A stretch of DNA of 64,000 nucleotides from Nostoc sp. MG11 (GTDB lineage: Bacteria > Cyanobacteriota > Cyanobacteriia > Cyanobacteriales > Nostocaceae): NCBI RefSeq assembly GCF_014904695.1, contig NZ_JACXXN010000002.1, forward strand, positions 310,001-374,000, written 5' to 3'. The position numbers and the translations under genes were made by a program. The notes beneath the pieces were generated by a model. It saw only the letters and a list, made by a program, of their open reading frames with translations, ran no database searches and was not told where the DNA came from. Of this stretch, positions 1 to 64,000 are shown piece by piece (position 1 is the first letter of the stretch; every line of letters starts with the position of its first letter).

Positions 1-726
1 TTTGTTAAAAAATTGCTACAAGATGACAGAATTGACAAAGTTTATGCAACTTATCGTCAACCAGAATCAGCCTGTGAGTTAATAGCTCTTGCAGGCGAGT
101 ATTCAGAACGATTAACTTGTTTGTCGATGGATATTACTGACGAGTTGCAAATTGCTGAAGCTATTCAAAAAATACGTACCCAAATTAACAAGTTGCATTT
201 GGTAGTCAACTGTGTAGGATTTCTGCATGAGGGTAGTTTGCAACCTGAAAAAAGTTTAAGACAACTCAATTCAGAAAATTTGTTGCGCTACTTCCAAATC
301 AACAGTATTGGTGCTGTCTTACTTGCTAAACACCTATTACCCTTGTTTCGTCATAGCAATACCTCCGGCGCTGCGGTAAGCGCAGAACGCAGCGTTTTTG
401 CCCATATTTCTGCTAAACTAGGCAGTATTGGCGATAACCAACTTGGTGGATGGTATGGCTATCGTGCTTCCAAAGCCGCACTTAACATGTTTATGCGAAC
501 GGCAGCAATTGAGTATAAAAGAAGCTGCCCTAAAACATTGGTAGTGACATTACATCCTGGTACAACGGATACACGCCTTTCTCGTCCGTTTCAGGAAAAT
601 GTACCTGCGGAAAAATTATTCTCAGTCGAGCGTACTGTTGACCAATTACTAGCTGTCATTGAACAACTTCAAGAAGGTGATAGCGGTAACTTTTTCTCGT
701 GGGATGGTAGTAAATTACCTTGGTAA
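1..726 (+). CDS. Short-chain dehydrogenase/reductase (C-factor-like), 5' end cut by window
   Basis: The reading frame is open from base 1, so the true start and the N-terminal glycine-rich NAD(P)-binding loop lie outside the window. What remains shows SDR hallmarks: the central NAG-like segment VVNCVG, and the catalytic Tyr-x-x-x-Lys in YRASK following SAKLGSIGDN. The SAKLGS...GGWYGYRASKAALN arrangement is that of the CsgA/C-factor type of SDR; substrate unknown. An extra stretch just before the catalytic serine region (residues GAAVSAERS) is encoded by a palindromic dispersed repeat inserted in frame (363-394), so function may be retained or altered. Stands alone; next gene starts 50 bases downstream on the same strand. 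Confidence 0.85.
   Translation, partial: FVKKLLQDDRIDKVYATYRQPESACELIALAGEYSERLTCLSMDITDELQIAEAIQKIRTQINKLHLVVNCVGFLHEGSLQPEKSLRQLNSENLLRYFQINSIGAVLLAKHLLPLFRHSNTSGAAVSAERSVFAHISAKLGSIGDNQLGGWYGYRASKAALNMFMRTAAIEYKRSCPKTLVVTLHPGTTDTRLSRPFQENVPAEKLFSVERTVDQLLAVIEQLQEGDSGNFFSWDGSKLPW
363..394. repeat. Palindromic short dispersed repeat inside the SDR gene
   Basis: GC-rich stretch with two small hairpins, CTGCG-GTAAG-CGCAG (370-384) and AACGC-A-GCGTT, in an AT-richer gene. Its composition and folding match the small dispersed palindromes common in Nostocales, and it is translated without breaking the frame. Confidence 0.55.
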
Positions 727-776
727 CTACGTTACGCTGATGCTAATGAAACCTACGTTATTTATAATCAAAGCAT

Positions 777-1106
777 ATGAAGTTTTTTGTTCCAGCAGCC
801 AAGGATGATGTTAAGGCGGAGCAGGTATATGGCGCTATTGCTAAGTCTGTCCAAGCACCAATAACCGAAAAGCGGATTTGGAAGTTACGCTGGCGTGACA
901 ACGGGACAGATATAGAATGCGAGGTAGGGAAACCTTTACCATCTTCTTATCAAACAGGGAAAGAGCTAGTTCTAGCAATCTTTGACTGTGAAAACTATTA
1001 TAAAATTTGTACTCTTACTCGTGGAGGAGTTAAGGGAGAGCCTATTTTGGTTGGAAAAAACTTTCAGTCCTTAGCAATCTATTTTTCTAATAATGTAAAT
1101 AACTAA
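777..1106 (+). CDS. Hypothetical protein (109 aa)
   Basis: No family recognised. The protein is soluble, with mixed charged and aromatic residues (IWKLRWRDNG near residue 35) and a C-terminal GEPILVGKNF motif. ATG start at 777. After its TAA the same frame continues for 40 codons (1107-1229) with a second GEP...F-SLA-like segment, suggesting that a related tail was duplicated or that the gene once ended further on. The codon usage looks genuine for the organism, so it is kept as a real gene with moderate confidence. Confidence 0.55.
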   Translation: MKFFVPAAKDDVKAEQVYGAIAKSVQAPITEKRIWKLRWRDNGTDIECEVGKPLPSSYQTGKELVLAIFDCENYYKICTLTRGGVKGEPILVGKNFQSLAIYFSNNVNN

Positions 1107-1229
1107 CTCTGCATTTATACAGGTGAACCGCATCATATCAGTTATGCTGAAAAAGGCGATCGCACTATTAAAGTTTACTTAAGTAAACGGTTTGAGAGTT
1201 TGGCTTTTATGATTTTTGACTCAAACTAA
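1107..1229 (+). pseudogene. Coding relic in frame after the 109-aa gene
   Basis: Forty codons without a start, in the same frame as the preceding gene. The translation includes TGEPHHISYAEKGDR and ends KRFESLAFMIFDSN before TAA. It resembles the end of the upstream protein (GEP, F-SLA). It may be the decayed tail of a paralogue or of the same gene after a nonsense change. Confidence 0.35.
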
Positions 1230-1302
1230 AATTGATTTAGATGATAGCTAGTTGCCTTGTTGATAGCATTAAAAAGACTAGTTAATACCGAATTTTTAAA
1301 AT

Positions 1303-1584
1303 ATGACAACGATCAAGCTGGAATTATCGCCGGAATTAGAGCGGAAATTAAGGGAAAGCATTGCACGTCATGACGCTGAAAGCATCCGAAAATTATTGGC
1401 TGATGCTTTCGCGCCAACCGTAGAGGCGCTGCTACAGCAAACACATAATCAGCAGAATTATGACGACTTTGAGTTAGTTGCAGATCAGTTAGCTGACGAG
1501 TTTGCAGCATCTGTTGGATCAAATATACCTATGTTGTCAGATTATGCAGTGAGTCGTGAAAGTATTTATGAGGATCATCCTTAA
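1303..1584 (+). CDS. Antitoxin-like protein upstream of PIN toxin
   Basis: A 93-residue acidic, helical protein (LELSPELERKLRESIARHD) with no clear DNA-binding signature by eye. Its position, 2 bases upstream of a PIN-domain gene, is the standard antitoxin-toxin order, and its size and charge fit a VapB-type antitoxin. It would bind and neutralise the downstream nuclease and probably autoregulate the pair. The assignment rests mainly on context. Confidence 0.65.
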   Translation: MTTIKLELSPELERKLRESIARHDAESIRKLLADAFAPTVEALLQQTHNQQNYDDFELVADQLADEFAASVGSNIPMLSDYAVSRESIYEDHP

Positions 1585-1586
1585 TA

Positions 1587-2030
1587 GTGGTGTACCTCGT
1601 AGACACCAATATCCTGCTGCGTCTTGTTGATCGCACTCACCCACTACACCCAATTATCCGAACTGCGATCCGTAAACTACAACGTGACGGACATACACTG
1701 CAAATTACACCACAAAACTGCGTTGAGTTTTGGAATGTCGCTACAAGACCAGCTATAAAGAATGGATTTGGTTTAACACCAAAGGAAGTGGGTCGCCTGT
1801 TGCGACTAATTGAGCGCCTCTTTCCATTGTTGCCTGATACGCCTATTATTTACCCTGAGTGGCGTAAGCTTGTCGTTGCATTCAGTGTGTCAGGTGTTCA
1901 AGTACATGATGCTCGTCTCGTTGCTATTATAAAGGCGAACGGTTTGACGCATATTCTGACATTCAATACTAAAGATTTCATTCGCTATGCGTCTGAAGGA
2001 ATTGTAGCGGTTGATCCGACAACACTGTAA
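1587..2030 (+). CDS. PIN-domain ribonuclease toxin (VapC-like)
   Basis: 147 residues, the usual PIN-toxin size. The four acidic positions are visible: Asp in LVDTNILLR at the N-terminus, Glu in NCVEFWNV, Asp in VHDARLVAI and Asp in NTKDFIRY near the C-terminus. These coordinate the metal of a Mg2+-dependent RNase. The first possible start is GTG at 1587, followed at once by another GTG; both follow the antitoxin stop by only 2-5 bases, so the two are translationally coupled. VapC toxins typically cut tRNA or rRNA; the target here is unknown. Confidence 0.85.
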   Translation: MVYLVDTNILLRLVDRTHPLHPIIRTAIRKLQRDGHTLQITPQNCVEFWNVATRPAIKNGFGLTPKEVGRLLRLIERLFPLLPDTPIIYPEWRKLVVAFSVSGVQVHDARLVAIIKANGLTHILTFNTKDFIRYASEGIVAVDPTTL

Positions 2031-2033
2031 TTG

Positions 2034-2924
2034 TTATTTCTCAAGATGCGATCGCCTGTTTGACAAATGTTGCTCCAGCCAATGCTCCAAATCAGCCAGC
2101 ACCTCTTGGTAATTCAGGTCACTCTGAATCTCGTGATAAGCCTCTGGATACTCAATTCGCAGTTTATCTGAGCAAGTTAACCGCTGATAGAAGATGTCGC
2201 TTCCCGCAGGTAAAGCTACTCTATCTGCTCCACCGTGGAGAATTAATAAGGGTAATTGCCAATCAGCGGCGTGAGCATTAATCCAGTCAACTGTTGCAAA
2301 GAATTCTGTAGCCAGACGAGCCGTAGCACGGGTATGTCGGAGAGTATCCTGGGCATAGGCGGCTAAAATCTGCTGATCTCGTGAAGCAGCACTTATGTCA
2401 ATACCCGTATTTAGAGAGAAACGCGGCCACACGCGTGATAGCATCTTTCCTATGAGCACGCGCAAAGATGAAACCCCAACTTTACCTAGGGTTGGCGCTA
2501 AAGCGATCGCACCTTGCAATGTAGATGCATCTTTGGGGTAGCGCAAAATATAATCTAAAATAATTATTGCACCTAAGCTATGACCCAAAAGAAAAATTGG
2601 GCATTCTAGCTGCTGAATTTGAATCAACTGTAGAAAAGCTCGCAGATCTTCACGAAATTCATTCCAAGCATTTATATAGCCTCGCTGACCGGGTGAGCGT
2701 CCATGACCGCGCAAGTCTAAGGCATAGACAGCATATTTGAGAGGTATCAAATGTTGAACAATGTTAATGTACCTTCCGCTGTGTCCTCCAAGTCCATGTA
2801 TAACGGCTAATACTCCCCTCACCTTACCCTCTGGACACCAGCTTTGGTAATATAAGTCAAGCCCCCCAATACCTTTGAATGTGCCTTCTCTACGAGACGC
2901 TACCAGAGCATTGTGGTCAATCAT
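2034..2924 (-). CDS. Alpha/beta hydrolase, lysophospholipase/monoacylglycerol-lipase type
   Basis: 296 residues of the Hydrolase_4/serine aminopeptidase S33 group. Visible are the oxyanion segment IHGLGGHSGRY, the nucleophile elbow GHSLG, the acid in LHGGADRVALP and the final His in AYHEIQSD. It probably hydrolyses lysophospholipids or monoacylglycerols at the membrane or in the cytoplasm. The residues ASRREGT near the N-terminus (about 8-14) are encoded by a copy of the CTCGTAGAGAAGG dispersed palindrome (2883-2900), another in-frame repeat insertion. Converges with the PIN gene, with only 3 bases between the two stops. Confidence 0.85.
   Translation of the reverse strand: MIDHNALVASRREGTFKGIGGLDLYYQSWCPEGKVRGVLAVIHGLGGHSGRYINIVQHLIPLKYAVYALDLRGHGRSPGQRGYINAWNEFREDLRAFLQLIQIQQLECPIFLLGHSLGAIIILDYILRYPKDASTLQGAIALAPTLGKVGVSSLRVLIGKMLSRVWPRFSLNTGIDISAASRDQQILAAYAQDTLRHTRATARLATEFFATVDWINAHAADWQLPLLILHGGADRVALPAGSDIFYQRLTCSDKLRIEYPEAYHEIQSDLNYQEVLADLEHWLEQHLSNRRSHLEK
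2883..2900. repeat. Copy of the GCGTCTCGTAGAGAAGGC repeat inside a hydrolase gene
   Basis: On the minus strand this reads GCGTCTCGTAGAGAAGGC. The same core recurs at 6957-6973, 22892-22907 (AGAGAGG variant) and 22981-22996. It contributes in-frame codons near the N-terminus of the alpha/beta hydrolase. Confidence 0.7.
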
Positions 2925-3112
2925 AAAGTGAATTTTTTACGTTTTTTCCTAGCAAGATATTAGCCTATCAAGATATATTGTAGGTAAAATAACCTCCAGC
3001 TATGGGAGGAATTACAGATAATTTAAGTTAGATAAGACAGTTTTATTGCTTTTACATAACAGTAGATTGGTTAATAATATGGCATTAAGAACTATGATTT
3101 CTTTATGAATTT

Positions 3113-3127
3113 AAGGAGGGTTTTATC
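3113..3127 (+). promoter_or_regulatory. Strong Shine-Dalgarno with no ATG/GTG/TTG, candidate AUC start
   Basis: AAGGAGG (3113-3119) is followed after 5 bases by ATC (3125-3127), in frame with the acyltransferase. The frame is open from 3098 and the first canonical start is TTG at 3212, which has no comparable ribosome site. A non-canonical AUC start, or an ATG-to-ATC change, is the simplest reading. Confidence 0.5.
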
Positions 3128-3211
3128 AAAAGTTCTTCTAGTGAATCTGTTCCAGAAGACCTAGCTGATGGGGTAAGTTCCCAAATTCATCCGGTTCAAA
3201 AAGCAGCCGAC

Positions 3212-4156
3212 TTGACATCCGACCACCAGCAGGAAGGTAAAACACAATCAGAAACCTTACCGCCCTTAACTACCGCAAGCATCAAGCGGGTACAAGAAGG
3301 TGTAGCTGCGGCTAGCGATCGCGCGATTCGCCAGACGATTGAAGAAACTCTAAATGGGTTGGAAGCTATTAGCCAAGGACATCAAGAACATCGAGCTAAG
3401 CCTTGGTTGCGTCGCTTTGTGATGCGATCGCTCATCCATTCCTTTTTCCGAGTGCAGGTTGAACACCCTGAAAGAATACCCCAGGAACCTGCAATCCTAG
3501 CAGTTAACCATCTCCACCACATCGATCCGTTGCTGCTACTGGCTGAACTCCCCACCCAACCTTATTATTACATCCTAGGCGATGCCCGCACCCTTTATAA
3601 CAAGTGGTGGAAGCGCCTTGTCCTCAAATTTGCGGGAGGTGTCATTCCTTTAGAACGAGTGTGGAAAGAAGAACTCGCCGTCATCGCAGCGGCTAAATCA
3701 GGACGACAAGACCTTGTGGATCTAGCTACAGCAATTGAACAAACTGTGAGTACAGGGGAAGACATACACACACTGCGACAGATCGATCGCATTGTCGTAG
3801 CAATTTTGACTCGTGGGGATGGAATGGTTCTGTTTCCCGAAGGACGACTAGGAAATGCTGAGGGTAACTTACATCTTCCCCTGAAGCGAGGAACTGTAAT
3901 TTACGCCTTACGAACTGGTGTAGCGATCGTCCCTTTAGCGCTGATCGGAACTCATGACCTATATCTAGGAAAAGAGCTAACTATTCGGGTAGGTGAGCCG
4001 TTACGCTTTTCTCAAACTACCAGACCGAAACGACAAGAAATAGAAACAGCTTTAGAAGCCTTGCAGAATGCAATGCTTGCTCTGTTACCAAAAGACTATC
4101 AGGAACCAACAGGAACTAAGCTATTTCGTCATTTCTTCAATCACATGCTTTGGTAA
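3212..4156 (+). CDS. 1-acyl-glycerol-3-phosphate acyltransferase family (PlsC-like)
   Basis: The PlsC signature is present: NHLHHIDPL (the HX4D catalytic pair) near residue 100 and FPEGRL near residue 210, with a hydrophobic ALIGTHD stretch after it. Enzymes of this family transfer an acyl chain to lysophosphatidic acid or a related acceptor at the membrane in phospholipid synthesis. The coordinates use the first canonical start (TTG 3212). The coding frame almost certainly continues upstream to 3125 (29 more codons, KSSSSESVPEDLADG...), where a perfect Shine-Dalgarno precedes an ATC codon. The long polar N-terminus (about 80 residues) is extra to the catalytic domain. Confidence 0.85.
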   Translation: MTSDHQQEGKTQSETLPPLTTASIKRVQEGVAAASDRAIRQTIEETLNGLEAISQGHQEHRAKPWLRRFVMRSLIHSFFRVQVEHPERIPQEPAILAVNHLHHIDPLLLLAELPTQPYYYILGDARTLYNKWWKRLVLKFAGGVIPLERVWKEELAVIAAAKSGRQDLVDLATAIEQTVSTGEDIHTLRQIDRIVVAILTRGDGMVLFPEGRLGNAEGNLHLPLKRGTVIYALRTGVAIVPLALIGTHDLYLGKELTIRVGEPLRFSQTTRPKRQEIETALEALQNAMLALLPKDYQEPTGTKLFRHFFNHMLW

Positions 4157-4160
4157 AAAG

Positions 4161-4457
4161 TTACTTTTCTAAAAAGTTTGTAACTTTAAAATTTGATGTT
4201 CCCTCCCAACAGTGATTCAAAAATGCATTTACCTGAGCATCTACTGAATCAGCTAATTCCCTAGATGCATTAAACTGGACTGCTGTCACAATATATTCAA
4301 AAATAATCACAAATTGCTTTTGGGGTGAAATTCTCTCAACTACAATCGTTTCACCTACTTTAGGAATTTGAGGCAAATTCACCGCAAATGTTTCAATTTT
4401 CGGTTTATCTAAGGGATTTTTGAAATTGAAGTATTTACAGTAAACAAGAATTTTCAC
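4161..4457 (-). CDS. Hypothetical protein (98 aa)
   Basis: Not recognised. Soluble, with a beta-rich middle (PKVGETIVVERISPQKQFVIIFEYIVTAV is the most conserved-looking part) and a helical tail. Its stop lies 4 bases from the convergent acyltransferase stop. Length, base composition and codon use are ordinary for the window. Confidence 0.55.
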   Translation of the reverse strand: MKILVYCKYFNFKNPLDKPKIETFAVNLPQIPKVGETIVVERISPQKQFVIIFEYIVTAVQFNASRELADSVDAQVNAFLNHCWEGTSNFKVTNFLEK

Positions 4458-4566
4458 TTTATCAAACCACTAATAACACTATAGATAATCAAAATTCTCC
4501 TTTTTCATTTTCCTGAATTGGAAAATTGTGAATATTATTATAGGTTATTAAACAATATTTACCAGC

Positions 4567-6195
4567 TTATTTACCTCGCCACAGCCGTTGTAATACATGA
4601 AAAATTTTGACAAATATGTCTTCTAGCCAGAGCATAAAACTGTCAAGCCATTCTAAAAGCTGCTCTAAGGGGTGTTTCTCATAGCCCATCAATGTTGCTG
4701 TAGTTTCTATCCAATCTGGCTTGGCTTCAATTTGAGTACCTTGACGAAGCTGCTGGAAAACGTCTTCTTTGCGAGTGTCACTTTTAGATTGGGAAACAGA
4801 GCTTTGAGTTTGGTTTGCAGAGATGATTTTTCCCGATGTTTTTTGAGTTGAGGTGAGATTGTGGCTGGGTTTTTTCTTTTGTACCGATTTTGATGGCACA
4901 ACTTTCTTCGATACAGGCATCTCTGGTGATACACTTGAAGCCAGTACAGGATTTAGCCTATGAGTTACTGTAACTGGTTTGTCAGCAACAGTTTTAGACT
5001 CACCAAATAAATCACTCAACTTCAGCCAAGGATCTGTTAGTAAATCGTGGTTATGTAACTGAGGACTTTTAGGTAATGTCTTGAGACGATGGGATAATGG
5101 TTTATTTTGTAATTGTCTAACATTACCGTTTGACTCAAGGTTTTTGCCAGCGCTAACACCAAAAAAGTAATTAAGTGCTGCCTCAATTAAAGCCTGAAAA
5201 TTCAGCGTATGACTTTCCAAACCATCAGCATTTACGGCGATTTCTCCTCTAGCAGCTAACCGCTCTTTACCATACAGAAATATATTTAACTGTGTTTGAG
5301 CAACTTGGATAATTTCCCGACTGCGTTGTTGCACTAGTACTACAGCATTCTCTTCCAACTTTGCAACAGATGCATCTAAGAATTTCAGCAATCTACTCTT
5401 ATTAATTAAATTTAAATCTTTCGATGTCCCTTCAGGAAGAGACAGAATTTTGCTTGTACTTTTACCAGTGAGCTTTGCTAATAAACGGTCAATTTCTGGT
5501 AATAAAACCTTTTCTTTTTTAGCTTTAGCTAACCGCAAAGAATACCAGTAATTAGCAACTTCGCTAATAATTTTGTCTTCTAGTTTGGATTGCTGCTGTG
5601 ATGTCAAAATATCTAGAATTTCATTATTAGCGGTAACAAGTACTAAATTGCGATTCAGCAAATTTGTGGCAATTCCCCGCACAACTGGAAGATGATGCTT
5701 AAGAGCATTTTTTGACTGTGAGGGTATAAGACTCCCTGCTGAATTATCTGAAATAGTTAAGGATTGAGAAGGATTAGCGTTAGTTGTAGGCTCATGATGA
5801 ATAGCTTTCCCCCACAAAGTCCCCAAAAATGCCAAGGGGTTTAAATGTGCAGTTGAGGAAGTAGCAGTAAGCTCTTGAGATGAGAGATTTTCGATTGCTC
5901 CTAATACATGCTGGATGGGGGTATCAACAGTGAGGTGTGTTTCTGCTGATAAATCGGTATCATTTGGTTGTAACTTTAGCCTAGTTTGTGGTTCTTTGGT
6001 ATGTAGAGTTTTTCCATCTGATTCAGATGACTGAAACAGTAAATATACTGAGTAAATTAGTGTCTCCACACCCCACTTAGTGGCAACTTGCAAATGCCGA
6101 AAAGTATTTTCCCACTTTTCTGTCACCCGCCGAGATTGCTGGTGGACAAAGTTAAATAGTCTGCTTTGATAATGACCAGAAGAACCAGAAGACAT
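4567..6195 (-). CDS. Cyanobacterial hypothetical protein (542 aa)
   Basis: Unknown function. Residues 1-60 form an amphipathic/hydrophobic region (LIYSVYLLFQ). Residues 170-360 form a predicted helical domain with RGIATNLLNRNLVLVTANNEILDILT and LEENAVVLVQQRSREIIQVAQTQLNIFLYG. A Ser/Thr/Lys-rich linker occupies about 400-470, and a short conserved end (DWIETTATLMGYEKHPLEQLLEWLDSFMLWLEDIFVKIF) follows. The pattern of two folded ends joined by a polar linker suggests a peripheral membrane or scaffold protein. It is transcribed divergently from the mannosidase gene, with about 105 bases between them. Confidence 0.7.
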   Translation of the reverse strand: MSSGSSGHYQSRLFNFVHQQSRRVTEKWENTFRHLQVATKWGVETLIYSVYLLFQSSESDGKTLHTKEPQTRLKLQPNDTDLSAETHLTVDTPIQHVLGAIENLSSQELTATSSTAHLNPLAFLGTLWGKAIHHEPTTNANPSQSLTISDNSAGSLIPSQSKNALKHHLPVVRGIATNLLNRNLVLVTANNEILDILTSQQQSKLEDKIISEVANYWYSLRLAKAKKEKVLLPEIDRLLAKLTGKSTSKILSLPEGTSKDLNLINKSRLLKFLDASVAKLEENAVVLVQQRSREIIQVAQTQLNIFLYGKERLAARGEIAVNADGLESHTLNFQALIEAALNYFFGVSAGKNLESNGNVRQLQNKPLSHRLKTLPKSPQLHNHDLLTDPWLKLSDLFGESKTVADKPVTVTHRLNPVLASSVSPEMPVSKKVVPSKSVQKKKPSHNLTSTQKTSGKIISANQTQSSVSQSKSDTRKEDVFQQLRQGTQIEAKPDWIETTATLMGYEKHPLEQLLEWLDSFMLWLEDIFVKIFHVLQRLWRGK

Positions 6196-6300
6196 GGTAG
6201 TGATTTGTTAGTTTAAGTCTTGTTTAATTGTGAGACTCCCGCCAACCAATAAAAACGACAAACTGTTAATTATCGTAAGTGCCTTCATCTTAGCGAAAAT

Positions 6301-9300
6301 ATGACCCCTTCTATCTCTCAATCTCATACTAGATTCATCTTGGAAGCAATAGAGAAACTGCGCTCTTGTTGCCAAGTTAATGTTCAGTCTAACTGGCTAT
6401 ACCAGGAACATGACCAAGTTATTACTGATGTTGCCACATCTGATTTATCTGTTTGGCAACTTGCCTCATTAAATATTAAAGGACATATTGCTTGGACAGG
6501 TGGGAAAAAAGTGCTGTGGCTGGTGCAAAGATTGGTGGTTCCCCAAGATTTACAAGGTTATCCTTTAGCGGGGTTATCTTTGTGGCTGGCGCTAGTTTGG
6601 TGGGCAGATTCGGCTGAGATTTATGTAAATGGAGAGTTAGCGCTGGAGGGAGATTTATTTGATTGCTCACCTAGAGTGCTTCTTAGTCGGGGAGTGACGC
6701 CAGGAGAAGAGTTTACTATTGCTTTGCGGTTGGTAAGTCCGGGACATTGTGATGGTGCTTTAGTGCGATCGCTCCTTGTATATGAATCTACTGATGATAA
6801 TAATCCTGATCCGGGTTTTGTGGCTGATGAATTGGCAGTAATACAACTTTATTTAGAAAAGTTTGCGCCGGAGAGGTTGGATGAGTTGGCGGCGGCGGTG
6901 GAGGAGGTAACGAACCGCCAAGACGCATTCGCGTTGACGGAGCCTCTAGCAGAGAAGCGTCTCGTAGAGAAGGACGCAGAGGATGAGAAAGAAGAGTTAG
7001 TAAAATCATTTTTGCTCCTACGCCAAAAGCTAATTCAATTCAAAATCGCTCGACTAAGCGAAGTCGAAGTCCAAAATCTAAAATCCAAAATCTATTTATT
7101 AGGTCATGCTCATTTAGATTTAGCATGGCTTTGGCCTGTAAATGAAACTTGGAATGCGGCACAAAGCACTTTTGAATCAGTTTTAAAATTGCAAGAAGAT
7201 TTTCCTGAGTTAATTTTCTGTCATTCAACTCCGGCGCTTTATGCTTGGGTTGAAGAACATCGCCCGGATTTGTTTAGGGCAATTCAAGAAGCGGTAGCCG
7301 CTGGACGTTGGGAAGTTGTCGGTGGAATGTGGGTTGAACCGGAACTCAACTTAATTGCTGGTGAATCGATCGCTCGTCAACTATTATATGGTCAGCGCTA
7401 CATCCAGGAAAAATTTGGTAAGCTTTCAAATACTGTCTGGGTTCCAGATACTTTTGGTTTTTGTGCAACTCTGCCGCAGTTTTTTGCTAATGCTGGTATT
7501 GAGTATTTTGTAACGCAAAAGTTGCGGTGGAATGACACTACTAAGTTTGATTATGGTGCTTTTTGGTGGCGATCGCCTGATGGTAGTGAAGTATTTAGTT
7601 TGATGTCTGCACCCATCGGTGAAGGTATCGACCCTGTTAAAATGGTATCTTATGCTCTTGAATGGCAAACCCAAACAGGTTTACCAGAATCCCTCTGGCT
7701 TCCCGGTGTTGGCGATCACGGCGGCGGCCCTACCCGTGATATGCTAGAAACCGCCCAACGCTGGCAAAAGTCGCCTTTATTCCCAGAGCTAGAATTTACG
7801 ACGGCTGAAAAGTATTTACAGCAAATCAATAAAGAAGGCAGGAGGCAGAAGGCACAAGACAGTAGTTATGATTCTCCCCCTTCCTTCCCCGCTTGGAATG
7901 ACGAACTATACCTAGAATTTCATCGTGGTTGCTACACTACTCACGCAGATCAAAAACGCTGGAATCGTCGTTGTGAAGGGTTATTGTATCAAGCTGAACT
8001 ATTTGCTACTTTGGCAACAGTAAGCTGTGACGTGATATATCCCAAAGCAGAGATAGAAGCAGCTTGGAAGCAGTTATTATTTCAACAGTTTCACGATATT
8101 TTGCCTGGTTCTTCAATTACCCAAGTTTATATAGATGCACTGCCCCAATGGCAACAAGTGGAACAAGTAGGAACGAAGATATTACATGAGTCACTTTTAG
8201 CGATCGCATCTCATATTACCCTACCAGAACCACCAAAACCTAATAGTTTACCTATTTTCGTTTTCAATTCTCTCAATTGGCAGCGTTCTGAAGTGATCTC
8301 TGTCTCCTTACCCACATCAGCAACAGCTACCCAAGAATGGCAGATTTACGATATTTCTGGAAAACAGCTTGCATCTCAGTTATCTGAACCATCAACGCTA
8401 CTATTTCTCGCAACCGACATTCCACCTGTAGGCTACCGTATATTCTGGCTTTCCCCCACTCCTCCGCTCTCTCCTTCCCCCACCCCTTCCCTTTCCCCTG
8501 ACTGGGTTCTGGAAAATGAATTCTTACGGGTTATCGTCAATCCTGACACAGGAGATTTATCAAGTGTTTTTAATAAAGCTTATCAACGAGAAGTTTTGAA
8601 TGGTGCAGGGAATCAACTACAAGCTTTTAAAGATAGTGGTCAATATTGGGATGCTTGGAATATAGACCCCAATTATGCCCAGCATCCCCTACCTCCAACC
8701 AGCCTAATATCTATTCAATATCTAGAACAAGGCCCTGTGCAAACTCGTGTGCGGGTGGTGCGTCAGTTGGGTGAATCGGAATTTTGCCAAGATTACATCT
8801 TGCAAGCTGGTTCACCTCTGCTAAAAATTGCCTCCACAGTTAATTGGCAAGAAAGTCAAGTATTGGTGAAAGCTGCTTTTCCTTTAAACCTCGAAGCAGA
8901 CTTCGCTACCTATGAGATTCCCTGTGGCGCTATTCGTCGCCCAACCAAACCCCAAACTCCAGCAGAACAAGCAAAATGGGAAGTCCCCGCCTTACGTTGG
9001 GCTGATTTGACTGGGAATACACAAGGTGATGCAGATATCTACGGTATTAGCTTACTGAATGATTGTAAATATGGTTACGATAGCCAACCAAATCAACTAC
9101 GGTTAACGCTGTTACGGAGTCCTAATTGGCCTGATACAGAGGCAGACAAAGGCTTTCACGAGTTTACTTATGCTTTGTATCCTCATGCTGGTAGTTGGGA
9201 ATCAGCTCATACAGCACGACGTGGCTATGAATTGAATATACCATTGCAAGTCATGTTAAATCAGTTTTGTGAAAATTCACATCCAAATTCTCTCCTCTGC

Positions 9301-9591
9301 GCGAGCAAAGAGGGGTTAGGGAGGAGGTTCCTAGATTTATCATCTGAAAATCTCATCTTGATGGCACTTAAACCATCTGAAGATGACCCACAGCAGCTAA
9401 TTCTGCGGTGTTACGAATGTCACGGGGAAACAGCCGAGTTATCTTTGGAAAGTGATTTAGGGTTGAGTCTTAAAGAGACAGTAGATTTGTTAGAGCGTTC
9501 CTCTGCCACTACTGAATTCTCATCTGAGCAACAAATCTTGACGATACAACCCTGGAAAATCGCTAGTTTCAAGGTGATAACCAGCGAATAA
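6301..9591 (+). CDS. Alpha-mannosidase, glycoside hydrolase family 38
   Basis: 1096 residues. GH38 catalytic features are clear: zinc ligands in GHAHLDLAWLWP (His271, Asp273), the nucleophile Asp383 in WVPDTFGF, GVGDHGGGPTRDM, and His598 in FHDILPGSSI; the C-terminal half is the beta-sandwich of the family. It should hydrolyse alpha-mannosidic linkages of oligosaccharides or glycoconjugates in the cytoplasm (no signal peptide seen). At least five segments look like dispersed repeats translated in frame: 6911-6985, 7040-7090, 7838-7885, 8450-8505 and 9290-9330, all between or outside the catalytic motifs. ATG at 6301 is the first in the frame. Confidence 0.93.
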   Translation: MTPSISQSHTRFILEAIEKLRSCCQVNVQSNWLYQEHDQVITDVATSDLSVWQLASLNIKGHIAWTGGKKVLWLVQRLVVPQDLQGYPLAGLSLWLALVWWADSAEIYVNGELALEGDLFDCSPRVLLSRGVTPGEEFTIALRLVSPGHCDGALVRSLLVYESTDDNNPDPGFVADELAVIQLYLEKFAPERLDELAAAVEEVTNRQDAFALTEPLAEKRLVEKDAEDEKEELVKSFLLLRQKLIQFKIARLSEVEVQNLKSKIYLLGHAHLDLAWLWPVNETWNAAQSTFESVLKLQEDFPELIFCHSTPALYAWVEEHRPDLFRAIQEAVAAGRWEVVGGMWVEPELNLIAGESIARQLLYGQRYIQEKFGKLSNTVWVPDTFGFCATLPQFFANAGIEYFVTQKLRWNDTTKFDYGAFWWRSPDGSEVFSLMSAPIGEGIDPVKMVSYALEWQTQTGLPESLWLPGVGDHGGGPTRDMLETAQRWQKSPLFPELEFTTAEKYLQQINKEGRRQKAQDSSYDSPPSFPAWNDELYLEFHRGCYTTHADQKRWNRRCEGLLYQAELFATLATVSCDVIYPKAEIEAAWKQLLFQQFHDILPGSSITQVYIDALPQWQQVEQVGTKILHESLLAIASHITLPEPPKPNSLPIFVFNSLNWQRSEVISVSLPTSATATQEWQIYDISGKQLASQLSEPSTLLFLATDIPPVGYRIFWLSPTPPLSPSPTPSLSPDWVLENEFLRVIVNPDTGDLSSVFNKAYQREVLNGAGNQLQAFKDSGQYWDAWNIDPNYAQHPLPPTSLISIQYLEQGPVQTRVRVVRQLGESEFCQDYILQAGSPLLKIASTVNWQESQVLVKAAFPLNLEADFATYEIPCGAIRRPTKPQTPAEQAKWEVPALRWADLTGNTQGDADIYGISLLNDCKYGYDSQPNQLRLTLLRSPNWPDTEADKGFHEFTYALYPHAGSWESAHTARRGYELNIPLQVMLNQFCENSHPNSLLCASKEGLGRRFLDLSSENLILMALKPSEDDPQQLILRCYECHGETAELSLESDLGLSLKETVDLLERSSATTEFSSEQQILTIQPWKIASFKVITSE
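6911..6985. repeat. Dispersed palindromic repeat within the mannosidase gene
   Basis: Contains GCGTCTCGTAGAGAAGG (6957-6973), identical to the core at 2883-2900 and close to those at 22892 and 22981. It is translated as residues about 204-229 (NRQDAFALTEPLAEKRL...), a hydrophilic loop before the catalytic domain. Confidence 0.7.
8450..8505. repeat. C-rich repeat translated as a Ser-Pro linker in the mannosidase
   Basis: CCCCCACTCC/CCTTCCCCC-type DNA giving SPTPPLSPSPTPSLSP at about residues 717-735. It resembles the C/G-rich intergenic repeats at 20390-20420, 20760-20790, 48418-48475 and inside ppc at 59790-59865. Confidence 0.5.
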
Positions 9592-9608
9592 TCTCAGGCT
9601 TGGGTGAG

Positions 9609-9683
9609 TAACTAATCTTGAGTCTTGAGCTTTAAGTTTTTAACTTTTAACTTTTGACTCTTGATCCTTGACCCTTGACCTTC
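9609..9683. repeat. Heptamer-type AT-rich repeat (TTGAGTC/TTGACTC family)
   Basis: Degenerate tandem runs of AACTTTT, TTGACTC and TTGACCC fill the gap between the mannosidase and psbN. Similar tracts occur at 13345-13395, 24750-24782, 38295-38340, 44707-44735, 48360-48410 and 53985-54015. Confidence 0.6.
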
Positions 9684-9815
9684 TTAGTCTTCGTGGTCAT
9701 CAAACGGATCGTTCAATTGCTTGCTAGGAGGGCCAAAAGAAGTATAGATTGCCAGTCCTGTGATTGCAACTACCACGGTAGCTACAGAAATGCTAAGAAC
9801 TATTGCGGGTTCCAT
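9684..9815 (-). CDS. psbN: Photosystem II protein PsbN
   Basis: A 43-residue protein on the minus strand: MEPAIVLSISVATVVVAITG, then LAIYTSFGPPSKQLNDPFDD and HED. One N-terminal membrane helix is followed by the invariant SFGPPSKQLNDPFDDHED-type tail, which identifies PsbN unambiguously. It is needed for photosystem II assembly and repair rather than being a structural subunit. It is placed head-to-head with psbH, as in cyanobacteria and plastids, with 85 bases between the starts that must hold both promoters. It is easily missed because of its size and because a longer frame overlaps it on the other strand. Confidence 0.95.
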   Translation of the reverse strand: MEPAIVLSISVATVVVAITGLAIYTSFGPPSKQLNDPFDDHED

Positions 9816-9900
9816 AATTTAGGGATAGATTATGAGTGCTATTCTTATAGAATATTACAGAAGATTAAAAAAAGCTTTGGCAAGTAATCTTAGGTGAACT

Positions 9901-10104
9901 ATGGCACAACGGACTAGGTTGGGAGATATCCTGAAGCCCTTGAATTCTGAGTATGGCAAGGTGGCTCCAGGTTGGGGAACTACACCTGTAATGGCTGTTT
10001 TTATTTTGCTATTTTTTGTGTTTCTGCTGATTATTCTGCAACTTTACAATAAATCACTGTTGGTTCAGGATGTACTTGTCGATTGGCGGAGTTTAGGCGG
10101 CTAA
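9901..10104 (+). CDS. psbH: Photosystem II 10-kDa phosphoprotein homologue PsbH
   Basis: 67 residues: a basic N-terminus ([20 protein letters not shown]), GWGTTPVMA, one membrane helix ([17 protein letters not shown]) and the lumenal end [13 protein letters not shown]. This is PsbH, which stabilises QB binding in the photosystem II core. It lies divergent from psbN and is followed by a strong intrinsic terminator, so it is probably monocistronic. Confidence 0.97.
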
Positions 10105-10145
10105 CTGATACAAAGCGATTAAGCTTAGCTAACAAGTTAACCTAC

Positions 10146-10168
10146 ACCCGGCTCGTCCGGGTTTTTTT
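10146..10168 (+). terminator. Intrinsic terminator after psbH
   Basis: Stem ACCCGG (10146-10151), loop CTCGT, stem CCGGGT (10157-10162), then a T run. A textbook rho-independent terminator 42 bases after the psbH stop. Confidence 0.9.
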
Positions 10169-10280
10169 ATCAGTTTTTAGTTGCCACATCAGTTCTTGAT
10201 GATTTGTCACTGAGGACTAACTATTGACTAAACTACAAATGTGGGTTTTTGGATAATTTGAGAGTTTACAGGAGAAAAAA

Positions 10281-10553
10281 ATGAATATATTTGGTATCGG
10301 TCTGCCAGAAATGGCTGTAATTATGGTAGTTGCATTGTTAATCTTCGGCCCTAAGAAACTGCCAGAGATTGGTCGTAGTGTGGGTAAAACAATTCGCAGT
10401 TTTCAAGATGCTTCTAAGGAGTTTCAAAACGAGTTTCAAAAAGAAGCAGAACAGTTGGAACAAGTTGTGAAAACTACTGCTGAGTTGGAACCTAAGCAAC
10501 TTGAGGCTGTTAAATCGGAGCAAGATACTGCAAGTTCTTCCCAAGCTAGTTAG
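10281..10553 (+). CDS. tatA: Sec-independent protein translocase TatA/E
   Basis: 90 residues with the TatA plan: a short N-terminal membrane helix (FGIGLPEMAVIMVVALLIFG), the FGPKKLPEIGRSVGK hinge, an amphipathic helix (TIRSFQDASKEFQNEFQ) and a disordered polar tail. It forms the twin-arginine translocation pore with TatC in thylakoid and plasma membranes. A GGAGAAAAAA ribosome site precedes the ATG. pth follows 33 bases downstream on the same strand. Confidence 0.93.
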   Translation: MNIFGIGLPEMAVIMVVALLIFGPKKLPEIGRSVGKTIRSFQDASKEFQNEFQKEAEQLEQVVKTTAELEPKQLEAVKSEQDTASSSQAS

Positions 10554-10586
10554 GAGAGCGCTGCATATCGATTGATTCTAGGCAAA

Positions 10587-11228
10587 ATGTCAGAAGGTGT
10601 TACGAAACCAGCTCTGGTTATTCCCCAACTAATCGTCGGGTTGGGGAATCCAGATTCTAAATATGACCAAACACGCCATAATATTGGCTTTGCTGCTGTG
10701 GATGCTCTCTCCCGTTCATGGCACATTTCCATAACAGAAAATCGCAAATTTCAAGGGGAGTACGGCGAAGGAATCGCACCAGGTGGAAGTAAAATCCGCT
10801 TGCTGAAACCGTTGACTTATATGAATCGCTCAGGTCAGTCAATACAAGCAGTAACTAGTTGGTATAAATTACCTTCAGAGTCAGTACTGGTGATTTATGA
10901 TGATATGGATTTGCCCTTGGGAAAAACTCGCCTGCGCTTGTCTGGTTCGGCTGGAGGACACAACGGTATGAAAAGTGCGATCGCCCATCTTAGCACACAA
11001 AACTTTCCTCGTTTGCGAATCGGCATTGGTAAACCAAAAGGTGCAGCTAATAGCGATAACTCCGAAACTGTCTCCCATGTACTAGGGCGGTTTTCCGTTG
11101 CCGAAACTCAACTTATGTCTCTTGTACTTCAGTTCGTTGTTGAGTGTATAGAACTAAGCCTCAAACAGGGAGTGGAAAAGGCTATGAATCTTTGTAATAG
11201 CCGCACCATCGATAATTCTGAGCCTTAG
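10587..11228 (+). CDS. pth: Peptidyl-tRNA hydrolase
   Basis: About 213 residues. Signature motifs: LIVGLGNPDSKYDQTRHNIGF (His of RHNIGF is the catalytic base), PLTYMNRSGQS, VIYDDMDLPLGKTRLR and GSAGGHNGMKS. It frees tRNA from peptidyl-tRNA that has dropped off the ribosome. ATG 10587 is preferred over TTG 10572, because it leaves a short 14-residue lead before the conserved VGLGNP strand. It lies downstream of tatA and may be co-transcribed with it. Confidence 0.95.
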   Translation: MSEGVTKPALVIPQLIVGLGNPDSKYDQTRHNIGFAAVDALSRSWHISITENRKFQGEYGEGIAPGGSKIRLLKPLTYMNRSGQSIQAVTSWYKLPSESVLVIYDDMDLPLGKTRLRLSGSAGGHNGMKSAIAHLSTQNFPRLRIGIGKPKGAANSDNSETVSHVLGRFSVAETQLMSLVLQFVVECIELSLKQGVEKAMNLCNSRTIDNSEP

Positions 11229-11383
11229 AGGTGGGTGAATGCTACTCTATTAGTCTGATAAAAGAAGCTAAATGGTGTTTTAAGGCGTTTATTTTGGTTG
11301 ATGGGCAGCGATTTTAAGCTACTCTATCTAACCAGTAATAAAAATCTTGACGCACCTTGCTTATAGAGAGAGCATTTCACCGA

Positions 11384-11400
11384 CACCCCAATAAGGGGTG
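11384..11400 (+). terminator. Small hairpin downstream of pth
   Basis: CACCCC-AATA-GGGGTG type stem-loop with no immediate T run; a T-rich stretch comes about 15 bases later. It could end the tatA-pth transcript or the convergent rpsU transcript. Weak call. Confidence 0.3.
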
Positions 11401-11499
11401 CGGCACATTTTGATTAATTTTTGTAAGAATAATGGCAACGTGCTGTTACTTGTTTTAAAACTATTTTCTCAAGTAACGCCAGTACCAAACCAAATAGCT

Positions 11500-11679
11500 T
11501 TATTTAAAGCGTCTTTTGCGTCTAGCTGCCACTGCCTTACGTTTGCGCTTTTCTATCGGTGTTTCAAAGTGCCGATGGTATTTTACATCGGCTAATATAC
11601 CAGCTTTGGAAACCTGGCGTTTAAACCGACGCAAAGCTGAGTCTATTCCTTCGTTCTCTCCTAGAACCACTTGGGTCAT
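11500..11679 (-). CDS. rpsU: 30S ribosomal protein S21 (paralogue 1)
   Basis: 59 residues beginning [20 protein letters not shown] and ending in the basic [21 protein letters not shown]-type tail of S21, which helps start-site recognition on the 30S subunit. A longer open frame adds 20 codons upstream (to 11739), but the conserved protein starts at MTQVV, and an AAGG lies just before that ATG. A second rpsU sits at 15972-16166 after the RRM gene; the two differ mainly in the middle ([12 protein letters not shown] against [12 protein letters not shown]). Confidence 0.92.
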
Positions 11680-11973
11680 TCTTACCTTGTCCTCATCATC
11701 AATAGTTTCCATTGTAATAGTAGCCTCAAACTTAGCCAAACTCCTCTAGGCTAAAGCCAGAATTAAGAGGGAATTCATCCGGTTGAGGCTGCTTATCGTT
11801 CATGAAATTAGCACTTAGCTACAAATTAATCCTAGTGTTCACCACACTCTCAGCGGCAGCAGAGAAGATAAAAAAATTATAATACTAAATTTTCCTAAAT
11901 GTACTATATTGCTAATAAACAAAGTAAATTAACTACTAATGAACACAACAAAAATCTAATATTTCCGCTTATT

Positions 11974-12318
11974 TTAAAAGTTGATTCTGCCCTCATTTAG
12001 TAATTTATATCCAGCTGCCAATGCCGTAAAAGCAACAAAAAAATTCCATAAGCTAGTTGCTTTCAAAATTACCCCACCACTCAAGAAAACTAGTACTATG
12101 CCAATCCCCAGCAAAATCCATCCAAGGTTACTAGCTTCTCTACGGAAAAATACCAATGTCAGACTGCCTGCCATAGTTGCTAAAACTGAAATAGTCGCAG
12201 GCAAGCTGCGAGAAAAAATTGTGTAGTAGCCACTAACAAATATGATGTTTTGACCGAAAAAGTAGATACCAGTGAAAATGAGAATTAAACCTATGAGTTT
12301 AATTAACAGCCTGCTCAT
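11974..12318 (-). CDS. Small membrane protein (114 aa)
   Basis: Four hydrophobic segments: LLIKLIGLILIFTGIYFFG, LPATISVLATMAGSLTLVFF, LGWILLGIGIVLVFLSGG and WNFFVAFTALAAGY. No family recognised; probably an integral inner-membrane protein conserved in Nostocales. Stands alone, oriented with rsmI. Confidence 0.65.
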   Translation of the reverse strand: MSRLLIKLIGLILIFTGIYFFGQNIIFVSGYYTIFSRSLPATISVLATMAGSLTLVFFRREASNLGWILLGIGIVLVFLSGGVILKATSLWNFFVAFTALAAGYKLLNEGRINF

Positions 12319-12412
12319 AAAATTTTTGCATTTTTTAGTGGCTGGACTTTGTAGTCAAAATTATACTGGCATTTTTAAATTTATGCTTGATATTACGTAA
12401 ATATTATTTTAT

Positions 12413-13279
12413 TTAATCTGGTAATTCAGGACTCAGGACTAAAGAAAGAGCTAGTTGATAGAGTTGACGACGGGGAAGAGAAGTCATTTTTGCTAATTGA
12501 CGGCTAGCTTGCGATCGCGATATTCCCTGATTAATCAATTGTTGCAATTCGGCTTTCAATTCCTCTGGAGTCAGTAAAAGTTGAGTCGGTGGGTTTCCCG
12601 CCACCACTAAAGTATATTCGCCTTGGGGTTCGCGTTGGCTGTAATGGGCGATCGCCTCAGCAATTGTCCCCCGCCAAAATTCCTCAAACAATTTAGTTAA
12701 CTCCCGCCCCAAAACGATTTGGCGATCGCTTCCCCAAAACTCTGCTAAGTCTTGCAAAGTTTCTCGCAAACGATGGGGCGATTCATAGAAAATTAATGTG
12801 CGAGATTCTGTTTGCAGAGCTTCTAAATGTTCTTGTCGTTGTTGAGCTTTTGGTGGCAAAAAGCCTTCAAACACAAACCGATCAGTTGGTAGCCCCGCTG
12901 CACTCAAAGCAGTAATAGCAGCACTAGCTCCAGGAATAGGAACTACTGATATATTCGCCTCAATACAAGCTTTCACCAATTCATATCCAGGATCGGAAAT
13001 TCCTGGCATTCCCGCATCACTGACAAGAGCGATCGCTTTGGCATTACCCAAGTGCTCTAATAACTCCGGGATGCGGCTGTTACGGTTGTGTTCGTGATAG
13101 CTTACCTGGGGTGTTTTAATTTGAAAATGCTGTAGAAGTCTCCCTGTATGACGCGTGTCTTCCGCAGCAATCAGATCCACAGTTTGTAAAATCCGTACAG
13201 CCCGAAATGTCATATCCTCCAGGTTGCCAATTGGTGTCCCGACGACGTAAAGTGTTCCTGGTTTTGGATCGGTCTGCAT
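12413..13279 (-). CDS. rsmI: 16S rRNA 2'-O-ribose C1402 methyltransferase RsmI
   Basis: 288 residues from MQTDPKPGTLYVVGTPIGNLED, the conserved RsmI beginning. Other motifs are AAEDTRHTGRLLQHF, LVSDAGMPGISDPGYELV, PGASAAITALSAAGLP and FYESPHRL, all typical of the tetrapyrrole-methylase fold. The longer open frame to 13369 adds a low-complexity lead encoded by repeat DNA and is rejected. It uses SAM to methylate the ribosomal decoding centre. The promoter region shared with the divergent kinase gene (104 bases) is filled with heptamer-type repeats. Confidence 0.93.
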   Translation of the reverse strand: MQTDPKPGTLYVVGTPIGNLEDMTFRAVRILQTVDLIAAEDTRHTGRLLQHFQIKTPQVSYHEHNRNSRIPELLEHLGNAKAIALVSDAGMPGISDPGYELVKACIEANISVVPIPGASAAITALSAAGLPTDRFVFEGFLPPKAQQRQEHLEALQTESRTLIFYESPHRLRETLQDLAEFWGSDRQIVLGRELTKLFEEFWRGTIAEAIAHYSQREPQGEYTLVVAGNPPTQLLLTPEELKAELQQLINQGISRSQASRQLAKMTSLPRRQLYQLALSLVLSPELPD

Positions 13280-13383
13280 GAGCGACAAATTGGGAGATGA
13301 GGGGCAGGGGGACAGGGAAAGCAGAGGGAAGAAAATAATTGTTGACCTTTGACTTTTGACTCTTAACAAGTGACTAATAACAA

Positions 13384-14256
13384 ATGACTAATGACAAATC
13401 TTTTTACGGTTTATTTGTAGGTTTAGTAACCTTGGATTTGATCTACCTTGCTGACTCTGCTCCTAGGAATAATCAGAAGATTGTTGCTGCTGACTATACT
13501 GTAGCAGCAGGTGGCCCAGCCACAAACGCAGCTGTTACTTTCAGTTATTTAGGTAATCAAGCTCAGGTTTTGGGTGTGGTGGGTTTTCACCCGATGACGC
13601 AACTAATTCGCCAAGATTTGGCAAATTACAAAGTTGCGATCGCTGATCTCGATTCCAGCACTACTACAGCACCGCCTGTATCTTCTATCATTGTCACCCA
13701 AGCTACAGGTGAACGGGCTGTAGTTTCGATCAATGCTGTCAAAAATCAAATTAGTGACGCATATATCCCAGCAAATATTTTACAAAATGTCGATATTGTG
13801 CTTATTGATGGGCATCAGATGGCAGTTGGAAGCGCGATCGCTCAAATGGCTAAAGCCAAGAATATCCCAGTAGCGATCGATGGTGGGAGTTGGAAACCTG
13901 GATTTGAGCAAATTTTACCTTTTGTTGATTACGCTGTTTGTTCTGCTAATTTTTATCCTCCCAATTGCTACACTACGGAAGAAGTTTTTGCCTACCTCCA
14001 CGCCTTTGGCATTCCTCATATTGCCATTACCCACGGAGAAAAACCAATTCAATACTTGAGTTGCGATCAAACTGGTGCAATAGTTGTGCCACGTGTCCAA
14101 GCGGTTGATACACTGGGGGCTGGAGATATTTTCCACGGTGCTTTTTGCAACTATATTTTAAGAGAAAGTTTTAACGATGCCCTAGCACAAGCAGCTAATA
14201 CCGCCGCTGATTCTTGCCAATTTTTTGGCACGCGTCGCTGGATAGATTCTGAGTAG
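13384..14256 (+). CDS. PfkB-family carbohydrate kinase
   Basis: 290 residues. PfkB features: the N-terminal substrate-binding AAGGPATNAAVTFSYLG (residues about 36-52) and the C-terminal signature DTLGAGDIFHGAFCNY holding the catalytic Asp and anion hole. It resembles ribokinase-like sugar kinases; substrate not predictable. The ATG lies inside a TGACTAATGACAAAT repeat, so the first few residues (MTNDK) may be repeat-derived and the start could vary slightly. A TCTGAGTAG end precedes cysQ by 46 bases, same strand. Confidence 0.88.
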   Translation: MTNDKSFYGLFVGLVTLDLIYLADSAPRNNQKIVAADYTVAAGGPATNAAVTFSYLGNQAQVLGVVGFHPMTQLIRQDLANYKVAIADLDSSTTTAPPVSSIIVTQATGERAVVSINAVKNQISDAYIPANILQNVDIVLIDGHQMAVGSAIAQMAKAKNIPVAIDGGSWKPGFEQILPFVDYAVCSANFYPPNCYTTEEVFAYLHAFGIPHIAITHGEKPIQYLSCDQTGAIVVPRVQAVDTLGAGDIFHGAFCNYILRESFNDALAQAANTAADSCQFFGTRRWIDSE

Positions 14257-14302
14257 TTAGGCTCAATATTGAAGTTAGTTTAAGTTAGACAAGGCTAAAT
14301 TA

Positions 14303-15157
14303 ATGAAAAACTTACAAGAAATATTAGCGATCGCTCTTGATGTTGGTTTGGGGGCCGCAAATATACTGCGGTCTTACTACCACGAGACTGCAAAAAATTC
14401 TAACTTAGAAGTGCAATATAAACATAATGAGCCTGTCACAGTTGCAGATATAGCTGTGAGTCAATACATTTTAGAGAACTTACAAGCGGCCTTGGGTAAT
14501 GAAGACTTTGCCTATATCAGCGAAGAAACTTATCAATCGCAATTGGGTGGGGACACTCCTGAGTGGGTATGGATTATTGACCCTTTAGATGGTACGCGAG
14601 ACTTTATCGAAAAAACTGGGGATTATGCGATTCATATTGCTTTAGTACACAAGACACGCCCAGTACTAGCAGTAGTAGCAGTACCCGAAGCAGAAAAATT
14701 GTACTACGCGACAAAAGGTGGAGGTACATTTGTCAAAACCCGTGATGCATCTATTCCCTTAAATGTTTCGTCAAGCAAACGAGTTGAAGATTTAACCTTA
14801 GTTGTTAGTCGTTCTCACCGCAATGAACGATTAAATTACTTACTACAACACCTACCGTGTCAAAATCAGAAAGCTGTTGGCAGTGTAGGGTGCAAAATTG
14901 CCACCATCGTTGAACAACAGGCGGATGTCTACATTTCCCTTTCCGGTAAGTCTGCTCCTAAAGACTGGGATATAGCCGCTCCAGAATTAATTTTGACGGA
15001 AGCTGGGGGTAAATTTACTCACTTCGATGGCACTCCACTACAATACAACACCGATGATATCAATCAGTGGGGTGGTTTACTTGCTAGCACCAGTCAGCAT
15101 CACGAGATGTTATGTCAAAAAGCAGAAATGGCTTTAGCACAGTTTACGCATAGCTAG
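14303..15157 (+). CDS. cysQ: 3'(2'),5'-bisphosphate nucleotidase (CysQ), inositol-monophosphatase family
   Basis: 284 residues. The metal-binding motifs of the family are clear: ISEET near residue 75, WIIDPLDGTRDFIEKTGDYAIHIAL around 95-115, and WDIAAPELILTEAGG near 230. The DPLDGTRDF(IE/V) form with EKTGDYAI favours CysQ, which removes the phosphate from PAP(S), a by-product of sulfate assimilation; an inositol monophosphatase role cannot be excluded. Located 46 bases after the PfkB kinase. Confidence 0.85.
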   Translation: MKNLQEILAIALDVGLGAANILRSYYHETAKNSNLEVQYKHNEPVTVADIAVSQYILENLQAALGNEDFAYISEETYQSQLGGDTPEWVWIIDPLDGTRDFIEKTGDYAIHIALVHKTRPVLAVVAVPEAEKLYYATKGGGTFVKTRDASIPLNVSSSKRVEDLTLVVSRSHRNERLNYLLQHLPCQNQKAVGSVGCKIATIVEQQADVYISLSGKSAPKDWDIAAPELILTEAGGKFTHFDGTPLQYNTDDINQWGGLLASTSQHHEMLCQKAEMALAQFTHS

Positions 15158-15434
15158 AGTCTGGGTAATTTCCGTGCGAATGCGCTTTTATGACATTAGT
15201 TCATGGTAAGATTACCACCACACTCATAAAAAACATAACTCCTTAGATCCGTCGGTTTTAGATCCAGCCTTATTTTCAAGTTGAAAACTTTTAGGCGATC
15301 GCTAGCCATCTATTTGCATTTAACAATCCAAATAGAGCAGGCGACACGAACCCATTATTGGCAGTTTCTCAAAACTGTCTGAAAGTTTTATTCTTGAAAG
15401 CTACTCAGTATGAGTTGCTAATTTGAGCCTGTGC

Positions 15435-15542
15435 TATAATTATGGATATAAGGATTATTTTCGGTTGAGTAACCCGTTTTGATTTTTAAAAAGCGTCTCT
15501 CCGAATTTAACTCTCTACACTCTCTGAATTCGGAGACATTCT
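15435..15542 (+). promoter_or_regulatory. rbp leader: -10 box and hairpin that hides the Shine-Dalgarno
   Basis: TATAAT at 15435-15440 is a good -10 element, implying a leader of about 95 bases. Within it TCTCCGAATT (15498-15507) pairs perfectly over 10 bp with AATTCGGAGA (15527-15536), and the GGAGA of the second arm is the ribosome site, 6 bases before the ATG. Opening or closing of this hairpin could control translation. The leader of rbpA1 in Anabaena variabilis is known to be involved in cold regulation. Confidence 0.7.
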
Positions 15543-15848
15543 ATGTCAATTTACGTGGGAAACCTGTCATATCAGGTTACAGAAGAGGATTTAAAGCGAG
15601 CTTTTGCAGAGTACGGAACAGTAAATCGAGTTCAATTACCCACTGATCGGGAAACAGGCCGTCCACGTGGGTTTGCTTTTGTAGAAATGGAAACAGATAC
15701 ACAAGAACAAGCTGCCATTGAAGCACTGGATGGTGCTGAGTGGATGGGACGTGACTTGAAAGTAAACAAAGCTAAACCTCGTGAAGAAAGAAGTAATTCC
15801 TCTCGTGGTAGCTGGGGTGGTAATAATGCCCGCCGCAATCGTTACTAA
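15543..15848 (+). CDS. RRM-type RNA-binding protein (cyanobacterial Rbp)
   Basis: 101 residues: one RRM with RNP2 IYVGNLSYQV and RNP1 RGFAFVEM, followed by a short Gly/Arg/Ser/Asn tail (SSRGSWGGNNARRNRY). This is the glycine-rich cyanobacterial Rbp class, usually cold-inducible, which binds single-stranded RNA and affects mRNA stability or localisation. The gene order rbp then rpsU is that reported for rbpA1 in Anabaena. Long AT-rich leader upstream (from 15158) with the SD-sequestering hairpin. Confidence 0.93.
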   Translation: MSIYVGNLSYQVTEEDLKRAFAEYGTVNRVQLPTDRETGRPRGFAFVEMETDTQEQAAIEALDGAEWMGRDLKVNKAKPREERSNSSRGSWGGNNARRNRY

Positions 15849-15879
15849 GTCCTTATACTGAAAAATTCACATCTAGAGT

Positions 15880-15930
15880 CTCCAGCAGATGAAGCCAAAG
15901 GCTCAAATCTGCTGGAGTATTTTATTTTGT
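15880..15930 (+). terminator. Terminator/attenuator between rbp and rpsU
   Basis: CTCCAGCAGAT (15880-15890) pairs perfectly with ATCTGCTGGAG (15907-15917), followed by TATTTTATTTTGT. An 11-bp stem with a T-rich tail, lying between two genes expected to be co-transcribed, suggests partial termination that sets the rbp:rpsU ratio. Confidence 0.8.
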
Positions 15931-15971
15931 CTCTAGTTTTAAACTATTCATCCACAGAAGGAGGAATGAGA

Positions 15972-16166
15972 ATGACGCAAGTAGTTTTAGGGGAGAATGA
16001 GGGTATTGAATCAGCTTTGCGAAGATTTAAGCGGGAAGTTTCTAAAGCAGGAATTTTCCAGGATATGAGAAAAAAGCGTCATTTTGAGACGCCAATAGAA
16101 AAAGAGAAGCGTAAAGCAATTGCTAGGCACAAGCAACGTCGTAAGCAACGTTCTCGCTACAGTTAA
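15972..16166 (+). CDS. rpsU: 30S ribosomal protein S21 (paralogue 2, with rbp)
   Basis: 64 residues from [20 protein letters not shown]; basic tail [17 protein letters not shown] 15972 is chosen because AAGGAGG (15958-15964) is 7 bases upstream; ATG 15966 would be too close to it. It follows rbp through the 15880-15930 hairpin. Confidence 0.93.
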
Positions 16167-16487
16167 CATCCAAGCAAATTTGTCTTTCGATTTGATATCC
16201 AGCCAGCATCTCTTCAGAATTCCATCTCACTTCTTTGATCTTTTTAGACCACACTTTTATATTGCTCTGTGCAACTCTTGCTTGGAAAGTTTTGAGCAGT
16301 TGAGACCGCTGCTGAAACTTCTCTTTGCGCGAGATAAAAAAGATGTGGTTCATCAATATTAGTAGTAGTGCTGTATTAGCTTTCAGCGCTACTGCTTATA
16401 TATAGCTATGTATCAATTTCGGAAAAATAGAGTATCTTCCTGTATACCCATAAAGTTACAATCTTTGGTTATGGATTTTCAGGAAAA

Positions 16488-17207
16488 ATGCTGCGAGTAT
16501 ACCATCTTTTACTAGGTTCTATTTTATTTGTTTTAATCCCTGTGGGAGCAAAGTTAATTCTCCCTTACTTTTCTACTACTAAAGTGGCACAACCCTCAGC
16601 CGTGGTAGAGTCTCCTAGTCCTGATAAAGTAAATATCTGGAGGAAAATCTTAGGAAAAACTGCTGCCCCAACTGGTTGGCAAGTCGCTGCTTGTGAGGGA
16701 AATGCACCCTTGTTGTGTATCTCTTCTCAAGAAGAACTTTTGGGTACGGTTGAGATCGGAGTTTATCCACTGGCAAACAATCAAGATTTTCAAAAGAAGT
16801 TGGTAGCAGCAGGTATTCCACCTAGTTCTGAGGTAGAATACCAAACCAAGTATCAAACCCAAGTATTAACAGCACTCAAGGCTTGGGTTGCAGACTATTA
16901 CACTGTTTTATTAAAAGATCGTCAGAGTGGGTATGGAAAGCAGATAGTTTTTTCAGTTTATCCAGCACAACCAGTATCTATTGGTAAGCTTCAGGGAATC
17001 CGCTATGGGTTTACTGGAATCAAGCAACAAGGTGGAGTACAAGAGCAACATATCAGTCATGTTGTCTTTGATGGTAGTACGCTTTACGTAATTACCACTG
17101 CCTTTGACCCAGGGTCGCAAACAGGTAAGTTTGAGAAACTAGAAAATTTGGCTATTTTTCAACCTTATTTATATGCGATCGCAGCGGATCTACGTTTGCC
17201 TCAATAG
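16488..17207 (+). CDS. Hypothetical membrane-anchored or secreted protein (239 aa)
   Basis: The N-terminal hydrophobic helix (VYHLLLGSILFVLIPVGAKLIL) can be a signal anchor. A polar linker (residues 30-50) follows, then a soluble domain with two cysteines (VAACEGNAPLLCISSQ, about residues 66-78) that could form a disulfide, and DGSTLYVITTAFDPGSQTG near the C-terminus. No family recognised. Upstream 16167-16487 (320 bases) shows no convincing gene. Confidence 0.65.
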   Translation: MLRVYHLLLGSILFVLIPVGAKLILPYFSTTKVAQPSAVVESPSPDKVNIWRKILGKTAAPTGWQVAACEGNAPLLCISSQEELLGTVEIGVYPLANNQDFQKKLVAAGIPPSSEVEYQTKYQTQVLTALKAWVADYYTVLLKDRQSGYGKQIVFSVYPAQPVSIGKLQGIRYGFTGIKQQGGVQEQHISHVVFDGSTLYVITTAFDPGSQTGKFEKLENLAIFQPYLYAIAADLRLPQ

Positions 17208-17377
17208 CACCTTGTCCCAACGGTTAAAAATAACTGACATAGAAATAGAGTGTACACAATTCATGAGGACGATTGGGGAATTAATCAGGGATATTACACC
17301 TCGACATTGCATCACCGATTTGCAAAGCAGATATACTCAATCTAGCTGTGCCGATTCATCTTGGCGAGGTTTTATCC

Positions 17378-20300
17378 ATGACTCAGCCTTCCTCCGATAA
17401 GTCTAATAGTAATAACGCTACCACTAGCTCTGTTACTCGCCTAGACAAAGCTGCTAAGAGTAATTCCCAGAGTAGACTGAATAGGCGTATGACAAAGCTC
17501 AGTAGTTTCGCAAGCCTTTCAGAGTCTCTTTTGCCTGAGCAGCAATGGAGCTTGAAGTCTAAAGCAACCTTTTGGGCGATCGCTCTGACTATGCTCCCGG
17601 TGCTGACAGTTGGTATAGCTAGCTACTTTGGCAGTCAATCCATTACTGAGCAGATTACCCAAGCTAGATTTACAAGAAGTAAGACAGATCTCCAAGAAGT
17701 TGAACTTGCGCTCAACAAAAACCGTTCATCCCTATTAATTGAGACTGGGGTGATAGCTTTAACAGCAGGAGCGATCGCTGCTTTCCTGGCAAATCGTGCC
17801 ACTCGTCAAGTTCTATCTGCTGCCGAGATTTCTACTGCTTTAGTAAATAGACTACGACGAGAGGAAGTGGGAACTCGGACTCGCGTTGCTGACCAAGATG
17901 AACTAGTGACGCTACAGGCAAATATTAACCTGCTACAAGAGCAGCTGCCAGAGTTGATCTGGAAACAAGAAGCTGAAGCTGAGCGTTCCCAGTTATTAAT
18001 GAACGTTACTCGTCGCATTCAGGAAGCACTTTCTGAAGAAGATGTCCTGAGAACAACCGTCGAACAAGTTCGTGAAGCTTTCAAAATAGACCGTGTGGTC
18101 ATCTTTCGCTTTGACGAGCGTGGGAGTGGAACGTTTATAGAAGAAGCAGTAGCACCTGGTTTACCAAAGACGTTGTGGGCGACCGTCTCAGATCCCTGTT
18201 TTGAAGGGGGATATGTCGAACAATACCGACAAGGGCGCGTCCGAGCGATCAATGATATTTATCAAGCTAATCTTAAAGATTGTCATATCGGGTTATTGGA
18301 GCGATTTGCAGTCAAAGCAAATCTCATTGCGCCCATCCTCAAAGATAACCAGCTATTCAGCTTGCTAATTGGACATCAGTGCTCTGCACCCCGTTTTTGG
18401 CAACAATCTGAGATTAATTTGTTCGCCCAAATCGCCACGCAAGTAGGATTTGCGCTCGACCATGCAAGGCTTGTAGAAAAGATAGATAACAGAGCCGACC
18501 AAGCCCAATTAATTAGCGATATTACCCGGCGAATTCGGCGATCGCTAAACGAAGAAGATGTACTTAGAACCACCGTTGACGAAGTTCGCAAAGCAATCAG
18601 TACTGACCGAGTAATAATCTATAGCTTTGATTCCAACTGGTATGGCACTGTTATTGCCGAAGCAGTGCTTCCAGGTTTTCCTAAAGCATTGCGGGCCAAA
18701 ATCAAAGACCCTTGTTTTACTGAAGGCTATGTTGAAAAGTATCAAGCAGGCAGAGTTCAAGCAACCAACAATATTTATGAAGCAGGACTGAGCGCTTGTC
18801 ATATCAGTCAACTCGAACCCTTTGCGGTGAAGGCGAATCTGGTTGCACCCATTCTCAAAGATGACCAGTTATTTGGTTTACTGATTGCCCATCAGTGTTC
18901 TGTACCTAGAGAGTGGCAGCAGTCTGAGATTAATTTGCTCGCTCAGTTAGCCATGCAAGTGGGATTTGCTCTTGATCATGCCAGACTGCTCCAACGCATT
19001 GATGCTGAAGGGATGCAAACTCATTTAATTGCAGATATTACCAAGCGAATTCGGCGATCGCTCAACGAAGAAGATGTACTTAGAACCACCGTTGACGAAG
19101 TTCGCAAAGCAATCAGTACTGACCGAGTAATAATCTATAGCTTTGATTCCAACTGGTATGGCACTGTTATTGCCGAAGCAGTGCTTCCGGGTTTTCCTAA
19201 AGCATTGCGGGCCAAAATCAAAGACCCTTGTTTTACTGAAGGCTATGTTGAAAAGTATCAAGCAGGCAGAGTTCAAGCAACCAACAATATTTATGAAGCA
19301 GGACTGAGCGCTTGTCATATCAGTCAACTCGAACCCTTTGCGGTGAAGGCGAATCTGGTTGCACCCATTCTCAAAGATGACCAGTTATTTGGTTTACTGA
19401 TTGCCCATCAGTGTTCTGCACCTAGAGAGTGGCAGCAGTCTGAGATTGATTTGCTCGCTCAGTTAGCCATGCAAGTGGGATTTGCTCTTGATCATGCTAG
19501 GCTCCTAGACCAGGTAGAGCATGCGTATGAATCTGTTGAATCCGCCTTTTACGAACAGCAACAACAAAAAGAAGCACTCCAGCATCAAGCATCAGAACTA
19601 CTAAGGGATAGTGAAACAGTTGTCGAAACTCTCTCCTCTGAGACAGTTAGCCAAATGGAGTCTGTGACATCTGCCTACAATCAAATTCAAGCATTGGCTA
19701 ATTATGCTCAAGAAATGCTCCTCTGTCTTCAACAAGCTGAACGCCATGAGCAGCGACTTAATCACACGTTAAAAGACGGGCTGGAGGGCATGAACCAGAC
19801 GGGAGACAGTATTTGGGCAATCCGAGCAACAGTTATAGAAGCTGCCGCAAGAGTTAAGCGCTTAGATCAGCCTTCCCAAAAGCTCTTGCAAGGAGTCAGC
19901 CTGATCGCTCAGGTGACATCACAGATCAAATTCCATGTTATGAAGATCGCTCTGGAAGCAGCCCGCACTGGTGCAGCAGGTGGAGATGTTTCTATCGCTG
20001 AAAAAGTCCTTTATCTGGCGCAGCAATTAGATGCCGACATTGCAGAAATTCAATCCCTAGTAGCAGAAATTCACACAGCAAATAACGAAATCGTGGCATT
20101 AATGGAGGCTGGAAAAGAACAGGCGATCGCCGGGACTAAGGGAGCCGCAGAAACTCAGCAAAAACTTAATCAAATTAACGTCATTAGCACCCAAGTGAAT
20201 GCACTAATTGAGGAACTAACTCAAGCAACTACAAACCAAGTAGAAACTTCAACCGCTGCCAGTCAATCTATTCTAGAAGTTGCAAGTATCGCTAATCAGA

Positions 20301-20380
20301 CATCAGAACAAGCTGTAGCAGTAGCTAAGTCCTTGGCTAAGTTGACAGCAATTGCACAACAACAGGAGGGTGAAGATTAG
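17378..20380 (+). CDS. Membrane chemoreceptor-like protein with three DxCF cyanobacteriochrome-type GAF domains (PixJ-like)
   Basis: About 1000 residues. Order: polar N-terminus, membrane helix about 64-84, second hydrophobic segment (LLIETGVIALTAGAIAAFLANRAT) about 118-140, linker/HAMP-like region, three GAF domains, then a coiled-coil signalling end. Each GAF has DPCF and, exactly 28 residues later, Cys-His: Cys274/Cys302, Cys446/Cys474 and Cys618/Cys646. That is the two-cysteine arrangement of DxCF cyanobacteriochromes such as PixJ, which bind a bilin and sense blue/green light. The C-terminus (QVTSQIKFHVMKIALEAARTG) resembles the MCP signalling tip but is diverged. ATG 17378 has GCGAGG upstream; an earlier ATG at 17348 is in frame. 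Chromophore binding is inferred, not proven. Confidence 0.8.
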   Translation: MTQPSSDKSNSNNATTSSVTRLDKAAKSNSQSRLNRRMTKLSSFASLSESLLPEQQWSLKSKATFWAIALTMLPVLTVGIASYFGSQSITEQITQARFTRSKTDLQEVELALNKNRSSLLIETGVIALTAGAIAAFLANRATRQVLSAAEISTALVNRLRREEVGTRTRVADQDELVTLQANINLLQEQLPELIWKQEAEAERSQLLMNVTRRIQEALSEEDVLRTTVEQVREAFKIDRVVIFRFDERGSGTFIEEAVAPGLPKTLWATVSDPCFEGGYVEQYRQGRVRAINDIYQANLKDCHIGLLERFAVKANLIAPILKDNQLFSLLIGHQCSAPRFWQQSEINLFAQIATQVGFALDHARLVEKIDNRADQAQLISDITRRIRRSLNEEDVLRTTVDEVRKAISTDRVIIYSFDSNWYGTVIAEAVLPGFPKALRAKIKDPCFTEGYVEKYQAGRVQATNNIYEAGLSACHISQLEPFAVKANLVAPILKDDQLFGLLIAHQCSVPREWQQSEINLLAQLAMQVGFALDHARLLQRIDAEGMQTHLIADITKRIRRSLNEEDVLRTTVDEVRKAISTDRVIIYSFDSNWYGTVIAEAVLPGFPKALRAKIKDPCFTEGYVEKYQAGRVQATNNIYEAGLSACHISQLEPFAVKANLVAPILKDDQLFGLLIAHQCSAPREWQQSEIDLLAQLAMQVGFALDHARLLDQVEHAYESVESAFYEQQQQKEALQHQASELLRDSETVVETLSSETVSQMESVTSAYNQIQALANYAQEMLLCLQQAERHEQRLNHTLKDGLEGMNQTGDSIWAIRATVIEAAARVKRLDQPSQKLLQGVSLIAQVTSQIKFHVMKIALEAARTGAAGGDVSIAEKVLYLAQQLDADIAEIQSLVAEIHTANNEIVALMEAGKEQAIAGTKGAAETQQKLNQINVISTQVNALIEELTQATTNQVETSTAASQSILEVASIANQTSEQAVAVAKSLAKLTAIAQQQEGED
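18531..19496 (+). repeat. Tandem near-identical duplication encoding GAF2 and GAF3 (516-bp period)
   Basis: From GAATTCGGCG at 18531 and at 19047 the two copies run nearly base-for-base to the end of the GAF (about 18980 and 19496). By eye there are only about four substitutions in roughly 450 bases, including synonymous changes. The period of 516 bp equals 172 codons. Confidence 0.9.
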
Positions 20381-20455
20381 ATTATGAGGGGGCAGGAGGC
20401 AGGAGGCAGGAGGCAGGGGGGTGGAGGAGCAACAGGAGTGCAGTTTTTATGCTTG

Positions 20456-20735
20456 TTCACGCGTATCAAAGACTCATTAAAGGAGTTCCGAGCTTCATTC
20501 ACGCGTATCAAAGACTCATTAAAGGAGTTCCGAGCTTCATTCACGCGTATCAAAGACTCATTAAAGGAGTTCCGAGCTTCATTCACGAGTATCAAATACT
20601 CATTAAAGGAGTTCCGAGCTTCATTCACGAGTATCAAATACTCATTAAAGGAGTTCCGAGCTTCATTCACGAGTATCAAATACTCATTAAAGGAGTTCCG
20701 AGCTTCATTCACGAGTATCAAATACTCATTGTTGC
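20456..20735. repeat. 42-bp minisatellite, seven copies
   Basis: Units begin TTCACG at 20456, 20498, 20540, 20582, 20624, 20666 and 20708 (the last partial). Copies 1-3 carry GCGTATCAAAGACTC; copies 4-7 carry GAGTATCAAATACTC, in which GAGTAT and ATACTC form a perfect 6-bp stem with a CAA loop. 42 is divisible by 3 and no stop occurs, so long frames run through on both strands (14-residue repeats such as FTRIKDSLKEFRAS); these are probably not genes. G/C-rich GGAGGCAGG and CCTGCCTCC tracts flank the array as an inverted pair. Confidence 0.95.
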
Positions 20736-20815
20736 ATTCCAAAATATCTTTCTTTCCTGTCTTCCCTGCTCCCTGCCCCCTGCCTCCTGCCCCGCTACCG
20801 AGCTTCAGCACTTTT

Positions 20816-22624
20816 TCAAAAAGACACTGCAACCCGAAAACCGAGAAGGTTTCCCCGGCCGTTTTGAGGATTCCAACTGCGATAAGCAGACCGACATAGC
20901 CTCAAAGAATTTTTCCAAGAACCACCTCGAACCAAACGAGACTGACCATCATCGTTAGATAACCGCACACTACTATCAAAGGGTGCGCCTTCATAATTGT
21001 CGTGCCAATGATCCGCGCACCATTCCCACACATTGCCATGCATATCGTATAACCCAAAGGCATTTGCTGGAAAACTTCCTACTAAGCTCGTTTGCCCATA
21101 ATTCGTCCCTTGGGAGCCAGCATTGTAGATATTGTTGTTGTAGTTTGCCAAGCTGGGGGTGAGAGTATCACCAAAATGAAAAGGGGTAGTGGTTCTGGCA
21201 CGGCAAGCATACTCCCACTCAGCTTCGCTAGGAAGTCGATAGGCTCGTCCTGTTTTCTGAGACAATCGCGCACAAAACTCTACTGCATCGTCCCAAGAAA
21301 CTTGCTCTACCGGATAGTTTATCCCTTTAAAATTAGCTGGCTCAGGATCGAGATCGCGATTAATTGGTGGAAGCAATGCAATTGCTCGCCATTGTGCTTG
21401 GGTAACTGGAAACCTACCCATAAAAAAGGATTGGACTGTTACAGAGTGCTGTGGACTTTCAGAATCAAATCGTTCTAGTTCATAGTCTGGAGAACCCATA
21501 AGGAACTGCCCCCCAGGAATAGATACCATCGCTAAGGTGATCTCATTACCTAGATCTTCAATAAAGCATTGAGCAAAGCCACGAGTACGATTAATGTCAT
21601 AGGTAGCTGTGGAGGCAAACGATTGTTTTAAAGAGACAGTGGCTATCTCAAACTCAACTTGTTGCACAGGTAAGATTGTCGTCTCAACCTCAATTTTCTC
21701 AAACTCAAATAAATCGAGATCAAATTGCGATCCAACCATTGAGTTGAGGTTTGACGGTGCAGGTGATGGAGACGAGAGTAGCAGCGAGGATGATGGCGGC
21801 AACACTGTAATTGAAGTAAGTGCTTGCAATGCTTCAACTGCTGACGGATAGCGCAAAGTATAGTTATCTAACACCATTGTGTCTAGAATATCGGCAAAGC
21901 GATCGCTCACCCGTACACAGTCACGCCAGAGAGGTTGCCCAGTACGAGAATCTTCGTGCAGGAGATAGGGAGGAATTCCTGTCAAGGCTTCAATGCCCAT
22001 CATTCCTAAAGCGTAGACATCACTGCACAGACGAGGTTTACCTCTGGCTTGCTCAGCGGGTATATAGCCTAGAGTGCCAATAAATACAGTGTTACGAATT
22101 ATCTTCCGAAGATTGATTGAGAGGGTACCAATTTCTTTCACAGAGCCAAAGTCAATCAAGAATAGCTTGCCATCTTGTTTACACCGCATCACATTTTCGG
22201 GCTTAATGTCTCGGTGAATTACATTGTGTTGATGGACAAAGACTAGCACCTCTAAAATTTCCTGTAACAGCTTCGTGACATTGCTCTCTTGAAGTTGCTT
22301 TCCCCGCACAATTTCTTTTCTGAGAGTGTGTCCCTCTACATAGTCTTGGATAATGTACAGCTCATTTTGCACAGCAAAGTGAGCCAGAAGCCGGGGGATC
22401 TGGGGATGTTCACCTAATTTCTCCTGGATCACTGCTTCCTGCTCAAAGAGTTCCAGTATCTTTGGATGAGTATGCTTTGGTTTGAGTCGCTTAACTACAC
22501 ATACAGGTTTGCTGGGACGTTTTTGATCTCTAGCCAAGTAGGTTTCACCAAAATTTCCTTCACCCAGTTGTTTAAGGATTTTGTAGCGTCCATCCAGTAG
22601 TTCTCCTATAAAATCCATACTCAT
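20816..22624 (-). CDS. Ser/Thr protein kinase fused to a formylglycine-generating-enzyme (FGE/sulfatase-modifying) domain
   Basis: 602 residues. Residues 10-270 are a Hanks-type kinase: glycine loop LGEGNFGETY, Lys45 in VVKRL, catalytic Asp139 in HRDIKPEN, Asp158 in DFG, and APE-like PAEQARGK. A Pro/Ser-rich linker follows (about 275-350). Residues 358-600 are an FGE-sulfatase fold (MVSIPGGQFLMGSP, VTQAQW, LPSEAEWEYACRA, GLYDMHGNVWEWC, VRGGSW, GFRVAVSF). No membrane helix. In cyanobacteria such fusions are signalling proteins in which the FGE-like part is probably a sensor or binding domain (C-type-lectin-like) rather than a sulfatase activator. Promoter side faces the repeat-rich gap at 22625-23112. 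Confidence 0.92.
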   Translation of the reverse strand: MSMDFIGELLDGRYKILKQLGEGNFGETYLARDQKRPSKPVCVVKRLKPKHTHPKILELFEQEAVIQEKLGEHPQIPRLLAHFAVQNELYIIQDYVEGHTLRKEIVRGKQLQESNVTKLLQEILEVLVFVHQHNVIHRDIKPENVMRCKQDGKLFLIDFGSVKEIGTLSINLRKIIRNTVFIGTLGYIPAEQARGKPRLCSDVYALGMMGIEALTGIPPYLLHEDSRTGQPLWRDCVRVSDRFADILDTMVLDNYTLRYPSAVEALQALTSITVLPPSSSLLLSSPSPAPSNLNSMVGSQFDLDLFEFEKIEVETTILPVQQVEFEIATVSLKQSFASTATYDINRTRGFAQCFIEDLGNEITLAMVSIPGGQFLMGSPDYELERFDSESPQHSVTVQSFFMGRFPVTQAQWRAIALLPPINRDLDPEPANFKGINYPVEQVSWDDAVEFCARLSQKTGRAYRLPSEAEWEYACRARTTTPFHFGDTLTPSLANYNNNIYNAGSQGTNYGQTSLVGSFPANAFGLYDMHGNVWEWCADHWHDNYEGAPFDSSVRLSNDDGQSRLVRGGSWKNSLRLCRSAYRSWNPQNGRGNLLGFRVAVSF

Positions 22625-22879
22625 TGGTAAAGCCCAGACTCAGCGCCAGTGAGGTTTTAGCGTATTTACAATTTCTATGATTTTAAAGCTTCGGGTTGAG
22701 AGCAATACGAAAAAGTTGTTGACAAAAAAGCTGGAACTTTTCTGATAGCAAATGGTTTAAGAGCAAATGTTAGTACTTTAAACATAGCAAAATCACCAAC
22801 TTACTGGAACAGGGTACTAAGGATTGGGGAACTTGGTGGCCCCTCGGTTAAGGGGGAAAGAGAAAAGCACAAAGTCTGA

Positions 22880-23000
22880 GCGGTTCGCGGAGCGTCTCGT
22901 AGAGAGGCTTCCGACGCTCCTACGTCGCTCTAAGCGTAGCCATGCCGCAGGCTTTACGCTGCGCTATCCGTTGGCGCAGCCTCTCGTAGAGAAGGCATCA
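22880..23000. repeat. Composite GC-rich dispersed palindromic repeat
   Basis: An intergenic block with CGCGGAGCGTCTCGTAGAGAGG, CTACGTCGCTCTAAGCGTAG, GCCGCAGGCTTTACGCTGCGC and GCGCAGCCTCTCGTAGAGAAGGC segments, all shared in type with the repeats embedded in genes at 2883 and 6911. An open frame (22824-23294) runs through it but is repeat-derived. The rest of 22625-23112 holds no gene that I can support. Confidence 0.75.
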
Positions 23001-23112
23001 GAATTTTGTAAGAGAAGGGAAAGACTGAAACTTACCCCTTATCCTTTACCCTTTAACCCCTTGCGGGTGACACTACGCACAGTATTAAGGCTATTACCTA
23101 TTACCTACCAAT

Positions 23113-24000
23113 TTAAATCTCAGCTACAGCTCGTTCAATCAAGCGACGTGCTAAAGTTTGCGTACCTGTGTGTTCATAGTAATTTGTTGACATATCCAAA
23201 AACGCTGCCAAGTAGTCTAGTTTGTCATCAGCAATTTCTACAAAACCTTGTAAGTTGTGAACAACCTTTTGTGGCGTTAAATTATTGGCATTGACGATAC
23301 CACTCATCCAACCTTTAACTGAGTCAAAGCTTTCGCCAATAAAGTTGAGTTTACCGGCGGAATTGTTGCCTGGAATCACATCTTTGATGTTTTGGAAAGT
23401 TGAGTTTTTTTCTAACTCTTGGGGATTTGTCTGATTAAGCCCCGATATTGCTTTGCTGATGAAGTCTGGGCCCAGGGGTATCAAACCATCAACGCAAACT
23501 AATGCCACCATCCGAATAAGTGACTCACCACTATACTCACCCAAAGAGGCGACAAAATCGCCAATACTGTCTCCAGGAATGCCGTTAATTTGGCAAAAGG
23601 CTACCAATTCAGCGACTAATTTCAATGTTAAATCGATGGTTTGAGCTTTATCCGGTTTGGGAGTGACAGAATTTAAAAAACCTAAAAGGGGAATTTTCTC
23701 ACCGACTTTGTTCGCTAAAGCTGCTGCACCAAGAGCTCTATCTGTACTATCAACAGTTTGATAAAGCCACAAGGCTCTTTGATATCCTTGAGAGCGATCG
23801 TTGTAAAGATAAATCGCTCGTTCGCCAATTTGCTGAATTAAATCTTCGTCGGTTTCACCAGTAACGGTCTTGATAGTGTTGACAAAGCCAACAGTATTTT
23901 GCCACTCACCAGGAGCAACAAAATCGAGGGATTTCAACATAGAAATAGTCAAGTTATTGGTTGGGAGTTCATCAACCAACTCAAAAATCGATTTGCTCAC
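23113..24000 (-). CDS. Cyanobacterial hypothetical protein (295 aa)
   Basis: Soluble, mostly helical. Begins MSKSIFELVDELPTNNLTISML; contains SLGEYSGESLIRMVALVCVDGLIPLGPDFI and ends AEI. An AAGGAGATTTTTGTG-type ribosome site precedes the ATG. Function not recognised. A lipoprotein gene lies 48 bases upstream in the same direction, so the two may form an operon. Confidence 0.75.
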   Translation of the reverse strand: MSKSIFELVDELPTNNLTISMLKSLDFVAPGEWQNTVGFVNTIKTVTGETDEDLIQQIGERAIYLYNDRSQGYQRALWLYQTVDSTDRALGAAALANKVGEKIPLLGFLNSVTPKPDKAQTIDLTLKLVAELVAFCQINGIPGDSIGDFVASLGEYSGESLIRMVALVCVDGLIPLGPDFISKAISGLNQTNPQELEKNSTFQNIKDVIPGNNSAGKLNFIGESFDSVKGWMSGIVNANNLTPQKVVHNLQGFVEIADDKLDYLAAFLDMSTNYYEHTGTQTLARRLIERAVAEI

Positions 24001-24048
24001 AAAAATCTCCTTGTTTAGGTTTTGTTATCTAAATGTCCGCAGTTCAGA

Positions 24049-24558
24049 TCATTTGACTTTGGCTAGACCGTTAAGATTAAATTTCTCTAGCCAATTGGCG
24101 CGATCGCTCGCTGTAAATGACGGTGAACGAGAAAGTATTTTCACTTGATACTTACCTACCAAAACAGCAGTTTGTGTCTTACCTTGTTCCACTGCTGGAT
24201 AACCACCAATTTTTTTGGTGCTTTTCGAGAACTTTGCCGCTGCTTCTGGTGTGCTAGTAGTATCAGAAATAGACAGCATCGCTAAATCTTTGCCGTCTTT
24301 TTTCAAATTCGCTGAAGCAAAGCCTTTTTTCTCTTGGGTATAGACGGACTGGTAGCCGGCTGGAGTAGATGGGAAGAATTTATTAAATTTCTCGCCTTGA
24401 GTTGCGTTTTTGGCAACCGCTTGACCACTCTTTTTTTGGCTACTTTCTTGCTGCACTTGATCAAAACGTCCAGGTGCTTTTGGCGTACAAGCTGTGGTTA
24501 GTAGTACAACTGAGAGCAATAAAGCAGCTAAAATTCTACGCTTACGGGTTAAAATCAT
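24049..24558 (-). CDS. Hypothetical lipoprotein (169 aa)
   Basis: A lipoprotein signal peptide is clear: a basic start (MILTRKRR), hydrophobic ILAALLLSVVLL and the lipobox LTTAC with Cys24. The mature part is Lys/Ser rich with FFPSTPAGYQSVYTQEKKGFASANLKK and KYQVKILSRSPSF. It is probably anchored in a membrane facing the periplasm. The pair with 23113-24000 suggests a shared cell-envelope role. Confidence 0.8.
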   Translation of the reverse strand: MILTRKRRILAALLLSVVLLTTACTPKAPGRFDQVQQESSQKKSGQAVAKNATQGEKFNKFFPSTPAGYQSVYTQEKKGFASANLKKDGKDLAMLSISDTTSTPEAAAKFSKSTKKIGGYPAVEQGKTQTAVLVGKYQVKILSRSPSFTASDRANWLEKFNLNGLAKVK

Positions 24559-24820
24559 CTTTGGGTTCTCTTTATCTTGAGCTTTTAGGCAATTATGGGC
24601 GCTGCTGTCAGTTATACCCAGAAAATTTACTTTTTGATAATTATTGCTGGCTATCTAGAGTTACTTACTTTCTGGCTTGTGATTAATTGAAGGAGGCAGC
24701 AGTCAGGGGAGCAGGGGGATAACAGGACAAGGAGGACAATGAGAAAATTATTAACTCTTGACAACTTTTGACTCTTGACTCAGCACGGGCTAAACGCCCC
24801 GCTACCGCTAACACCGCTCA

Positions 24821-25468
24821 CTACTTAATGCGGTGAGCTATCACAGCATAGAACGGATCTCCGCCGGCTGCACCCAACCACTGTAAAACAGCTGGCGTTG
24901 TTGATTTATGCACAATGACTTCTGGGGTAGTAAAGCCTGGGACTGAGGCGAAATAGCGCTTGACTAATTCAACTCTAGATGCTTCAGAAGCATCCCGCCA
25001 GGCTTGAATCGCCTTTTGAAAAAACATCCGGTTAGAAAAGCTGGTAATTACAACACCACCAGGCTTGAGAATTCGATGAATTTCGGAAAATACTGCTTCT
25101 GGGTATTGCACATACTGCACTGATACGCAGTTGAGAACGGCGTCAAAATCCTGATCTGGCAAGGGTAACTGAGGATTTTCGTTGATATTTTGGACAAAGT
25201 AATGATTTAAACGGGGATTACGTGCTAGTTCTTCAGCATTTAGTCCGTGTCCCTCAACGTGAGCAAACTGCATCTCTGCTGGTAGATGAGAAACCCAGCT
25301 GCTCATCATATCAAGTATGCGCGTGTTGGGTTGAAGGCGATCGCGATATAAATCCGTTAGCTGTTGAATAAATCCTTCATCGACATGAGTAACGAAGCGA
25401 GGATAATCATAAAACAGCTTGTCGTTTGTGTCATCTAATTTTAGGCGTTCATTTGGTCTTAGCATCAT
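24821..25468 (-). CDS. SAM-dependent methyltransferase (type 11-like)
   Basis: 215 residues with the C-terminal half of a class I methyltransferase: FDAVLNCVSVQYVQYPEAVFSEIHRILKPGGVVITSFSNR. The usual glycine-rich motif I is replaced by ILDMMSSWVSHLP, as in a known subgroup of cyanobacterial/plant methyltransferases; SAM use is still likely. Substrate unknown. Upstream (24690-24820) are repeat tracts. Confidence 0.8.
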   Translation of the reverse strand: MMLRPNERLKLDDTNDKLFYDYPRFVTHVDEGFIQQLTDLYRDRLQPNTRILDMMSSWVSHLPAEMQFAHVEGHGLNAEELARNPRLNHYFVQNINENPQLPLPDQDFDAVLNCVSVQYVQYPEAVFSEIHRILKPGGVVITSFSNRMFFQKAIQAWRDASEASRVELVKRYFASVPGFTTPEVIVHKSTTPAVLQWLGAAGGDPFYAVIAHRIK

Positions 25469-25750
25469 AAATCTCTAATCTCTGTTTTGCACAAATTTTT
25501 TCCCAAAATTGGCTCAATTTCAGGTAATATTTTGAACAAGCGTTCTGTAACATATTTTAATAAAAGCAAGACATATATAGCGATTCTCTGATTGATGAAA
25601 TATCCGAACTAAAAAGAATCAACAACCAAATACGAGTAGCCAAAATGTATAATTTTTCTGTCTCCTGGCTCCTAAACGCAAGAGTATTGTAGACAACTGA
25701 GAACCGCGATCAGCAAGTCTACGTAACAGCATTCAATTCTGATTAATTCG

Positions 25751-27430
25751 ATGTTGTATAGACTACAGTTATTGCAGCTTATGTGGTGGCAAATGCGCCT
25801 AGCAGCAGTATTACCATATATTAGTTTGTTGCTTTGGATACTCCCTTTGTTGCTATTCAGTTCTGGGGAGAACAGCCTCATGGCACATGATGAAGGGCTG
25901 TACGCTTGGCGTGCACGCCAGATGTTGGATTCTGGCGATTGGATAGCTCCTTGGGGCAATGCTCATCATAAAACACCTGGGCCCTATTGGTTAATTGCTG
26001 CTTCTTACCAGCTGTTTGGCATTAGCGAAGCCAGTGGACGAATTCCTACTATGATAGCTGGCATTTTTAGCCTATTACTTGTATATGAAATCGGCAAAAT
26101 TTTGCTGGGTAAAAAAGTGGCGTGGTTGGCTAGTGCGATTGTGAGTGTAGAATTTCTCTGGTTGCAATACTGTCGCTTAGGTACACCTGATTTACCGATG
26201 ATTTTATTGGTACTTTTAGCTATTTGGTCTTTATTAAAAGCTGAATTGCATCCTAAATATTATTATTTTTGGACTTTTATTGCTGGCTTGAGTTTAGGTT
26301 TAGGCTTCTTAGTCAGAAGCTTTATGATTTTTTTACCAATTATGGCTTTATTCCCTTATTTAATCTGGGAACATCGCCGTCATCGTCATCTTGCTAACCC
26401 AATTTTGTATTTAGGTTTAGTGGTAGGTTTAATTCCTACCTTGGGTTGGCTGTGGTTTAACTGGTTGCGCTATGGTAATTTGAGTTATGGGTATTTATTT
26501 AAGTTTGTTGTGGATTTAGGTTCTGAAGACCGTAACCACAATGGAGCATTTTTCTATGTTTGGAATATCTCTTTAAAATCATTTCCTTGGTTTTTTTTAA
26601 GTCTTTTAGGCTTAGTTTTGGCGTTACGTCGTCCACTTCCTCGCTATCAACTTATATTGGTGGGTTTTCCACTTGTACTGTTTGCGGAACTTAGTCTGTT
26701 CTCGACTCGTTTACCTCACTACAGTCTTTGTCTTTATCCTTTCATAGCGATGCTTGCGGCAGTGTGTTTAAATTGGTTAGGTAGAATTTATCAAATAGGA
26801 TTTACATACCGAAAGATTTCTACTCAATCTACTTTTCAAAAGGGGAGAAGAAATTTATTAACTCCCTTTGCAAAGATAGCTGGCGATCTTCCCCGTAACC
26901 TTAGTTATGTCTGTGGTGTGTTAGGTATTGTACTTTTAATGGGGAATATAGTCGCTTTAGCTAGCGGTAATGCTGATATCCGCAAGTACTCATCACTCGG
27001 CTTGATTGTGGGGTTAGCTTGGTTAATTATGCCTGTGGTGTGGATTGGTCGTTACCGTTTTGGTTACAAGTTTCTCACAGCTCGTTACTGGGTAGCTAGT
27101 TGGTTAATTCCCTGTTGGTTAGCTTTGGCTGTGGCTGGTAGCATGGGTTTGTTAGGTGACTATAACCCTGTTTATAGAACTTTTTTACAACAAAGAGCGA
27201 TCGCCTCAATTATTCAAACTCATCCCATCTATTTTGTGCAAGTGGGTGGGAAAAACGCTGTACTGCTAAATTTCTACACTCCTATTCACGCCCAACGAGT
27301 AGACACCATTTCCCAAGTACCTGCTTTTAGCTATGCTTGGATTTATACAAAAAAGCCTCCTGAATTATCTACATCTCACCGCGTTCTCGGTACAGTGAAA
27401 GACTACCAGTTGATTCAAGTCCTTCCTTAG
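25751..27430 (+). CDS. Membrane glycosyltransferase, GT39/ArnT-like
   Basis: 559 residues with about ten hydrophobic segments. After the first membrane helix comes the acidic AHDEGLYAWRARQML motif (catalytic Asp-Glu pair of the GT-C fold) and WGNAHHKTPGPYWLIAASYQLFG, typical of dolichyl-phosphate-mannose/ArnT-type enzymes that use a polyprenyl-phosphate sugar. It probably glycosylates lipid or protein outside the membrane. ATG 25751 lies at the start of the first hydrophobic region. Confidence 0.88.
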   Translation: MLYRLQLLQLMWWQMRLAAVLPYISLLLWILPLLLFSSGENSLMAHDEGLYAWRARQMLDSGDWIAPWGNAHHKTPGPYWLIAASYQLFGISEASGRIPTMIAGIFSLLLVYEIGKILLGKKVAWLASAIVSVEFLWLQYCRLGTPDLPMILLVLLAIWSLLKAELHPKYYYFWTFIAGLSLGLGFLVRSFMIFLPIMALFPYLIWEHRRHRHLANPILYLGLVVGLIPTLGWLWFNWLRYGNLSYGYLFKFVVDLGSEDRNHNGAFFYVWNISLKSFPWFFLSLLGLVLALRRPLPRYQLILVGFPLVLFAELSLFSTRLPHYSLCLYPFIAMLAAVCLNWLGRIYQIGFTYRKISTQSTFQKGRRNLLTPFAKIAGDLPRNLSYVCGVLGIVLLMGNIVALASGNADIRKYSSLGLIVGLAWLIMPVVWIGRYRFGYKFLTARYWVASWLIPCWLALAVAGSMGLLGDYNPVYRTFLQQRAIASIIQTHPIYFVQVGGKNAVLLNFYTPIHAQRVDTISQVPAFSYAWIYTKKPPELSTSHRVLGTVKDYQLIQVLP

Positions 27431-27547
27431 TAATCTGCCAACAGGGATAAGCTTTCAATGTGGACTACTGAAGATATTGAAAGCAGTTATTGCTAGAACC
27501 AATTAGTCTAGTTATGATAATATTACGTACGCTAAGCAATTTTCTAA

Positions 27548-28015
27548 ATGGTTTCCATATCCGATCATTCCCAAACTATGGAGTCATGGCAGCAAATTCT
27601 TGCACCATACAGTATGGGCTACAGAATCAAATTGTTATCACAATTGCTTAGTCGCAAGTTTACAGAGAAGCTAGAACCGTTTGGACTGACGCCATTTCAT
27701 TGGTTGATATTGTGCTGTTTATGGCAAGAAGATGGTTTACCGACTTCCAGCATTGGGGACAGACTTAAACAAGTAGGAGGGACTTTAACTGGTGTACTAG
27801 ACCGCATGGAAGAACGCAGCTTGGTACGTCGAGAACGTGACCCTCACGATCGCCGCATTTGGCGGATATGGCTAACGGATGCAGGTAAGGAACTAGAAAC
27901 TGTCTTACCCCCAATTTCGGCAGAATTGCGTGATCTAACGATGCAAGGTATTTCCTTGACTGATCGTGAATTATTTTCGCAACTCTTGAATCAGGCGATC
28001 GCTAACCTCTCATAA
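27548..28015 (+). CDS. MarR-family transcriptional regulator
   Basis: 155 residues with the winged-helix MarR pattern: LTPFHWLILCCLWQEDGLPTSSIGDRL, then LTGVLDRMEERSLVRRERDPHDRRIWRIWLT, which is the recognition helix and wing. It acts as a dimeric repressor or activator, often ligand-responsive. Located 117 bases after the glycosyltransferase; an 8-bp inverted repeat (CTTTCAAT...ATTGAAAG, 27454-27483) lies between them and could be an operator. Confidence 0.9.
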   Translation: MVSISDHSQTMESWQQILAPYSMGYRIKLLSQLLSRKFTEKLEPFGLTPFHWLILCCLWQEDGLPTSSIGDRLKQVGGTLTGVLDRMEERSLVRRERDPHDRRIWRIWLTDAGKELETVLPPISAELRDLTMQGISLTDRELFSQLLNQAIANLS

Positions 28016-28096
28016 TTTTTGTTGTGCGATGCCTAGGTTGGGCTACGCCTACGCAGAAATATATGAAGATGTAATATTGATAGATGATAATATTTT

Positions 28097-28877
28097 CTAA
28101 TTCAACATTTCTGGGTAAATTCCTAAAACGTTGAGTTGTTCAGCAGAAAGCGATCGCAATTTCTCTACAATTCTCTCCCGCTTTTGTCGCTCAACTTCAG
28201 CCCGTTCTTCACCTGTGAATAATAAATTTCCTTGTGCATCCCACCAGCGCAACCAAGGTAACTCTGCATTCTGATATAATCCCTGCCAAATGCCCAACTC
28301 TACCCCTAAAGGAGCAATGAGATAATGTTCTCGTTCATTGGGTTTCATCAGTTGATAAGCGTTATCGATTAGGTGATATACTCCTATCTGCGCTTTTGCT
28401 ACTTCATAAATTCCATAATAAGGGACGCGGATAGCCTGCTCATAAACCCAGAACTTACCAACATTCCCACCTTCCCCTTGAGATGGCGGCGTTTGATCTC
28501 GTTCTTCTGAACCGTCTCCAGAAACAAATTCCAACACAATCAAGGGTGCAACATAATTCTTTCCACAGCACATAAGAACGCCGCGTTTTACCTTCAAGGG
28601 TCGGTGGTACATTGGGTACAAAAAACCAATCAGGTGCTTCAGCTCCTTTCTCAGGAGGATCTGTCAATCGCCAGTAGATACCTAAATCTTGCCCAATACA
28701 ATATTGACTATCAGGATGAAGTTTCTCTAAAACAAGCTTAATCGAGTCAGTGAGTAAGATACTTTGGGGATGCTCTTGCCAGTTTTTGCCTCCGGCACGC
28801 TTTGCGAACACGAACGTACCATCTGAGTCTGGTAACTGGGTGTGATCAGGTAAAGTTAATGCCGATAGGGAAGTCAT
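28097..28877 (-). pseudogene. Uma2-family (DUF820) putative endonuclease, frameshifted
   Basis: The N-terminal part (28877 down to about 28560; ALTLPDHTQLPDSDG, PPEKGAEAPDWFFVPNVPPTLEGK) and the C-terminal part (VAPLIVLEFVSGDGSEERD... to EMLN at 28097) belong to one protein but are in different frames. The minus-strand run AAAGAATTATGTTGCACCC would read KEYVAPL if one T were absent, so a single-base insertion near 28554-28556 breaks the gene. Uma2 proteins have a PD-(D/E)XK-like fold and are often present in many copies. Either a real pseudogene or a sequencing error. Confidence 0.85.
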
Positions 28878-29094
28878 AGGCTTTAACTAAAGATTTGTTT
28901 GACTTTCATTGTAATCTTTAAAAGCAATATTTAAATATGCTAAATAGATTCCTTGCAAAAATACTAATTGATTATTTTTAACCACAGATGAACACTGATA
29001 AACACTGATAAGTTATTAAGCTAATCTGTATTCATCTCAGGTTTCACTATCTGACTTGATCGCGTTTTAGGCAAAGCTTCTGTAAATATGAATT

Positions 29095-29784
29095 TTATGA
29101 AATACTAGGATCATCTGAAGTTTTTATCTCGCGCAAAATTTGTTCAATTTGCTTAACTTTTTCATTTCGATTCTGTGCTTTGAAGATATTTAAAGCTTTT
29201 TCTAAAGAAGATAGCGCCTCATCCCGTTTATTTGTTTGCCACAATACCAGTGCTACATTAGTTAGTGCTTCACCATAGTTGGGATTAATTTCTAAAGCTT
29301 TCTGATATTCAGTAATGGCTTCTGTCCAGCGACTTTGGCTAGCGTAAACCATACCGATCGCATTATAAGCTAGAGCATATTGTGACCTAATCTGAATGGC
29401 TTCTCGGTAAGCGCTAACTGCTGCTTCTGGTTGATTTTGACGAAAGAGCGTATTTCCTAGTTGAAAGTGTCCAAATGCATCTTCTGGGAATTTTTTAATA
29501 AATTTACGTAAATTGTCTTCTGCACCTTTGAAGTCTCCTTGATTGTACAGAGCATTAGCTTGTTGGATCAGCTGCGATCGCTCTGCTGGTTGTTCCGCAC
29601 CAGAAAACTGGGCTAATTTTTGTGGTTGCTTCTGTGCAGACTGTTGAGGTGTGTGCAGAGAAATTCCTGTAACTGCTAACACTGATGGTGATATGCCAAT
29701 TGCAGTTATGATACTCAGCATCATGCAGCTAAGAGGTTGAATAAATACTGATTTTAGTTGGCTATTCAGCTTCATTGTCCTCAA
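29095..29784 (-). CDS. TPR-repeat protein with signal peptide
   Basis: 229 residues. The hydrophobic N-terminus (CMMLSIITAIGISPSVLA) looks like a signal peptide cut near Ala37. Four to five TPR units follow from about residue 68: QANALYNQGDFKGAEDNLRKF, HFQLGNTLFRQNQPEAAVSAYREAI, AYNAIGMVYASQSRWTEAI and ALTNVALVLWQTNKRDEAL. Probably a periplasmic or lumenal protein-protein interaction module. Confidence 0.85.
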   Translation of the reverse strand: MRTMKLNSQLKSVFIQPLSCMMLSIITAIGISPSVLAVTGISLHTPQQSAQKQPQKLAQFSGAEQPAERSQLIQQANALYNQGDFKGAEDNLRKFIKKFPEDAFGHFQLGNTLFRQNQPEAAVSAYREAIQIRSQYALAYNAIGMVYASQSRWTEAITEYQKALEINPNYGEALTNVALVLWQTNKRDEALSSLEKALNIFKAQNRNEKVKQIEQILREIKTSDDPSIS

Positions 29785-29876
29785 TGCCTTAATAATGTCC
29801 TGATTATCATCATAATTAGTAAATGCGTAATTCTGACTCTTGCATTGTGTTCAACATATTCTGTCAGCGTTAAAAT

Positions 29877-30110
29877 ATGAGTTCTCTTCCATAAATCGAA
29901 ATAGCTATTGCAAAACTGCCAAAAACTGAGGCACGAAAGCTTTTAGAATGGCTCCAGGTATATCTAGATGACGCTTGGGACAGACAAATTGAAGCAGATA
30001 TAAAATTAGGTCGCCTCAACAGTTTGCTACAACGTGCTGAGGCAGATATTGCTGCCAATCGCACCAAACCAATCGATGAATTGGGTCACATGATGAATAT
30101 GAGAAGCTAA
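29877..30110 (+). pseudogene. Small antitoxin-like gene with an early stop
   Basis: From ATG 29877 the frame reads MSSLP, TAA (29892-29894), then IEIAIAKLPKTEARKLLEWLQ and on to a stop at 30108-30110. The downstream part (YLDDAWDRQIEADIKLGRLN, RAEADIAANRTK) resembles small antitoxin-like proteins of cyanobacterial toxin-antitoxin pairs. The nonsense codon at position 6 and the absence of a toxin gene after it point to a dead addiction module. Confidence 0.65.
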
Positions 30111-30170
30111 TTGATTGAAATAGGGGACTTTAGTAGGGGCGCAAGGGCTTACGCCCCTATGATGAATTGT

Positions 30171-32144
30171 CTAATTGCCTTCCCGCAACTGATCTAACAC
30201 GCTTCTATCTTCTAATGTGGAAGTATCACCAGATACTTCTTGCCCAGATGCTAAATTCCGTAATAAGCGCCGCATAATTTTACCCGATCGCGTTTTGGGC
30301 AAGGCATCTGTAAAGCGAATTTCTCCAGGACGAGCGATCGCACCAATTTCTTTTACAACGTGTTGCTTAAGTTCTTTACTCAGTTCCTCACTCGCCTGAT
30401 AAGTCCCCTCTAAAGTCACAAAAGCAACTACTTCTTCACCTTTGAGTTCATCTGGCTTACCTACTACTGCCGCTTCTGCAACTGCTGGATGAGAAACCAA
30501 GGCCGATTCTACTTCCATTGTACCAAGACGATGCCCCGATACGTTAAGTACATCATCTACGCGACCCATTACCCAGAAATAGCCGTCTTCATCTTGTCTT
30601 GCACCATCACCAGCAAAGTAAGTATAGTTGCCATCTTTAGGGGGGATGTGTTCCCAGTAGGTGCGGCGGAAGCGTTCTGGATCACCGTAGACTGTCCGCA
30701 TCATCCCTGGCCAAGGATGACGCACCGCCAGATAACCACCTTCGCTGTTGGGTACGGTGTTGCCTTCCAAATCTACGACATCTGCAAGAATTCCTGGGAA
30801 GGGAAGAGTTGCAGAACCAGGTTTAGTAGGAATTGCTCCTGGTAGAGGCGTAATCATGATGCCGCCAGTTTCAGTTTGCCACCAAGTATCAACAATTGGG
30901 CAACGTTCACCACCAATTACTTTGTGATACCACATCCAAGCTTCTGGATTAATTGGTTCGCCGACGGTTCCCAGCAAACGCAACGAAGACAAATTTCGCG
31001 CATTGGGATGTTGTTCACCCATCTTAATAAATGCCCGAATTGCTGTCGGTGCGGTATAAAAAATATTCACGCCGTATTTTTCAATCACATCCCAGAAACA
31101 GCCTGGATTGGAAGCACGGGGCGCACCTTCATACATCAAAGTTGTTGCACCGTTAGAAAGAGGCCCATAGACAATATAGCTGTGTCCAGTAATCCAACCT
31201 ACGTCTGCGGTACACCAGTATACATCTGTGTCTTGCAGGTCGAAGATCCATTTGGTGGTGATATGGGTATATAAGTTATAACCAGCAGTTGTATGCACCA
31301 CACCTTTCGGTTTACCTGTACTACCGGAAGTGTAGAGGACAAATAGCATATCTTCGCTGTCCATTGGTTCAGCGGGACAATCAGCTGATACACCTTTTTG
31401 TAAATCATGCCACCAATGATCGCGTCCACCTAATTGCATATAAGTTTCCTGTCCGGTGCGCTTAACAACCAAGACGTTTTGCACACTGGGAACAGCACCA
31501 TCAGCTAAGGCTTTGTCTACCTGTTCTTTAAGAGGAACGATCGCATCTTTGCGCCAACCACCATCAGCAGTGATTACTAGCTTTGCTTGAGCATCAATTA
31601 AGCGATCGCGCAAAGCTTCAGCACTAAAACCACCAAATACTACACTATGAGGTGCGCCAATTCTGGCACAAGCTAACATAGCGATCGCAGCTTCGGGAAT
31701 CATTGGCATATAGATACCGACGCGATCGCCTTTTTGTACCCCCAGTTGCTTGAGCACATTGGCAAACTGGCAAACTTCCCGATGCAGTTGGGCATAAGTA
31801 AGGGTACGCGAATCTCCTGGTTCCCCTTCCCAAATTAGTGCAGCTTTATTCTTACGCCAGGTTGTGAGGTGTCGATCAAGGCAGTTGTAAGAGATATTGA
31901 TTTTACCACCAACGAACCACTTAGCAAAAGGCGGTTGCCAGTCGAGAACTGTGTCCCATTTTTGGAACCAGTGCAACTCCTTTTCAGCCAATTCTGCCCA
32001 GAATTGCTGAGGATCAGCTTTAGCTTGCTCATAGAGACGCTGATAGTCTTCCAGACTTTTGATATGAGCGTTCTGAGAAAATTCGCTAGGAGGATGGAAT
32101 AGGCGCTTCTCTTGTAGGATTGATTCTATAGTTGGTTGAGACAT
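30171..32144 (-). CDS. acs: Acetyl-coenzyme A synthetase
   Basis: 657 residues, the normal Acs length. Motifs: [19 protein letters not shown] (P-loop of adenylate-forming enzymes), [10 protein letters not shown] (A5), [31 protein letters not shown] (hinge), and the acetylatable lysine in [11 protein letters not shown] near the C-terminus. It activates acetate to acetyl-CoA via acetyl-AMP. Stands alone; the promoter would lie in 32145-32312, upstream of the divergent nuclease-like gene. Confidence 0.97.
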
Positions 32145-32312
32145 AGTTATGGTTACAAACGGTATTGTTACTGAACTATATTCTTAACGGAGATTTGTCC
32201 GAAAGTGTTTAGAGTTTCGTTAAGCTGCGCGAATCTAAAGTGTGGCATTGCAACATCTCTGCTGAGAATATTGCAAGATGATAAGTAGTCTTGACAAACA
32301 ACGCTTGAAGCT

Positions 32313-32957
32313 ATGCCACTTATTGTCGAAGCCAGCAGCCTATCTCTCAACGATGTTCATCGTTTTCTTAAACTAGAAAAGCTTTCAAATGCTTCATTCA
32401 CAGATTTTTTAAGTCTAGAACCACTCTCTGAGTTTGAACAGCAGGATCTATTGCGAATTAGAAGTGACTTTGAGCGTTACTTAAGTGCAGGTAAAATTTC
32501 TGAGGGTTTAGTTAAATTTTTAACTATTGCACCACTAATGCGGTTAGCTGGGTTTTATGACGTGCCGATTCGGTTGACGATGGAAGATAGCATTGCGATC
32601 GCTGTCGAAGATGAAGATAAAAAAATTACCGGACGGATGGACATTTTAGCAATCAGCAGTCCGCAAACTAATACTGCACCACCTTTTTGGGTTCTAGTGA
32701 TTGAAACGAAAAACAGTGCGATTAATGTGATTGAGGGTTTACCTCAATTACTCACTTATGCTTTTAAGAGTTTAGAGCAGCAGACATCTGTTTGGGGTCT
32801 GGTAACTAATGGGCAGCTTTATCAATTTGTTTATCTAAGACGTGATCAGCAGCTAACTTATCAGGTAATGACATTACTGAACTTAAATGAATCTGAGGGA
32901 GCAACAAAGTTACTACAAGTTCTCAAAGCTATCTGCCAGTTACTAAATTTTCAGTAA
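32313..32957 (+). CDS. Restriction-endonuclease-like protein (type I HsdR N-terminal domain type)
   Basis: 214 residues. The PD-(D/E)XK core is visible in GRMDILAIS (Asp) and WVLVIETKNSA (Glu-x-Lys), followed by the conserved Gln/Tyr helix EGLPQLLTYAFKS and WGLVTNGQLYQFVYL. This matches stand-alone HsdR_N-like nuclease domains, but the helicase and the HsdM/HsdS partners are absent, so a classical restriction role is doubtful. Confidence 0.75.
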   Translation: MPLIVEASSLSLNDVHRFLKLEKLSNASFTDFLSLEPLSEFEQQDLLRIRSDFERYLSAGKISEGLVKFLTIAPLMRLAGFYDVPIRLTMEDSIAIAVEDEDKKITGRMDILAISSPQTNTAPPFWVLVIETKNSAINVIEGLPQLLTYAFKSLEQQTSVWGLVTNGQLYQFVYLRRDQQLTYQVMTLLNLNESEGATKLLQVLKAICQLLNFQ

Positions 32958-33060
32958 AATGAACGTAAACTTAGGGGCGATCGCTTATGTCTGAACCTGC
33001 TATCCTAGAATTTGTCTCTAGGAGTTTATGAAGGTAAATAAAGATTTTTTACTACTGAAA

Positions 33061-33188
33061 ATCAATTGATACCCTCATCTGAAGAACTAGCTGAACAAGA
33101 AAGTTTACGCGCTCAACAAGCAGAGCAAGAAATAGCTCGATTGCGTGAGGTTTTGCGAGCACAGGGCATCAACCAGAAGAATATTTGA
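33061..33188 (+). pseudogene. C-terminal remnant of an Uma2-family gene
   Basis: No start codon; the frame reads SSEELAEQESLRAQQAEQEI, then ARLREVLRAQGI before TGA (33186-33188). This coiled, Glu/Gln/Arg-rich end is typical of the tail of Uma2/DUF820 proteins. Bases 32985-33060 upstream look like further decayed coding DNA. Confidence 0.6.
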
Positions 33189-33278
33189 CCGCATCTGGAA
33201 ATTAACAGAGACATTTTCCAGTTAAAATTAGTTGTAAATTTGTAAAAAAAGCGTTATTTTCTGAAGTAGGGCATCTGT

Positions 33279-33971
33279 TTGCAAGCAAAAGAAATTAAGG
33301 ATAAGCTAAAGTCCCTCATCGAGCAAGCTTCCTCGATAGATCCTGATTTAGCGAGAAGATTAGATGAAATCAATCGCTGGGTAAAAAACATTAGGCCGGG
33401 AAATCTGACTGCTAAACCATTTGTCCTAGCCTTCCTCTTAGAGGTAATTACAGATTCTACAATTTGGCTGATAATCAAATCCCTACCCTCGGCAGAAGAA
33501 CAAAAAGCAAAATTCGAGCAGATGACGCCTAATGAGAGATATTGGTATGGTTATCTCTTTCCAAGATGGATCAATGCAAGTGACTCCAAATTTTATATTT
33601 GGAAGCAAAAATTAATGTCAGGCGAATTTAATCAGGTAGATAATGATATCATTAGATCCATAGCTCAAGATGTTGTCCAGCGGGAAGGTAGTGTTTGGCA
33701 GCGCTATATTGCCGACCTCTCTATGGCAACAGATTTAATTATTAGTAGTCGTAATAATCAACCGCTCTGCATTCAAGTTACCAGTGTCAGTGAAGAACTC
33801 AATCAACAAAAGTACCAAGCTTGGCAAAATACACTGCGATCGTGGGAAATAGAGAGAGGACTATTCTTAAGTTACAATCCCAAAAATTATAACTTTGTCA
33901 ACCAGTTAGTTAATGTAGCACTGTTTAACAGTGATTATCTTTCTGGTGGCAAGTATTTAAAATTTTCGTAA
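33279..33971 (+). CDS. Hypothetical protein (230 aa)
   Basis: First start is TTG at 33279, poorly supported. A moderately hydrophobic stretch (FVLAFLLEVITDSTIWLIIKSL, about residues 48-69) is followed by a soluble domain with DLIISSRNNQPLCIQVTS (about 152-170), which could be a PD-(D/E)XK-like strand pattern (Asp ... Gln-x-Thr, without the usual Lys). Family not recognised. Its TAA at 33969 is in the same frame as the next open frame. Confidence 0.55.
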   Translation: MQAKEIKDKLKSLIEQASSIDPDLARRLDEINRWVKNIRPGNLTAKPFVLAFLLEVITDSTIWLIIKSLPSAEEQKAKFEQMTPNERYWYGYLFPRWINASDSKFYIWKQKLMSGEFNQVDNDIIRSIAQDVVQREGSVWQRYIADLSMATDLIISSRNNQPLCIQVTSVSEELNQQKYQAWQNTLRSWEIERGLFLSYNPKNYNFVNQLVNVALFNSDYLSGGKYLKFS

Positions 33972-33998
33972 TCCTCTCAGGAATTTGATATTCAAGAT

Positions 33999-34484
33999 TT
34001 GTGTCATAGCCTACATACTTACCTGCTTATTACAGCTTTTATGGGTAATCAACGAGAAACTCACAGCTACGAAAATCGAATAGATAAATTTGCTGAAGCT
34101 TTAGAAACAGCCCGACAAATGCAACAGAACTGGTTAACTTACGGGCTTGATTTTGTTAATTTTTATGTTGAGGATGTGGATGGAGATTGGCTAGAAACTT
34201 GGGGACATGACGAAATATTAGGTAATTCTCAGTTAGATGCTATTAAAGAATTTCTAGTAAGTGATGATCATGTAGCTGTAAAAATAAGAGAACATTTGGG
34301 AGAACGTTCACTGTTTGATTTAGCAGTGAATTTAGAAGAATGTTGCAGAATTGCCGAAGTAAATGACAGGTTATCTGCTGTTAAGAATCTGTTGGCTGGT
34401 CAAGGAAATAGTTTTGATAGAGACCATATCGATTTATTGGATTTAGCAGATAGTCTGCTGGCAAAGTTGGTAGAAATTTTGTGA
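33999..34484 (+). CDS. Hypothetical protein (148-161 aa)
   Basis: Starts at TTG 33999 or, more likely, ATG near 34041 (MGNQRETHSYENRIDKFAEAL). Acidic, helical, with WLTYGLDFVNFYVEDVDGDW and LLDLADSLLAKLVEIL. It is in the same frame as the preceding gene, with only one intervening stop (TAA 33969-33971) and open codons between, so the two could once have been a single protein. No family recognised. Confidence 0.5.
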   Translation: MCHSLHTYLLITAFMGNQRETHSYENRIDKFAEALETARQMQQNWLTYGLDFVNFYVEDVDGDWLETWGHDEILGNSQLDAIKEFLVSDDHVAVKIREHLGERSLFDLAVNLEECCRIAEVNDRLSAVKNLLAGQGNSFDRDHIDLLDLADSLLAKLVEIL

Positions 34485-34655
34485 AATTGTGCGATTTTTG
34501 AATAGCCTCATACTATTTTAAGAATCTTTGTAACAGATGCGGCTGTAATGGCGTACATCTAGCTGTATGCTCTGACCCATGTCTTTCTTTGTAGCAGAGG
34601 TACTAAGGGCATTGGTATCAACTTCAGCTCAAACACTCAATTTCCAGTAGTTTCA

Positions 34656-34773
34656 GATCCCCCAACCCCCTTCAAAAGGGGGCATTCGATTCTAATTCCC
34701 CCCTTAAAAAGGGGAGCCAGCGCGGTCTTGGGGTCTCCCCAAGTGGAGCGACTGGCGTGAGTTAGGGGGGATC
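34656..34773. mobile_element. MITE-like inverted-repeat element
   Basis: Begins GATCCCCCAACCCCCTT and ends GTTAGGGGGGATC, near-perfect inverted termini. The interior has CTTCAAAAGGGGG/CCCCCCTTAAAAAGGGG complementarity. The whole 118-base unit can fold into one long hairpin, as do widespread cyanobacterial non-autonomous elements. It sits in the 34485-35226 gap, which holds no gene but several repeats, including GGGTGGGCATCTTGTCCGCCC (34892-34912) and GGGCTACGCCTACGCA (35097). Confidence 0.65.
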
Positions 34774-34955
34774 TCAAGTCTCGGTGGGACATCGAAAAAC
34801 TTTGAAATGCTTATCAGACTAGGCTTTCACGTTAAGTTGACACCAATGTACTAAGGGAACTCCAACAAATAAATTATCTAATCTTGTGGGGTGGGCATCT
34901 TGTCCGCCCGAAACGCACATCCTACAAGAGATATTGGGATATTTTATTACTTGGA

Positions 34956-34973
34956 AGTCCCGAATTCGGGACT
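34956..34973. repeat. Perfect 18-bp palindrome
   Basis: AGTCCCGAATTCGGGACT reads the same on both strands. It lies about 250 bases upstream of the response-regulator gene; either part of a dispersed repeat or a dyad binding site. Confidence 0.6.
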
Positions 34974-35226
34974 GGGAACTCATTACTGATTAGGTATATT
35001 GAGTACAAAGCTTGCTAAATTGACATTCCAAGCCTGAATGTTCTAAATTTTAGTGTATTTTGTGACTACGGAGTGTGCAAAGCCCAATAACCAGCGGGCT
35101 ACGCCTACGCACATTGTCCTTCTCTTGTAGTGACATTAGAAATCAATAGGTTTTTCCTTGTTCCTTTTGTCCAATGACTGTCAACTTTCGCTAAATTGGA
35201 AAAAGGTAAATTCAAGGAAATTTTAA

Positions 35227-35922
35227 ATGTCAGCACAACTGTTACTGGTAGATGATGAACCAGGATTGCGTGAAGCCGTGAAAGACTATTTGCAAGAAAG
35301 CGGTTTCAGCGTTCAAGTTGCCAGTAACGCCCGTGAGGGTTGGGACTTGATGCAGCAAAATACACCTGATTTAGTTATTTCTGATGTCATGATGCCCCAA
35401 GTGGATGGCTATCAGTTCCTCAAGCAATTGCGAGAAGACCCCCGCTTCCAAGCGCTTCCAGTAGTATTCTTGACTGCTAAAGGCATGACAGGCGATCGCA
35501 TCCAAGGCTATCAAGCTGGTGTTGATGCTTATCTACCCAAACCCTTTGATCCAGATGAGTTAGTGGCAATAGTCGAAAACTTACTAACCCGCCGCACCGC
35601 CGCGCCTCTAGCGACGGGAGAAGAAGTTGAAACTCCTGATATTGCTGAACTGGCCAATCAGATTGCTCAAATTAAGGCCTTATTAACTCAAAGAAGTGCA
35701 ATTTCTCAATCCCCAGCCCCCTTCAAAATCGATTTAACTCCCAGGGAACAAAGTGTTTTAAACTTGGTAGCCGAAGGGTTGATGAACAAAGAAATCGCTC
35801 GTCGCTTAGAAACTAGTGTCCGTAATGTAGAAAAGTATGTGAGTCGTTTGTTTAGTAAAACTGGCACTAATAGCCGTACGGAGTTAGTTCGTTTTGCTCT
35901 AGAACACGGTCTTGCTAAATAA
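35227..35922 (+). CDS. NarL/LuxR-type response regulator (Ycf29-like)
   Basis: 231 residues. Receiver domain 1-120: acidic pocket DDEPG, phospho-acceptor Asp in VISDVMMPQVDGY (about residue 54), Thr in FLTAKGM and Lys in YLPKPFDP. A linker is followed by a LuxR helix-turn-helix (LTPREQSVLNLVAEGLMNKEIARRLETSVRNVEKYV) at about 168-225. It resembles the Ycf29 group of cyanobacteria and red-algal plastids. No histidine kinase adjoins it. A strong terminator follows at 36005. Confidence 0.92.
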   Translation: MSAQLLLVDDEPGLREAVKDYLQESGFSVQVASNAREGWDLMQQNTPDLVISDVMMPQVDGYQFLKQLREDPRFQALPVVFLTAKGMTGDRIQGYQAGVDAYLPKPFDPDELVAIVENLLTRRTAAPLATGEEVETPDIAELANQIAQIKALLTQRSAISQSPAPFKIDLTPREQSVLNLVAEGLMNKEIARRLETSVRNVEKYVSRLFSKTGTNSRTELVRFALEHGLAK

Positions 35923-36004
35923 ATAGCCCGTAAAATCCTCTTTTAATTATGCTAATAGGTAACTGGCTGCTAATTCATTACCTAATTACTAGTAATAAGT
36001 ATTG

Positions 36005-36036
36005 AAACACGATCCCACTTGCGGGATCGTGTTTTT
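36005..36036 (+). terminator. Intrinsic terminator after the response regulator
   Basis: AACACGATCCC pairs with GGGATCGTGTT across a 6-base loop (ACTTGC), followed by TTTT. An 11-bp stem, about 85 bases after the stop codon. Confidence 0.9.
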
Positions 36037-36053
36037 GGGCATAGGGGATGGGG

Positions 36054-36166
36054 CAATACGGTTCGGTTAAAGGGGAAAGGGAAAAAGAAAAGGGTAATTT
36101 CAAACCTTTCCCCTTACTTTTTTCAGTCCACAGCAGAGGTGAAAAGTGCTTATCCGAACCGTATTG
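36054..36166. mobile_element. Small inverted-repeat element (MITE-like, 113 bp)
   Basis: Perfect 13-bp termini CAATACGGTTCGG (36054-36066) and CCGAACCGTATTG (36154-36166). Inside, AAGGGGAAAGG pairs with CCTTTCCCCTT, so the whole unit folds on itself. No coding capacity. The remainder of 36227-36738 shows no gene. Confidence 0.65.
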
Positions 36167-36738
36167 GGGGATGGGGCGGCTTTCCTCCTTGCCCACTCTC
36201 TTGACAAGATTTCTCGCCTCTTTCAATAAAACATAAGTATTCTAACCAAGATGATATTAGCTACATTCTTCAGGTACTTAACTAAGTTTACTACTGGCAC
36301 AAAAATAGCATTCTTCAACTTCGTAAAATACTACATTAGGTAACGACAGTAGCTCGTAACATCAACTATAAATATTATCCAAAATACTTGATTTGTTCAG
36401 ATATTTAACTGAATCAGTTACTAGCTAATATTAATTCAAATCTAAGTGCAACAATGTTTTGAGGATTCTCTGGGAATATAAATTTAGAAAAATTGCAACC
36501 AACCTTGGAAGCAAGGTATGACTGCATGAGAAGTCACCTAAGTATATTCGTAGTGTATGGGTTAAAGACTACTGTAGATGCTTCTTTAGCTTCCCTTGGG
36601 GTAAGCTCTAGCTCGTAGCCGTGGAGTTAATTTGTACAAGCCAACTGATGATAAGAGCAAATAGGCAAATAGACAAATTTAACACCAATTCAATATTTGA
36701 TGCTTAATTCACGATTTGCCACTACTCAAACTACACTT

Positions 36739-37023
36739 TTAAGCTTGTGCGTTATCAGCAGCATTACGCAAGCGCATTAGCTGACGTCGCATTTGAGGTG
36801 AGGCTTTGAACTCAGATACTTCCTGGGCTTTAACAGACGCTTGTAGCGTCTCCAGAAAGTCGTCAGATCCCTCGGTTAAAGCATCAAGTAGCACCTGTAG
36901 CAGTTGCTCGCGATCGCCCAATAGACTCTTTTCCTCAATCAACCGAAATTTCAGATGTATCTCGCATTCATAAACACCTACTTCGAGATTATTTATTTGG
37001 CGTGGTAATGCTTTGGAGTTCAT
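36739..37023 (-). CDS. Hypothetical protein (94 aa)
   Basis: Compact acidic protein: VGVYECEIHLKFRLIEEKSLLGDREQLLQVLLDALTEGSDDFLETLQ, then a basic end (SPQMRRQLMRLRNAADNAQA). The conserved look and ordinary codon use support a real cyanobacterial gene of unknown function. The long 5' region (37024-37929) lies upstream. Confidence 0.65.
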   Translation of the reverse strand: MNSKALPRQINNLEVGVYECEIHLKFRLIEEKSLLGDREQLLQVLLDALTEGSDDFLETLQASVKAQEVSEFKASPQMRRQLMRLRNAADNAQA

Positions 37024-37929
37024 AATTTTTAGGATTCCTTTATTTGGGGGCTATCAGGGTCAGAAAGTAGATCTCCAGCAAAAATTCTTTATATTTTTTT
37101 TGAATCCAAAGTGTTTGAATTAAGAATTTTTCTTCATCCATCACATTTGTATTCCATTTCACTCTCCTGTGGTTTTTTTTTTGAAGCTAGACTTTCACTG
37201 TCTAGGTTTTGCCATGCCTGCGCTAGATGTCGCTCAAGGTAAGCCATAACTATTATTCAGTTTTTAAGATTCCATACAATAAAGTTTCTGTAAGAAGTTG
37301 TTCTGGCTTTTTAAAGGTTTTTACATCAACTTTATCTTTACGTCAATAACAGTTTGAGTTGTTACTAGATTTTTGGTGTTTATACGTAAGTAAAAACGCT
37401 GATTTTTTTCCATTTAATGAGAGCCAGAGGTCGATGTACCACAACTACGTAAAACTACTTGATGTACGTTTTATTCATCAGCAAATTTAGAAGACGTTAA
37501 TGAGCAAAGTTATTCAAGATAAACTTTTTTCTGAAGGACAACATATGCACTACTCAAATTATTCCAGTCGAGTATTTTATCCTACTGTCTTCTGACCCTG
37601 ATAAGGACGAAAAGTTAGGCTGTTAAGCTTTGGTAAGATTAGCAGACCGCTGAGACTTGTTTGTGGTTTTCTCAAATGAAAACACTCTACCCAATAATTG
37701 TGGTAAGAGAACAATTAGGCGACTTTAAATCCTAGCAGTGATTTCCTGCTTCAACCCTTAACAGCAGTCGGAGCAACAAGTAACCCAGGCGATATTTTGA
37801 CTTCAGCCCGTTCAATATTCCTTTGGGGAGTTAAGGCTGGGCTTAAAGCTTGTGAGTTAAGGACATTCAAGCTCAGGTATAACGTCTACAATGATTTCAG
37901 TGTAATTCACCCAAATCTTACACCCTCTT
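37024..37929. other. 906-base intergenic region upstream of ndhM
   Basis: AT-rich, no supportable ORF. It separates two divergent genes, so it must hold both promoters, and its length leaves room for a small RNA or a long leader. A GC-richer stretch at 37600-37870 contains GGTAAGATTAGCAG and GGAGTTAAGGC-type segments but no hairpin with a T run that I could confirm. Confidence 0.5.
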
Positions 37930-38289
37930 ATGGATAACCCGATGCTGCTCAAGTCCACAACCCGTCATATCCGCATTTTTGCGGCTGAAATGGATCGGGA
38001 TGGCGAACTGCTTCCTAGTAATCAAGTTTTAACGTTAGATGTTGACCCAGACAACGAATTCAATTGGAATGAAGATGCACTGCAAAAGATTTATCGGAAG
38101 TTTGATGAACTAGTAGAAGCATCTAGCGGTGTGGACTTAACAGACTATAACTTGCGTCGCATTGGTTCAGACTTGGAGCATTTTTTGCGATCGCTCCTGC
38201 AACAAGGCGAAGTCAGTTACAATCTCTCTGCACGTGTTACTAACTACAGCATGGGAATCCCCCAAGTTGCAGCTGACGGTAATCAATAA
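37930..38289 (+). CDS. ndhM: NAD(P)H-quinone oxidoreductase subunit M
   Basis: 119 residues: LLKSTTRHIRIFAAEMDRDG, LTLDVDPDNEFNWNEDALQKIYRKFDELVEA, LTDYNLRRIGSDLEHFLRSLLQ and YNLSARVTNYSMG are the conserved NdhM blocks. It is a peripheral subunit of the cyanobacterial NDH-1 complex, needed for cyclic electron flow and respiration. ATG 37930 is used; the second Met (37942) is an alternative start close to that of homologues. Confidence 0.95.
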   Translation: MDNPMLLKSTTRHIRIFAAEMDRDGELLPSNQVLTLDVDPDNEFNWNEDALQKIYRKFDELVEASSGVDLTDYNLRRIGSDLEHFLRSLLQQGEVSYNLSARVTNYSMGIPQVAADGNQ

Positions 38290-39713
38290 AATCAAGAGTT
38301 CTCAAATTATGAGTTATGAGTTCTGTAACTCTTGACTCATCGGGACACGGTTCGTCCGTGCCCCAACTAACTCTTAAATGATGATTCTGAATAAAACCCC
38401 GCTGTATCATCAAACTGCTCAAACAGTATATTTATGATTTTGTTTGTTCTATTTACAACTTGTTAATAGTAGAACCCCATCACAATTTGCTAAGGTTTTC
38501 ACCTCTAGAACAGTCAAACTTAACTTTTGTGAGAATGTCCCACGAATCCTAGCATGAAAATTTAATCTTTTAAAGAATTTAGTAGCAGCAAATTAAATTT
38601 TATAAAATCTTACACTTGAGAATTTACCAACTCACCCAATGGGCTAGTATCAGGTTTAACGCCAGTTGTAATGTATTATTCTCAGTACCACTAATCAGAA
38701 GTTTGAGGTAATGTTAGCTGGGACATAGATAGGTAGACTTCAACAGAATAGATGAGCAATTCATGACATAACTTAAGTTTTTCTCCAATGGTAATAAAAA
38801 TAACTATATAATTGCTGAGCTAACAATATTTAACAATAATGACTTGATTGAAATAAGATACTTACCTCAATTAAGCGAGCCTAAAAACCTAATTTTGCAG
38901 AAATCTGTTCAATACAAACACCTTCAAAAAGTTAACACCAAAAATTTAAATAAGCAGGTTTTTATCAATTAGAGATTGCTAGTAAATTTCTTTAAAATTT
39001 AAAGTTGGAAAGAAATTAGCGGAGGTTTGTATTAATAGGTATATTTGCATTCCTCAGCGTAACCATTGCCGGAGTATTAGTAATTGATAGCAACAATTGC
39101 TCTAATACATTACTACTACTACGAAATGGAGTAATAATCTTCAATTTACAGCCTAAAAACCAGATAAATCGCCTGCTTTGGGTAATCGCTAAAATTGCTG
39201 ACTGTTGATTACAGACCAATAATGTTCTAATTTGTTTATTTGTCAACGTGGAAAATGCTAAATTTTAGCAAATATTTATTACCGATATTAAAAATTATTT
39301 AGAATCACGATAACTTTATAGTTTATCTATCTTAATTCTTAATTAAAGTTCATTGGTGGCTTCCTACTTATAAACTAAATGAATACCAACATTATCTATC
39401 TTTTGATTATGAGGTAATTTAGCAAAAGAAAATAGCATAGCTGACCTTGGGTTATGTTTTGGTGACAGGCTTAGCGTTAGTTGTTCTAGTGATGCAGAGT
39501 CACAGAGCAATAGAGGCTATGATTGAGGCTATAGGTTGACTTAGGAGCGTGTTCTTTGGATAAGTAGGTAAATTAAGTATTAGCACCTGCTGGTATCTGC
39601 CAGCTAAAATTATCATCCAAAGTTTGGATATGTGTTCAAGAAACATTAGCGGTCTAGGTTGCCGCTGCCAATGCTGTTGAAGAAATTGCCAAGCGCTGAT
39701 CGGTGCGACAACT
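38290..39713. other. 1.4-kb gene-poor region with one doubtful small ORF
   Basis: Begins with heptamer-type repeats and an imperfect hairpin (GGGACACGGTTCGTCCGTGCCCC, about 38341-38363). A 76-codon minus-strand frame (39016-39246; FLGCKLKIITPF, AMVTLRNANIPINTNL) faintly recalls FeoA/SH3-like domains but has no supporting context. A short hydrophobic plus-strand frame near 39445-39540 (GYVLVTGLALVVLVMQSHRA) is also possible. Otherwise nothing supportable. Confidence 0.45.
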
Positions 39714-41996
39714 ATGGAAAATGAAGCGGCAACGCTCTACTGCCCAAATGAAAACTGTCAGGCTCTCAACCCCCTGACTCACAAGTTTTGCCAGCGATGC
39801 TCCACACCCCTACCCAAAATTTATCTTTGGGCTGTGGTAGATGGATTGAGTGTGGGTAGCCCTGGAGAAATATTAGCCGATCGCTATTTAGTCATCAATC
39901 AATCTGTAGTTTTAGATACGAAGCCAGGTTTATTACCTCAAACGCCTGAGTTAGATGATGTAGAGGTAATCAGAGCTTATTTGAGGCTAATTCCCTACCG
40001 CTTAAATGTACCGCAGGTATATGGAGTGTTGCCTCTAACTAACGGGCATTCCCATCAAGAAATCTTGCTTTTAGAACAACCACCACTGCTTGTAGATGAC
40101 ATTCAACAAGTGCATCTATGCAGCGAATTAATTACAGCTTGGCGTGATGCGACATCAATGCGTCAACTAAATTGGCTATGGCAATTAGCTCATCTGTGGG
40201 AACCGCTTTTAAGTGAAGGCGTCGTTTCTAGCTTGCTTGATCCTGATTTATTGCGGGTAGAAGGGCCATTAGTACGCTTGTTAGAATTGCGTTTCGACCC
40301 TGAAACAGTGCCAGAACTGACCCAATTAGGGGAATTTTGGCAGCAATTACTGAGCGAAACCAAGCCAGTCATAGCTGAATTTGTCAGCGTTATTAGCCAT
40401 TCTCTGATTCAAGGAGAGATTAACTCACCTGAGCAATTAATCGCAGTTTTAGATCGCGGACTAGCAGAATTAGGGCGATCGCAAACACCCACGATCACAA
40501 TTGCTACCAAAACTGACACTGGGCCCAGCCGCCAACGCAACGAAGATGCTTGTTATCCCCCCAGTGGCACACTTCTAAGCAAACCACCACAGCCGACAGC
40601 CTTAGCAATTGTCTGTGATGGCATTGGCGGACACGAGGGAGGCAATGTTGCATCAAATTTAGCAATTGAAACGATCCAGCAGCAGGTACAACAATTAACA
40701 AAAGTTCCCTACGATCACATAGACCCTCCAATGCTGCTGGCTGACTTAGAATTGGCGGTAGCAGTTGCCAATGACAAAATTAGTCAGCGCAACGATGGGG
40801 AAAATCGCCAAGGGCGTCAACGCATGGGCACAACCTTAGTGATGGCATTGCCCGTTGCTCATGAAATGTACATTACTCACGTTGGCGATAGTCGTGCCTA
40901 TTGGATTACACGCCACGGCTGTTACCAAGTTACTCTTGATGATGATGTCGCTTCCCGCGAGGTACGGCTAGGCTATGCAGTCTACCGCGAGGCTGTGCAA
41001 CAAAGTGCTTCTGGCTCTCTTGTGCAGGCTTTGGGGATGAGTCCCAGCACTTCATTGCATCCGACTTCCCAACGATTTCTTCTCGATGAAGATGCTGTTT
41101 TTCTGCTCACATCTGATGGTTTGAGTGATTTTGATCGCGTAGAGGAGTTCTGGGAAACGGAAATTTTGCCGATTCTGGCTAGTGAAGTTAATTTAGCAAC
41201 GGTTGCGGACAGATTAGTAGAAATCGCCAATACTAAGAATGGACACGATAATGTCACCATTGCTTTAGTACATTATCAAGTCCAATACTGGGAACCAGAA
41301 ATCACAGTAAAAGCAGTTATTCCAGACAGTGCCTCAGTAAAAAATGCCAATTTAGCGTCCAGAGGGGCAGGTGGAACAGTTCTAGGCAGCCCCAATCAGA
41401 AAACTCAGGTAATTCCAGAAAGCAAGCCAGCCAAAACCCCCCAATTACCGCTACAGTTTCTAGTCCCGTTAATATTGGTGATAGCCGCAGGTTCTCTGGG
41501 ATACTTTGTGATGAAACTGCGATCGCCATCTGTGTCGATTCCATTGCTGTCTAGTCCGACACCCCAACAGCCAACTCCCGCAGCAACACCTGAACAACAG
41601 CGATCGCTCGCTAACCTTGCAGCCGGGTGGGTAATTCAAACTCAGCGTGAAATCCCACTGAGAAACAACCAATCGCTTCCCTCTGGTACTTTTTTAGAAG
41701 TTGTAGAGACAATCCCAAGTACTAGAACTGCTTCTGGTGGCTCTGAGGTGCAACTGCGGCTCTGCTCAAATAAAATCACGCCAACAGCAAATACAAACAA
41801 GCCACCAGCATCTTCCCCTGCCGCTGTAACAACATCTTTGCCGCAAGAGAAAACAGTATTGATTGACTTCTCCCAACTGAAACGTTTTGGAGTCTCTGTT
41901 TTGCCATCGGATGCGCCAAGTCCATGTAATACTATCACGCAACCGCCAGTTAGTAATTCACCCGGCACAAGTCCAACTGAATCAAATACTCGATAA
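39714..41996 (+). CDS. PP2C-type protein phosphatase with zinc ribbon and membrane anchor
   Basis: 760 residues. A zinc ribbon at 10-29 (Cys10, Cys15, Cys26, Cys29) is followed by a kinase-lacking middle region (35-255) like the N-terminus of cyanobacterial PP2C regulators. The PP2C catalytic domain spans about 262-517 (TDTGPSRQRNEDACY, VCDGIGGHEGGNVAS, MGTTLVMA, THVGDSRAYWI, LTSDGLSDF, GHDNVTIALV), with the metal-binding Asp residues present. One membrane helix lies at about 580-600 and a Pro/Thr-rich extracytoplasmic tail ends the protein. It dephosphorylates Ser/Thr residues. It is followed by a CHAT-FHA protein in the same direction (122 bases), suggesting a phospho-signalling unit. Confidence 0.9.
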   Translation: MENEAATLYCPNENCQALNPLTHKFCQRCSTPLPKIYLWAVVDGLSVGSPGEILADRYLVINQSVVLDTKPGLLPQTPELDDVEVIRAYLRLIPYRLNVPQVYGVLPLTNGHSHQEILLLEQPPLLVDDIQQVHLCSELITAWRDATSMRQLNWLWQLAHLWEPLLSEGVVSSLLDPDLLRVEGPLVRLLELRFDPETVPELTQLGEFWQQLLSETKPVIAEFVSVISHSLIQGEINSPEQLIAVLDRGLAELGRSQTPTITIATKTDTGPSRQRNEDACYPPSGTLLSKPPQPTALAIVCDGIGGHEGGNVASNLAIETIQQQVQQLTKVPYDHIDPPMLLADLELAVAVANDKISQRNDGENRQGRQRMGTTLVMALPVAHEMYITHVGDSRAYWITRHGCYQVTLDDDVASREVRLGYAVYREAVQQSASGSLVQALGMSPSTSLHPTSQRFLLDEDAVFLLTSDGLSDFDRVEEFWETEILPILASEVNLATVADRLVEIANTKNGHDNVTIALVHYQVQYWEPEITVKAVIPDSASVKNANLASRGAGGTVLGSPNQKTQVIPESKPAKTPQLPLQFLVPLILVIAAGSLGYFVMKLRSPSVSIPLLSSPTPQQPTPAATPEQQRSLANLAAGWVIQTQREIPLRNNQSLPSGTFLEVVETIPSTRTASGGSEVQLRLCSNKITPTANTNKPPASSPAAVTTSLPQEKTVLIDFSQLKRFGVSVLPSDAPSPCNTITQPPVSNSPGTSPTESNTR

Positions 41997-42118
41997 ACTG
42001 GTAGAAACCTGAAATAATACAGGTAATAACTAAAATGAAAAATTTACAAGGTGAAGTTTTAACCTTGAAAAATTGTTATTTGAAATGATTTGTTTTTAGC
42101 TTGTAGTTTAATGAATCC

Positions 42119-43699
42119 ATGCCATCCCTGAATCTGGCGATCGCCCGTCTCCTAAACACTGGCACTGACAACTTCGCCATTTGGGTGGTCAAAGCTCCCT
42201 ATCCTAGTGGCTATGTTCTACGTGACTGTGTATGGCCTGTTGAACTAACTCAAGTCTGGCAAGAATGGCAGCAAATGTTTGCTGGTCATAGTCGCTTAGA
42301 TATTTCCCCTTCAATATCTGGGCGGGTAAACCCATTCCCCATTAACTTGATTTCACCCCCTTCAAGTCAGGCCACGGGGCCTTACAGTAGTCGTCTAATG
42401 CAATACTTAGGAATAAGTTTATGGCGCTGGGTATTCGACGGATCAATTCTCGGTAGTCTGGAACGTAGTCGCGGCATTGCGATGGGTCAGCATACACAAT
42501 TACGCTTTCGACTGGAAATTCGTGACCCGGATCTCATCGCTCTGCCTTGGGAAATTATGCAGCGTGAGCCTGGTCAATCGGCTATGTCATTTTCCCAAGA
42601 CTTGCTATTTAGTCGCACCAGCAGTGAAGTTGATCCCCTGCCATATTTGCGAACTGACCAGGCTTTAAGTATCCTGCTAGTTTTAGGTCATGATGATAAT
42701 CTGCAACTAGAACAAGAAGCCGCAATTTTACAACAAACTCTTGCAGATGCCACCACCGGGGCTGGCAATTCCCAGAAATATGCACCCTGTATAGTAAATA
42801 CACTTCTGCAACCTACCCCGCAGGAGTTGATTCAAGAGCTAGAAACTAAAGCATACAACGTCTTTTTTTATGCTGGTCATGGTTTGCCTGGGCCAGATGG
42901 GGGATTACTGTTTTTACGCCCAGAGATGACCCTCAATGGTATAGAATTAGCGCAAGTATTGACGCGTACGGGTGTGAAATTGGCGGTTTTCAATGCCTGT
43001 TGGGGAGCGCAACCCGCCGCTATCAATCATCAAGCTGTGCCTGCTAGCAGTTTAGCAGAAGTACTTATCCGTCATGGTGTGCCTGCTGTTTTAGGGATGC
43101 GCGACGAAATTGCTGACCACGAAAGCCACAGTTTTATTCAAGCCTTTACCGAAGCTTTGCGATCACGCAAGCCAATTGATGAAGCTGTAGCACAAGCCAG
43201 ACAAGAATTATTAACTTTATATAAATTCAATCAACCAGCTTGGACTTTGCCTGTTCTCTACCTGCATCCAGATTTTGATGGCGAACTCATTAAGAGCTTT
43301 GATGAAGGAATTACGGAATTACCCGATACTGCTATCCCTGAAATCGGTTCCCCGGTTCCCATAGCCTCTTTGCGAGCGCTTTCTCCAGGTGGTATAACCT
43401 GGTCTTTGCGTTCTGGAGTCACTCGCATCGGTCGCACGAGAGATAATGATATTGTCATCCCAGAACCGTCGGTTTCTAAACGCCACGCTGAAATCTTATG
43501 CCGTAACACTCTCACCGATGCTACGCTGGTGCGAACTTATTACTTGCAAGATTTATCTACCTACGGCACAACTTGGTTTTTAGCTCCTAATGGTTGGCAG
43601 CAAATCCTCCGCGAGGAAGTCCCATTGAAATCAGGAATGCAGTTAAAGTTTGGTAGTGCTAGAGGCGAAACCTGGGAGTTTATTATTGAAGACTCTTAG
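42119..43699 (+). CDS. CHAT-domain (caspase-like) protein with C-terminal FHA domain
   Basis: 526 residues. The CHAT fold covers about 120-390: LPWEIMQREPG, the catalytic His254 in FFYAGHGLPG and Cys294 in VFNACWGAQPAA, then HGVPAVLGMRDEI and AVAQARQELL, the expected order for a caspase/separase-like peptidase. An FHA domain at about 427-522 (RIGRTRDNDIVIPEPSVSKRHAEI with Arg436, Ser and Arg-His) binds phosphothreonine. The combination implies a protease or adaptor steered to phosphorylated partners, and the adjacent PP2C phosphatase fits this. Protease activity is inferred from the His-Cys dyad only. Confidence 0.88.
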   Translation: MPSLNLAIARLLNTGTDNFAIWVVKAPYPSGYVLRDCVWPVELTQVWQEWQQMFAGHSRLDISPSISGRVNPFPINLISPPSSQATGPYSSRLMQYLGISLWRWVFDGSILGSLERSRGIAMGQHTQLRFRLEIRDPDLIALPWEIMQREPGQSAMSFSQDLLFSRTSSEVDPLPYLRTDQALSILLVLGHDDNLQLEQEAAILQQTLADATTGAGNSQKYAPCIVNTLLQPTPQELIQELETKAYNVFFYAGHGLPGPDGGLLFLRPEMTLNGIELAQVLTRTGVKLAVFNACWGAQPAAINHQAVPASSLAEVLIRHGVPAVLGMRDEIADHESHSFIQAFTEALRSRKPIDEAVAQARQELLTLYKFNQPAWTLPVLYLHPDFDGELIKSFDEGITELPDTAIPEIGSPVPIASLRALSPGGITWSLRSGVTRIGRTRDNDIVIPEPSVSKRHAEILCRNTLTDATLVRTYYLQDLSTYGTTWFLAPNGWQQILREEVPLKSGMQLKFGSARGETWEFIIEDS

Positions 43700-43839
43700 C
43701 TCAAGTCATAGCAGAAATGAGATTTCAGTCATTAACATCAGCCTTTAGAACCTGCGTTCACTATAAGGAAAAACAACTTTGTTTTTGCGGAAATCTGATT
43801 CTTGCAGTTGTAGCTGTCAATACCGCTAATTAATCAATC

Positions 43840-44499
43840 ATGAGGCAAAAAATGAATAATAAAATCAACAGTTCTAACACTTCCAACTCTTTGCCGTCTC
43901 AAGTGGATTTAGAGTTTTTAGAAGCGTTATTGGAATCAGAGGATGCGACTTATCCCTGGAATCCAGCTGATGAGGAGTCAGAAGCTTATTTTCACGAACT
44001 AGAACAGGAGTTCGTGATCCCAGATTGGCTGGAGGATGAACTTAAAACAAGATCAGAAGGTTTTTACAACCATCTAGATACACTTTGGTCTAGTGTTCCA
44101 AATACTTTATGCTACGAGCATACTACAGATCAAGCACTTGATATTAATCTTCAAGAAACTTTACAAAATACTTTTGCTCCCTGTGTACCCCAAGTTTGGC
44201 TCAACGTGATCGCCAAGAAAGCTGCTGAAATTTTTGCGCCTCACCAATCAATAGGCGGCCAACTGGTTGAGTGTGTTCAGAGTGTACTACCAACTTGGGG
44301 AGCAGAAGACCTATTAGTATTAGCCCGTCCTCTTGCCTACTCTATGCGAAGCAACGAACCGCAAAATGTAGCATCTGTAGTTAGTAATCTTGACAATCGT
44401 GAGTGGACAACTTTATCAGAAATAGAGCAAGCTAAAGTTAGTTTAGCGATCGCCTACTATGCTTTAAATCAACTTAATAGCTATCAGTCTAAACCATAA
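43840..44499 (+). CDS. Hypothetical protein (219 aa), downstream of the CHAT-FHA gene
   Basis: Acidic, soluble, with VDLEFLEALLESEDATYPWNPADEESEAYFHELEQEFVIPDWLEDEL near the N-terminus and VWLNVIAKKAAEIFAPHQSIGGQLVECVQSVLPTWGAEDLLVLARPLAYSMR in the middle. Alternative start at ATG 43852. No family recognised. Same strand as the PP2C and CHAT-FHA genes (140-base gap), so possibly a substrate or partner of that group. Confidence 0.65.
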   Translation: MRQKMNNKINSSNTSNSLPSQVDLEFLEALLESEDATYPWNPADEESEAYFHELEQEFVIPDWLEDELKTRSEGFYNHLDTLWSSVPNTLCYEHTTDQALDINLQETLQNTFAPCVPQVWLNVIAKKAAEIFAPHQSIGGQLVECVQSVLPTWGAEDLLVLARPLAYSMRSNEPQNVASVVSNLDNREWTTLSEIEQAKVSLAIAYYALNQLNSYQSKP

Positions 44500-44778
44500 C
44501 TTCAGTTTGCCATCTATTCCTTTCATCTCACATTATTTTGATTAGATTCAAGGGGCAAGTATGTATGATGTCTGTAAGTGGAGTAGTGGTTGTGTTGAAA
44601 GTATTACAGTTCTCTTATTTTCTTGCTTCAGACATAGAAACCCCAAATTAATTTCACAATAAGTTTATTGTAAGAATACCGCTATCTATCCCAAGACGTA
44701 AATAGTTAGTCAAGAGTCAAGGCTCAAGGGTCAGTATTTATTCCCCTTGTGCTCTCATGCTCCCTCATCTTCCCTCTC

Positions 44779-46158
44779 CTATTTTGGCCCAAGAAAGCGA
44801 GTCGCAAAATTTTGCGATCGCGTTGGTGACAGCGCCCGTGCTTTGAGAATTGCTGCCATCAAAAAGGCGTAAGATAACACACCAACAACCACTAACAGCA
44901 GAGCGTTGATAGATCCTGTAGCATTCCATAAAGCGTGGAGTGCAGCGGCGCTCAGATAACCAACCAAGAGAATTTGCCAACTTCTACTGGGCTTAAGCAC
45001 AGCCAAACCAATAAAATAGCCCAAGTACCCACTGTAAGCCATGTGTCCGGCTACAGAGCCTAAAATTCGCGGAATAAGTAATTGTAAACCCACCAATTGA
45101 CCAGTCCCGATGTCTACCTGTTGGGTAACATTTTGAGTGATATCTGGCACATATTGTCCGAGAGTTTCCAATAGCGTAAAACCTACAGCAGAAGCCGTTC
45201 CTAGAAGAATGCCATCTAAAGGTTCCCAAACACCTATGCGTTCCCGCCAAGGTGAGGACAGTATTCTCCCAATAAAAAACGCTCCTAGTACAGGTAATGC
45301 CTTGAGTAGTTCCTCCATTAATCCCGCGCCAAAAAACATTCGCACTAGCAACTCTGTAAAGGTTGTAGAGTCTTGAGGCGAAGACAAGTTACCAGGTAGA
45401 ATGCCGCGAAACACGAAGATAAATAAATTCAACACAGGACTGAGCAAAATTAGCGTTGTGCTCAAGGCTGTTGCCATTAGTACCCACCAAGGCTTTTGTT
45501 TACCGCAAAGTTGGTAAACAAAATAGTAGGCAGCAGAAGCTATGTAAGTTGCTACTATAACTTGATTGGCTTGGGGTTGACCTACCGTAGCAAACATCAA
45601 TACCACAAATATTACCGTCAGTATTCCTGGTACGAGATAAGCTTTACGAGTCAAATCTTTACCAGTGGAAATAATTGGAAACAGTTGAGTAAAGCTAACC
45701 GAATCTGGCGGCTTTAATTGTGTGTGGTTGTAGTAGTTTGTCGCCGAAGGCAGTGGTGTGACTTGGTTAGCCGACATTACTGTTGCTTGAGAAGTGAATT
45801 CATACTCAAAAACGAATTGCGGCCCATCAGTACCCAGAGAAATGCGATCGCCAGGGTGCAATTCCTGACACCCGTACAAACGCTGTCCGTTTAAATAAGT
45901 GCCATTAGCACTATTCAAATCACAAACCAACCAGCTGAATTTGCTATCTGGTGATGAAGAGAGGGGACGAACCACTGCATGACGACGAGATACCATCCGG
46001 TGCATCATGGCATCCAAGACAACTTGGCAGCTGGGGTCGCGTCCAATTACTATCTCTTTACTGGGGGGGAGGGAGTAGCGAGATTCTGACCCAGAAGCCG
46101 CTCCATTACCAGACACTAGCCGCAGAAATGCATTTTGTCTTGCGTTTTTGCCTGTCAT
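44779..46158 (-). CDS. FHA-domain protein fused to a PrsW-type intramembrane protease
   Basis: 459 residues. An FHA domain at about 28-122 (IVIGRDPSCQVVLDAMMHRMVSRRHAVV, NSANGTYLNGQRL, GDRISLG) and, after a linker, about eight membrane helices from residue 175. The PrsW motif EELLKALPVLGAF lies near residue 281 and HALWNATGS near 415; the acidic and His residues are those expected for this glutamic/metalloprotease-like family, which cuts membrane anti-sigma factors. It converges on the CHAT-FHA group, adding a second FHA protease to it. Confidence 0.88.
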   Translation of the reverse strand: MTGKNARQNAFLRLVSGNGAASGSESRYSLPPSKEIVIGRDPSCQVVLDAMMHRMVSRRHAVVRPLSSSPDSKFSWLVCDLNSANGTYLNGQRLYGCQELHPGDRISLGTDGPQFVFEYEFTSQATVMSANQVTPLPSATNYYNHTQLKPPDSVSFTQLFPIISTGKDLTRKAYLVPGILTVIFVVLMFATVGQPQANQVIVATYIASAAYYFVYQLCGKQKPWWVLMATALSTTLILLSPVLNLFIFVFRGILPGNLSSPQDSTTFTELLVRMFFGAGLMEELLKALPVLGAFFIGRILSSPWRERIGVWEPLDGILLGTASAVGFTLLETLGQYVPDITQNVTQQVDIGTGQLVGLQLLIPRILGSVAGHMAYSGYLGYFIGLAVLKPSRSWQILLVGYLSAAALHALWNATGSINALLLVVVGVLSYAFLMAAILKARALSPTRSQNFATRFLGPK

Positions 46159-46631
46159 CGAGTTGAGTACGTTTCTAAAATTATTCTTAAAATACTTTGG
46201 CAGTAGGACTTAACCTTAGCCACATCAACACAACATTACTAAATACACTATAGCTTCACTCACTGCTAATAAATTCAAAATCATTAAAGTTCTGATTGAT
46301 GGAAGCCATTGCTTCGATTTGTCTCAAAATTTAAAATTGTTTTACCAATGTTAATAAGCATTTTAGCTGTTGGTAGGTTTCTTGAGTCTATGTCAGGTTT
46401 ATTAATCATAGTCTATAAGTTATCTACTCCTGACACTCTACTGCAAATTAAACGCATGATAATTTGTCAGAAAATAGTAGTTTTTACCACATTTAGTTGT
46501 ATTCAAAAAAGATAAAATTATCGGCAGTCTATTGCCAGTTTTTTTACCACTGACAATAGACTGCTGACTACTGATGATTCTCAGACTTGAATTACTAAGC
46601 AAGCTACTTGTAAGTTAACTTTTGCTAACAC
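46159..46631. other. Intergenic region with no firm gene
   Basis: 473 AT-rich bases. A 68-codon hydrophobic plus-strand frame (46309-46515; VLPMLISILAVGRFL) lacks a clear ribosome site and is not called. The short inverted motif CAGTCTATTGCCAGT...ACTGACAATAGACTG (about 46524-46563) could terminate the minus-strand PfpI gene or a transcript entering from the right. Confidence 0.35.
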
Positions 46632-47232
46632 TTAACTAACTGTAGCCAGTTCCGAGTGTTCAACCTTAGTTCCGAGCACTTTGAAGAATTCTGCCAACCA
46701 ACGCGGGTGAGCAGGCCAAGCTGGTGCTGTCACTAAATTGCCGTCAACTATTGCCTCATCGACTGGAATATTTACGTAGATACCTCCAGTTAGATGTACA
46801 TCTGATCTGCAAGCAGGATAAGCAGTACACCTCTTGCCTTGCAATACATCAGCCGCCAATAATTGTAAGCCGTGGCAGATAGCAGCAATAGGCTTCTTTG
46901 CTTGAGCAAAGTGACGAGTTATTTCTAACACCCGCTGATTCAGACGGATATATTCTGGTGCTCGTCCTCCAGGGATGACTAAGGCATCGTAAGTTTCAGC
47001 TTCTACTTCCGCAAACGTGGTGTTTAAACCAAAGTTGTGACCTGGTTTTTCACTATATAGTTTGGTCGCTCTCAAAGTCATGAATGGCTGTCCGTACTTT
47101 ACCGCCAGCTTTCTTATCAGGACAAACTGCATCGACTGTATATCCCACCATTTGCAACGCCTGGAAAGGAACCATTACCTCATAGTCTTCCACATAGTCC
47201 CCAACGAGCATTAAGATCTTTTTCGCAGCCAC
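46632..47232 (-). pseudogene. DJ-1/PfpI-family protein, frameshifted
   Basis: Starting at GTG 47232 the frame gives [20 protein letters not shown] and runs to [12 protein letters not shown], then hits TAG; the protein continues one frame over as [12 protein letters not shown] to the stop at 46632. CAAACTATATAGTG would read QTYSE if one A were removed, placing a single-base insertion near 47060. The second part includes [17 protein letters not shown] and the nucleophile Cys in [15 protein letters not shown]. The DJ-1/PfpI family covers deglycase, chaperone or protease-like enzymes. Sequencing error or true pseudogene. Confidence 0.85.
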
Positions 47233-47286
47233 TTTTTAGTATCCTCATTTATTGGTCAATAGTTTAGAGTCATTTTAAAGGCTAAA

Positions 47287-47326
47287 ATTCCCGACTTCTA
47301 TAAAAAAGTCGGGAATCTTAGTTTTT
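47287..47326. terminator. Bidirectional terminator hairpin
   Basis: ATTCCCGACTT (47287-47297) pairs with AAGTCGGGAAT (47306-47316), an 11-bp perfect stem. T-rich bases follow on both strands (CTTAGTTTTT on plus; TTTTAGCC on minus). Lies between the PfpI gene and the histidine-kinase remnant. Confidence 0.85.
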
Positions 47327-47348
47327 CACGAATGATTTAGGATGGCTT

Positions 47349-47492
47349 ACCAGCAAAGAGGTTAGTAAAGGAACAAGATTGGCATTAGCGATCGCTCGTC
47401 AAATTGTTGAAGAAACCCATAGTGGTAAGTTAAGTTGTAATTCTATTCTTGGTGGAGGAACAGAATTTATAATTGAAATTCCTTTTGTTTAA
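47349..47492 (+). pseudogene. C-terminal remnant of a histidine kinase
   Basis: 48 codons without a start: TSKEVSKGTRLALAIARQIV, then EETHSGKLSCNSILGGGTEF and IIEIPFV before TAA. This is the G2 box/end of a HATPase_c domain (consensus TKxVGxGTGLGLAIAxxIVxxHxGxL). The G2 glycines are changed to Arg and Ala (GTRLALAIA), in line with decay. The rest of the kinase is absent. Confidence 0.8.
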
Positions 47493-47611
47493 TGACTAAT
47501 TTTTGTTTCTCCTTATACCAATTATGCCTAATAGAGTAACAGATTCAAAGAATGTTACCCAGATTAAATCTGACGCCTCTAAATTACAAATTACGAATTA
47601 CGAATTACGAA

Positions 47612-48361
47612 TTACAGCGGCTTTTGAGTAGGTACACCAACAGCACGAGGAAAATTAGCTGGTGTAGTTGCTGTTTTACGCAAATACAAACAGTGACGGA
47701 TGCTTGTACTAATGGGAGTGAGAAACTGCTCTATTGATTCAATAACTCCACCTAGCTGCTTAACAGTAGTTTGCAAAGTGGTTATTTCATCTTCTGTACA
47801 ATTACCACGATAAATTATGGCTAACCCACCCTGTTTGAGCAATGGTAGAGCATACTCTGCACAGACGGAGCCTGTACCAACAGCACGGATCAAAGCAATA
47901 TCGTAGGTTTGTCGGTACTGGGATTGTTGACCTATTTCTTCAGCTCTACCTATGAGAGTTTTCGCATTGCTAAGAGCAAGTTCAGTCAAGATTTTTTCGA
48001 TAAAAGTAATTTTTTTCCGAGTAGAATCCAAAAGAGTAATTGTGCAATTAGGTACAGCAATTCCTACCGGAATCCCTGGAAAACCTGCACCCGTGCCAAT
48101 ATCAATTACAGACGCACCCGCTTGTAGAGAAGAGATAAATCGCATTTGTGGCACAATTCCCCGCAAAGAATCCCACAGATGTTTTTCCCAAAACTCGTGG
48201 GGTTCGGTGATGCGAGTCAAATTCAATTGGCGATTTCCTTGCAAGATTAATTCATAAAGCCTCTGGAATTGCGCTTGCTGTTGAGCAGTTGGTTGCCAAT
48301 TCAGAGTTTGCTGCCATATTTCTGGCATTTCCGGCAATAAGGGAGTTGTTGGGTTTGTCAT
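47612..48361 (-). CDS. rsmG: 16S rRNA (guanine527-N7)-methyltransferase RsmG
   Basis: 249 residues. Motifs: NRQLNLTRITEPHEFWEKHLWDSL, VIDIGTGAGFPGIPVGIAVPN, LLDSTRKKITFIEKI and DIALIRAVG, which are the GidB/RsmG blocks; it uses SAM. The ATG at 48361 lies in a TGTCATTTGTTA repeat; the next in-frame ATG at 48328 is an alternative. The C-terminus (RKTATTPANFPRAVGVPTQKPL) carries the small-protein end typical of cyanobacterial RsmG. Confidence 0.93.
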   Translation of the reverse strand: MTNPTTPLLPEMPEIWQQTLNWQPTAQQQAQFQRLYELILQGNRQLNLTRITEPHEFWEKHLWDSLRGIVPQMRFISSLQAGASVIDIGTGAGFPGIPVGIAVPNCTITLLDSTRKKITFIEKILTELALSNAKTLIGRAEEIGQQSQYRQTYDIALIRAVGTGSVCAEYALPLLKQGGLAIIYRGNCTEDEITTLQTTVKQLGGVIESIEQFLTPISTSIRHCLYLRKTATTPANFPRAVGVPTQKPL

Positions 48362-48470
48362 TTGTTATTTGTCAAGGGTCATTTGTTAAGAGTCAAGAGT
48401 TAAGAGTCGTATTTATTCTCCCCCTGCCCCCTGCTCCTTGCCCTCTGCCCCCTGCTGCCCCTGCTCTATT

Positions 48471-49145
48471 TCACGCCGTTGGTTGGGGTTCTTTGACTTT
48501 AGCTCTCAGAGTTTCTGGGTCAATTGATTCTAGTTCACCGTGGTTGAGTGTCCAGCAACGGTCTGCGATCGCTAAAAGATCGCCAGCATCGTGTGTCACT
48601 ATCAACAATGTCCAGTCTTGTTTCAGTTTCGCTAATAAATTTACCAGTTGCCGACGCATTGACCAATCTAATCCAGCTGTTGGTTCATCTAACAACAGTA
48701 AATTTGGCTGGCGAATTAATTGCACTGCCAAAGCTAAACGTCGTTGCTGACCACCACTCAAAGCATGAGGTGCTGCTGAAAGTGATAAATGCTCTAATCC
48801 TACTTCACTTAGTGCCTGTCTGACTCGCTCTGAACCTAATTCAGGATGCCCTAAACGCAATTCTTCTAAAATTGAACCACCACAAAAATGCCGCTCTGGA
48901 AACTGAAATACTAACCCAGCCAATTGTTGTAACTGTTCGGCTATAAGTTCTTGCTCTCGCCACAAGACTGCGCCAGAAGTGGGTTCGGCTAGTCCTGACA
49001 AAATTTCTAGTAAGGTACTTTTACCAGAACCACTAGGGCCAATAATCAGACCCAACTGCTGGGGTGCTAATTCTAGGTTGATTGATTTGAGAATCGCTGT
49101 TGGGCAAGCTGTGGGGTGATAAGTTAGATTTCTAAGATAGAGCAT
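48471..49145 (-). CDS. ABC transporter ATP-binding protein (ECF/cobalt type)
   Basis: 224 residues. Walker A GPSGSGKST, Q-loop VFQFPERHF, signature LSGGQQRR, Walker B LLLLDEPTAGLD and switch His in IVTHD are all intact. The Q-loop QFPE and the short length are typical of energy-coupling-factor (EcfA/CbiO) ATPases, but no membrane partner is nearby, so the substrate cannot be assigned. The gap to rsmG (48362-48470) is repeat-rich (CCCCCTGCCCCCTGC). Confidence 0.88.
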   Translation of the reverse strand: MLYLRNLTYHPTACPTAILKSINLELAPQQLGLIIGPSGSGKSTLLEILSGLAEPTSGAVLWREQELIAEQLQQLAGLVFQFPERHFCGGSILEELRLGHPELGSERVRQALSEVGLEHLSLSAAPHALSGGQQRRLALAVQLIRQPNLLLLDEPTAGLDWSMRRQLVNLLAKLKQDWTLLIVTHDAGDLLAIADRCWTLNHGELESIDPETLRAKVKEPQPTA

Positions 49146-49517
49146 TTGTTAAGATTACCAAAAAGTCAGCAAATTACTGATTAACTACACCAAGAGCAAC
49201 TAGAAGATTCTGAAAAGTATTCATCGCGCATTACCTGTGTTCACACCTTAATCTAGCAGCCAGAATCATCCACCTTCTCCCCGAAGTTATCAGGCGGCGG
49301 CGTCCGAGAAGTCCGAACGCTATTTGTGAATCTTCTCCATTGTGGCAGACTTACCCGTGAATAATGCCTACAACAAGCATGGGAACCTGGAAAAACTACC
49401 GAAGTCAACCTGTGTAGAAAGTGTTGGCTGAAATCGTCGCAATTTTAGGATTAACCATTTTTTGAATTTTAAGTAAGACATACAACTATTTCAACGGCAA
49501 TTATTCTGAGGGCTAAA
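49146..49517. other. Intergenic region, nothing recognised
   Basis: 372 bases between divergent genes. A GC-rich piece at 49270-49330 (CGAAGTTATCAGGCGGCGGC, GAGAAGTCCGAACG) stands out slightly but shows no clear fold, and there is no ORF of interest. Confidence 0.4.
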
Positions 49518-50480
49518 ATGATTAAACGGTTTTCTTCTCGACCAATTTTGTTTGCCAAACTTACTAGCTTTGCTAAGGCTAGTTTTGCGGGTGTGATCGC
49601 CTTTGGCGTTGCCCCTTGGATAATCGCTCTTAATCTGTGGATCAGTCCCTCCCTCGCTGGAGATCCGTTTCGGAGTAACAAACCTCATGAAATTGGCGAT
49701 CAAACGGAAGCAGCTTTTAAAGCAATTTTCCAACAAGGTAACTATTCAGAAGCAGAGCGTTACCTGCAAAAAGCACTATCTAATGAACCAAATGAACCTC
49801 TAGTTTATGCCATGAAAGCATCCTTAGCTTATGGAAAAAAGGATTTTGGCAAACTAGACAGCTATAGCCAGAAAACTTTAGAAACTGGACAAAAATTGAT
49901 TTCAAGCAACCCTTTGCGTGGTAATTTATACACTGCCGTTGGTCATTTTTTAGAAGGAGCGGTAATTCTCACTCGCGAGGGTACAGTCAACGGTGCGCCA
50001 AGAGCTTTAGGTCGGCTGCGGCAAGTTTATGAATATTTAGACAAAGCCGAAGCGATTTCTGCCAACGACCCAGAACTGAATTTAATCAAAGGTTATATGG
50101 ATTTGATGTTGGCTGTCAACTTGCCTTTTGCTAGCCCAGATCAGGCAATTGAACGCTTGCAAAGAAATGCTGCTCCTCAGTATCTTGTGGATCGGGGTAT
50201 TGCTCTTGCCTACCGAGATTTAAAACAGTACTCTCAAGCGCTAGAGTATGCCAACCGCGCGATCAAAACTACATCCGATAACCCAGAAATTTATTATCTC
50301 AAAGCCCAAATCCTCAAAGAACAGGGGAGACAAGAAAAAAGCCAACAACTTATCCAAGAAGCGATCGCCAATTTTGACAAAGCATTAACTAAAAGATCTC
50401 AACTCCCAGCTAATTTGGTAAAACAAATTGAGAGTGAACGCGGCGGTGCTGTTAGTCGCCTGAATAATTCGGGTAGTTAG
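49518..50480 (+). CDS. TPR-repeat protein, Sll0314/Alr1548-like
   Basis: 320 residues. N-terminal signal-like hydrophobic stretch (SFAGVIAFGVAPWIIALNLW) ending LAGDP, then TPR units: FKAIFQQGNYSEAERYLQKAL, YLDKAEAISANDPELNLIKGYMDLML and ALAYRDLKQYSQALEYANRAI. It matches my recollection of a cyanobacterial periplasmic TPR family named after Sll0314/Alr1548. Function unknown. Confidence 0.8.
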   Translation: MIKRFSSRPILFAKLTSFAKASFAGVIAFGVAPWIIALNLWISPSLAGDPFRSNKPHEIGDQTEAAFKAIFQQGNYSEAERYLQKALSNEPNEPLVYAMKASLAYGKKDFGKLDSYSQKTLETGQKLISSNPLRGNLYTAVGHFLEGAVILTREGTVNGAPRALGRLRQVYEYLDKAEAISANDPELNLIKGYMDLMLAVNLPFASPDQAIERLQRNAAPQYLVDRGIALAYRDLKQYSQALEYANRAIKTTSDNPEIYYLKAQILKEQGRQEKSQQLIQEAIANFDKALTKRSQLPANLVKQIESERGGAVSRLNNSGS

Positions 50481-50610
50481 TTGGGCATTGGGCATTGGGC
50501 ATTGGGAAGATGGAAAAAATAACTCTTGTCTCCTGTCTCCTACCTCCTTGTCTTCAGCCCTACCCTGATATGCTTATTTTTAGTAAGAGTAGTTAAAATA
50601 TTTGTCCGCA

Positions 50611-51063
50611 ATGCAGATTCAGTTCCGTGATGTTAATCCATTTGATGTTTGGATTTGGCTGAAGTTCAGCACCATTCCTTCTGGGCGTGAAAAGCAGTAT
50701 GTAGAAGAGGTTTTTAATTCCTGGTTTTATTTAGGTAAACTGGGTGCATTCAATGCTGAAAATCTGCAAGTGCAGGAAACTGGATCAGATATCAACTACA
50801 TGGATTATGATCCACAAGGGTATGACAAAAGCCTGCTAGCGCTGATGCATAACATGGGTGAGTTTGAGTATGAGGGTGTGTGGGCGCGTTGCTGGTTTGA
50901 CTTAGGAACAAGTGATGCGATCGCCTTAGATATCTTAATCAATGCCCTCACACAGCTTTCTGAGGAATATGTCACTCTTGAAGAATTGTACATCGGCGGC
51001 GAAAATACAGATTGGCCTGTCGAAGATAGTGACAGTCGTTCTCACTCTATTTACGACAATTAG
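50611..51063 (+). CDS. DUF3531-like cyanobacterial/plastid protein
   Basis: 150 residues from MQIQFRDVNPFDVWIWLKFS; TTG 50602 gives three extra codons and is less likely. Conserved-looking pieces are EKQYVEEVFNSWFYLGKLGAFNAENLQVQE and WARCWFDLGTSDAIALDILINALTQLS. Resembles the DUF3531 group, found in cyanobacteria and plants; role unknown. The NUDIX gene starts 8 bases after its stop, so they are probably one operon. Confidence 0.7.
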   Translation: MQIQFRDVNPFDVWIWLKFSTIPSGREKQYVEEVFNSWFYLGKLGAFNAENLQVQETGSDINYMDYDPQGYDKSLLALMHNMGEFEYEGVWARCWFDLGTSDAIALDILINALTQLSEEYVTLEELYIGGENTDWPVEDSDSRSHSIYDN

Positions 51064-51071
51064 TTACAACA

Positions 51072-51503
51072 ATGAATAAACCAGGTGAAATTCGGCTATT
51101 AGCCTTGGGGCTAATTCGGGATGGCGAACGCATATTTGTTTCTGAAGGCTATGATCCAGTCAAGCAAGACACATTTTATCGTGCTCTGGGTGGTGGTGTT
51201 GAATTTGGTGAAACTAGCCACGTAGCTTTAGAGCGAGAATTTCAAGAAGAAATTCAGGCAGATTTAACGAATATTCGCTATCTGGGTTGTATAGAAAATC
51301 TGTTTACATTTAATGGTAGACAAGGACACGAAATTATTCAACTTTACCAATGTGATTTTGCCGAACCCAAATTTTATCAACTAGAAAGTTTAATTTTTTC
51401 CGAATCAGAAACCCATAAACATCGGGCACTTTGGATAGAAATTTCTCGTTTTAAATCTGGAGAATTAAGATTAGTACCAGAAGTATTTTTTGAGTATCTG
51501 TAA
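51072..51503 (+). CDS. NUDIX hydrolase
   Basis: 143 residues. The NUDIX box is complete: GGGVEFGETSHVALEREFQEEIQ (Gx5Ex7REUxEExGU with Gln/Ala at the end). It hydrolyses a nucleoside diphosphate linked to another moiety, using Mg2+; substrate not predictable. Coupled closely to the DUF3531-like gene. Confidence 0.92.
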   Translation: MNKPGEIRLLALGLIRDGERIFVSEGYDPVKQDTFYRALGGGVEFGETSHVALEREFQEEIQADLTNIRYLGCIENLFTFNGRQGHEIIQLYQCDFAEPKFYQLESLIFSESETHKHRALWIEISRFKSGELRLVPEVFFEYL

Positions 51504-51545
51504 ATTAGCTAAAAAACCGGAGATATTTAACAAACCATAGGCTAA

Positions 51546-51686
51546 AACTTTGAAGTTTATTATATTAACTCTTGGGGAATAGAAGTTAAAAAAAATGGTC
51601 AGTTTGGCGATTATTTATCACGTGGCGGTATGAGCGATCGCTTACTAATAATATCTACTCTTTTTGGATTTAAAGTCTTGGTTTAG
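51546..51686 (+). pseudogene. Short coding relic
   Basis: An open 46-codon stretch without a start, giving NFEVYYINSWGIEVKKNGQF, then GDYLSRGGMSDRLLIISTLF and GFKVLV before TAG. It looks protein-like and may be the end of a lost glycosyltransferase- or transferase-type gene. Weak. Confidence 0.3.
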
Positions 51687-51731
51687 TAGCCAATCCTGAT
51701 AGTTTTACCTTTCAAAAAACTCAGATACTTA

Positions 51732-52538
51732 CTAATCGCGAATCGCAACAATATTCTGATAGGCAAAGAGTTCGTAATGAATTTGTCTTCCGCCTAAATA
51801 TGCCTTCATAGGAATAAGTCCATCTCGCATCATTCTATGAAGACGATACCCTTTTAAAATCTCTTGAAAGTCTCGAAAAAATGTTCGAGACATGATATTC
51901 ATATCGTTAAACTCAAATTGGATCATTTTTATGATGCCACTACTAAGAGTTTCTCTAGCCCCTTTTAAGACGGCTAATTCATGTCCTTCTGTATCTATCT
52001 TCAGAAAATCTATCTCTTTAATATCATGCTCTTTGACAAAATCATCAATGGTAGTTATCTCTATTTCGTACTCTATCGATGATGAATAATGCAGCACTTC
52101 TATGACATTCTTATACAACGATGCATGTCCTGAAGAATCTTGATCACGGTAGTCATATATCTTTGCTTTACCCTTTTGATCACCACATCCAACATTAATT
52201 GCCTGGAAGTTGAATTCTTTAGCAACTTGGGACAACGTATTAAAATGAACTGGATGAGGCTCGAATGAATATAAAATCGAGTTTGGAGCTTCAGTCTTAA
52301 TTTCACGCGAATAACTACCAATATTCGCGCCAACATCAAATATTACCTTTTTTTCTTTTCCTTTGATGTATTTTTTAATAAAAAAGTCTTCTCCTGAATC
52401 AACTTTGCTTTCATAATTTAAAATGCCCATTCCTCGAAGCGAAAGATGAAACAGAGCTAAATGAAAATTAAATAAAGATTTCCTGGTAAAAAGAAATTGA
52501 TAGGTTCGTTTTAGCCACTTCATTACAGAAAGCCTCAT
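51732..52538 (-). CDS. FkbM-family methyltransferase
   Basis: 268 residues. SAM-binding IFDVGANIGSYSREI (about residue 71-85) and the FkbM-defining IDFLKIDTEGHELAVLKGA (about 172-190), followed by IQFEFNDMNI. It methylates a hydroxyl, commonly of a sugar, in polysaccharide or glycolipid synthesis. The higher AT content than its neighbours may indicate acquisition; it stands alone. Confidence 0.88.
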   Translation of the reverse strand: MRLSVMKWLKRTYQFLFTRKSLFNFHLALFHLSLRGMGILNYESKVDSGEDFFIKKYIKGKEKKVIFDVGANIGSYSREIKTEAPNSILYSFEPHPVHFNTLSQVAKEFNFQAINVGCGDQKGKAKIYDYRDQDSSGHASLYKNVIEVLHYSSSIEYEIEITTIDDFVKEHDIKEIDFLKIDTEGHELAVLKGARETLSSGIIKMIQFEFNDMNIMSRTFFRDFQEILKGYRLHRMMRDGLIPMKAYLGGRQIHYELFAYQNIVAIRD

Positions 52539-52754
52539 CTAAATATTGTTAAAAATTATACAAATTGCTGTTACATTTATCATGTCTATTTATCAAAAAT
52601 CAATCCCTCTAGCTGTAGATTGATGTCAAACTTTGCATAGTCTTTTGAAAAACACTGAATTAATTAGGATTAGCCCTTTAAAAAGGAATGTATCTTTACT
52701 TTGTGTCTTATAGTCTTAGTGGTTAAAAAGGCAATTTTTTAACTACCAAGACAA

Positions 52755-52842
52755 GGGCAGCCGTGTGGGTAGGTTTCCCATGCCAGTCCGCACAATGGGA
52801 GGAACCCCCGCAAGCGGCTGGCTCGACTTGAACGGACTGCCC
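52755..52842. repeat. GC-rich structured element inserted in an A-rich repeat
   Basis: GGGCAG (52755) and CTGCCC (52837) close an 88-base unit. GGTTTCCCAT (52772-52781) pairs with ATGGGAGGAACC (52795-52806), and CAGTCCG with CGGACTG. The flanks (CTACCAAGAC / ACTAAGACACGAAG) look like one interrupted A-rich repeat. Either a MITE or a structured RNA; no tRNA fold. The rest of 52539-53079 holds no gene. Confidence 0.45.
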
Positions 52843-53079
52843 GTACTAAGACACGAAGATGAAAAGCCTAAGATTCGGGAAAATATTTGGGATTTTTAGC
52901 CACTTTGAAAGGGCTACTAATTAGCATTCTTAACCTGAATCTTTCAACATAAGTCAGGAGTCTGCTGTATTGTTGACTCCTGCCTTTGGTGATTGCGAAT
53001 AATGCAAACCAAGTCTGTATCAGCCTACTGGGGTGATTATGTTTCCCCAAAGTCCTATTTTAGTATCCTCAGCTAATAT

Positions 53080-53385
53080 TTACTTGCCGCTATAAAAAAA
53101 GGCAATTTCTTTCTCTTTTAGGGGTGCGAAACCAGCATCTACAAGTAATTTGTCGAGTTCTGCTTGGGGAATATGTTTTGCACCAATTCGTACAATACGC
53201 GATCGCATTGTATTGGAAACGCCACTACGCTGTCTATTGCCCTCTAGCGCCATAACTTTACCATAAAGTTCTAGCTTGGCAAGCGGAATGGGAGTACCAT
53301 CAAAATCAATTCCTTGCGCGATCGCTTCATCAATAGCATCCGCACCTGTGGTAGTTTGATTTCCTGGGTTAGTTTCAGTAGGCAT
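53080..53385 (-). CDS. Hypothetical cyanobacterial protein (101 aa)
   Basis: Soluble protein with TGADAIDEAIAQGIDFDGTPIPLAKLELYGKVMALEGNRQRSGVSNTMRSRIVRIGAKHIPQAELDKLL, ending FFYSGK. Evenly conserved-looking and probably a DUF4090-type family (from memory, unsure). No membrane helix. Function unknown. Confidence 0.7.
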   Translation of the reverse strand: MPTETNPGNQTTTGADAIDEAIAQGIDFDGTPIPLAKLELYGKVMALEGNRQRSGVSNTMRSRIVRIGAKHIPQAELDKLLVDAGFAPLKEKEIAFFYSGK

Positions 53386-53592
53386 GACAATTTGCTCTCA
53401 AGGCTATAAGCAGATTTTACCAGCGTTGCTGATCCCTTAATATTCTGTTTGCCTACTCACTGGTATTTTTCTGTAATCCCCAATCCCTAATTTCCAGTCC
53501 CTTTTACGCCTGTTCCCTGCTATATATACGCTTGTCAGTTTTGAAGATTTTGGTTTAATCTCAAACCAACGGTGTGGCAATTAGGTGATGCT

Positions 53593-53976
53593 ATGTCTGA
53601 TGTCCAAACTCCTCACGACAAAGACCGTAAGCTCGAAAAAGCTCTGACCAACAAAATCATAGACGAATATTTTGACAACTCAGAAAGTTGGCTCAGAGCC
53701 ATTTTGCGGATGTGTATCTTTTCGTTGGCTCACCTGGATGGTTTACCAGTTCTTGTTATCGAATGCCCGAATCAAGCAGTGGCTAAGCGGCTGAGTCGCA
53801 AAACTTATCCTTTTCGAGGAATTGTATATTATTTAACTGATAATCTTGATGGTCGCGATCGCAGCCTGTTTTGCTATCAAGAGCGCTCTGGGGATTGGCG
53901 TTGTTTTGATACCAGTACTTACACGTGGAAAACTTTGGGTAATTTGCAATCGCCTATTGCTCCGACTGATGGTTGA
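53593..53976 (+). CDS. Hypothetical protein (127 aa)
   Basis: ATG 53593 (MSDVQTPHDKDRKLEKAL) is preferred to the upstream in-frame GTG at 53572. Contains NSESWLRAILRMCIFSLAHLDGLPVLVIECPNQAVAKRL and YQERSGDWRCFDTSTYTWKTL. No family recognised. It ends 324 bases before the lasso precursor and is probably unrelated to it. Confidence 0.65.
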   Translation: MSDVQTPHDKDRKLEKALTNKIIDEYFDNSESWLRAILRMCIFSLAHLDGLPVLVIECPNQAVAKRLSRKTYPFRGIVYYLTDNLDGRDRSLFCYQERSGDWRCFDTSTYTWKTLGNLQSPIAPTDG

Positions 53977-54145
53977 TTAAGGAGTTAGGAGTCAAGAGTC
54001 AAAAGTCAAGAGAAATTACTGCTGACATGATGCGATGGTCCTGAGATTGGTTTGAATGGCACGACCTCTACAAGAGAACTCTTGCAAAATTTTTTCCCAG
54101 TTTTGGAATATTTTGTGTAGAGTCTTCGTTATAAGAAATAGAAAC

Positions 54146-54160
54146 TGCTGATCATCAGCA
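54146..54160. promoter_or_regulatory. Dyad TGCTGAT-C-ATCAGCA upstream of the lasso operon
   Basis: A perfect 7-1-7 inverted repeat lying just downstream of a TATAAG hexamer (54130-54135) that could be a -10 box. A dyad at that place would suit a repressor operator. No convincing -35 at the right spacing was seen, so the promoter itself is uncertain. Confidence 0.4.
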
Positions 54161-54299
54161 AATCTATAGGAAGAGGATTAGACCTAAGCCCGAAGACCAC
54201 GACAGAGAGAGGCTGTTCATGGTGATCACGCACTAGAGAATCAAACAAAGCATTCTGTCTTTTGAATTCTTTTTCAATTTTCTTTGATAGGAGCTAGTT

Positions 54300-54458
54300 A
54301 TGAAATTTCAACAGCTTGAATTGACAAATACATGCAGTAGTGGTGAACAAGCCAAAGCACAAGACTATCACGCGCCAAAACTATACGAACTTGGCAATCT
54401 CGATAAAGTACAGGGTTACTGGGGATATTGGGATGATTGGGGTGGGTATTATTCTTAA
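54300..54458 (+). CDS. Lasso peptide precursor
   Basis: 52 residues, preceded by AGGAG 7 bases before the ATG. Residues 1-38 are the leader, with the lasso motif Tyr-x-x-Pro-x-Leu-x-x-x-Gly at Tyr23, Pro26, Leu28 and Gly32 (YHAPKLYELG). Residues 39-52 are the predicted core GYWGYWDDWGGYYS. Gly1 would be joined to the side chain of Asp7 or Asp8, giving a 7- or 8-residue ring and a 6-7-residue tail with Trp9, Tyr12 and Tyr13 as possible plugs. The usual Thr at leader position -2 is absent (KVQ before the core). The identity follows from the motif plus the adjacent B and C genes; the ring position is inferred. Confidence 0.88.
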   Translation: MKFQQLELTNTCSSGEQAKAQDYHAPKLYELGNLDKVQGYWGYWDDWGGYYS

Positions 54459-54543
54459 TCCATTTATAGCCAATAGCGAGGATTGAAAGCTCAATGCTTT
54501 TGATCAGACGGTACTCACCAAGCTAAGTCTTGAAAACGTAATC

Positions 54544-55341
54544 ATGACGCAGGCACCTTGCAGAGATGTTTCTCAAGCTGCCTGCTCATATACAAAAACA
54601 AAGAGATTGACGTTTATGACAAACATAGGGTGGCAAGAACTTAGCTCCAATATGTTGATGAAGGCAGAACAATCCTACCATCTCCAAGCGGATGTAATCT
54701 TGTTCTTGCAAAATGGAGTGGCACGGCTGCTAGATCTCAATCGTGGCAGATTTTACGGATTAGATTTAGTCAGTACAAAAATGTTAATGCTCTTAATTGA
54801 GCATGGTTTAGAGACGTCTGTGCATTATATTGCTCAGGAATATGGTATTACAGAGGAGCAGGTGCGAACTGACTTAACAAAATTCCTGCGTGATTTGCAA
54901 TCTAAGCAATTGATTCGCTCTAAATTACCACACTCCCACCCTGTAGTACCATCTCCTCTCGTTACCTCTGTGTTGCTAACACTTGCCTGGATTAGCATTC
55001 GTATTTTGGGTTGGACTAAAACTATCCGTTTTTGGCAGTTTTGGCACTATCCTACTGACAATAATAAACTTTCTGGCGATTGGGAAACAGCAGTCAAAGC
55101 AGTTGATGACGTAGTTCGTCAAACAGCAGCGAGGTACTTTTTATTGCCGATTGCCTGTAAAGAACGTGCCCTTGTTGGTTGGCAAATTCTAAAAACAATT
55201 TTTGGTTTTCCAGCAGAACTAGTGTTTGGCATTAACTTATATCCTTTTCAGGCACACGCTTGGGTAGAGTGTGGCTCCTGGATTGTAACGGATGATCGTA
55301 GCCACTGTGAGATATTTACCCCTGCAATACGGTATTGCTAA
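54544..55341 (+). CDS. Lasso peptide maturation protein B (RRE/PqqD fused to B2 transglutaminase-like protease)
   Basis: 265 residues. About 40-118 is a PqqD-like recognition element (VILFLQNGVARLLDLNRGRFYGLDLVS, ITEEQVRTDLTKFLRDLQ) that binds the leader at the YxxP motif. About 165-265 is the B2 domain with its Cys-His-Asp triad: Cys205 in PIACKERALVG, His238 in PFQAHAWVE and Asp250/251 in VTDD. It cleaves the leader from the core. ATG 54544 is the first start; ATG 54616 (MTNIGW) is an alternative that removes 24 residues. The stop is 2 bases before the cyclase ATG. Confidence 0.9.
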   Translation: MTQAPCRDVSQAACSYTKTKRLTFMTNIGWQELSSNMLMKAEQSYHLQADVILFLQNGVARLLDLNRGRFYGLDLVSTKMLMLLIEHGLETSVHYIAQEYGITEEQVRTDLTKFLRDLQSKQLIRSKLPHSHPVVPSPLVTSVLLTLAWISIRILGWTKTIRFWQFWHYPTDNNKLSGDWETAVKAVDDVVRQTAARYFLLPIACKERALVGWQILKTIFGFPAELVFGINLYPFQAHAWVECGSWIVTDDRSHCEIFTPAIRYC

Positions 55342-55343
55342 AT

Positions 55344-57239
55344 ATGAGAGTAGGATTTGATGTCTTCACTGCCTTGAATGAAGATACTCAGTTTCATTTA
55401 TTTTCCTGCCATAGAGATGATCCCAAGCAAGCACCTTTAGTTACATTTGCTGACGATCGCCAATCTGGAGTTGCATCTGTACTTTTGGGACACCTGTGTT
55501 ATCAAGATGAAATTCTCTCAAAATTGCCGCAATCAATGAGGCAAAGTTGTGCTTCCGATGCGACCATCGCCATAATTGTCTATTGTTACAGTGGTCTTAA
55601 GGCTCTTGAAGAATTAGAGGGTGAATTTTCCTTAGTATTGTGGGATGGAGCTTCGCAGCGTTTATTTGCTTTAAGAGACCCCCTTGGTTCGTGGCCTCTA
55701 TTTTGGCTCGTCAACTCCCAAAGAATAGCCGTAAGTACGAGTTTGCGATCGCTTCTGGCTTTGCTACCTGAAAGATCACTAGATCTTGATTTCATAGCCC
55801 AGTTTATTATGTGGTCTAATCCAGGTTTTGAGCTACCCACTGAAAGAACACCATTCCCAGAAATTAAGCGCGTTCTTCCTGGCACTACGTTGGAAATGAA
55901 CCCAATCGGACAGGTAAAAAGTCACTGTTGGTGGAATTGGAAAGCAAAACTCGGCAAAAATAATAACATCACACTAGAGGAAGCTGGCGAACAGTACGCT
56001 GAACTTTTGAGACAAGCCGTTAAACAAAGAGTCCAGCGAGGGCGAATTGCTGCCCATTTATCGGGAGGAATGGATTCTTCGAGTATAGTTTGTACGGCTC
56101 GTGAATGGATGCTATCAGGCGTAGGGCGATCGCCCTTACATACTTTGTCGGAAGTGTACAAAAGGCCTTGCTTGGTTGGTGAGCGAGATTATGTTGAAAT
56201 GGTGATTGAACAAGGTGGGCCAGTTGAAGCCCACTTGATCGACTCAGACAATGCACTGGACTTTCTTTGGTTTAACGAGGAAATCCCCATACATGATGAG
56301 CCTTACCCGTATTTAAACCAGTTGGGGATGGAAAAGATTTTAATTGAGACTGCCCATCAAGTTGGAGTAGACACTATATTGACAGGTATAGGAGGTGATC
56401 AACTACTAGCCAGCAAACGGCTTTACATCGCCGACTTTTTACGGCAGGGTCGATGGTTGGTAGCACTTTTCGAGGCTAACCGATGGGCCTATGCTAAAAA
56501 CCAAGATGTATGGTCGATAATGTATGGATGCGGTATTCAGCCTGCTTGGCCTATCTTAACAGGTGAAAGATTCGGATATTTCTTACGACATGGGTTTGGA
56601 CATTGGCCAAACCTTGGAGCATTTTCTATTCCTCCGTGGGTGATTCCTGATTTTGCTCGCAGTTATCAGATGCAGAGTGTTGGCAGAGAAAACGCTCAAA
56701 AGTTATATCATAGCCCTATTGAAATTGCTGCGGATTTATGGGCTATCCAAAGCTCTGTAGGAGATTGGTCTAGTTGGAATCTGGCAGCTCCACGAGGAAT
56801 GCACAACTCTCGTCCCTTCCTTGATCCACGTCTATTGAGTTTTTGCTTGGGGCTTCCAAGAAGCATCAGGGAAATCCCTGGGATGCCTAAACCCGTACTC
56901 CAAAAGGCTATGCAGGGAGTGTTGCCCGAAGCCATCCGTATTAGGACAGACAAAAGGTCTTTTAACGATAACTATTGGCTAGGTTTATCAAAGCATCTAC
57001 CGCAATTAGAAACAATGGTTCAAACTTCGGCTATCTGCGAGTTAGGTATATTTGATAAATCACAATTAATTCGAGTCATGCATCAAGCTGCCGTTGGTAT
57101 CGGAGATATGCCAACTTGTGGTCGCATTAACATCACACTTTCACTCATCGCCTGGTTTGAGCAGATGAGCAAGACCTGGCATCACCTTCTGGAAAAGCCC
57201 ACTGAAATACATTGTATAAATTATCTTTTGCAGATTTAG
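55344..57239 (+). CDS. Lasso peptide macrolactam synthetase C (asparagine-synthetase-like)
   Basis: About 631 residues. N-terminal Ntn-like domain (residues 1-190) without the catalytic Cys2 (starts MRVGFDVF), so no glutaminase activity, as in other lasso cyclases. A synthetase domain with the pyrophosphate loop SGGMDSS (Ser240-Ser246) and TGIGGDQLLAS. It adenylates the side chain of the core Asp and closes the isopeptide ring with the N-terminal amine. A TTG 9 bases earlier (55335) would overlap the B gene; ATG 55344 is preferred. Tight coupling to B and followed 34 bases later by the dioxygenase gene. Confidence 0.9.
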   Translation: MRVGFDVFTALNEDTQFHLFSCHRDDPKQAPLVTFADDRQSGVASVLLGHLCYQDEILSKLPQSMRQSCASDATIAIIVYCYSGLKALEELEGEFSLVLWDGASQRLFALRDPLGSWPLFWLVNSQRIAVSTSLRSLLALLPERSLDLDFIAQFIMWSNPGFELPTERTPFPEIKRVLPGTTLEMNPIGQVKSHCWWNWKAKLGKNNNITLEEAGEQYAELLRQAVKQRVQRGRIAAHLSGGMDSSSIVCTAREWMLSGVGRSPLHTLSEVYKRPCLVGERDYVEMVIEQGGPVEAHLIDSDNALDFLWFNEEIPIHDEPYPYLNQLGMEKILIETAHQVGVDTILTGIGGDQLLASKRLYIADFLRQGRWLVALFEANRWAYAKNQDVWSIMYGCGIQPAWPILTGERFGYFLRHGFGHWPNLGAFSIPPWVIPDFARSYQMQSVGRENAQKLYHSPIEIAADLWAIQSSVGDWSSWNLAAPRGMHNSRPFLDPRLLSFCLGLPRSIREIPGMPKPVLQKAMQGVLPEAIRIRTDKRSFNDNYWLGLSKHLPQLETMVQTSAICELGIFDKSQLIRVMHQAAVGIGDMPTCGRINITLSLIAWFEQMSKTWHHLLEKPTEIHCINYLLQI

Positions 57240-57273
57240 TGTTAGTACTTAACACTGAAGGGAGCAGTTAACA

Positions 57274-58257
57274 ATGCAAAGTATTTTAATTAACGATTTA
57301 TCAGTCGATTACTCTCTGACTAACCCAACTTCATTAGCAAAGTCCGACAACCAAGCTAAGCAGTTGTTTGGTGAGTTTGGTTGCTTTTTGGCTAAAGAAC
57401 TACTTACTGATGAAGAACTCAATTCAGTCCGCTGTGATATTAGGCAGCTGATTGAACTAAAAATGCAACAGTTAGGGTTGCAAAAAGAATCCACAGCAAA
57501 TGCGCTTACCGGATTTGATGAAGGATTTCAACAATTGAGTCAGTTAGAGTATATGCACGGACAGGTGATTAAACACGCTGCTCGTTTATTAATTTCTATC
57601 CACCAAATAAACGTCAACCCCAAGCTAGTCAGACTTTCCAAGAAACTGATGTCTACAAACACATTAATGGCTAATATGTTGTTTGATATACGGGTCGATA
57701 GACCTTACGAAGACGAGCATCTATTTCCGTGGCATCAGGATTATCCAGTTATCCAGGACTCTGAAGATGCAGTAGTATACTGGATTCCATTACGGAACGT
57801 GGAAGAACAGGATGGTTGTTTGCAGATTGCACCTGGATCGCACAAGCTGGGGGTGTTACCAAGGAGGGCACGGAGCAAGAATGAACCCCCAAGTGTCGAT
57901 ATTGTTGATTGGTCGATACTGAGGCAATTTCCGCATCTTCACGTACCTATGCAAATAGGCGACGTGCTGGTTTTCAATACCCTAATGCTACATGCCAGTG
58001 GAGTTAATCGCAGCGATCGCATCCGCTGGACACTCCAAATCCGCCACGGTAATTTTGAACATTCTAAAGCGATAGCAAGAGGTTGGCCCGCCAGTATGGC
58101 TCTCAAGATGCCTTTTGAGCGATCGCACCCAGAGTATATCATTGGTTCACCACTGATTGAAGATACCAATAGTCGAGAGCAGGAATTTAACCCATACTTT
58201 CAATTGCCTGATGAACTCAAACGCAATGCTAGATTGAGTACTTTCTATGGAGGATAA
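57274..58257 (+). CDS. Phytanoyl-CoA dioxygenase (PhyH)-family Fe(II)/2-oxoglutarate enzyme, candidate lasso tailoring hydroxylase
   Basis: 327 residues. The facial triad is visible: His154 and Asp156 in PWHQDYP and His240 in LMLHASGVN, with Arg249/251 nearby for 2-oxoglutarate, and EEQDGCLQIAPGSHKLG before it. The fold and motifs match the PhyH group of non-haem iron oxygenases, which hydroxylate peptides, antibiotics or lipids. A GGGAG ribosome site lies before the ATG. Being last in the A-B-C-PhyH run, it most likely modifies the lasso peptide (Asp, Tyr, Trp or Gly positions); that substrate is inferred from context only. Confidence 0.85.
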   Translation: MQSILINDLSVDYSLTNPTSLAKSDNQAKQLFGEFGCFLAKELLTDEELNSVRCDIRQLIELKMQQLGLQKESTANALTGFDEGFQQLSQLEYMHGQVIKHAARLLISIHQINVNPKLVRLSKKLMSTNTLMANMLFDIRVDRPYEDEHLFPWHQDYPVIQDSEDAVVYWIPLRNVEEQDGCLQIAPGSHKLGVLPRRARSKNEPPSVDIVDWSILRQFPHLHVPMQIGDVLVFNTLMLHASGVNRSDRIRWTLQIRHGNFEHSKAIARGWPASMALKMPFERSHPEYIIGSPLIEDTNSREQEFNPYFQLPDELKRNARLSTFYGG

Positions 58258-58336
58258 GCTAATTCATTCATGAAACTCTCTTTATTTCTTTTGTTAGCAA
58301 TTTAATATAACGAATGCCTCTCGTTAGAAGCTCACT

Positions 58337-58591
58337 CTAATCACGAGTTTGGCGCGTCACTGAACCGCCGATAAATGCCCCTAAAATTGTGCCTGTCCAT
58401 ATTCCTGTAGTGCTACCTTGCCACATTGCTCCTGGTGTTACCCAAGCGTTGCACATCTGCTTGAAACCCCAAGGCTGATTTTGACACTTTTGGTTATGCA
58501 ACATTAAGGTAATTTGTCCGCCAATGTAACCACCAAAAAAACCTGATGACAGTGCTAAAAAGGTGCAAATTAAAATTCTATTCTTAGTCAT
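58337..58591 (-). CDS. Small hypothetical membrane protein (84 aa)
   Basis: Two hydrophobic, glycine-rich segments: ILICTFLALSSGFFGGYIGGQITLML and GIWTGTILGAFIGGSVT, separated by a loop with two Cys (CQNQPWGFKQMC). The Met start lies beside a TGTTAATTGTCAATTGTCATT repeat. Unknown function; convergent with the dioxygenase. Confidence 0.6.
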   Translation of the reverse strand: MTKNRILICTFLALSSGFFGGYIGGQITLMLHNQKCQNQPWGFKQMCNAWVTPGAMWQGSTTGIWTGTILGAFIGGSVTRQTRD

Positions 58592-58613
58592 TTGTTAATT
58601 GTCAATTGTCATT

Positions 58614-58664
58614 AGTCCTTTGTCATTAGAACATTACCAAACCAAGGAATAATGACAAAGGACT
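58614..58664. repeat. 15-bp perfect inverted repeat downstream of ppc
   Basis: AGTCCTTTGTCATTA (58614-58628) and TAATGACAAAGGACT (58650-58664) are exact reverse complements around a 21-base loop. Made of TGTCATTA-type repeat units. It may terminate or protect the ppc transcript, but there is no T run. Confidence 0.65.
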
Positions 58665-58676
58665 CCACACAGCGGC

Positions 58677-61600
58677 TCAGCCTGTATTTCTCATACCCGC
58701 AGCAATGCCATTGATGGTTAACAATGCTCCTCGCAGTAGTTCACCTTTGCTGTAACGGGAGTGGATAACTCCAGAAGTGGCAGTAGTATTTAGAGATTGT
58801 CGTAGGCGCTTGAGCAGGGAAACCTGAATAAATCCCAAGGGTACAATTGTGCCATTGCGTAACTGTACAGATCGCTGTAATACAGGATCACCATCCAAAA
58901 GTCGATTGTGACCAGTGATTTTTAACACCAAATCCCTTGTGAGATAGAATTCGCTGGCAATTTGCTCAAAAACCTGCTCAAAGCGAAGTATGTCTTCTGG
59001 TTTTGACAATTCCTGAACATAGTGGTGCGCCATTTGTATGTCCACTTTTGCCAAGGTCATTTCTGCCTTGGAAATTACCATTTTGAAAAAGGGCCACTTG
59101 ACATAAAAGTAGCGCAGTAATTTCAGGTGTTCTTCTGGTTCTCCGTTCAAGAATTCTTGCAAAGCTGTGCCGACGCCGTACCAAGAAGGTAGTAAAAAGC
59201 GGGTTTGTGTCCAGCTAAATACCCAAGGTATAGCTCGCAGACTGCTTAAATCTTTCTTACCTGATGGACGCCGTGCGGGACGGGAACTAATTTGCAGCTG
59301 GCTAATTTCTTCAATTGGGGTTACTTGGTGGAAGAAGTCTATAAAATCGGGTTGTTCGTAGATTAAAGCACGATAATGTTGACGCGATCGCGCTGCTAAC
59401 TCTTCCATAATCTCATTCCAGGGTTCGATATCATCAAACCCAGTCCGCAGCAGACTAGCTTGAATCACGGCAGTGGTGATGGTTTCCAAATTGTACAAAG
59501 CTAAGTCCAGTAAGGAGTATTTGGAAGCCAAAACTTCTCCTTGTTCGGTAATCTTGATCCGCCCATTAATACTGTGACCTGGTTGAGCCAAAATAGCTTC
59601 ATAAGCTGGCCCACCACCGCGTCCCACAGAACCACCTCGTCCGTGGAAAATCCGCAGATTCACGCCATACCCTTCTGCGATTGTCTGGAGTGATTTTTGG
59701 GCTTTATGAATTTCCCAGTTACTACTTAAAAAACCAGAGTCTTTGTTGCTGTCAGAATACCCCAGCATTACTTCTTGTAAGTTAGGGGTGAGAGTTGAGG
59801 GGGAGGCAGAGGGAGCAGGGGAAGCAGGGGAGGCAGGGGGAGCAGGGGAAGCAGGGGGGGAAGAATCGCTGTCCGTAGTTTCTACTTTTATCTGTTCATA
59901 GCCGCCTGCTAATAAAGCTCGATATAGGGGGAGTTGAAACAGTTGCTGCATGACGGTTCTTGAGCGTTGCAAGTCTTCTACTGTCTCAAATAGAGGCACA
60001 ACTTGAATAGTTCCTACAGCAATGGCGGGGTCAAAAAGTCTGGCTTCTTTGGCTAAAAGCAACACTTCCAGTACGTCGCTAACTTCGCGGCACATGCTGA
60101 TAATGTAAGTGTGGCAGATATTGCCACCAAACTCTTGTTGTAGCGATCGCATGATCCGGAAGGTTTCAATTACATCGTTGGTCTTTTCGGAAAATGGTAA
60201 TTCTGCTGGAATTAATGGGCGACGGGTTTTTAGTTCTCCTGTTAGCCAAGCGACTCTTTGTTCTTCACTGAGTTCGTTATAAGGTTGAGGAAGTACTTGC
60301 AGGTATTCCAGAATTTCATTTAACGTATCGGCGTGGCGGGATGATTCTTGGCGAATATCCAGCTGTGTCAGGTTAAAGCCAAAAATTTCTACTTGACAAA
60401 TCAGATTTTCTAGTTCTCGACAGCTTAATCCTGTTTCGGTTAAGTTGCGTTGAATCAACCGCAGTTCTGCTAAAAAATCGTCTCCCGAACGATACATTGG
60501 GGTGTCTTGATTTTTTGGCGTTTCCCGGTTGTACAAAGCTAAATTGCGATCGCGTGTATTTTCTAGCCGTTTCTGTACATAAGCTAGCTTTAGCCGATAG
60601 GGTTCTTGCCGATAACGTAACGCCAGGGCGTCGTATACTTCGCTCAACTGGGACTGATCTAACTCTAGAGATTCCAACAAATCTGGTAAGACATCGCTCC
60701 AGTGCATCGACACACTCAATAATTCAATCAGCTGCTTCACTGACTCAATATATCTTCCCAACACCATTTTGCGCTGATAGCAAGCTGTTTGCCAGGTAAT
60801 TTCTGGTGTTACCGATGGGTTCCCATCCCTGTCTGAACCAACCCAAGAGCCAAAACAGCAGAAGTTTTTGCTCGGCGGTTCCAGCCAAGGAAAGGTAGCA
60901 GCTAAAGTGTATTTGAAGCGTTTATAAAGTTGGGGAATTCCATCAAACAATACTTCTTGAAAGTAGTGCAGGGCGTAATCTACTTCATCTAGTACTGAGG
61001 GTTTGAACTGGTGAAGCTCGTCTGTGCGCCACCACAGGCGAATTTCTTCGAGTAATTGTTCACGTAAATCTACTACTTCCCAAGCAGATCCTCCTCCTGT
61101 ACTACCAGCTCGACTTTCTAAAGAATCGAGCTGTTGCAAGAGTTTTACTACCTGTCGCTGTTTATCCCGGATGGTATGACGAACAATTTCTGTGGGGTGA
61201 GCTGTAAAGACCAAGCGTACATCTAGTTGTGAAATTAGGCGTTGAATTTGCTGGGGTGGTACGTTTAGTTTGAATAAATAGGGAAATAAAGCAGCGAAAG
61301 TACCTTTTTTACTTGATGCTTTGTCTACCCAATTCTTGGTCAGCAAGTCTCCTACTATCCCCCTCTTGACAGGCGCGTCGTCTTCTCCTTGGTTGGATGA
61401 ATAGATAATATTGGGTAGGGTTTCCTGCTCTGCTGGTTCTATTTGTGCCTCAAAGCGACTCAACTGCTGCTTTTGTTCATATTCCTGCTCTATGATGTTA
61501 ATCAGCTGAAAATACAGAGCGAAGGCACGAGCCGCTCGAATTGCTTCGTTGATATTCAGTTGTTCAATCAATTTTACGGCTGAGGAGGCTTGGTCATTTG

Positions 61601-61787
61601 TTGCTTGTCCTTCTGGTGAACACAGATCGCGCAACTGTCGCAACAGGTCTACCATATTTTGACCGCATTCTTGCCGGAGAACTGACTCCCACAATTCTTC
61701 TACCACCTGTAGACGATGTCGCAAAAATAATTCCGACGCCGGACATATATTTGCAGCCTGAGACAAAGAGTATAAAAGGGAACCCAT
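58677..61787 (-). CDS. ppc: Phosphoenolpyruvate carboxylase
   Basis: 1036 residues. Signature regions: [12 protein letters not shown] (catalytic His), [29 protein letters not shown] and [14 protein letters not shown], with the C-terminal MRNTG end. It fixes bicarbonate onto PEP to give oxaloacetate, replenishing the TCA cycle. A Ser/Pro/Ala run at about residues 641-667 ([20 protein letters not shown]) just before [14 protein letters not shown] is encoded by a G-rich repeat (59790-59865) and is not part of the normal enzyme. Stands alone. Confidence 0.97.
59790..59865. repeat. G-rich repeat inside ppc
   Basis: Repeated GGGGAGGCAG/GGGAGCAGGGGAAGCAG units, like those in intergenic regions at 13300, 20395, 20765, 24705 and 48420. 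In frame within ppc, it encodes the Ser-Pro-Ala linker next to an active-site region. Confidence 0.75.
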
Positions 61788-61891
61788 ATTCTCTATTCTT
61801 GATAAAGCTGATTACTGTTTACACTTCTACGTTCTGCACCCAATGCTCATGGTATTTTTCCGGAGCAAATAATTGTTTATAGTAAATTTTT

Positions 61892-62128
61892 CTAACTTTT
61901 ATCGAGTTCGTTGTCGTCTGGAAAGTTGAGGATGGGTAGGCGATCGCCTCGAAATAATTCTTCACTGGCTTCCCCTATAGCTTCTAGTGCTCTGACAGTA
62001 GTTTTCTGTGTGGTGAGCAGCAGTAGTATAGACGCTGTACCTATTTGTAAAAGGATAGATTGGGAAATGCTAAACAAAACCAGATTTAATCCAGAGTTAG
62101 GAGAAGGCTGTTGGTTGGCAGAAGGCAT
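61892..62128 (-). CDS. Small hypothetical membrane protein (78 aa)
   Basis: One membrane helix (GLNLVLFSISQSILLQIGTASILLLLTT), then an acidic tail ALEAIGEASEELFRGDRLPILNFPDDNELDKS. Conserved-looking; unknown role. Lies upstream of ppc in the same direction. Confidence 0.6.
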   Translation of the reverse strand: MPSANQQPSPNSGLNLVLFSISQSILLQIGTASILLLLTTQKTTVRALEAIGEASEELFRGDRLPILNFPDDNELDKS

Positions 62129-62345
62129 TGCTAATTCTCAGTTATTAGGAAGATGAGTAAAATAAACGCAAAACTTAAGATTCAGTCTGACTTGCAACCG
62201 TACAAAACTATCTTTGCCCATTTTGCGAGCTACGAAGGTGACAAAAGTGTTAAAAAAAAATGTCAGAGTGTGATAAATCTATGGTTCTAGTTTACAAGTG
62301 CAGGCACTATCCCCCAATCATCGCTTCCTGTAAAGTTAACTTCCC

Positions 62346-64000
62346 ATGAAAACAGTATTACCAGACCACCAGCAATCCTTAGTGCAATTGGTAAGCCAAG
62401 CAACAGGAATCAACACTTTTGGGGTGAAAGTCCGGTTGCGGGGAAACGATCTGCACATTCTTTGTGAAGGTACAGAGTGTCCGCAACGTTGGCGAACTTT
62501 GTCTGATTTGCTGCGAGCATTACAGCAAACAGACTTGGATACTCTCACAAGCAGCGAACAACCCTCAATATACCAAGTATTTGTCTACGGTCGAAAAAAA
62601 GAGCAACAGCGCCCCCAATGGTGTCATCGGGTTTACTTGAATCAAATAGAACGGCATCTGGAGCAGGCGCAACAAGCTCTGTTAGAAGACTCGGAAAAAT
62701 CAAGACAACCCGGTGGGGCGCTGATTGTCTCTAACGAAAGTTTGGCACGCCAGGGACATCCAGATGCTATTGCTCGTTATCTTAGCGAAACTTTGAGTAC
62801 CTTGGGGGTGGCAGTACAGGTAAAGATTCGGAAGTCTCAGCCAAGACAGAACTCTCAGCCTGATGAAAATCGCCTATGGATATTTTGTCAATCGAGCTAT
62901 AGCCCCGATGCATCATTGCTAGCGGAACCAGTAGCCCAAAAGTTGCGTCATCTGAAGCTTTGCGGCTACCAGGATGCCGTGATTGTTTCGCAAGTCAGCG
63001 GTGAGAGTGCGCCAGATTGGTTATTGCGGATTGATCTAACGCCGCCAGAGGTGATGCTCAAGGAATGGGCGCGTTGGGGAGATGTGCAGGCGATCGCCAT
63101 GCTATTAACTGAGTTATTTGCCGAGTCCAAAGTTGCCATCCAAGCTTCTCTCAAAGAATCAACCCTGCATGTCTTTTGCACCCCAGCTTTTGACCCTTTA
63201 GAAACTGCCCCAGCGCCAGATAAAGCCCAGTGCTTGGAGGCGATTTTACCACTGCTAGAAGCGATCGCGCCCCAAGGCATGCTCGCCGCCACCATCTACG
63301 GTCAAAAAACAGGCGATAAGCAACCCGCTTGGATTGATTGGGTTTCTTTACCTGCTACTGAACATCCTGCTCTTGCTGTGTCAGCACTAGAACTGGCGAC
63401 TACTGGCGATGAACCTGCGATCGTTTTTTTACTGGAGCGCTTACTTAATCCTGACCTAGAGTGGCGTTTATTAACAGGTGGTATTCGGGTACTCCTGCTA
63501 AATAAAGGTGATTTATTGCACATTATGTGTGATGCGCCCGTTTGTCCAGCACGCAAACAAGTCGCAAACAAAGTTGCTCAGTTTGTGCGTCAGTTAAAAC
63601 TTCCTGCAATTATGGGAGTGCGTGTTTACGGACGCCGTGCTGGCAATAAAGAACCTTTTTGGCACTACGGTGTTGATTTTGATCATCGCCAACGTTTAGT
63701 ACCAGAAGCTACCCCAGAATTTGCTGCTACTTCTCAATATGTTAGCGACCTCATCACCTCTGAGACAGACGAGCCAATTTTGCGTCCCGATTTAACAACA
63801 GAAGAAGTTCAAAGTTTTGTTACGGGAGTGGCGCGGGATTGGGTGACAACGGCAAGTGCAACAGTGAAAAAATGGCTGTTGGTAACTCAGCTATTTACCG
63901 AAAACAACCAGTCAGCGGATTTCAACTCTGATAGTCAAGGACTTAAGGTCGCTTTAGTCTGGGGAACGTTGGGATTATTGCTTACTCTCCAAACCGATTG
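62346..64000 (+). CDS. DUF1574-like cyanobacterial protein, 3' end cut by window
   Basis: Open from ATG 62346 to the window end (over 550 codons). Two similar modules are visible: FGVKVRLRGNDLHILCEGTECPQRW (residues about 25-50) and GIRVLLLNKGDLLHIMCDAPVCPARK (about 380-405), each followed by a VFVYGRKK/VRVYGRRAGN strand, so the N-terminus is an internal duplication. The translation ends entering a hydrophobic stretch (VALVWGTLGLLLTLQ), where a membrane part probably begins. It resembles the large DUF1574 proteins of Nostocales. Function unknown. Confidence 0.75.
   Translation, partial: MKTVLPDHQQSLVQLVSQATGINTFGVKVRLRGNDLHILCEGTECPQRWRTLSDLLRALQQTDLDTLTSSEQPSIYQVFVYGRKKEQQRPQWCHRVYLNQIERHLEQAQQALLEDSEKSRQPGGALIVSNESLARQGHPDAIARYLSETLSTLGVAVQVKIRKSQPRQNSQPDENRLWIFCQSSYSPDASLLAEPVAQKLRHLKLCGYQDAVIVSQVSGESAPDWLLRIDLTPPEVMLKEWARWGDVQAIAMLLTELFAESKVAIQASLKESTLHVFCTPAFDPLETAPAPDKAQCLEAILPLLEAIAPQGMLAATIYGQKTGDKQPAWIDWVSLPATEHPALAVSALELATTGDEPAIVFLLERLLNPDLEWRLLTGGIRVLLLNKGDLLHIMCDAPVCPARKQVANKVAQFVRQLKLPAIMGVRVYGRRAGNKEPFWHYGVDFDHRQRLVPEATPEFAATSQYVSDLITSETDEPILRPDLTTEEVQSFVTGVARDWVTTASATVKKWLLVTQLFTENNQSADFNSDSQGLKVALVWGTLGLLLTLQTD

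Follow-up and report, generated by a model that had tools for sequence, protein, structure and literature searches.

A four-gene cassette in Nostoc sp. MG11 probably makes a lasso peptide on which a PhyH-family oxygenase would hydroxylate a side chain. The cassette spans positions 54300-58257 of the window, the whole 64,000-nucleotide stretch analysed here, and consists of a precursor gene (A), a fused B gene, a cyclase gene (C) and the PhyH gene, all on the + strand, with intergenic gaps of 85, 2 and 34 bases between A and B, B and C, and C and PhyH. This layout was described in the original prediction, and its coordinates, gaps, motifs and active-site residues all agree on recomputation. The features are as follows:

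54300..54458, + strand: precursor A, open reading frame of 52 aa; leader MKFQQLELTNTCSSGEQAKAQDYHAPKLYELGNLDKVQ, core GYWGYWDDWGGYYS
54414..54455, + strand: predicted core, 14 aa, from comparison of 10 leaders and cores; ring predicted Gly1-Asp8
54544..55341, + strand: fused B, 265 aa; Pfam and NCBIfam, catalytic residues checked
55344..57239, + strand: lasso cyclase C, asparagine-synthetase type; Pfam and NCBIfam, motif and start
57274..58257, + strand: PhyH-family Fe(II)/2-oxoglutarate oxygenase, 327 aa, predicted tailoring enzyme; PF05721
54259..58256, no strand: stretch common to the window and Nostoc LEGE 12450 by blastn; A-B-C-PhyH, little besides
54028..58336, no strand: stretch missing from the same-genus genome G366 by blastn and tblastn; G367 nearly alike

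The arrangement is not a product of chance, given that homologous cassettes are present in two other genomes and that dN/dS over the four genes is 0.05-0.36. For PhyH the ratio is 0.094 against Komarekiella atlantica HA4396-MV6 (L009), 0.099 against Nostoc LEGE 12450 (L010) and 0.117 against Scytonematopsis (L011; dS near saturation), and A, B and C fall within the same range. Neither neighbour is related to the cassette: one is a DUF4090/ssr1528 protein, the other a small protein whose glycine-zipper match falls below threshold. Beyond the small protein lies a 1036-aa open reading frame that, from its sequence, we take to be PEP carboxylase. The cassette itself contains no transporter or isopeptidase gene, and positions 53900-58700 gave no Rfam match at gathering scores. 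Promoter-like sites are fewer than in shuffled sequence (5 versus a mean of 9.0) and terminator-like sites somewhat more numerous (7 versus 3.8, sd 2.2), with none of the latter on the + strand downstream of PhyH.

Precursor, fused B protein and cyclase

Assignment to the lasso class had been predicted from an RRE-B protease with a Cys-His-Asp triad, a cyclase without Cys2 and a YxxPxL leader, all of which were found. The B protein is a PqqD-like RRE (residues 62-124) fused to a transglutaminase-like leader protease with Cys205, His238 and Asp250, and matches PqqD at 36.2 bits (cut-off 23.4) and Transglut_core3 at 51 (cut-off 26) in Pfam, and lasso_biosyn_B2 at 53.7 (cut-off 33) in NCBIfam. 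The C protein matches Asn_synthase at 92.3 (cut-off 21) and GATase_7 at 51.6 (cut-off 25) in Pfam, and against the NCBIfam lasso cyclase models it scores strongly, yet below what each requires (198 of 525 and 171 of 300). Its ATP-binding motif SGGMDSS lies at 56061-56081. The start of C is likely ATG 55344, the mechanical open reading frame beginning at TTG 55335, and because the N-terminus reads MRVGF, the glutaminase Cys2 is absent.

Precursor A has no match among the Pfam and NCBIfam models, and 50 and 48 of its 52 aligned residues are identical to those of two homologues. Its leader motif, YHAPKLYELG, conforms to YxxPxLxxxG. Thr at the penultimate leader position is usual in lasso precursors, though not universal; here the position is held by Val, or by Gln if the cut falls one residue later, and the distance from Tyr to the cut is 16 residues against a canonical 17. 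The lasso reading is thus supported with one departure, namely a leader without Thr(-2) that is shorter by one residue. Ile or Val at -2 occurs in a minority of other lasso precursors, among them that of the bsf cluster (PMC10368454), where, as in the window, Thr(-2) gives way to a hydrophobic beta-branched residue, but where Tyr lies 17 residues before the cut and tailoring is by a kinase, whereas the window has Tyr at 16 and PhyH.

Cleavage and ring size were assessed on ten precursors picked by eye from open reading frame lists, comprising those of the three cassettes and of seven related clusters; the ten are not independent, as three are from near-identical cassettes. A further related cluster, L061, has two precursors that were kept apart because their spacing is canonical. 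The leader ends in Val/Ile-Gln, with Val or Ile at -2, in 10/10 precursors, and the residue that would follow is Gly, Ala or Ser in nine of them (Asp in L056), for which reasons cleavage after Gln38 is preferred to cleavage after Gly39. It is possible that the cut falls one residue later and that the ring starts from Tyr1: the spacing would then be canonical and Gln(-2) invariant, the cores of the set would begin with Tyr, Asp, Asn, Phe, Thr or Ser, and the window core would carry Tyr1 and Asp7. With the preferred cut, the small N-terminal core residue and the Asp or Glu at positions 7-9 are present as Gly1 and Asp8.

The window core, GYWGYWDDWGGYYS, includes 3 Trp and 4 Tyr among its 14 residues and, like that of K. 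atlantica, ends in Ser; the LEGE 12450 core, GDYWGYWADWGGYYSS, ends in SerSer. Ala replaces Asp7 in LEGE 12450, which speaks against Asp7 as the ring acceptor and favours Asp8, the shared Asp being residue 8 in the window and 9 in LEGE 12450. The predicted ring is therefore of 8 residues in the window and of 9 in its sibling. Calculated [M+H]+ values with the preferred cut are 1756.6703 for the unmodified window lasso and 1772.6652 with one oxygen added, and 1914.7394 and 1930.7343 for the sibling; the later cut would give 1699.6488 and 1715.6437 for the window and 1857.718 and 1873.7129 for the sibling. Asp or Glu stands at position 9 in 8/10 precursors, the exceptions being those of the window and K. 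atlantica.

Gain, loss and distribution of the cassette

A scan of the PhyH protein over 84,980 species genomes, which finds close relatives only and may omit the genome of the window itself, returned seven relatives. The closest is in K. atlantica HA4396-MV6 (98% identity), where the four genes lie at the same place as in the window, followed by that in Nostoc LEGE 12450 (92%), where they lie at another place, on a 26.9-kb contig that also encodes a relaxase, a mobilisation protein and ParA-like proteins; these two genomes were taken as G365 and G406 of a second genome set. When 12 kb of the window (51001-63000) was compared with the LEGE 12450 contig by blastn, only 54259-58256 was alike. 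The similarity begins about 40 bases upstream of the precursor and runs to the stop codon of PhyH; it falls into two pieces (89.7% and 90.5% identity) because the gap between A and B is longer by about 200 bases in LEGE 12450. Two other genomes of the window's genus lack the block: the sequences that flank it in the window, up to 54027 and from 58337, are 5 bases apart in G366 and about 50 bases apart in G367, and none of the four cassette genes was found in the 16 kb fetched from each. A third same-genus genome, G368, lies outside the flank comparison since its contig ends at the site, and none of the three has a PhyH match with E up to 1e-15. Because the similarity to LEGE 12450 covers the cassette alone and G366 and G367 are without the whole block, A-B-C-PhyH is gained or lost as one block, and the conclusion that PhyH is part of the A-B-C unit is well supported.

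PhyH at 91% identity or more is present in 3/217 Nostocaceae genomes, with A-B-C adjacent in all three. An unlinked PhyH gene in homologues had been named as the finding that would overturn the prediction, and the close homologues are linked without exception; the linkage is nonetheless confined to a single lasso lineage of three genomes, two of which share a genus. PhyH beside a lasso A-B-C operon had been called uncommon or undescribed in cyanobacteria, and no description of a PhyH-type enzyme linked to a lasso cluster was found in the literature searched, which covers few subscription papers. Lasso B2 domains, by comparison, occur in 106/217 Nostocaceae genomes. PhyH matches with E up to 1e-15 are present in six of the 217, three at 91% or more, two, in crystallin loci, at 63-65% over the main piece, and one at 26%. 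At E up to 1e-20, matches occur in 5/291 genomes of the order, the four besides the window's own having 26-30% identity, and a PhyH profile at E up to 1e-30 matches in 2/386 genomes of the phylum, the window's own among them; the family, order and phylum samples overlap. The PF05721 family taken together is common (190/217), and so the rarity concerns this PhyH clade and its placement.

Among PLSDB plasmids, PhyH has one match (31%, Azospirillum) and C, at E up to 1e-60, also one, on the Nostoc sp. ATCC 53789 plasmid NZ_CP046704.1, corresponding to the related cluster L055. At least eight PhyH-lasso B pairs lie within 60 kb of each other, the two genes being 2.4-2.7 kb apart in the three cassettes and 11.7-31 kb apart in the other five; among the matches listed, three genomes have PhyH 11.7-12.3 kb from other lasso B genes and on the opposite strand. 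Two of the five distant pairs were read, L111 (15625-16524) and L113 (14652-15530), and both were rejected as further PhyH-lasso pairs, having the PhyH gene on the opposite strand among glycosyltransferase-looking neighbours in glycan-like operons.

The oxygenase, its probable substrate and its relatives

The PhyH protein matches PF05721 at 80 bits (cut-off 22). H154-x-D156, H240 and R251 are invariant in 6/6 aligned rows (three of them near-identical, L013 truncated), and R251 is presumably the 2-oxoglutarate-binding Arg, judging from the fold family. In Fe/2-oxoglutarate enzymes an HxD triad, as opposed to HxA/G, goes with hydroxylation rather than halogenation, and the HxD in the metal triad of PhyH points to a hydroxylase over a halogenase. 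An AlphaFold model built from six rows was too poor (mean pLDDT 38.7) to judge the double-stranded beta-helix fold by. The nearest solved structures by sequence, all remote, are 1-deoxypentalenic acid 11-beta hydroxylase and phytanoyl-CoA dioxygenase (E about 1e-7).

Lasso hydroxylation as such is already known, and CanE is the functional precedent. According to PMC9266682, CanE hydroxylates the linear precursor CanA, aided by CanB1, and the lasso hydroxylation that we found covered in two reviews is that by CanE and by a proposed ResE, both from Streptomyces (PMC9266682, PMC8498205). Canucin A of Streptomyces canus resembles the cassette in its 14-residue core, an Fe/2-oxoglutarate gene of its own and its RRE/B and C logic, but differs in that CanB1 and CanB2 are separate, whereas the window B is fused, and in coming from another phylum. 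It is the C-terminal Asp14 of canucin that is hydroxylated, and since the window core ends in Ser, a CanE-type C-terminal Asp target is impossible here. CanE is likened to PhyH here by function. A phytanoyl-CoA dioxygenase gene is also named, in one paper, in a thioamidated RiPP cluster.

The established B and C families account for leader recognition, cleavage and ring closure; we infer the threading, cleavage site and ring size. The RRE half of B would hold the leader through YxxPxL and the protease half would cut after Val37-Gln38; C would then activate the Asp8 side chain with ATP and join it to Gly1, closing the ring around a threaded tail, WGGYYS. PhyH would use Fe(II), O2 and 2-oxoglutarate to add a hydroxyl group to one of the peptide's side chains. 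By analogy with CanE, this step would most likely come before folding, while the precursor is still linear and bound to B; the fused RRE could bring PhyH and the protease into one complex. Linkage, selection and the CanE precedent together suggest the peptide as the PhyH substrate. The candidate residues for oxidation are those conserved in all three aligned cores, namely Tyr, Trp, Gly, the acceptor Asp and Ser; the Ala that LEGE 12450 has in its place makes it unlikely that Asp7 is required. If the proposal is true, the cassette would extend the question of how oxygenases reach a lasso precursor to another phylum and to a B protein in which RRE and protease are fused, and its 4-kb size and natural sibling, whose predicted ring has 9 residues versus 8, make a direct expression test feasible.

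The cluster might instead make an unoxidised lasso peptide while PhyH acts on a small molecule such as a sugar, or has a protective or regulatory role. This is rather unlikely, but a small-molecule substrate is possible given that remoter PhyH proteins, at 25-30% identity, lie in NDP-sugar or surface-polysaccharide loci, including L072-L075 (25-29%) and L110, where gene functions were judged by eye; a 43% relative (L013) has a methyltransferase-like neighbour, also by eye, and TIGR04324 (sporadic carbohydrate cluster oxygenase) is among the best NCBIfam matches of PhyH, although at 34 bits it is far below the cut-off of 150. The cassette, however, has no sugar gene, the block common to LEGE 12450 and missing from G366 and G367 is A-B-C-PhyH, and the sister pair of PhyH genes adjoins a ribosomal peptide gene rather than a sugar gene.

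It is also unlikely, and slightly more so, that PhyH oxidises the Trp- and Tyr-rich core in another way, by desaturation, a C-O or C-C crosslink or epimerisation, and so adds a constraint besides the lasso ring. The 3 Trp and 4 Tyr of the core, against 0-1 Trp in seven related PhyH-free clusters, are in keeping with such chemistry, but Trp content does not cleanly track PhyH, since the two precursors of the PhyH-free L061 have 2 and 3 Trp. The PDB relatives SnoK and SnoN, the latter named an epimerase, point the same way but are weak matches (E 1.5e-5 and 0.0027), and the PhyH proteins concerned form a single lineage with HxD...H, the ordinary hydroxylase triad. It is improbable that the peptide is cyclised without being threaded (branched-cyclic), or that the cluster is degenerate: a tail of six residues, the non-canonical leader end and the missing transporter would fit, yet the catalytic motifs of B and C are kept, dN/dS of all four genes is well under 1, and canucin is itself a 14-mer lasso (PMC9266682).

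The relatives next in line are in Scytonematopsis (L011) and Cyanomargarita (L012), at 56-58% identity by tblastn. At both loci (L011 7452-8948 and L012 7527-8957, reread as L070 and L071) PhyH lies between transporter genes, which encode a C39-peptidase ABC transporter and an HlyD protein (domain calls made for L011), and the gene of a 116-aa peptide that combines a beta/gamma-crystallin domain with what reads by eye as a double-glycine leader. The expected linkage to lasso genes therefore holds for the nearest relatives, but not for these, both of which sit beside a crystallin peptide system with no lasso genes. Phylogenetic analysis of 16 PhyH proteins unites the two crystallin-linked with the three lasso-linked ones in one clade (support 99/99) and puts five from sugar loci in a separate group (100/100), with several outer branches long and unsure. 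Like the cassette, the system of L011 and L012 places a member of this clade beside a ribosomally made peptide; unlike it, the system is not lasso, and the substrate would be a small folded protein. It is possible, from gene content, that these loci encode an oxidised, exported crystallin peptide.

Similar crystallin peptides are present in 22/217 Nostocaceae genomes, and PhyH of this clade adjoins them in two. PhyH thus seems to be an add-on in both settings. The relationships suggest that a sugar-type oxygenase lineage was recruited to two kinds of ribosomal peptide, and the crystallin link opens the wider question of how a sugar-type oxygenase becomes a peptide oxidase. We tentatively propose, with the balance tipped somewhat against it, that the Nostocaceae PhyH clade is a portable peptide oxidase, one lineage oxidising both lasso peptides and C39-exported double-glycine crystallin peptides. 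The window's own genome also encodes such a crystallin peptide, on another contig.

Related clusters without PhyH and other small loci

Besides the window's own, 12 candidate fused-B loci with an open frame of 235-340 aa were picked from the B2 matches, five matches in frames of 577-603 aa having been left out. Ten of the 12 have clear B and C genes, two being the known cassettes and eight (L054-L061) other clusters; L053 and L064 were rejected, their B matches being weak and without a C match. No PhyH was found in the eight, each searched over 16 kb, so that the predicted association of PhyH with a lasso cluster stands for all three close homologues but is not general. The eight Nostocaceae clusters resemble the window in their fused B (31-41% identity) and in C (39-48%), and seven of them have precursors like that of the window, with Tyr 16 residues away from a leader end of [VI]Q; YxxPx[LI]xxxG fits six of the seven, L056 being looser. 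They differ from it in lacking PhyH and in their cores, which have 0-1 Trp in seven clusters and the higher counts already given for L061.

A pentapeptide-repeat protein is encoded between or beside the precursor, B and C genes in 4/4 PhyH-free clusters scanned:

L054 5456-6532: pentapeptide-repeat protein
L055 6834-7967: pentapeptide-repeat protein
L058 8933-10390: pentapeptide-repeat protein
L060 8211-9359: pentapeptide-repeat protein

Pentapeptide-repeat proteins are able to protect DNA gyrase, and their presence here may hint at self-immunity and at the target of these peptides. Similar-looking pentapeptide-repeat-like genes were seen, by look, in L057 and L059.

The window's own genome contains four further lasso B2 loci, three of which have small open reading frames with the leader motif (L066 4644-4805, L067 8043-8171 and L068 8414-8578), one of these with a run of seven Arg in its core region. 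Beside the cassette on the LEGE 12450 contig, small open reading frames at 10073-10390 and 10542-10763 have double-glycine-like leaders, in one case followed by PVPAPNAGTVV repeats. Elsewhere in the window, positions 20377-20958 form a tandem DNA repeat in which several frames of either strand are open, one of them encoding, for example, repeats of NEYLILVNEARNSF.
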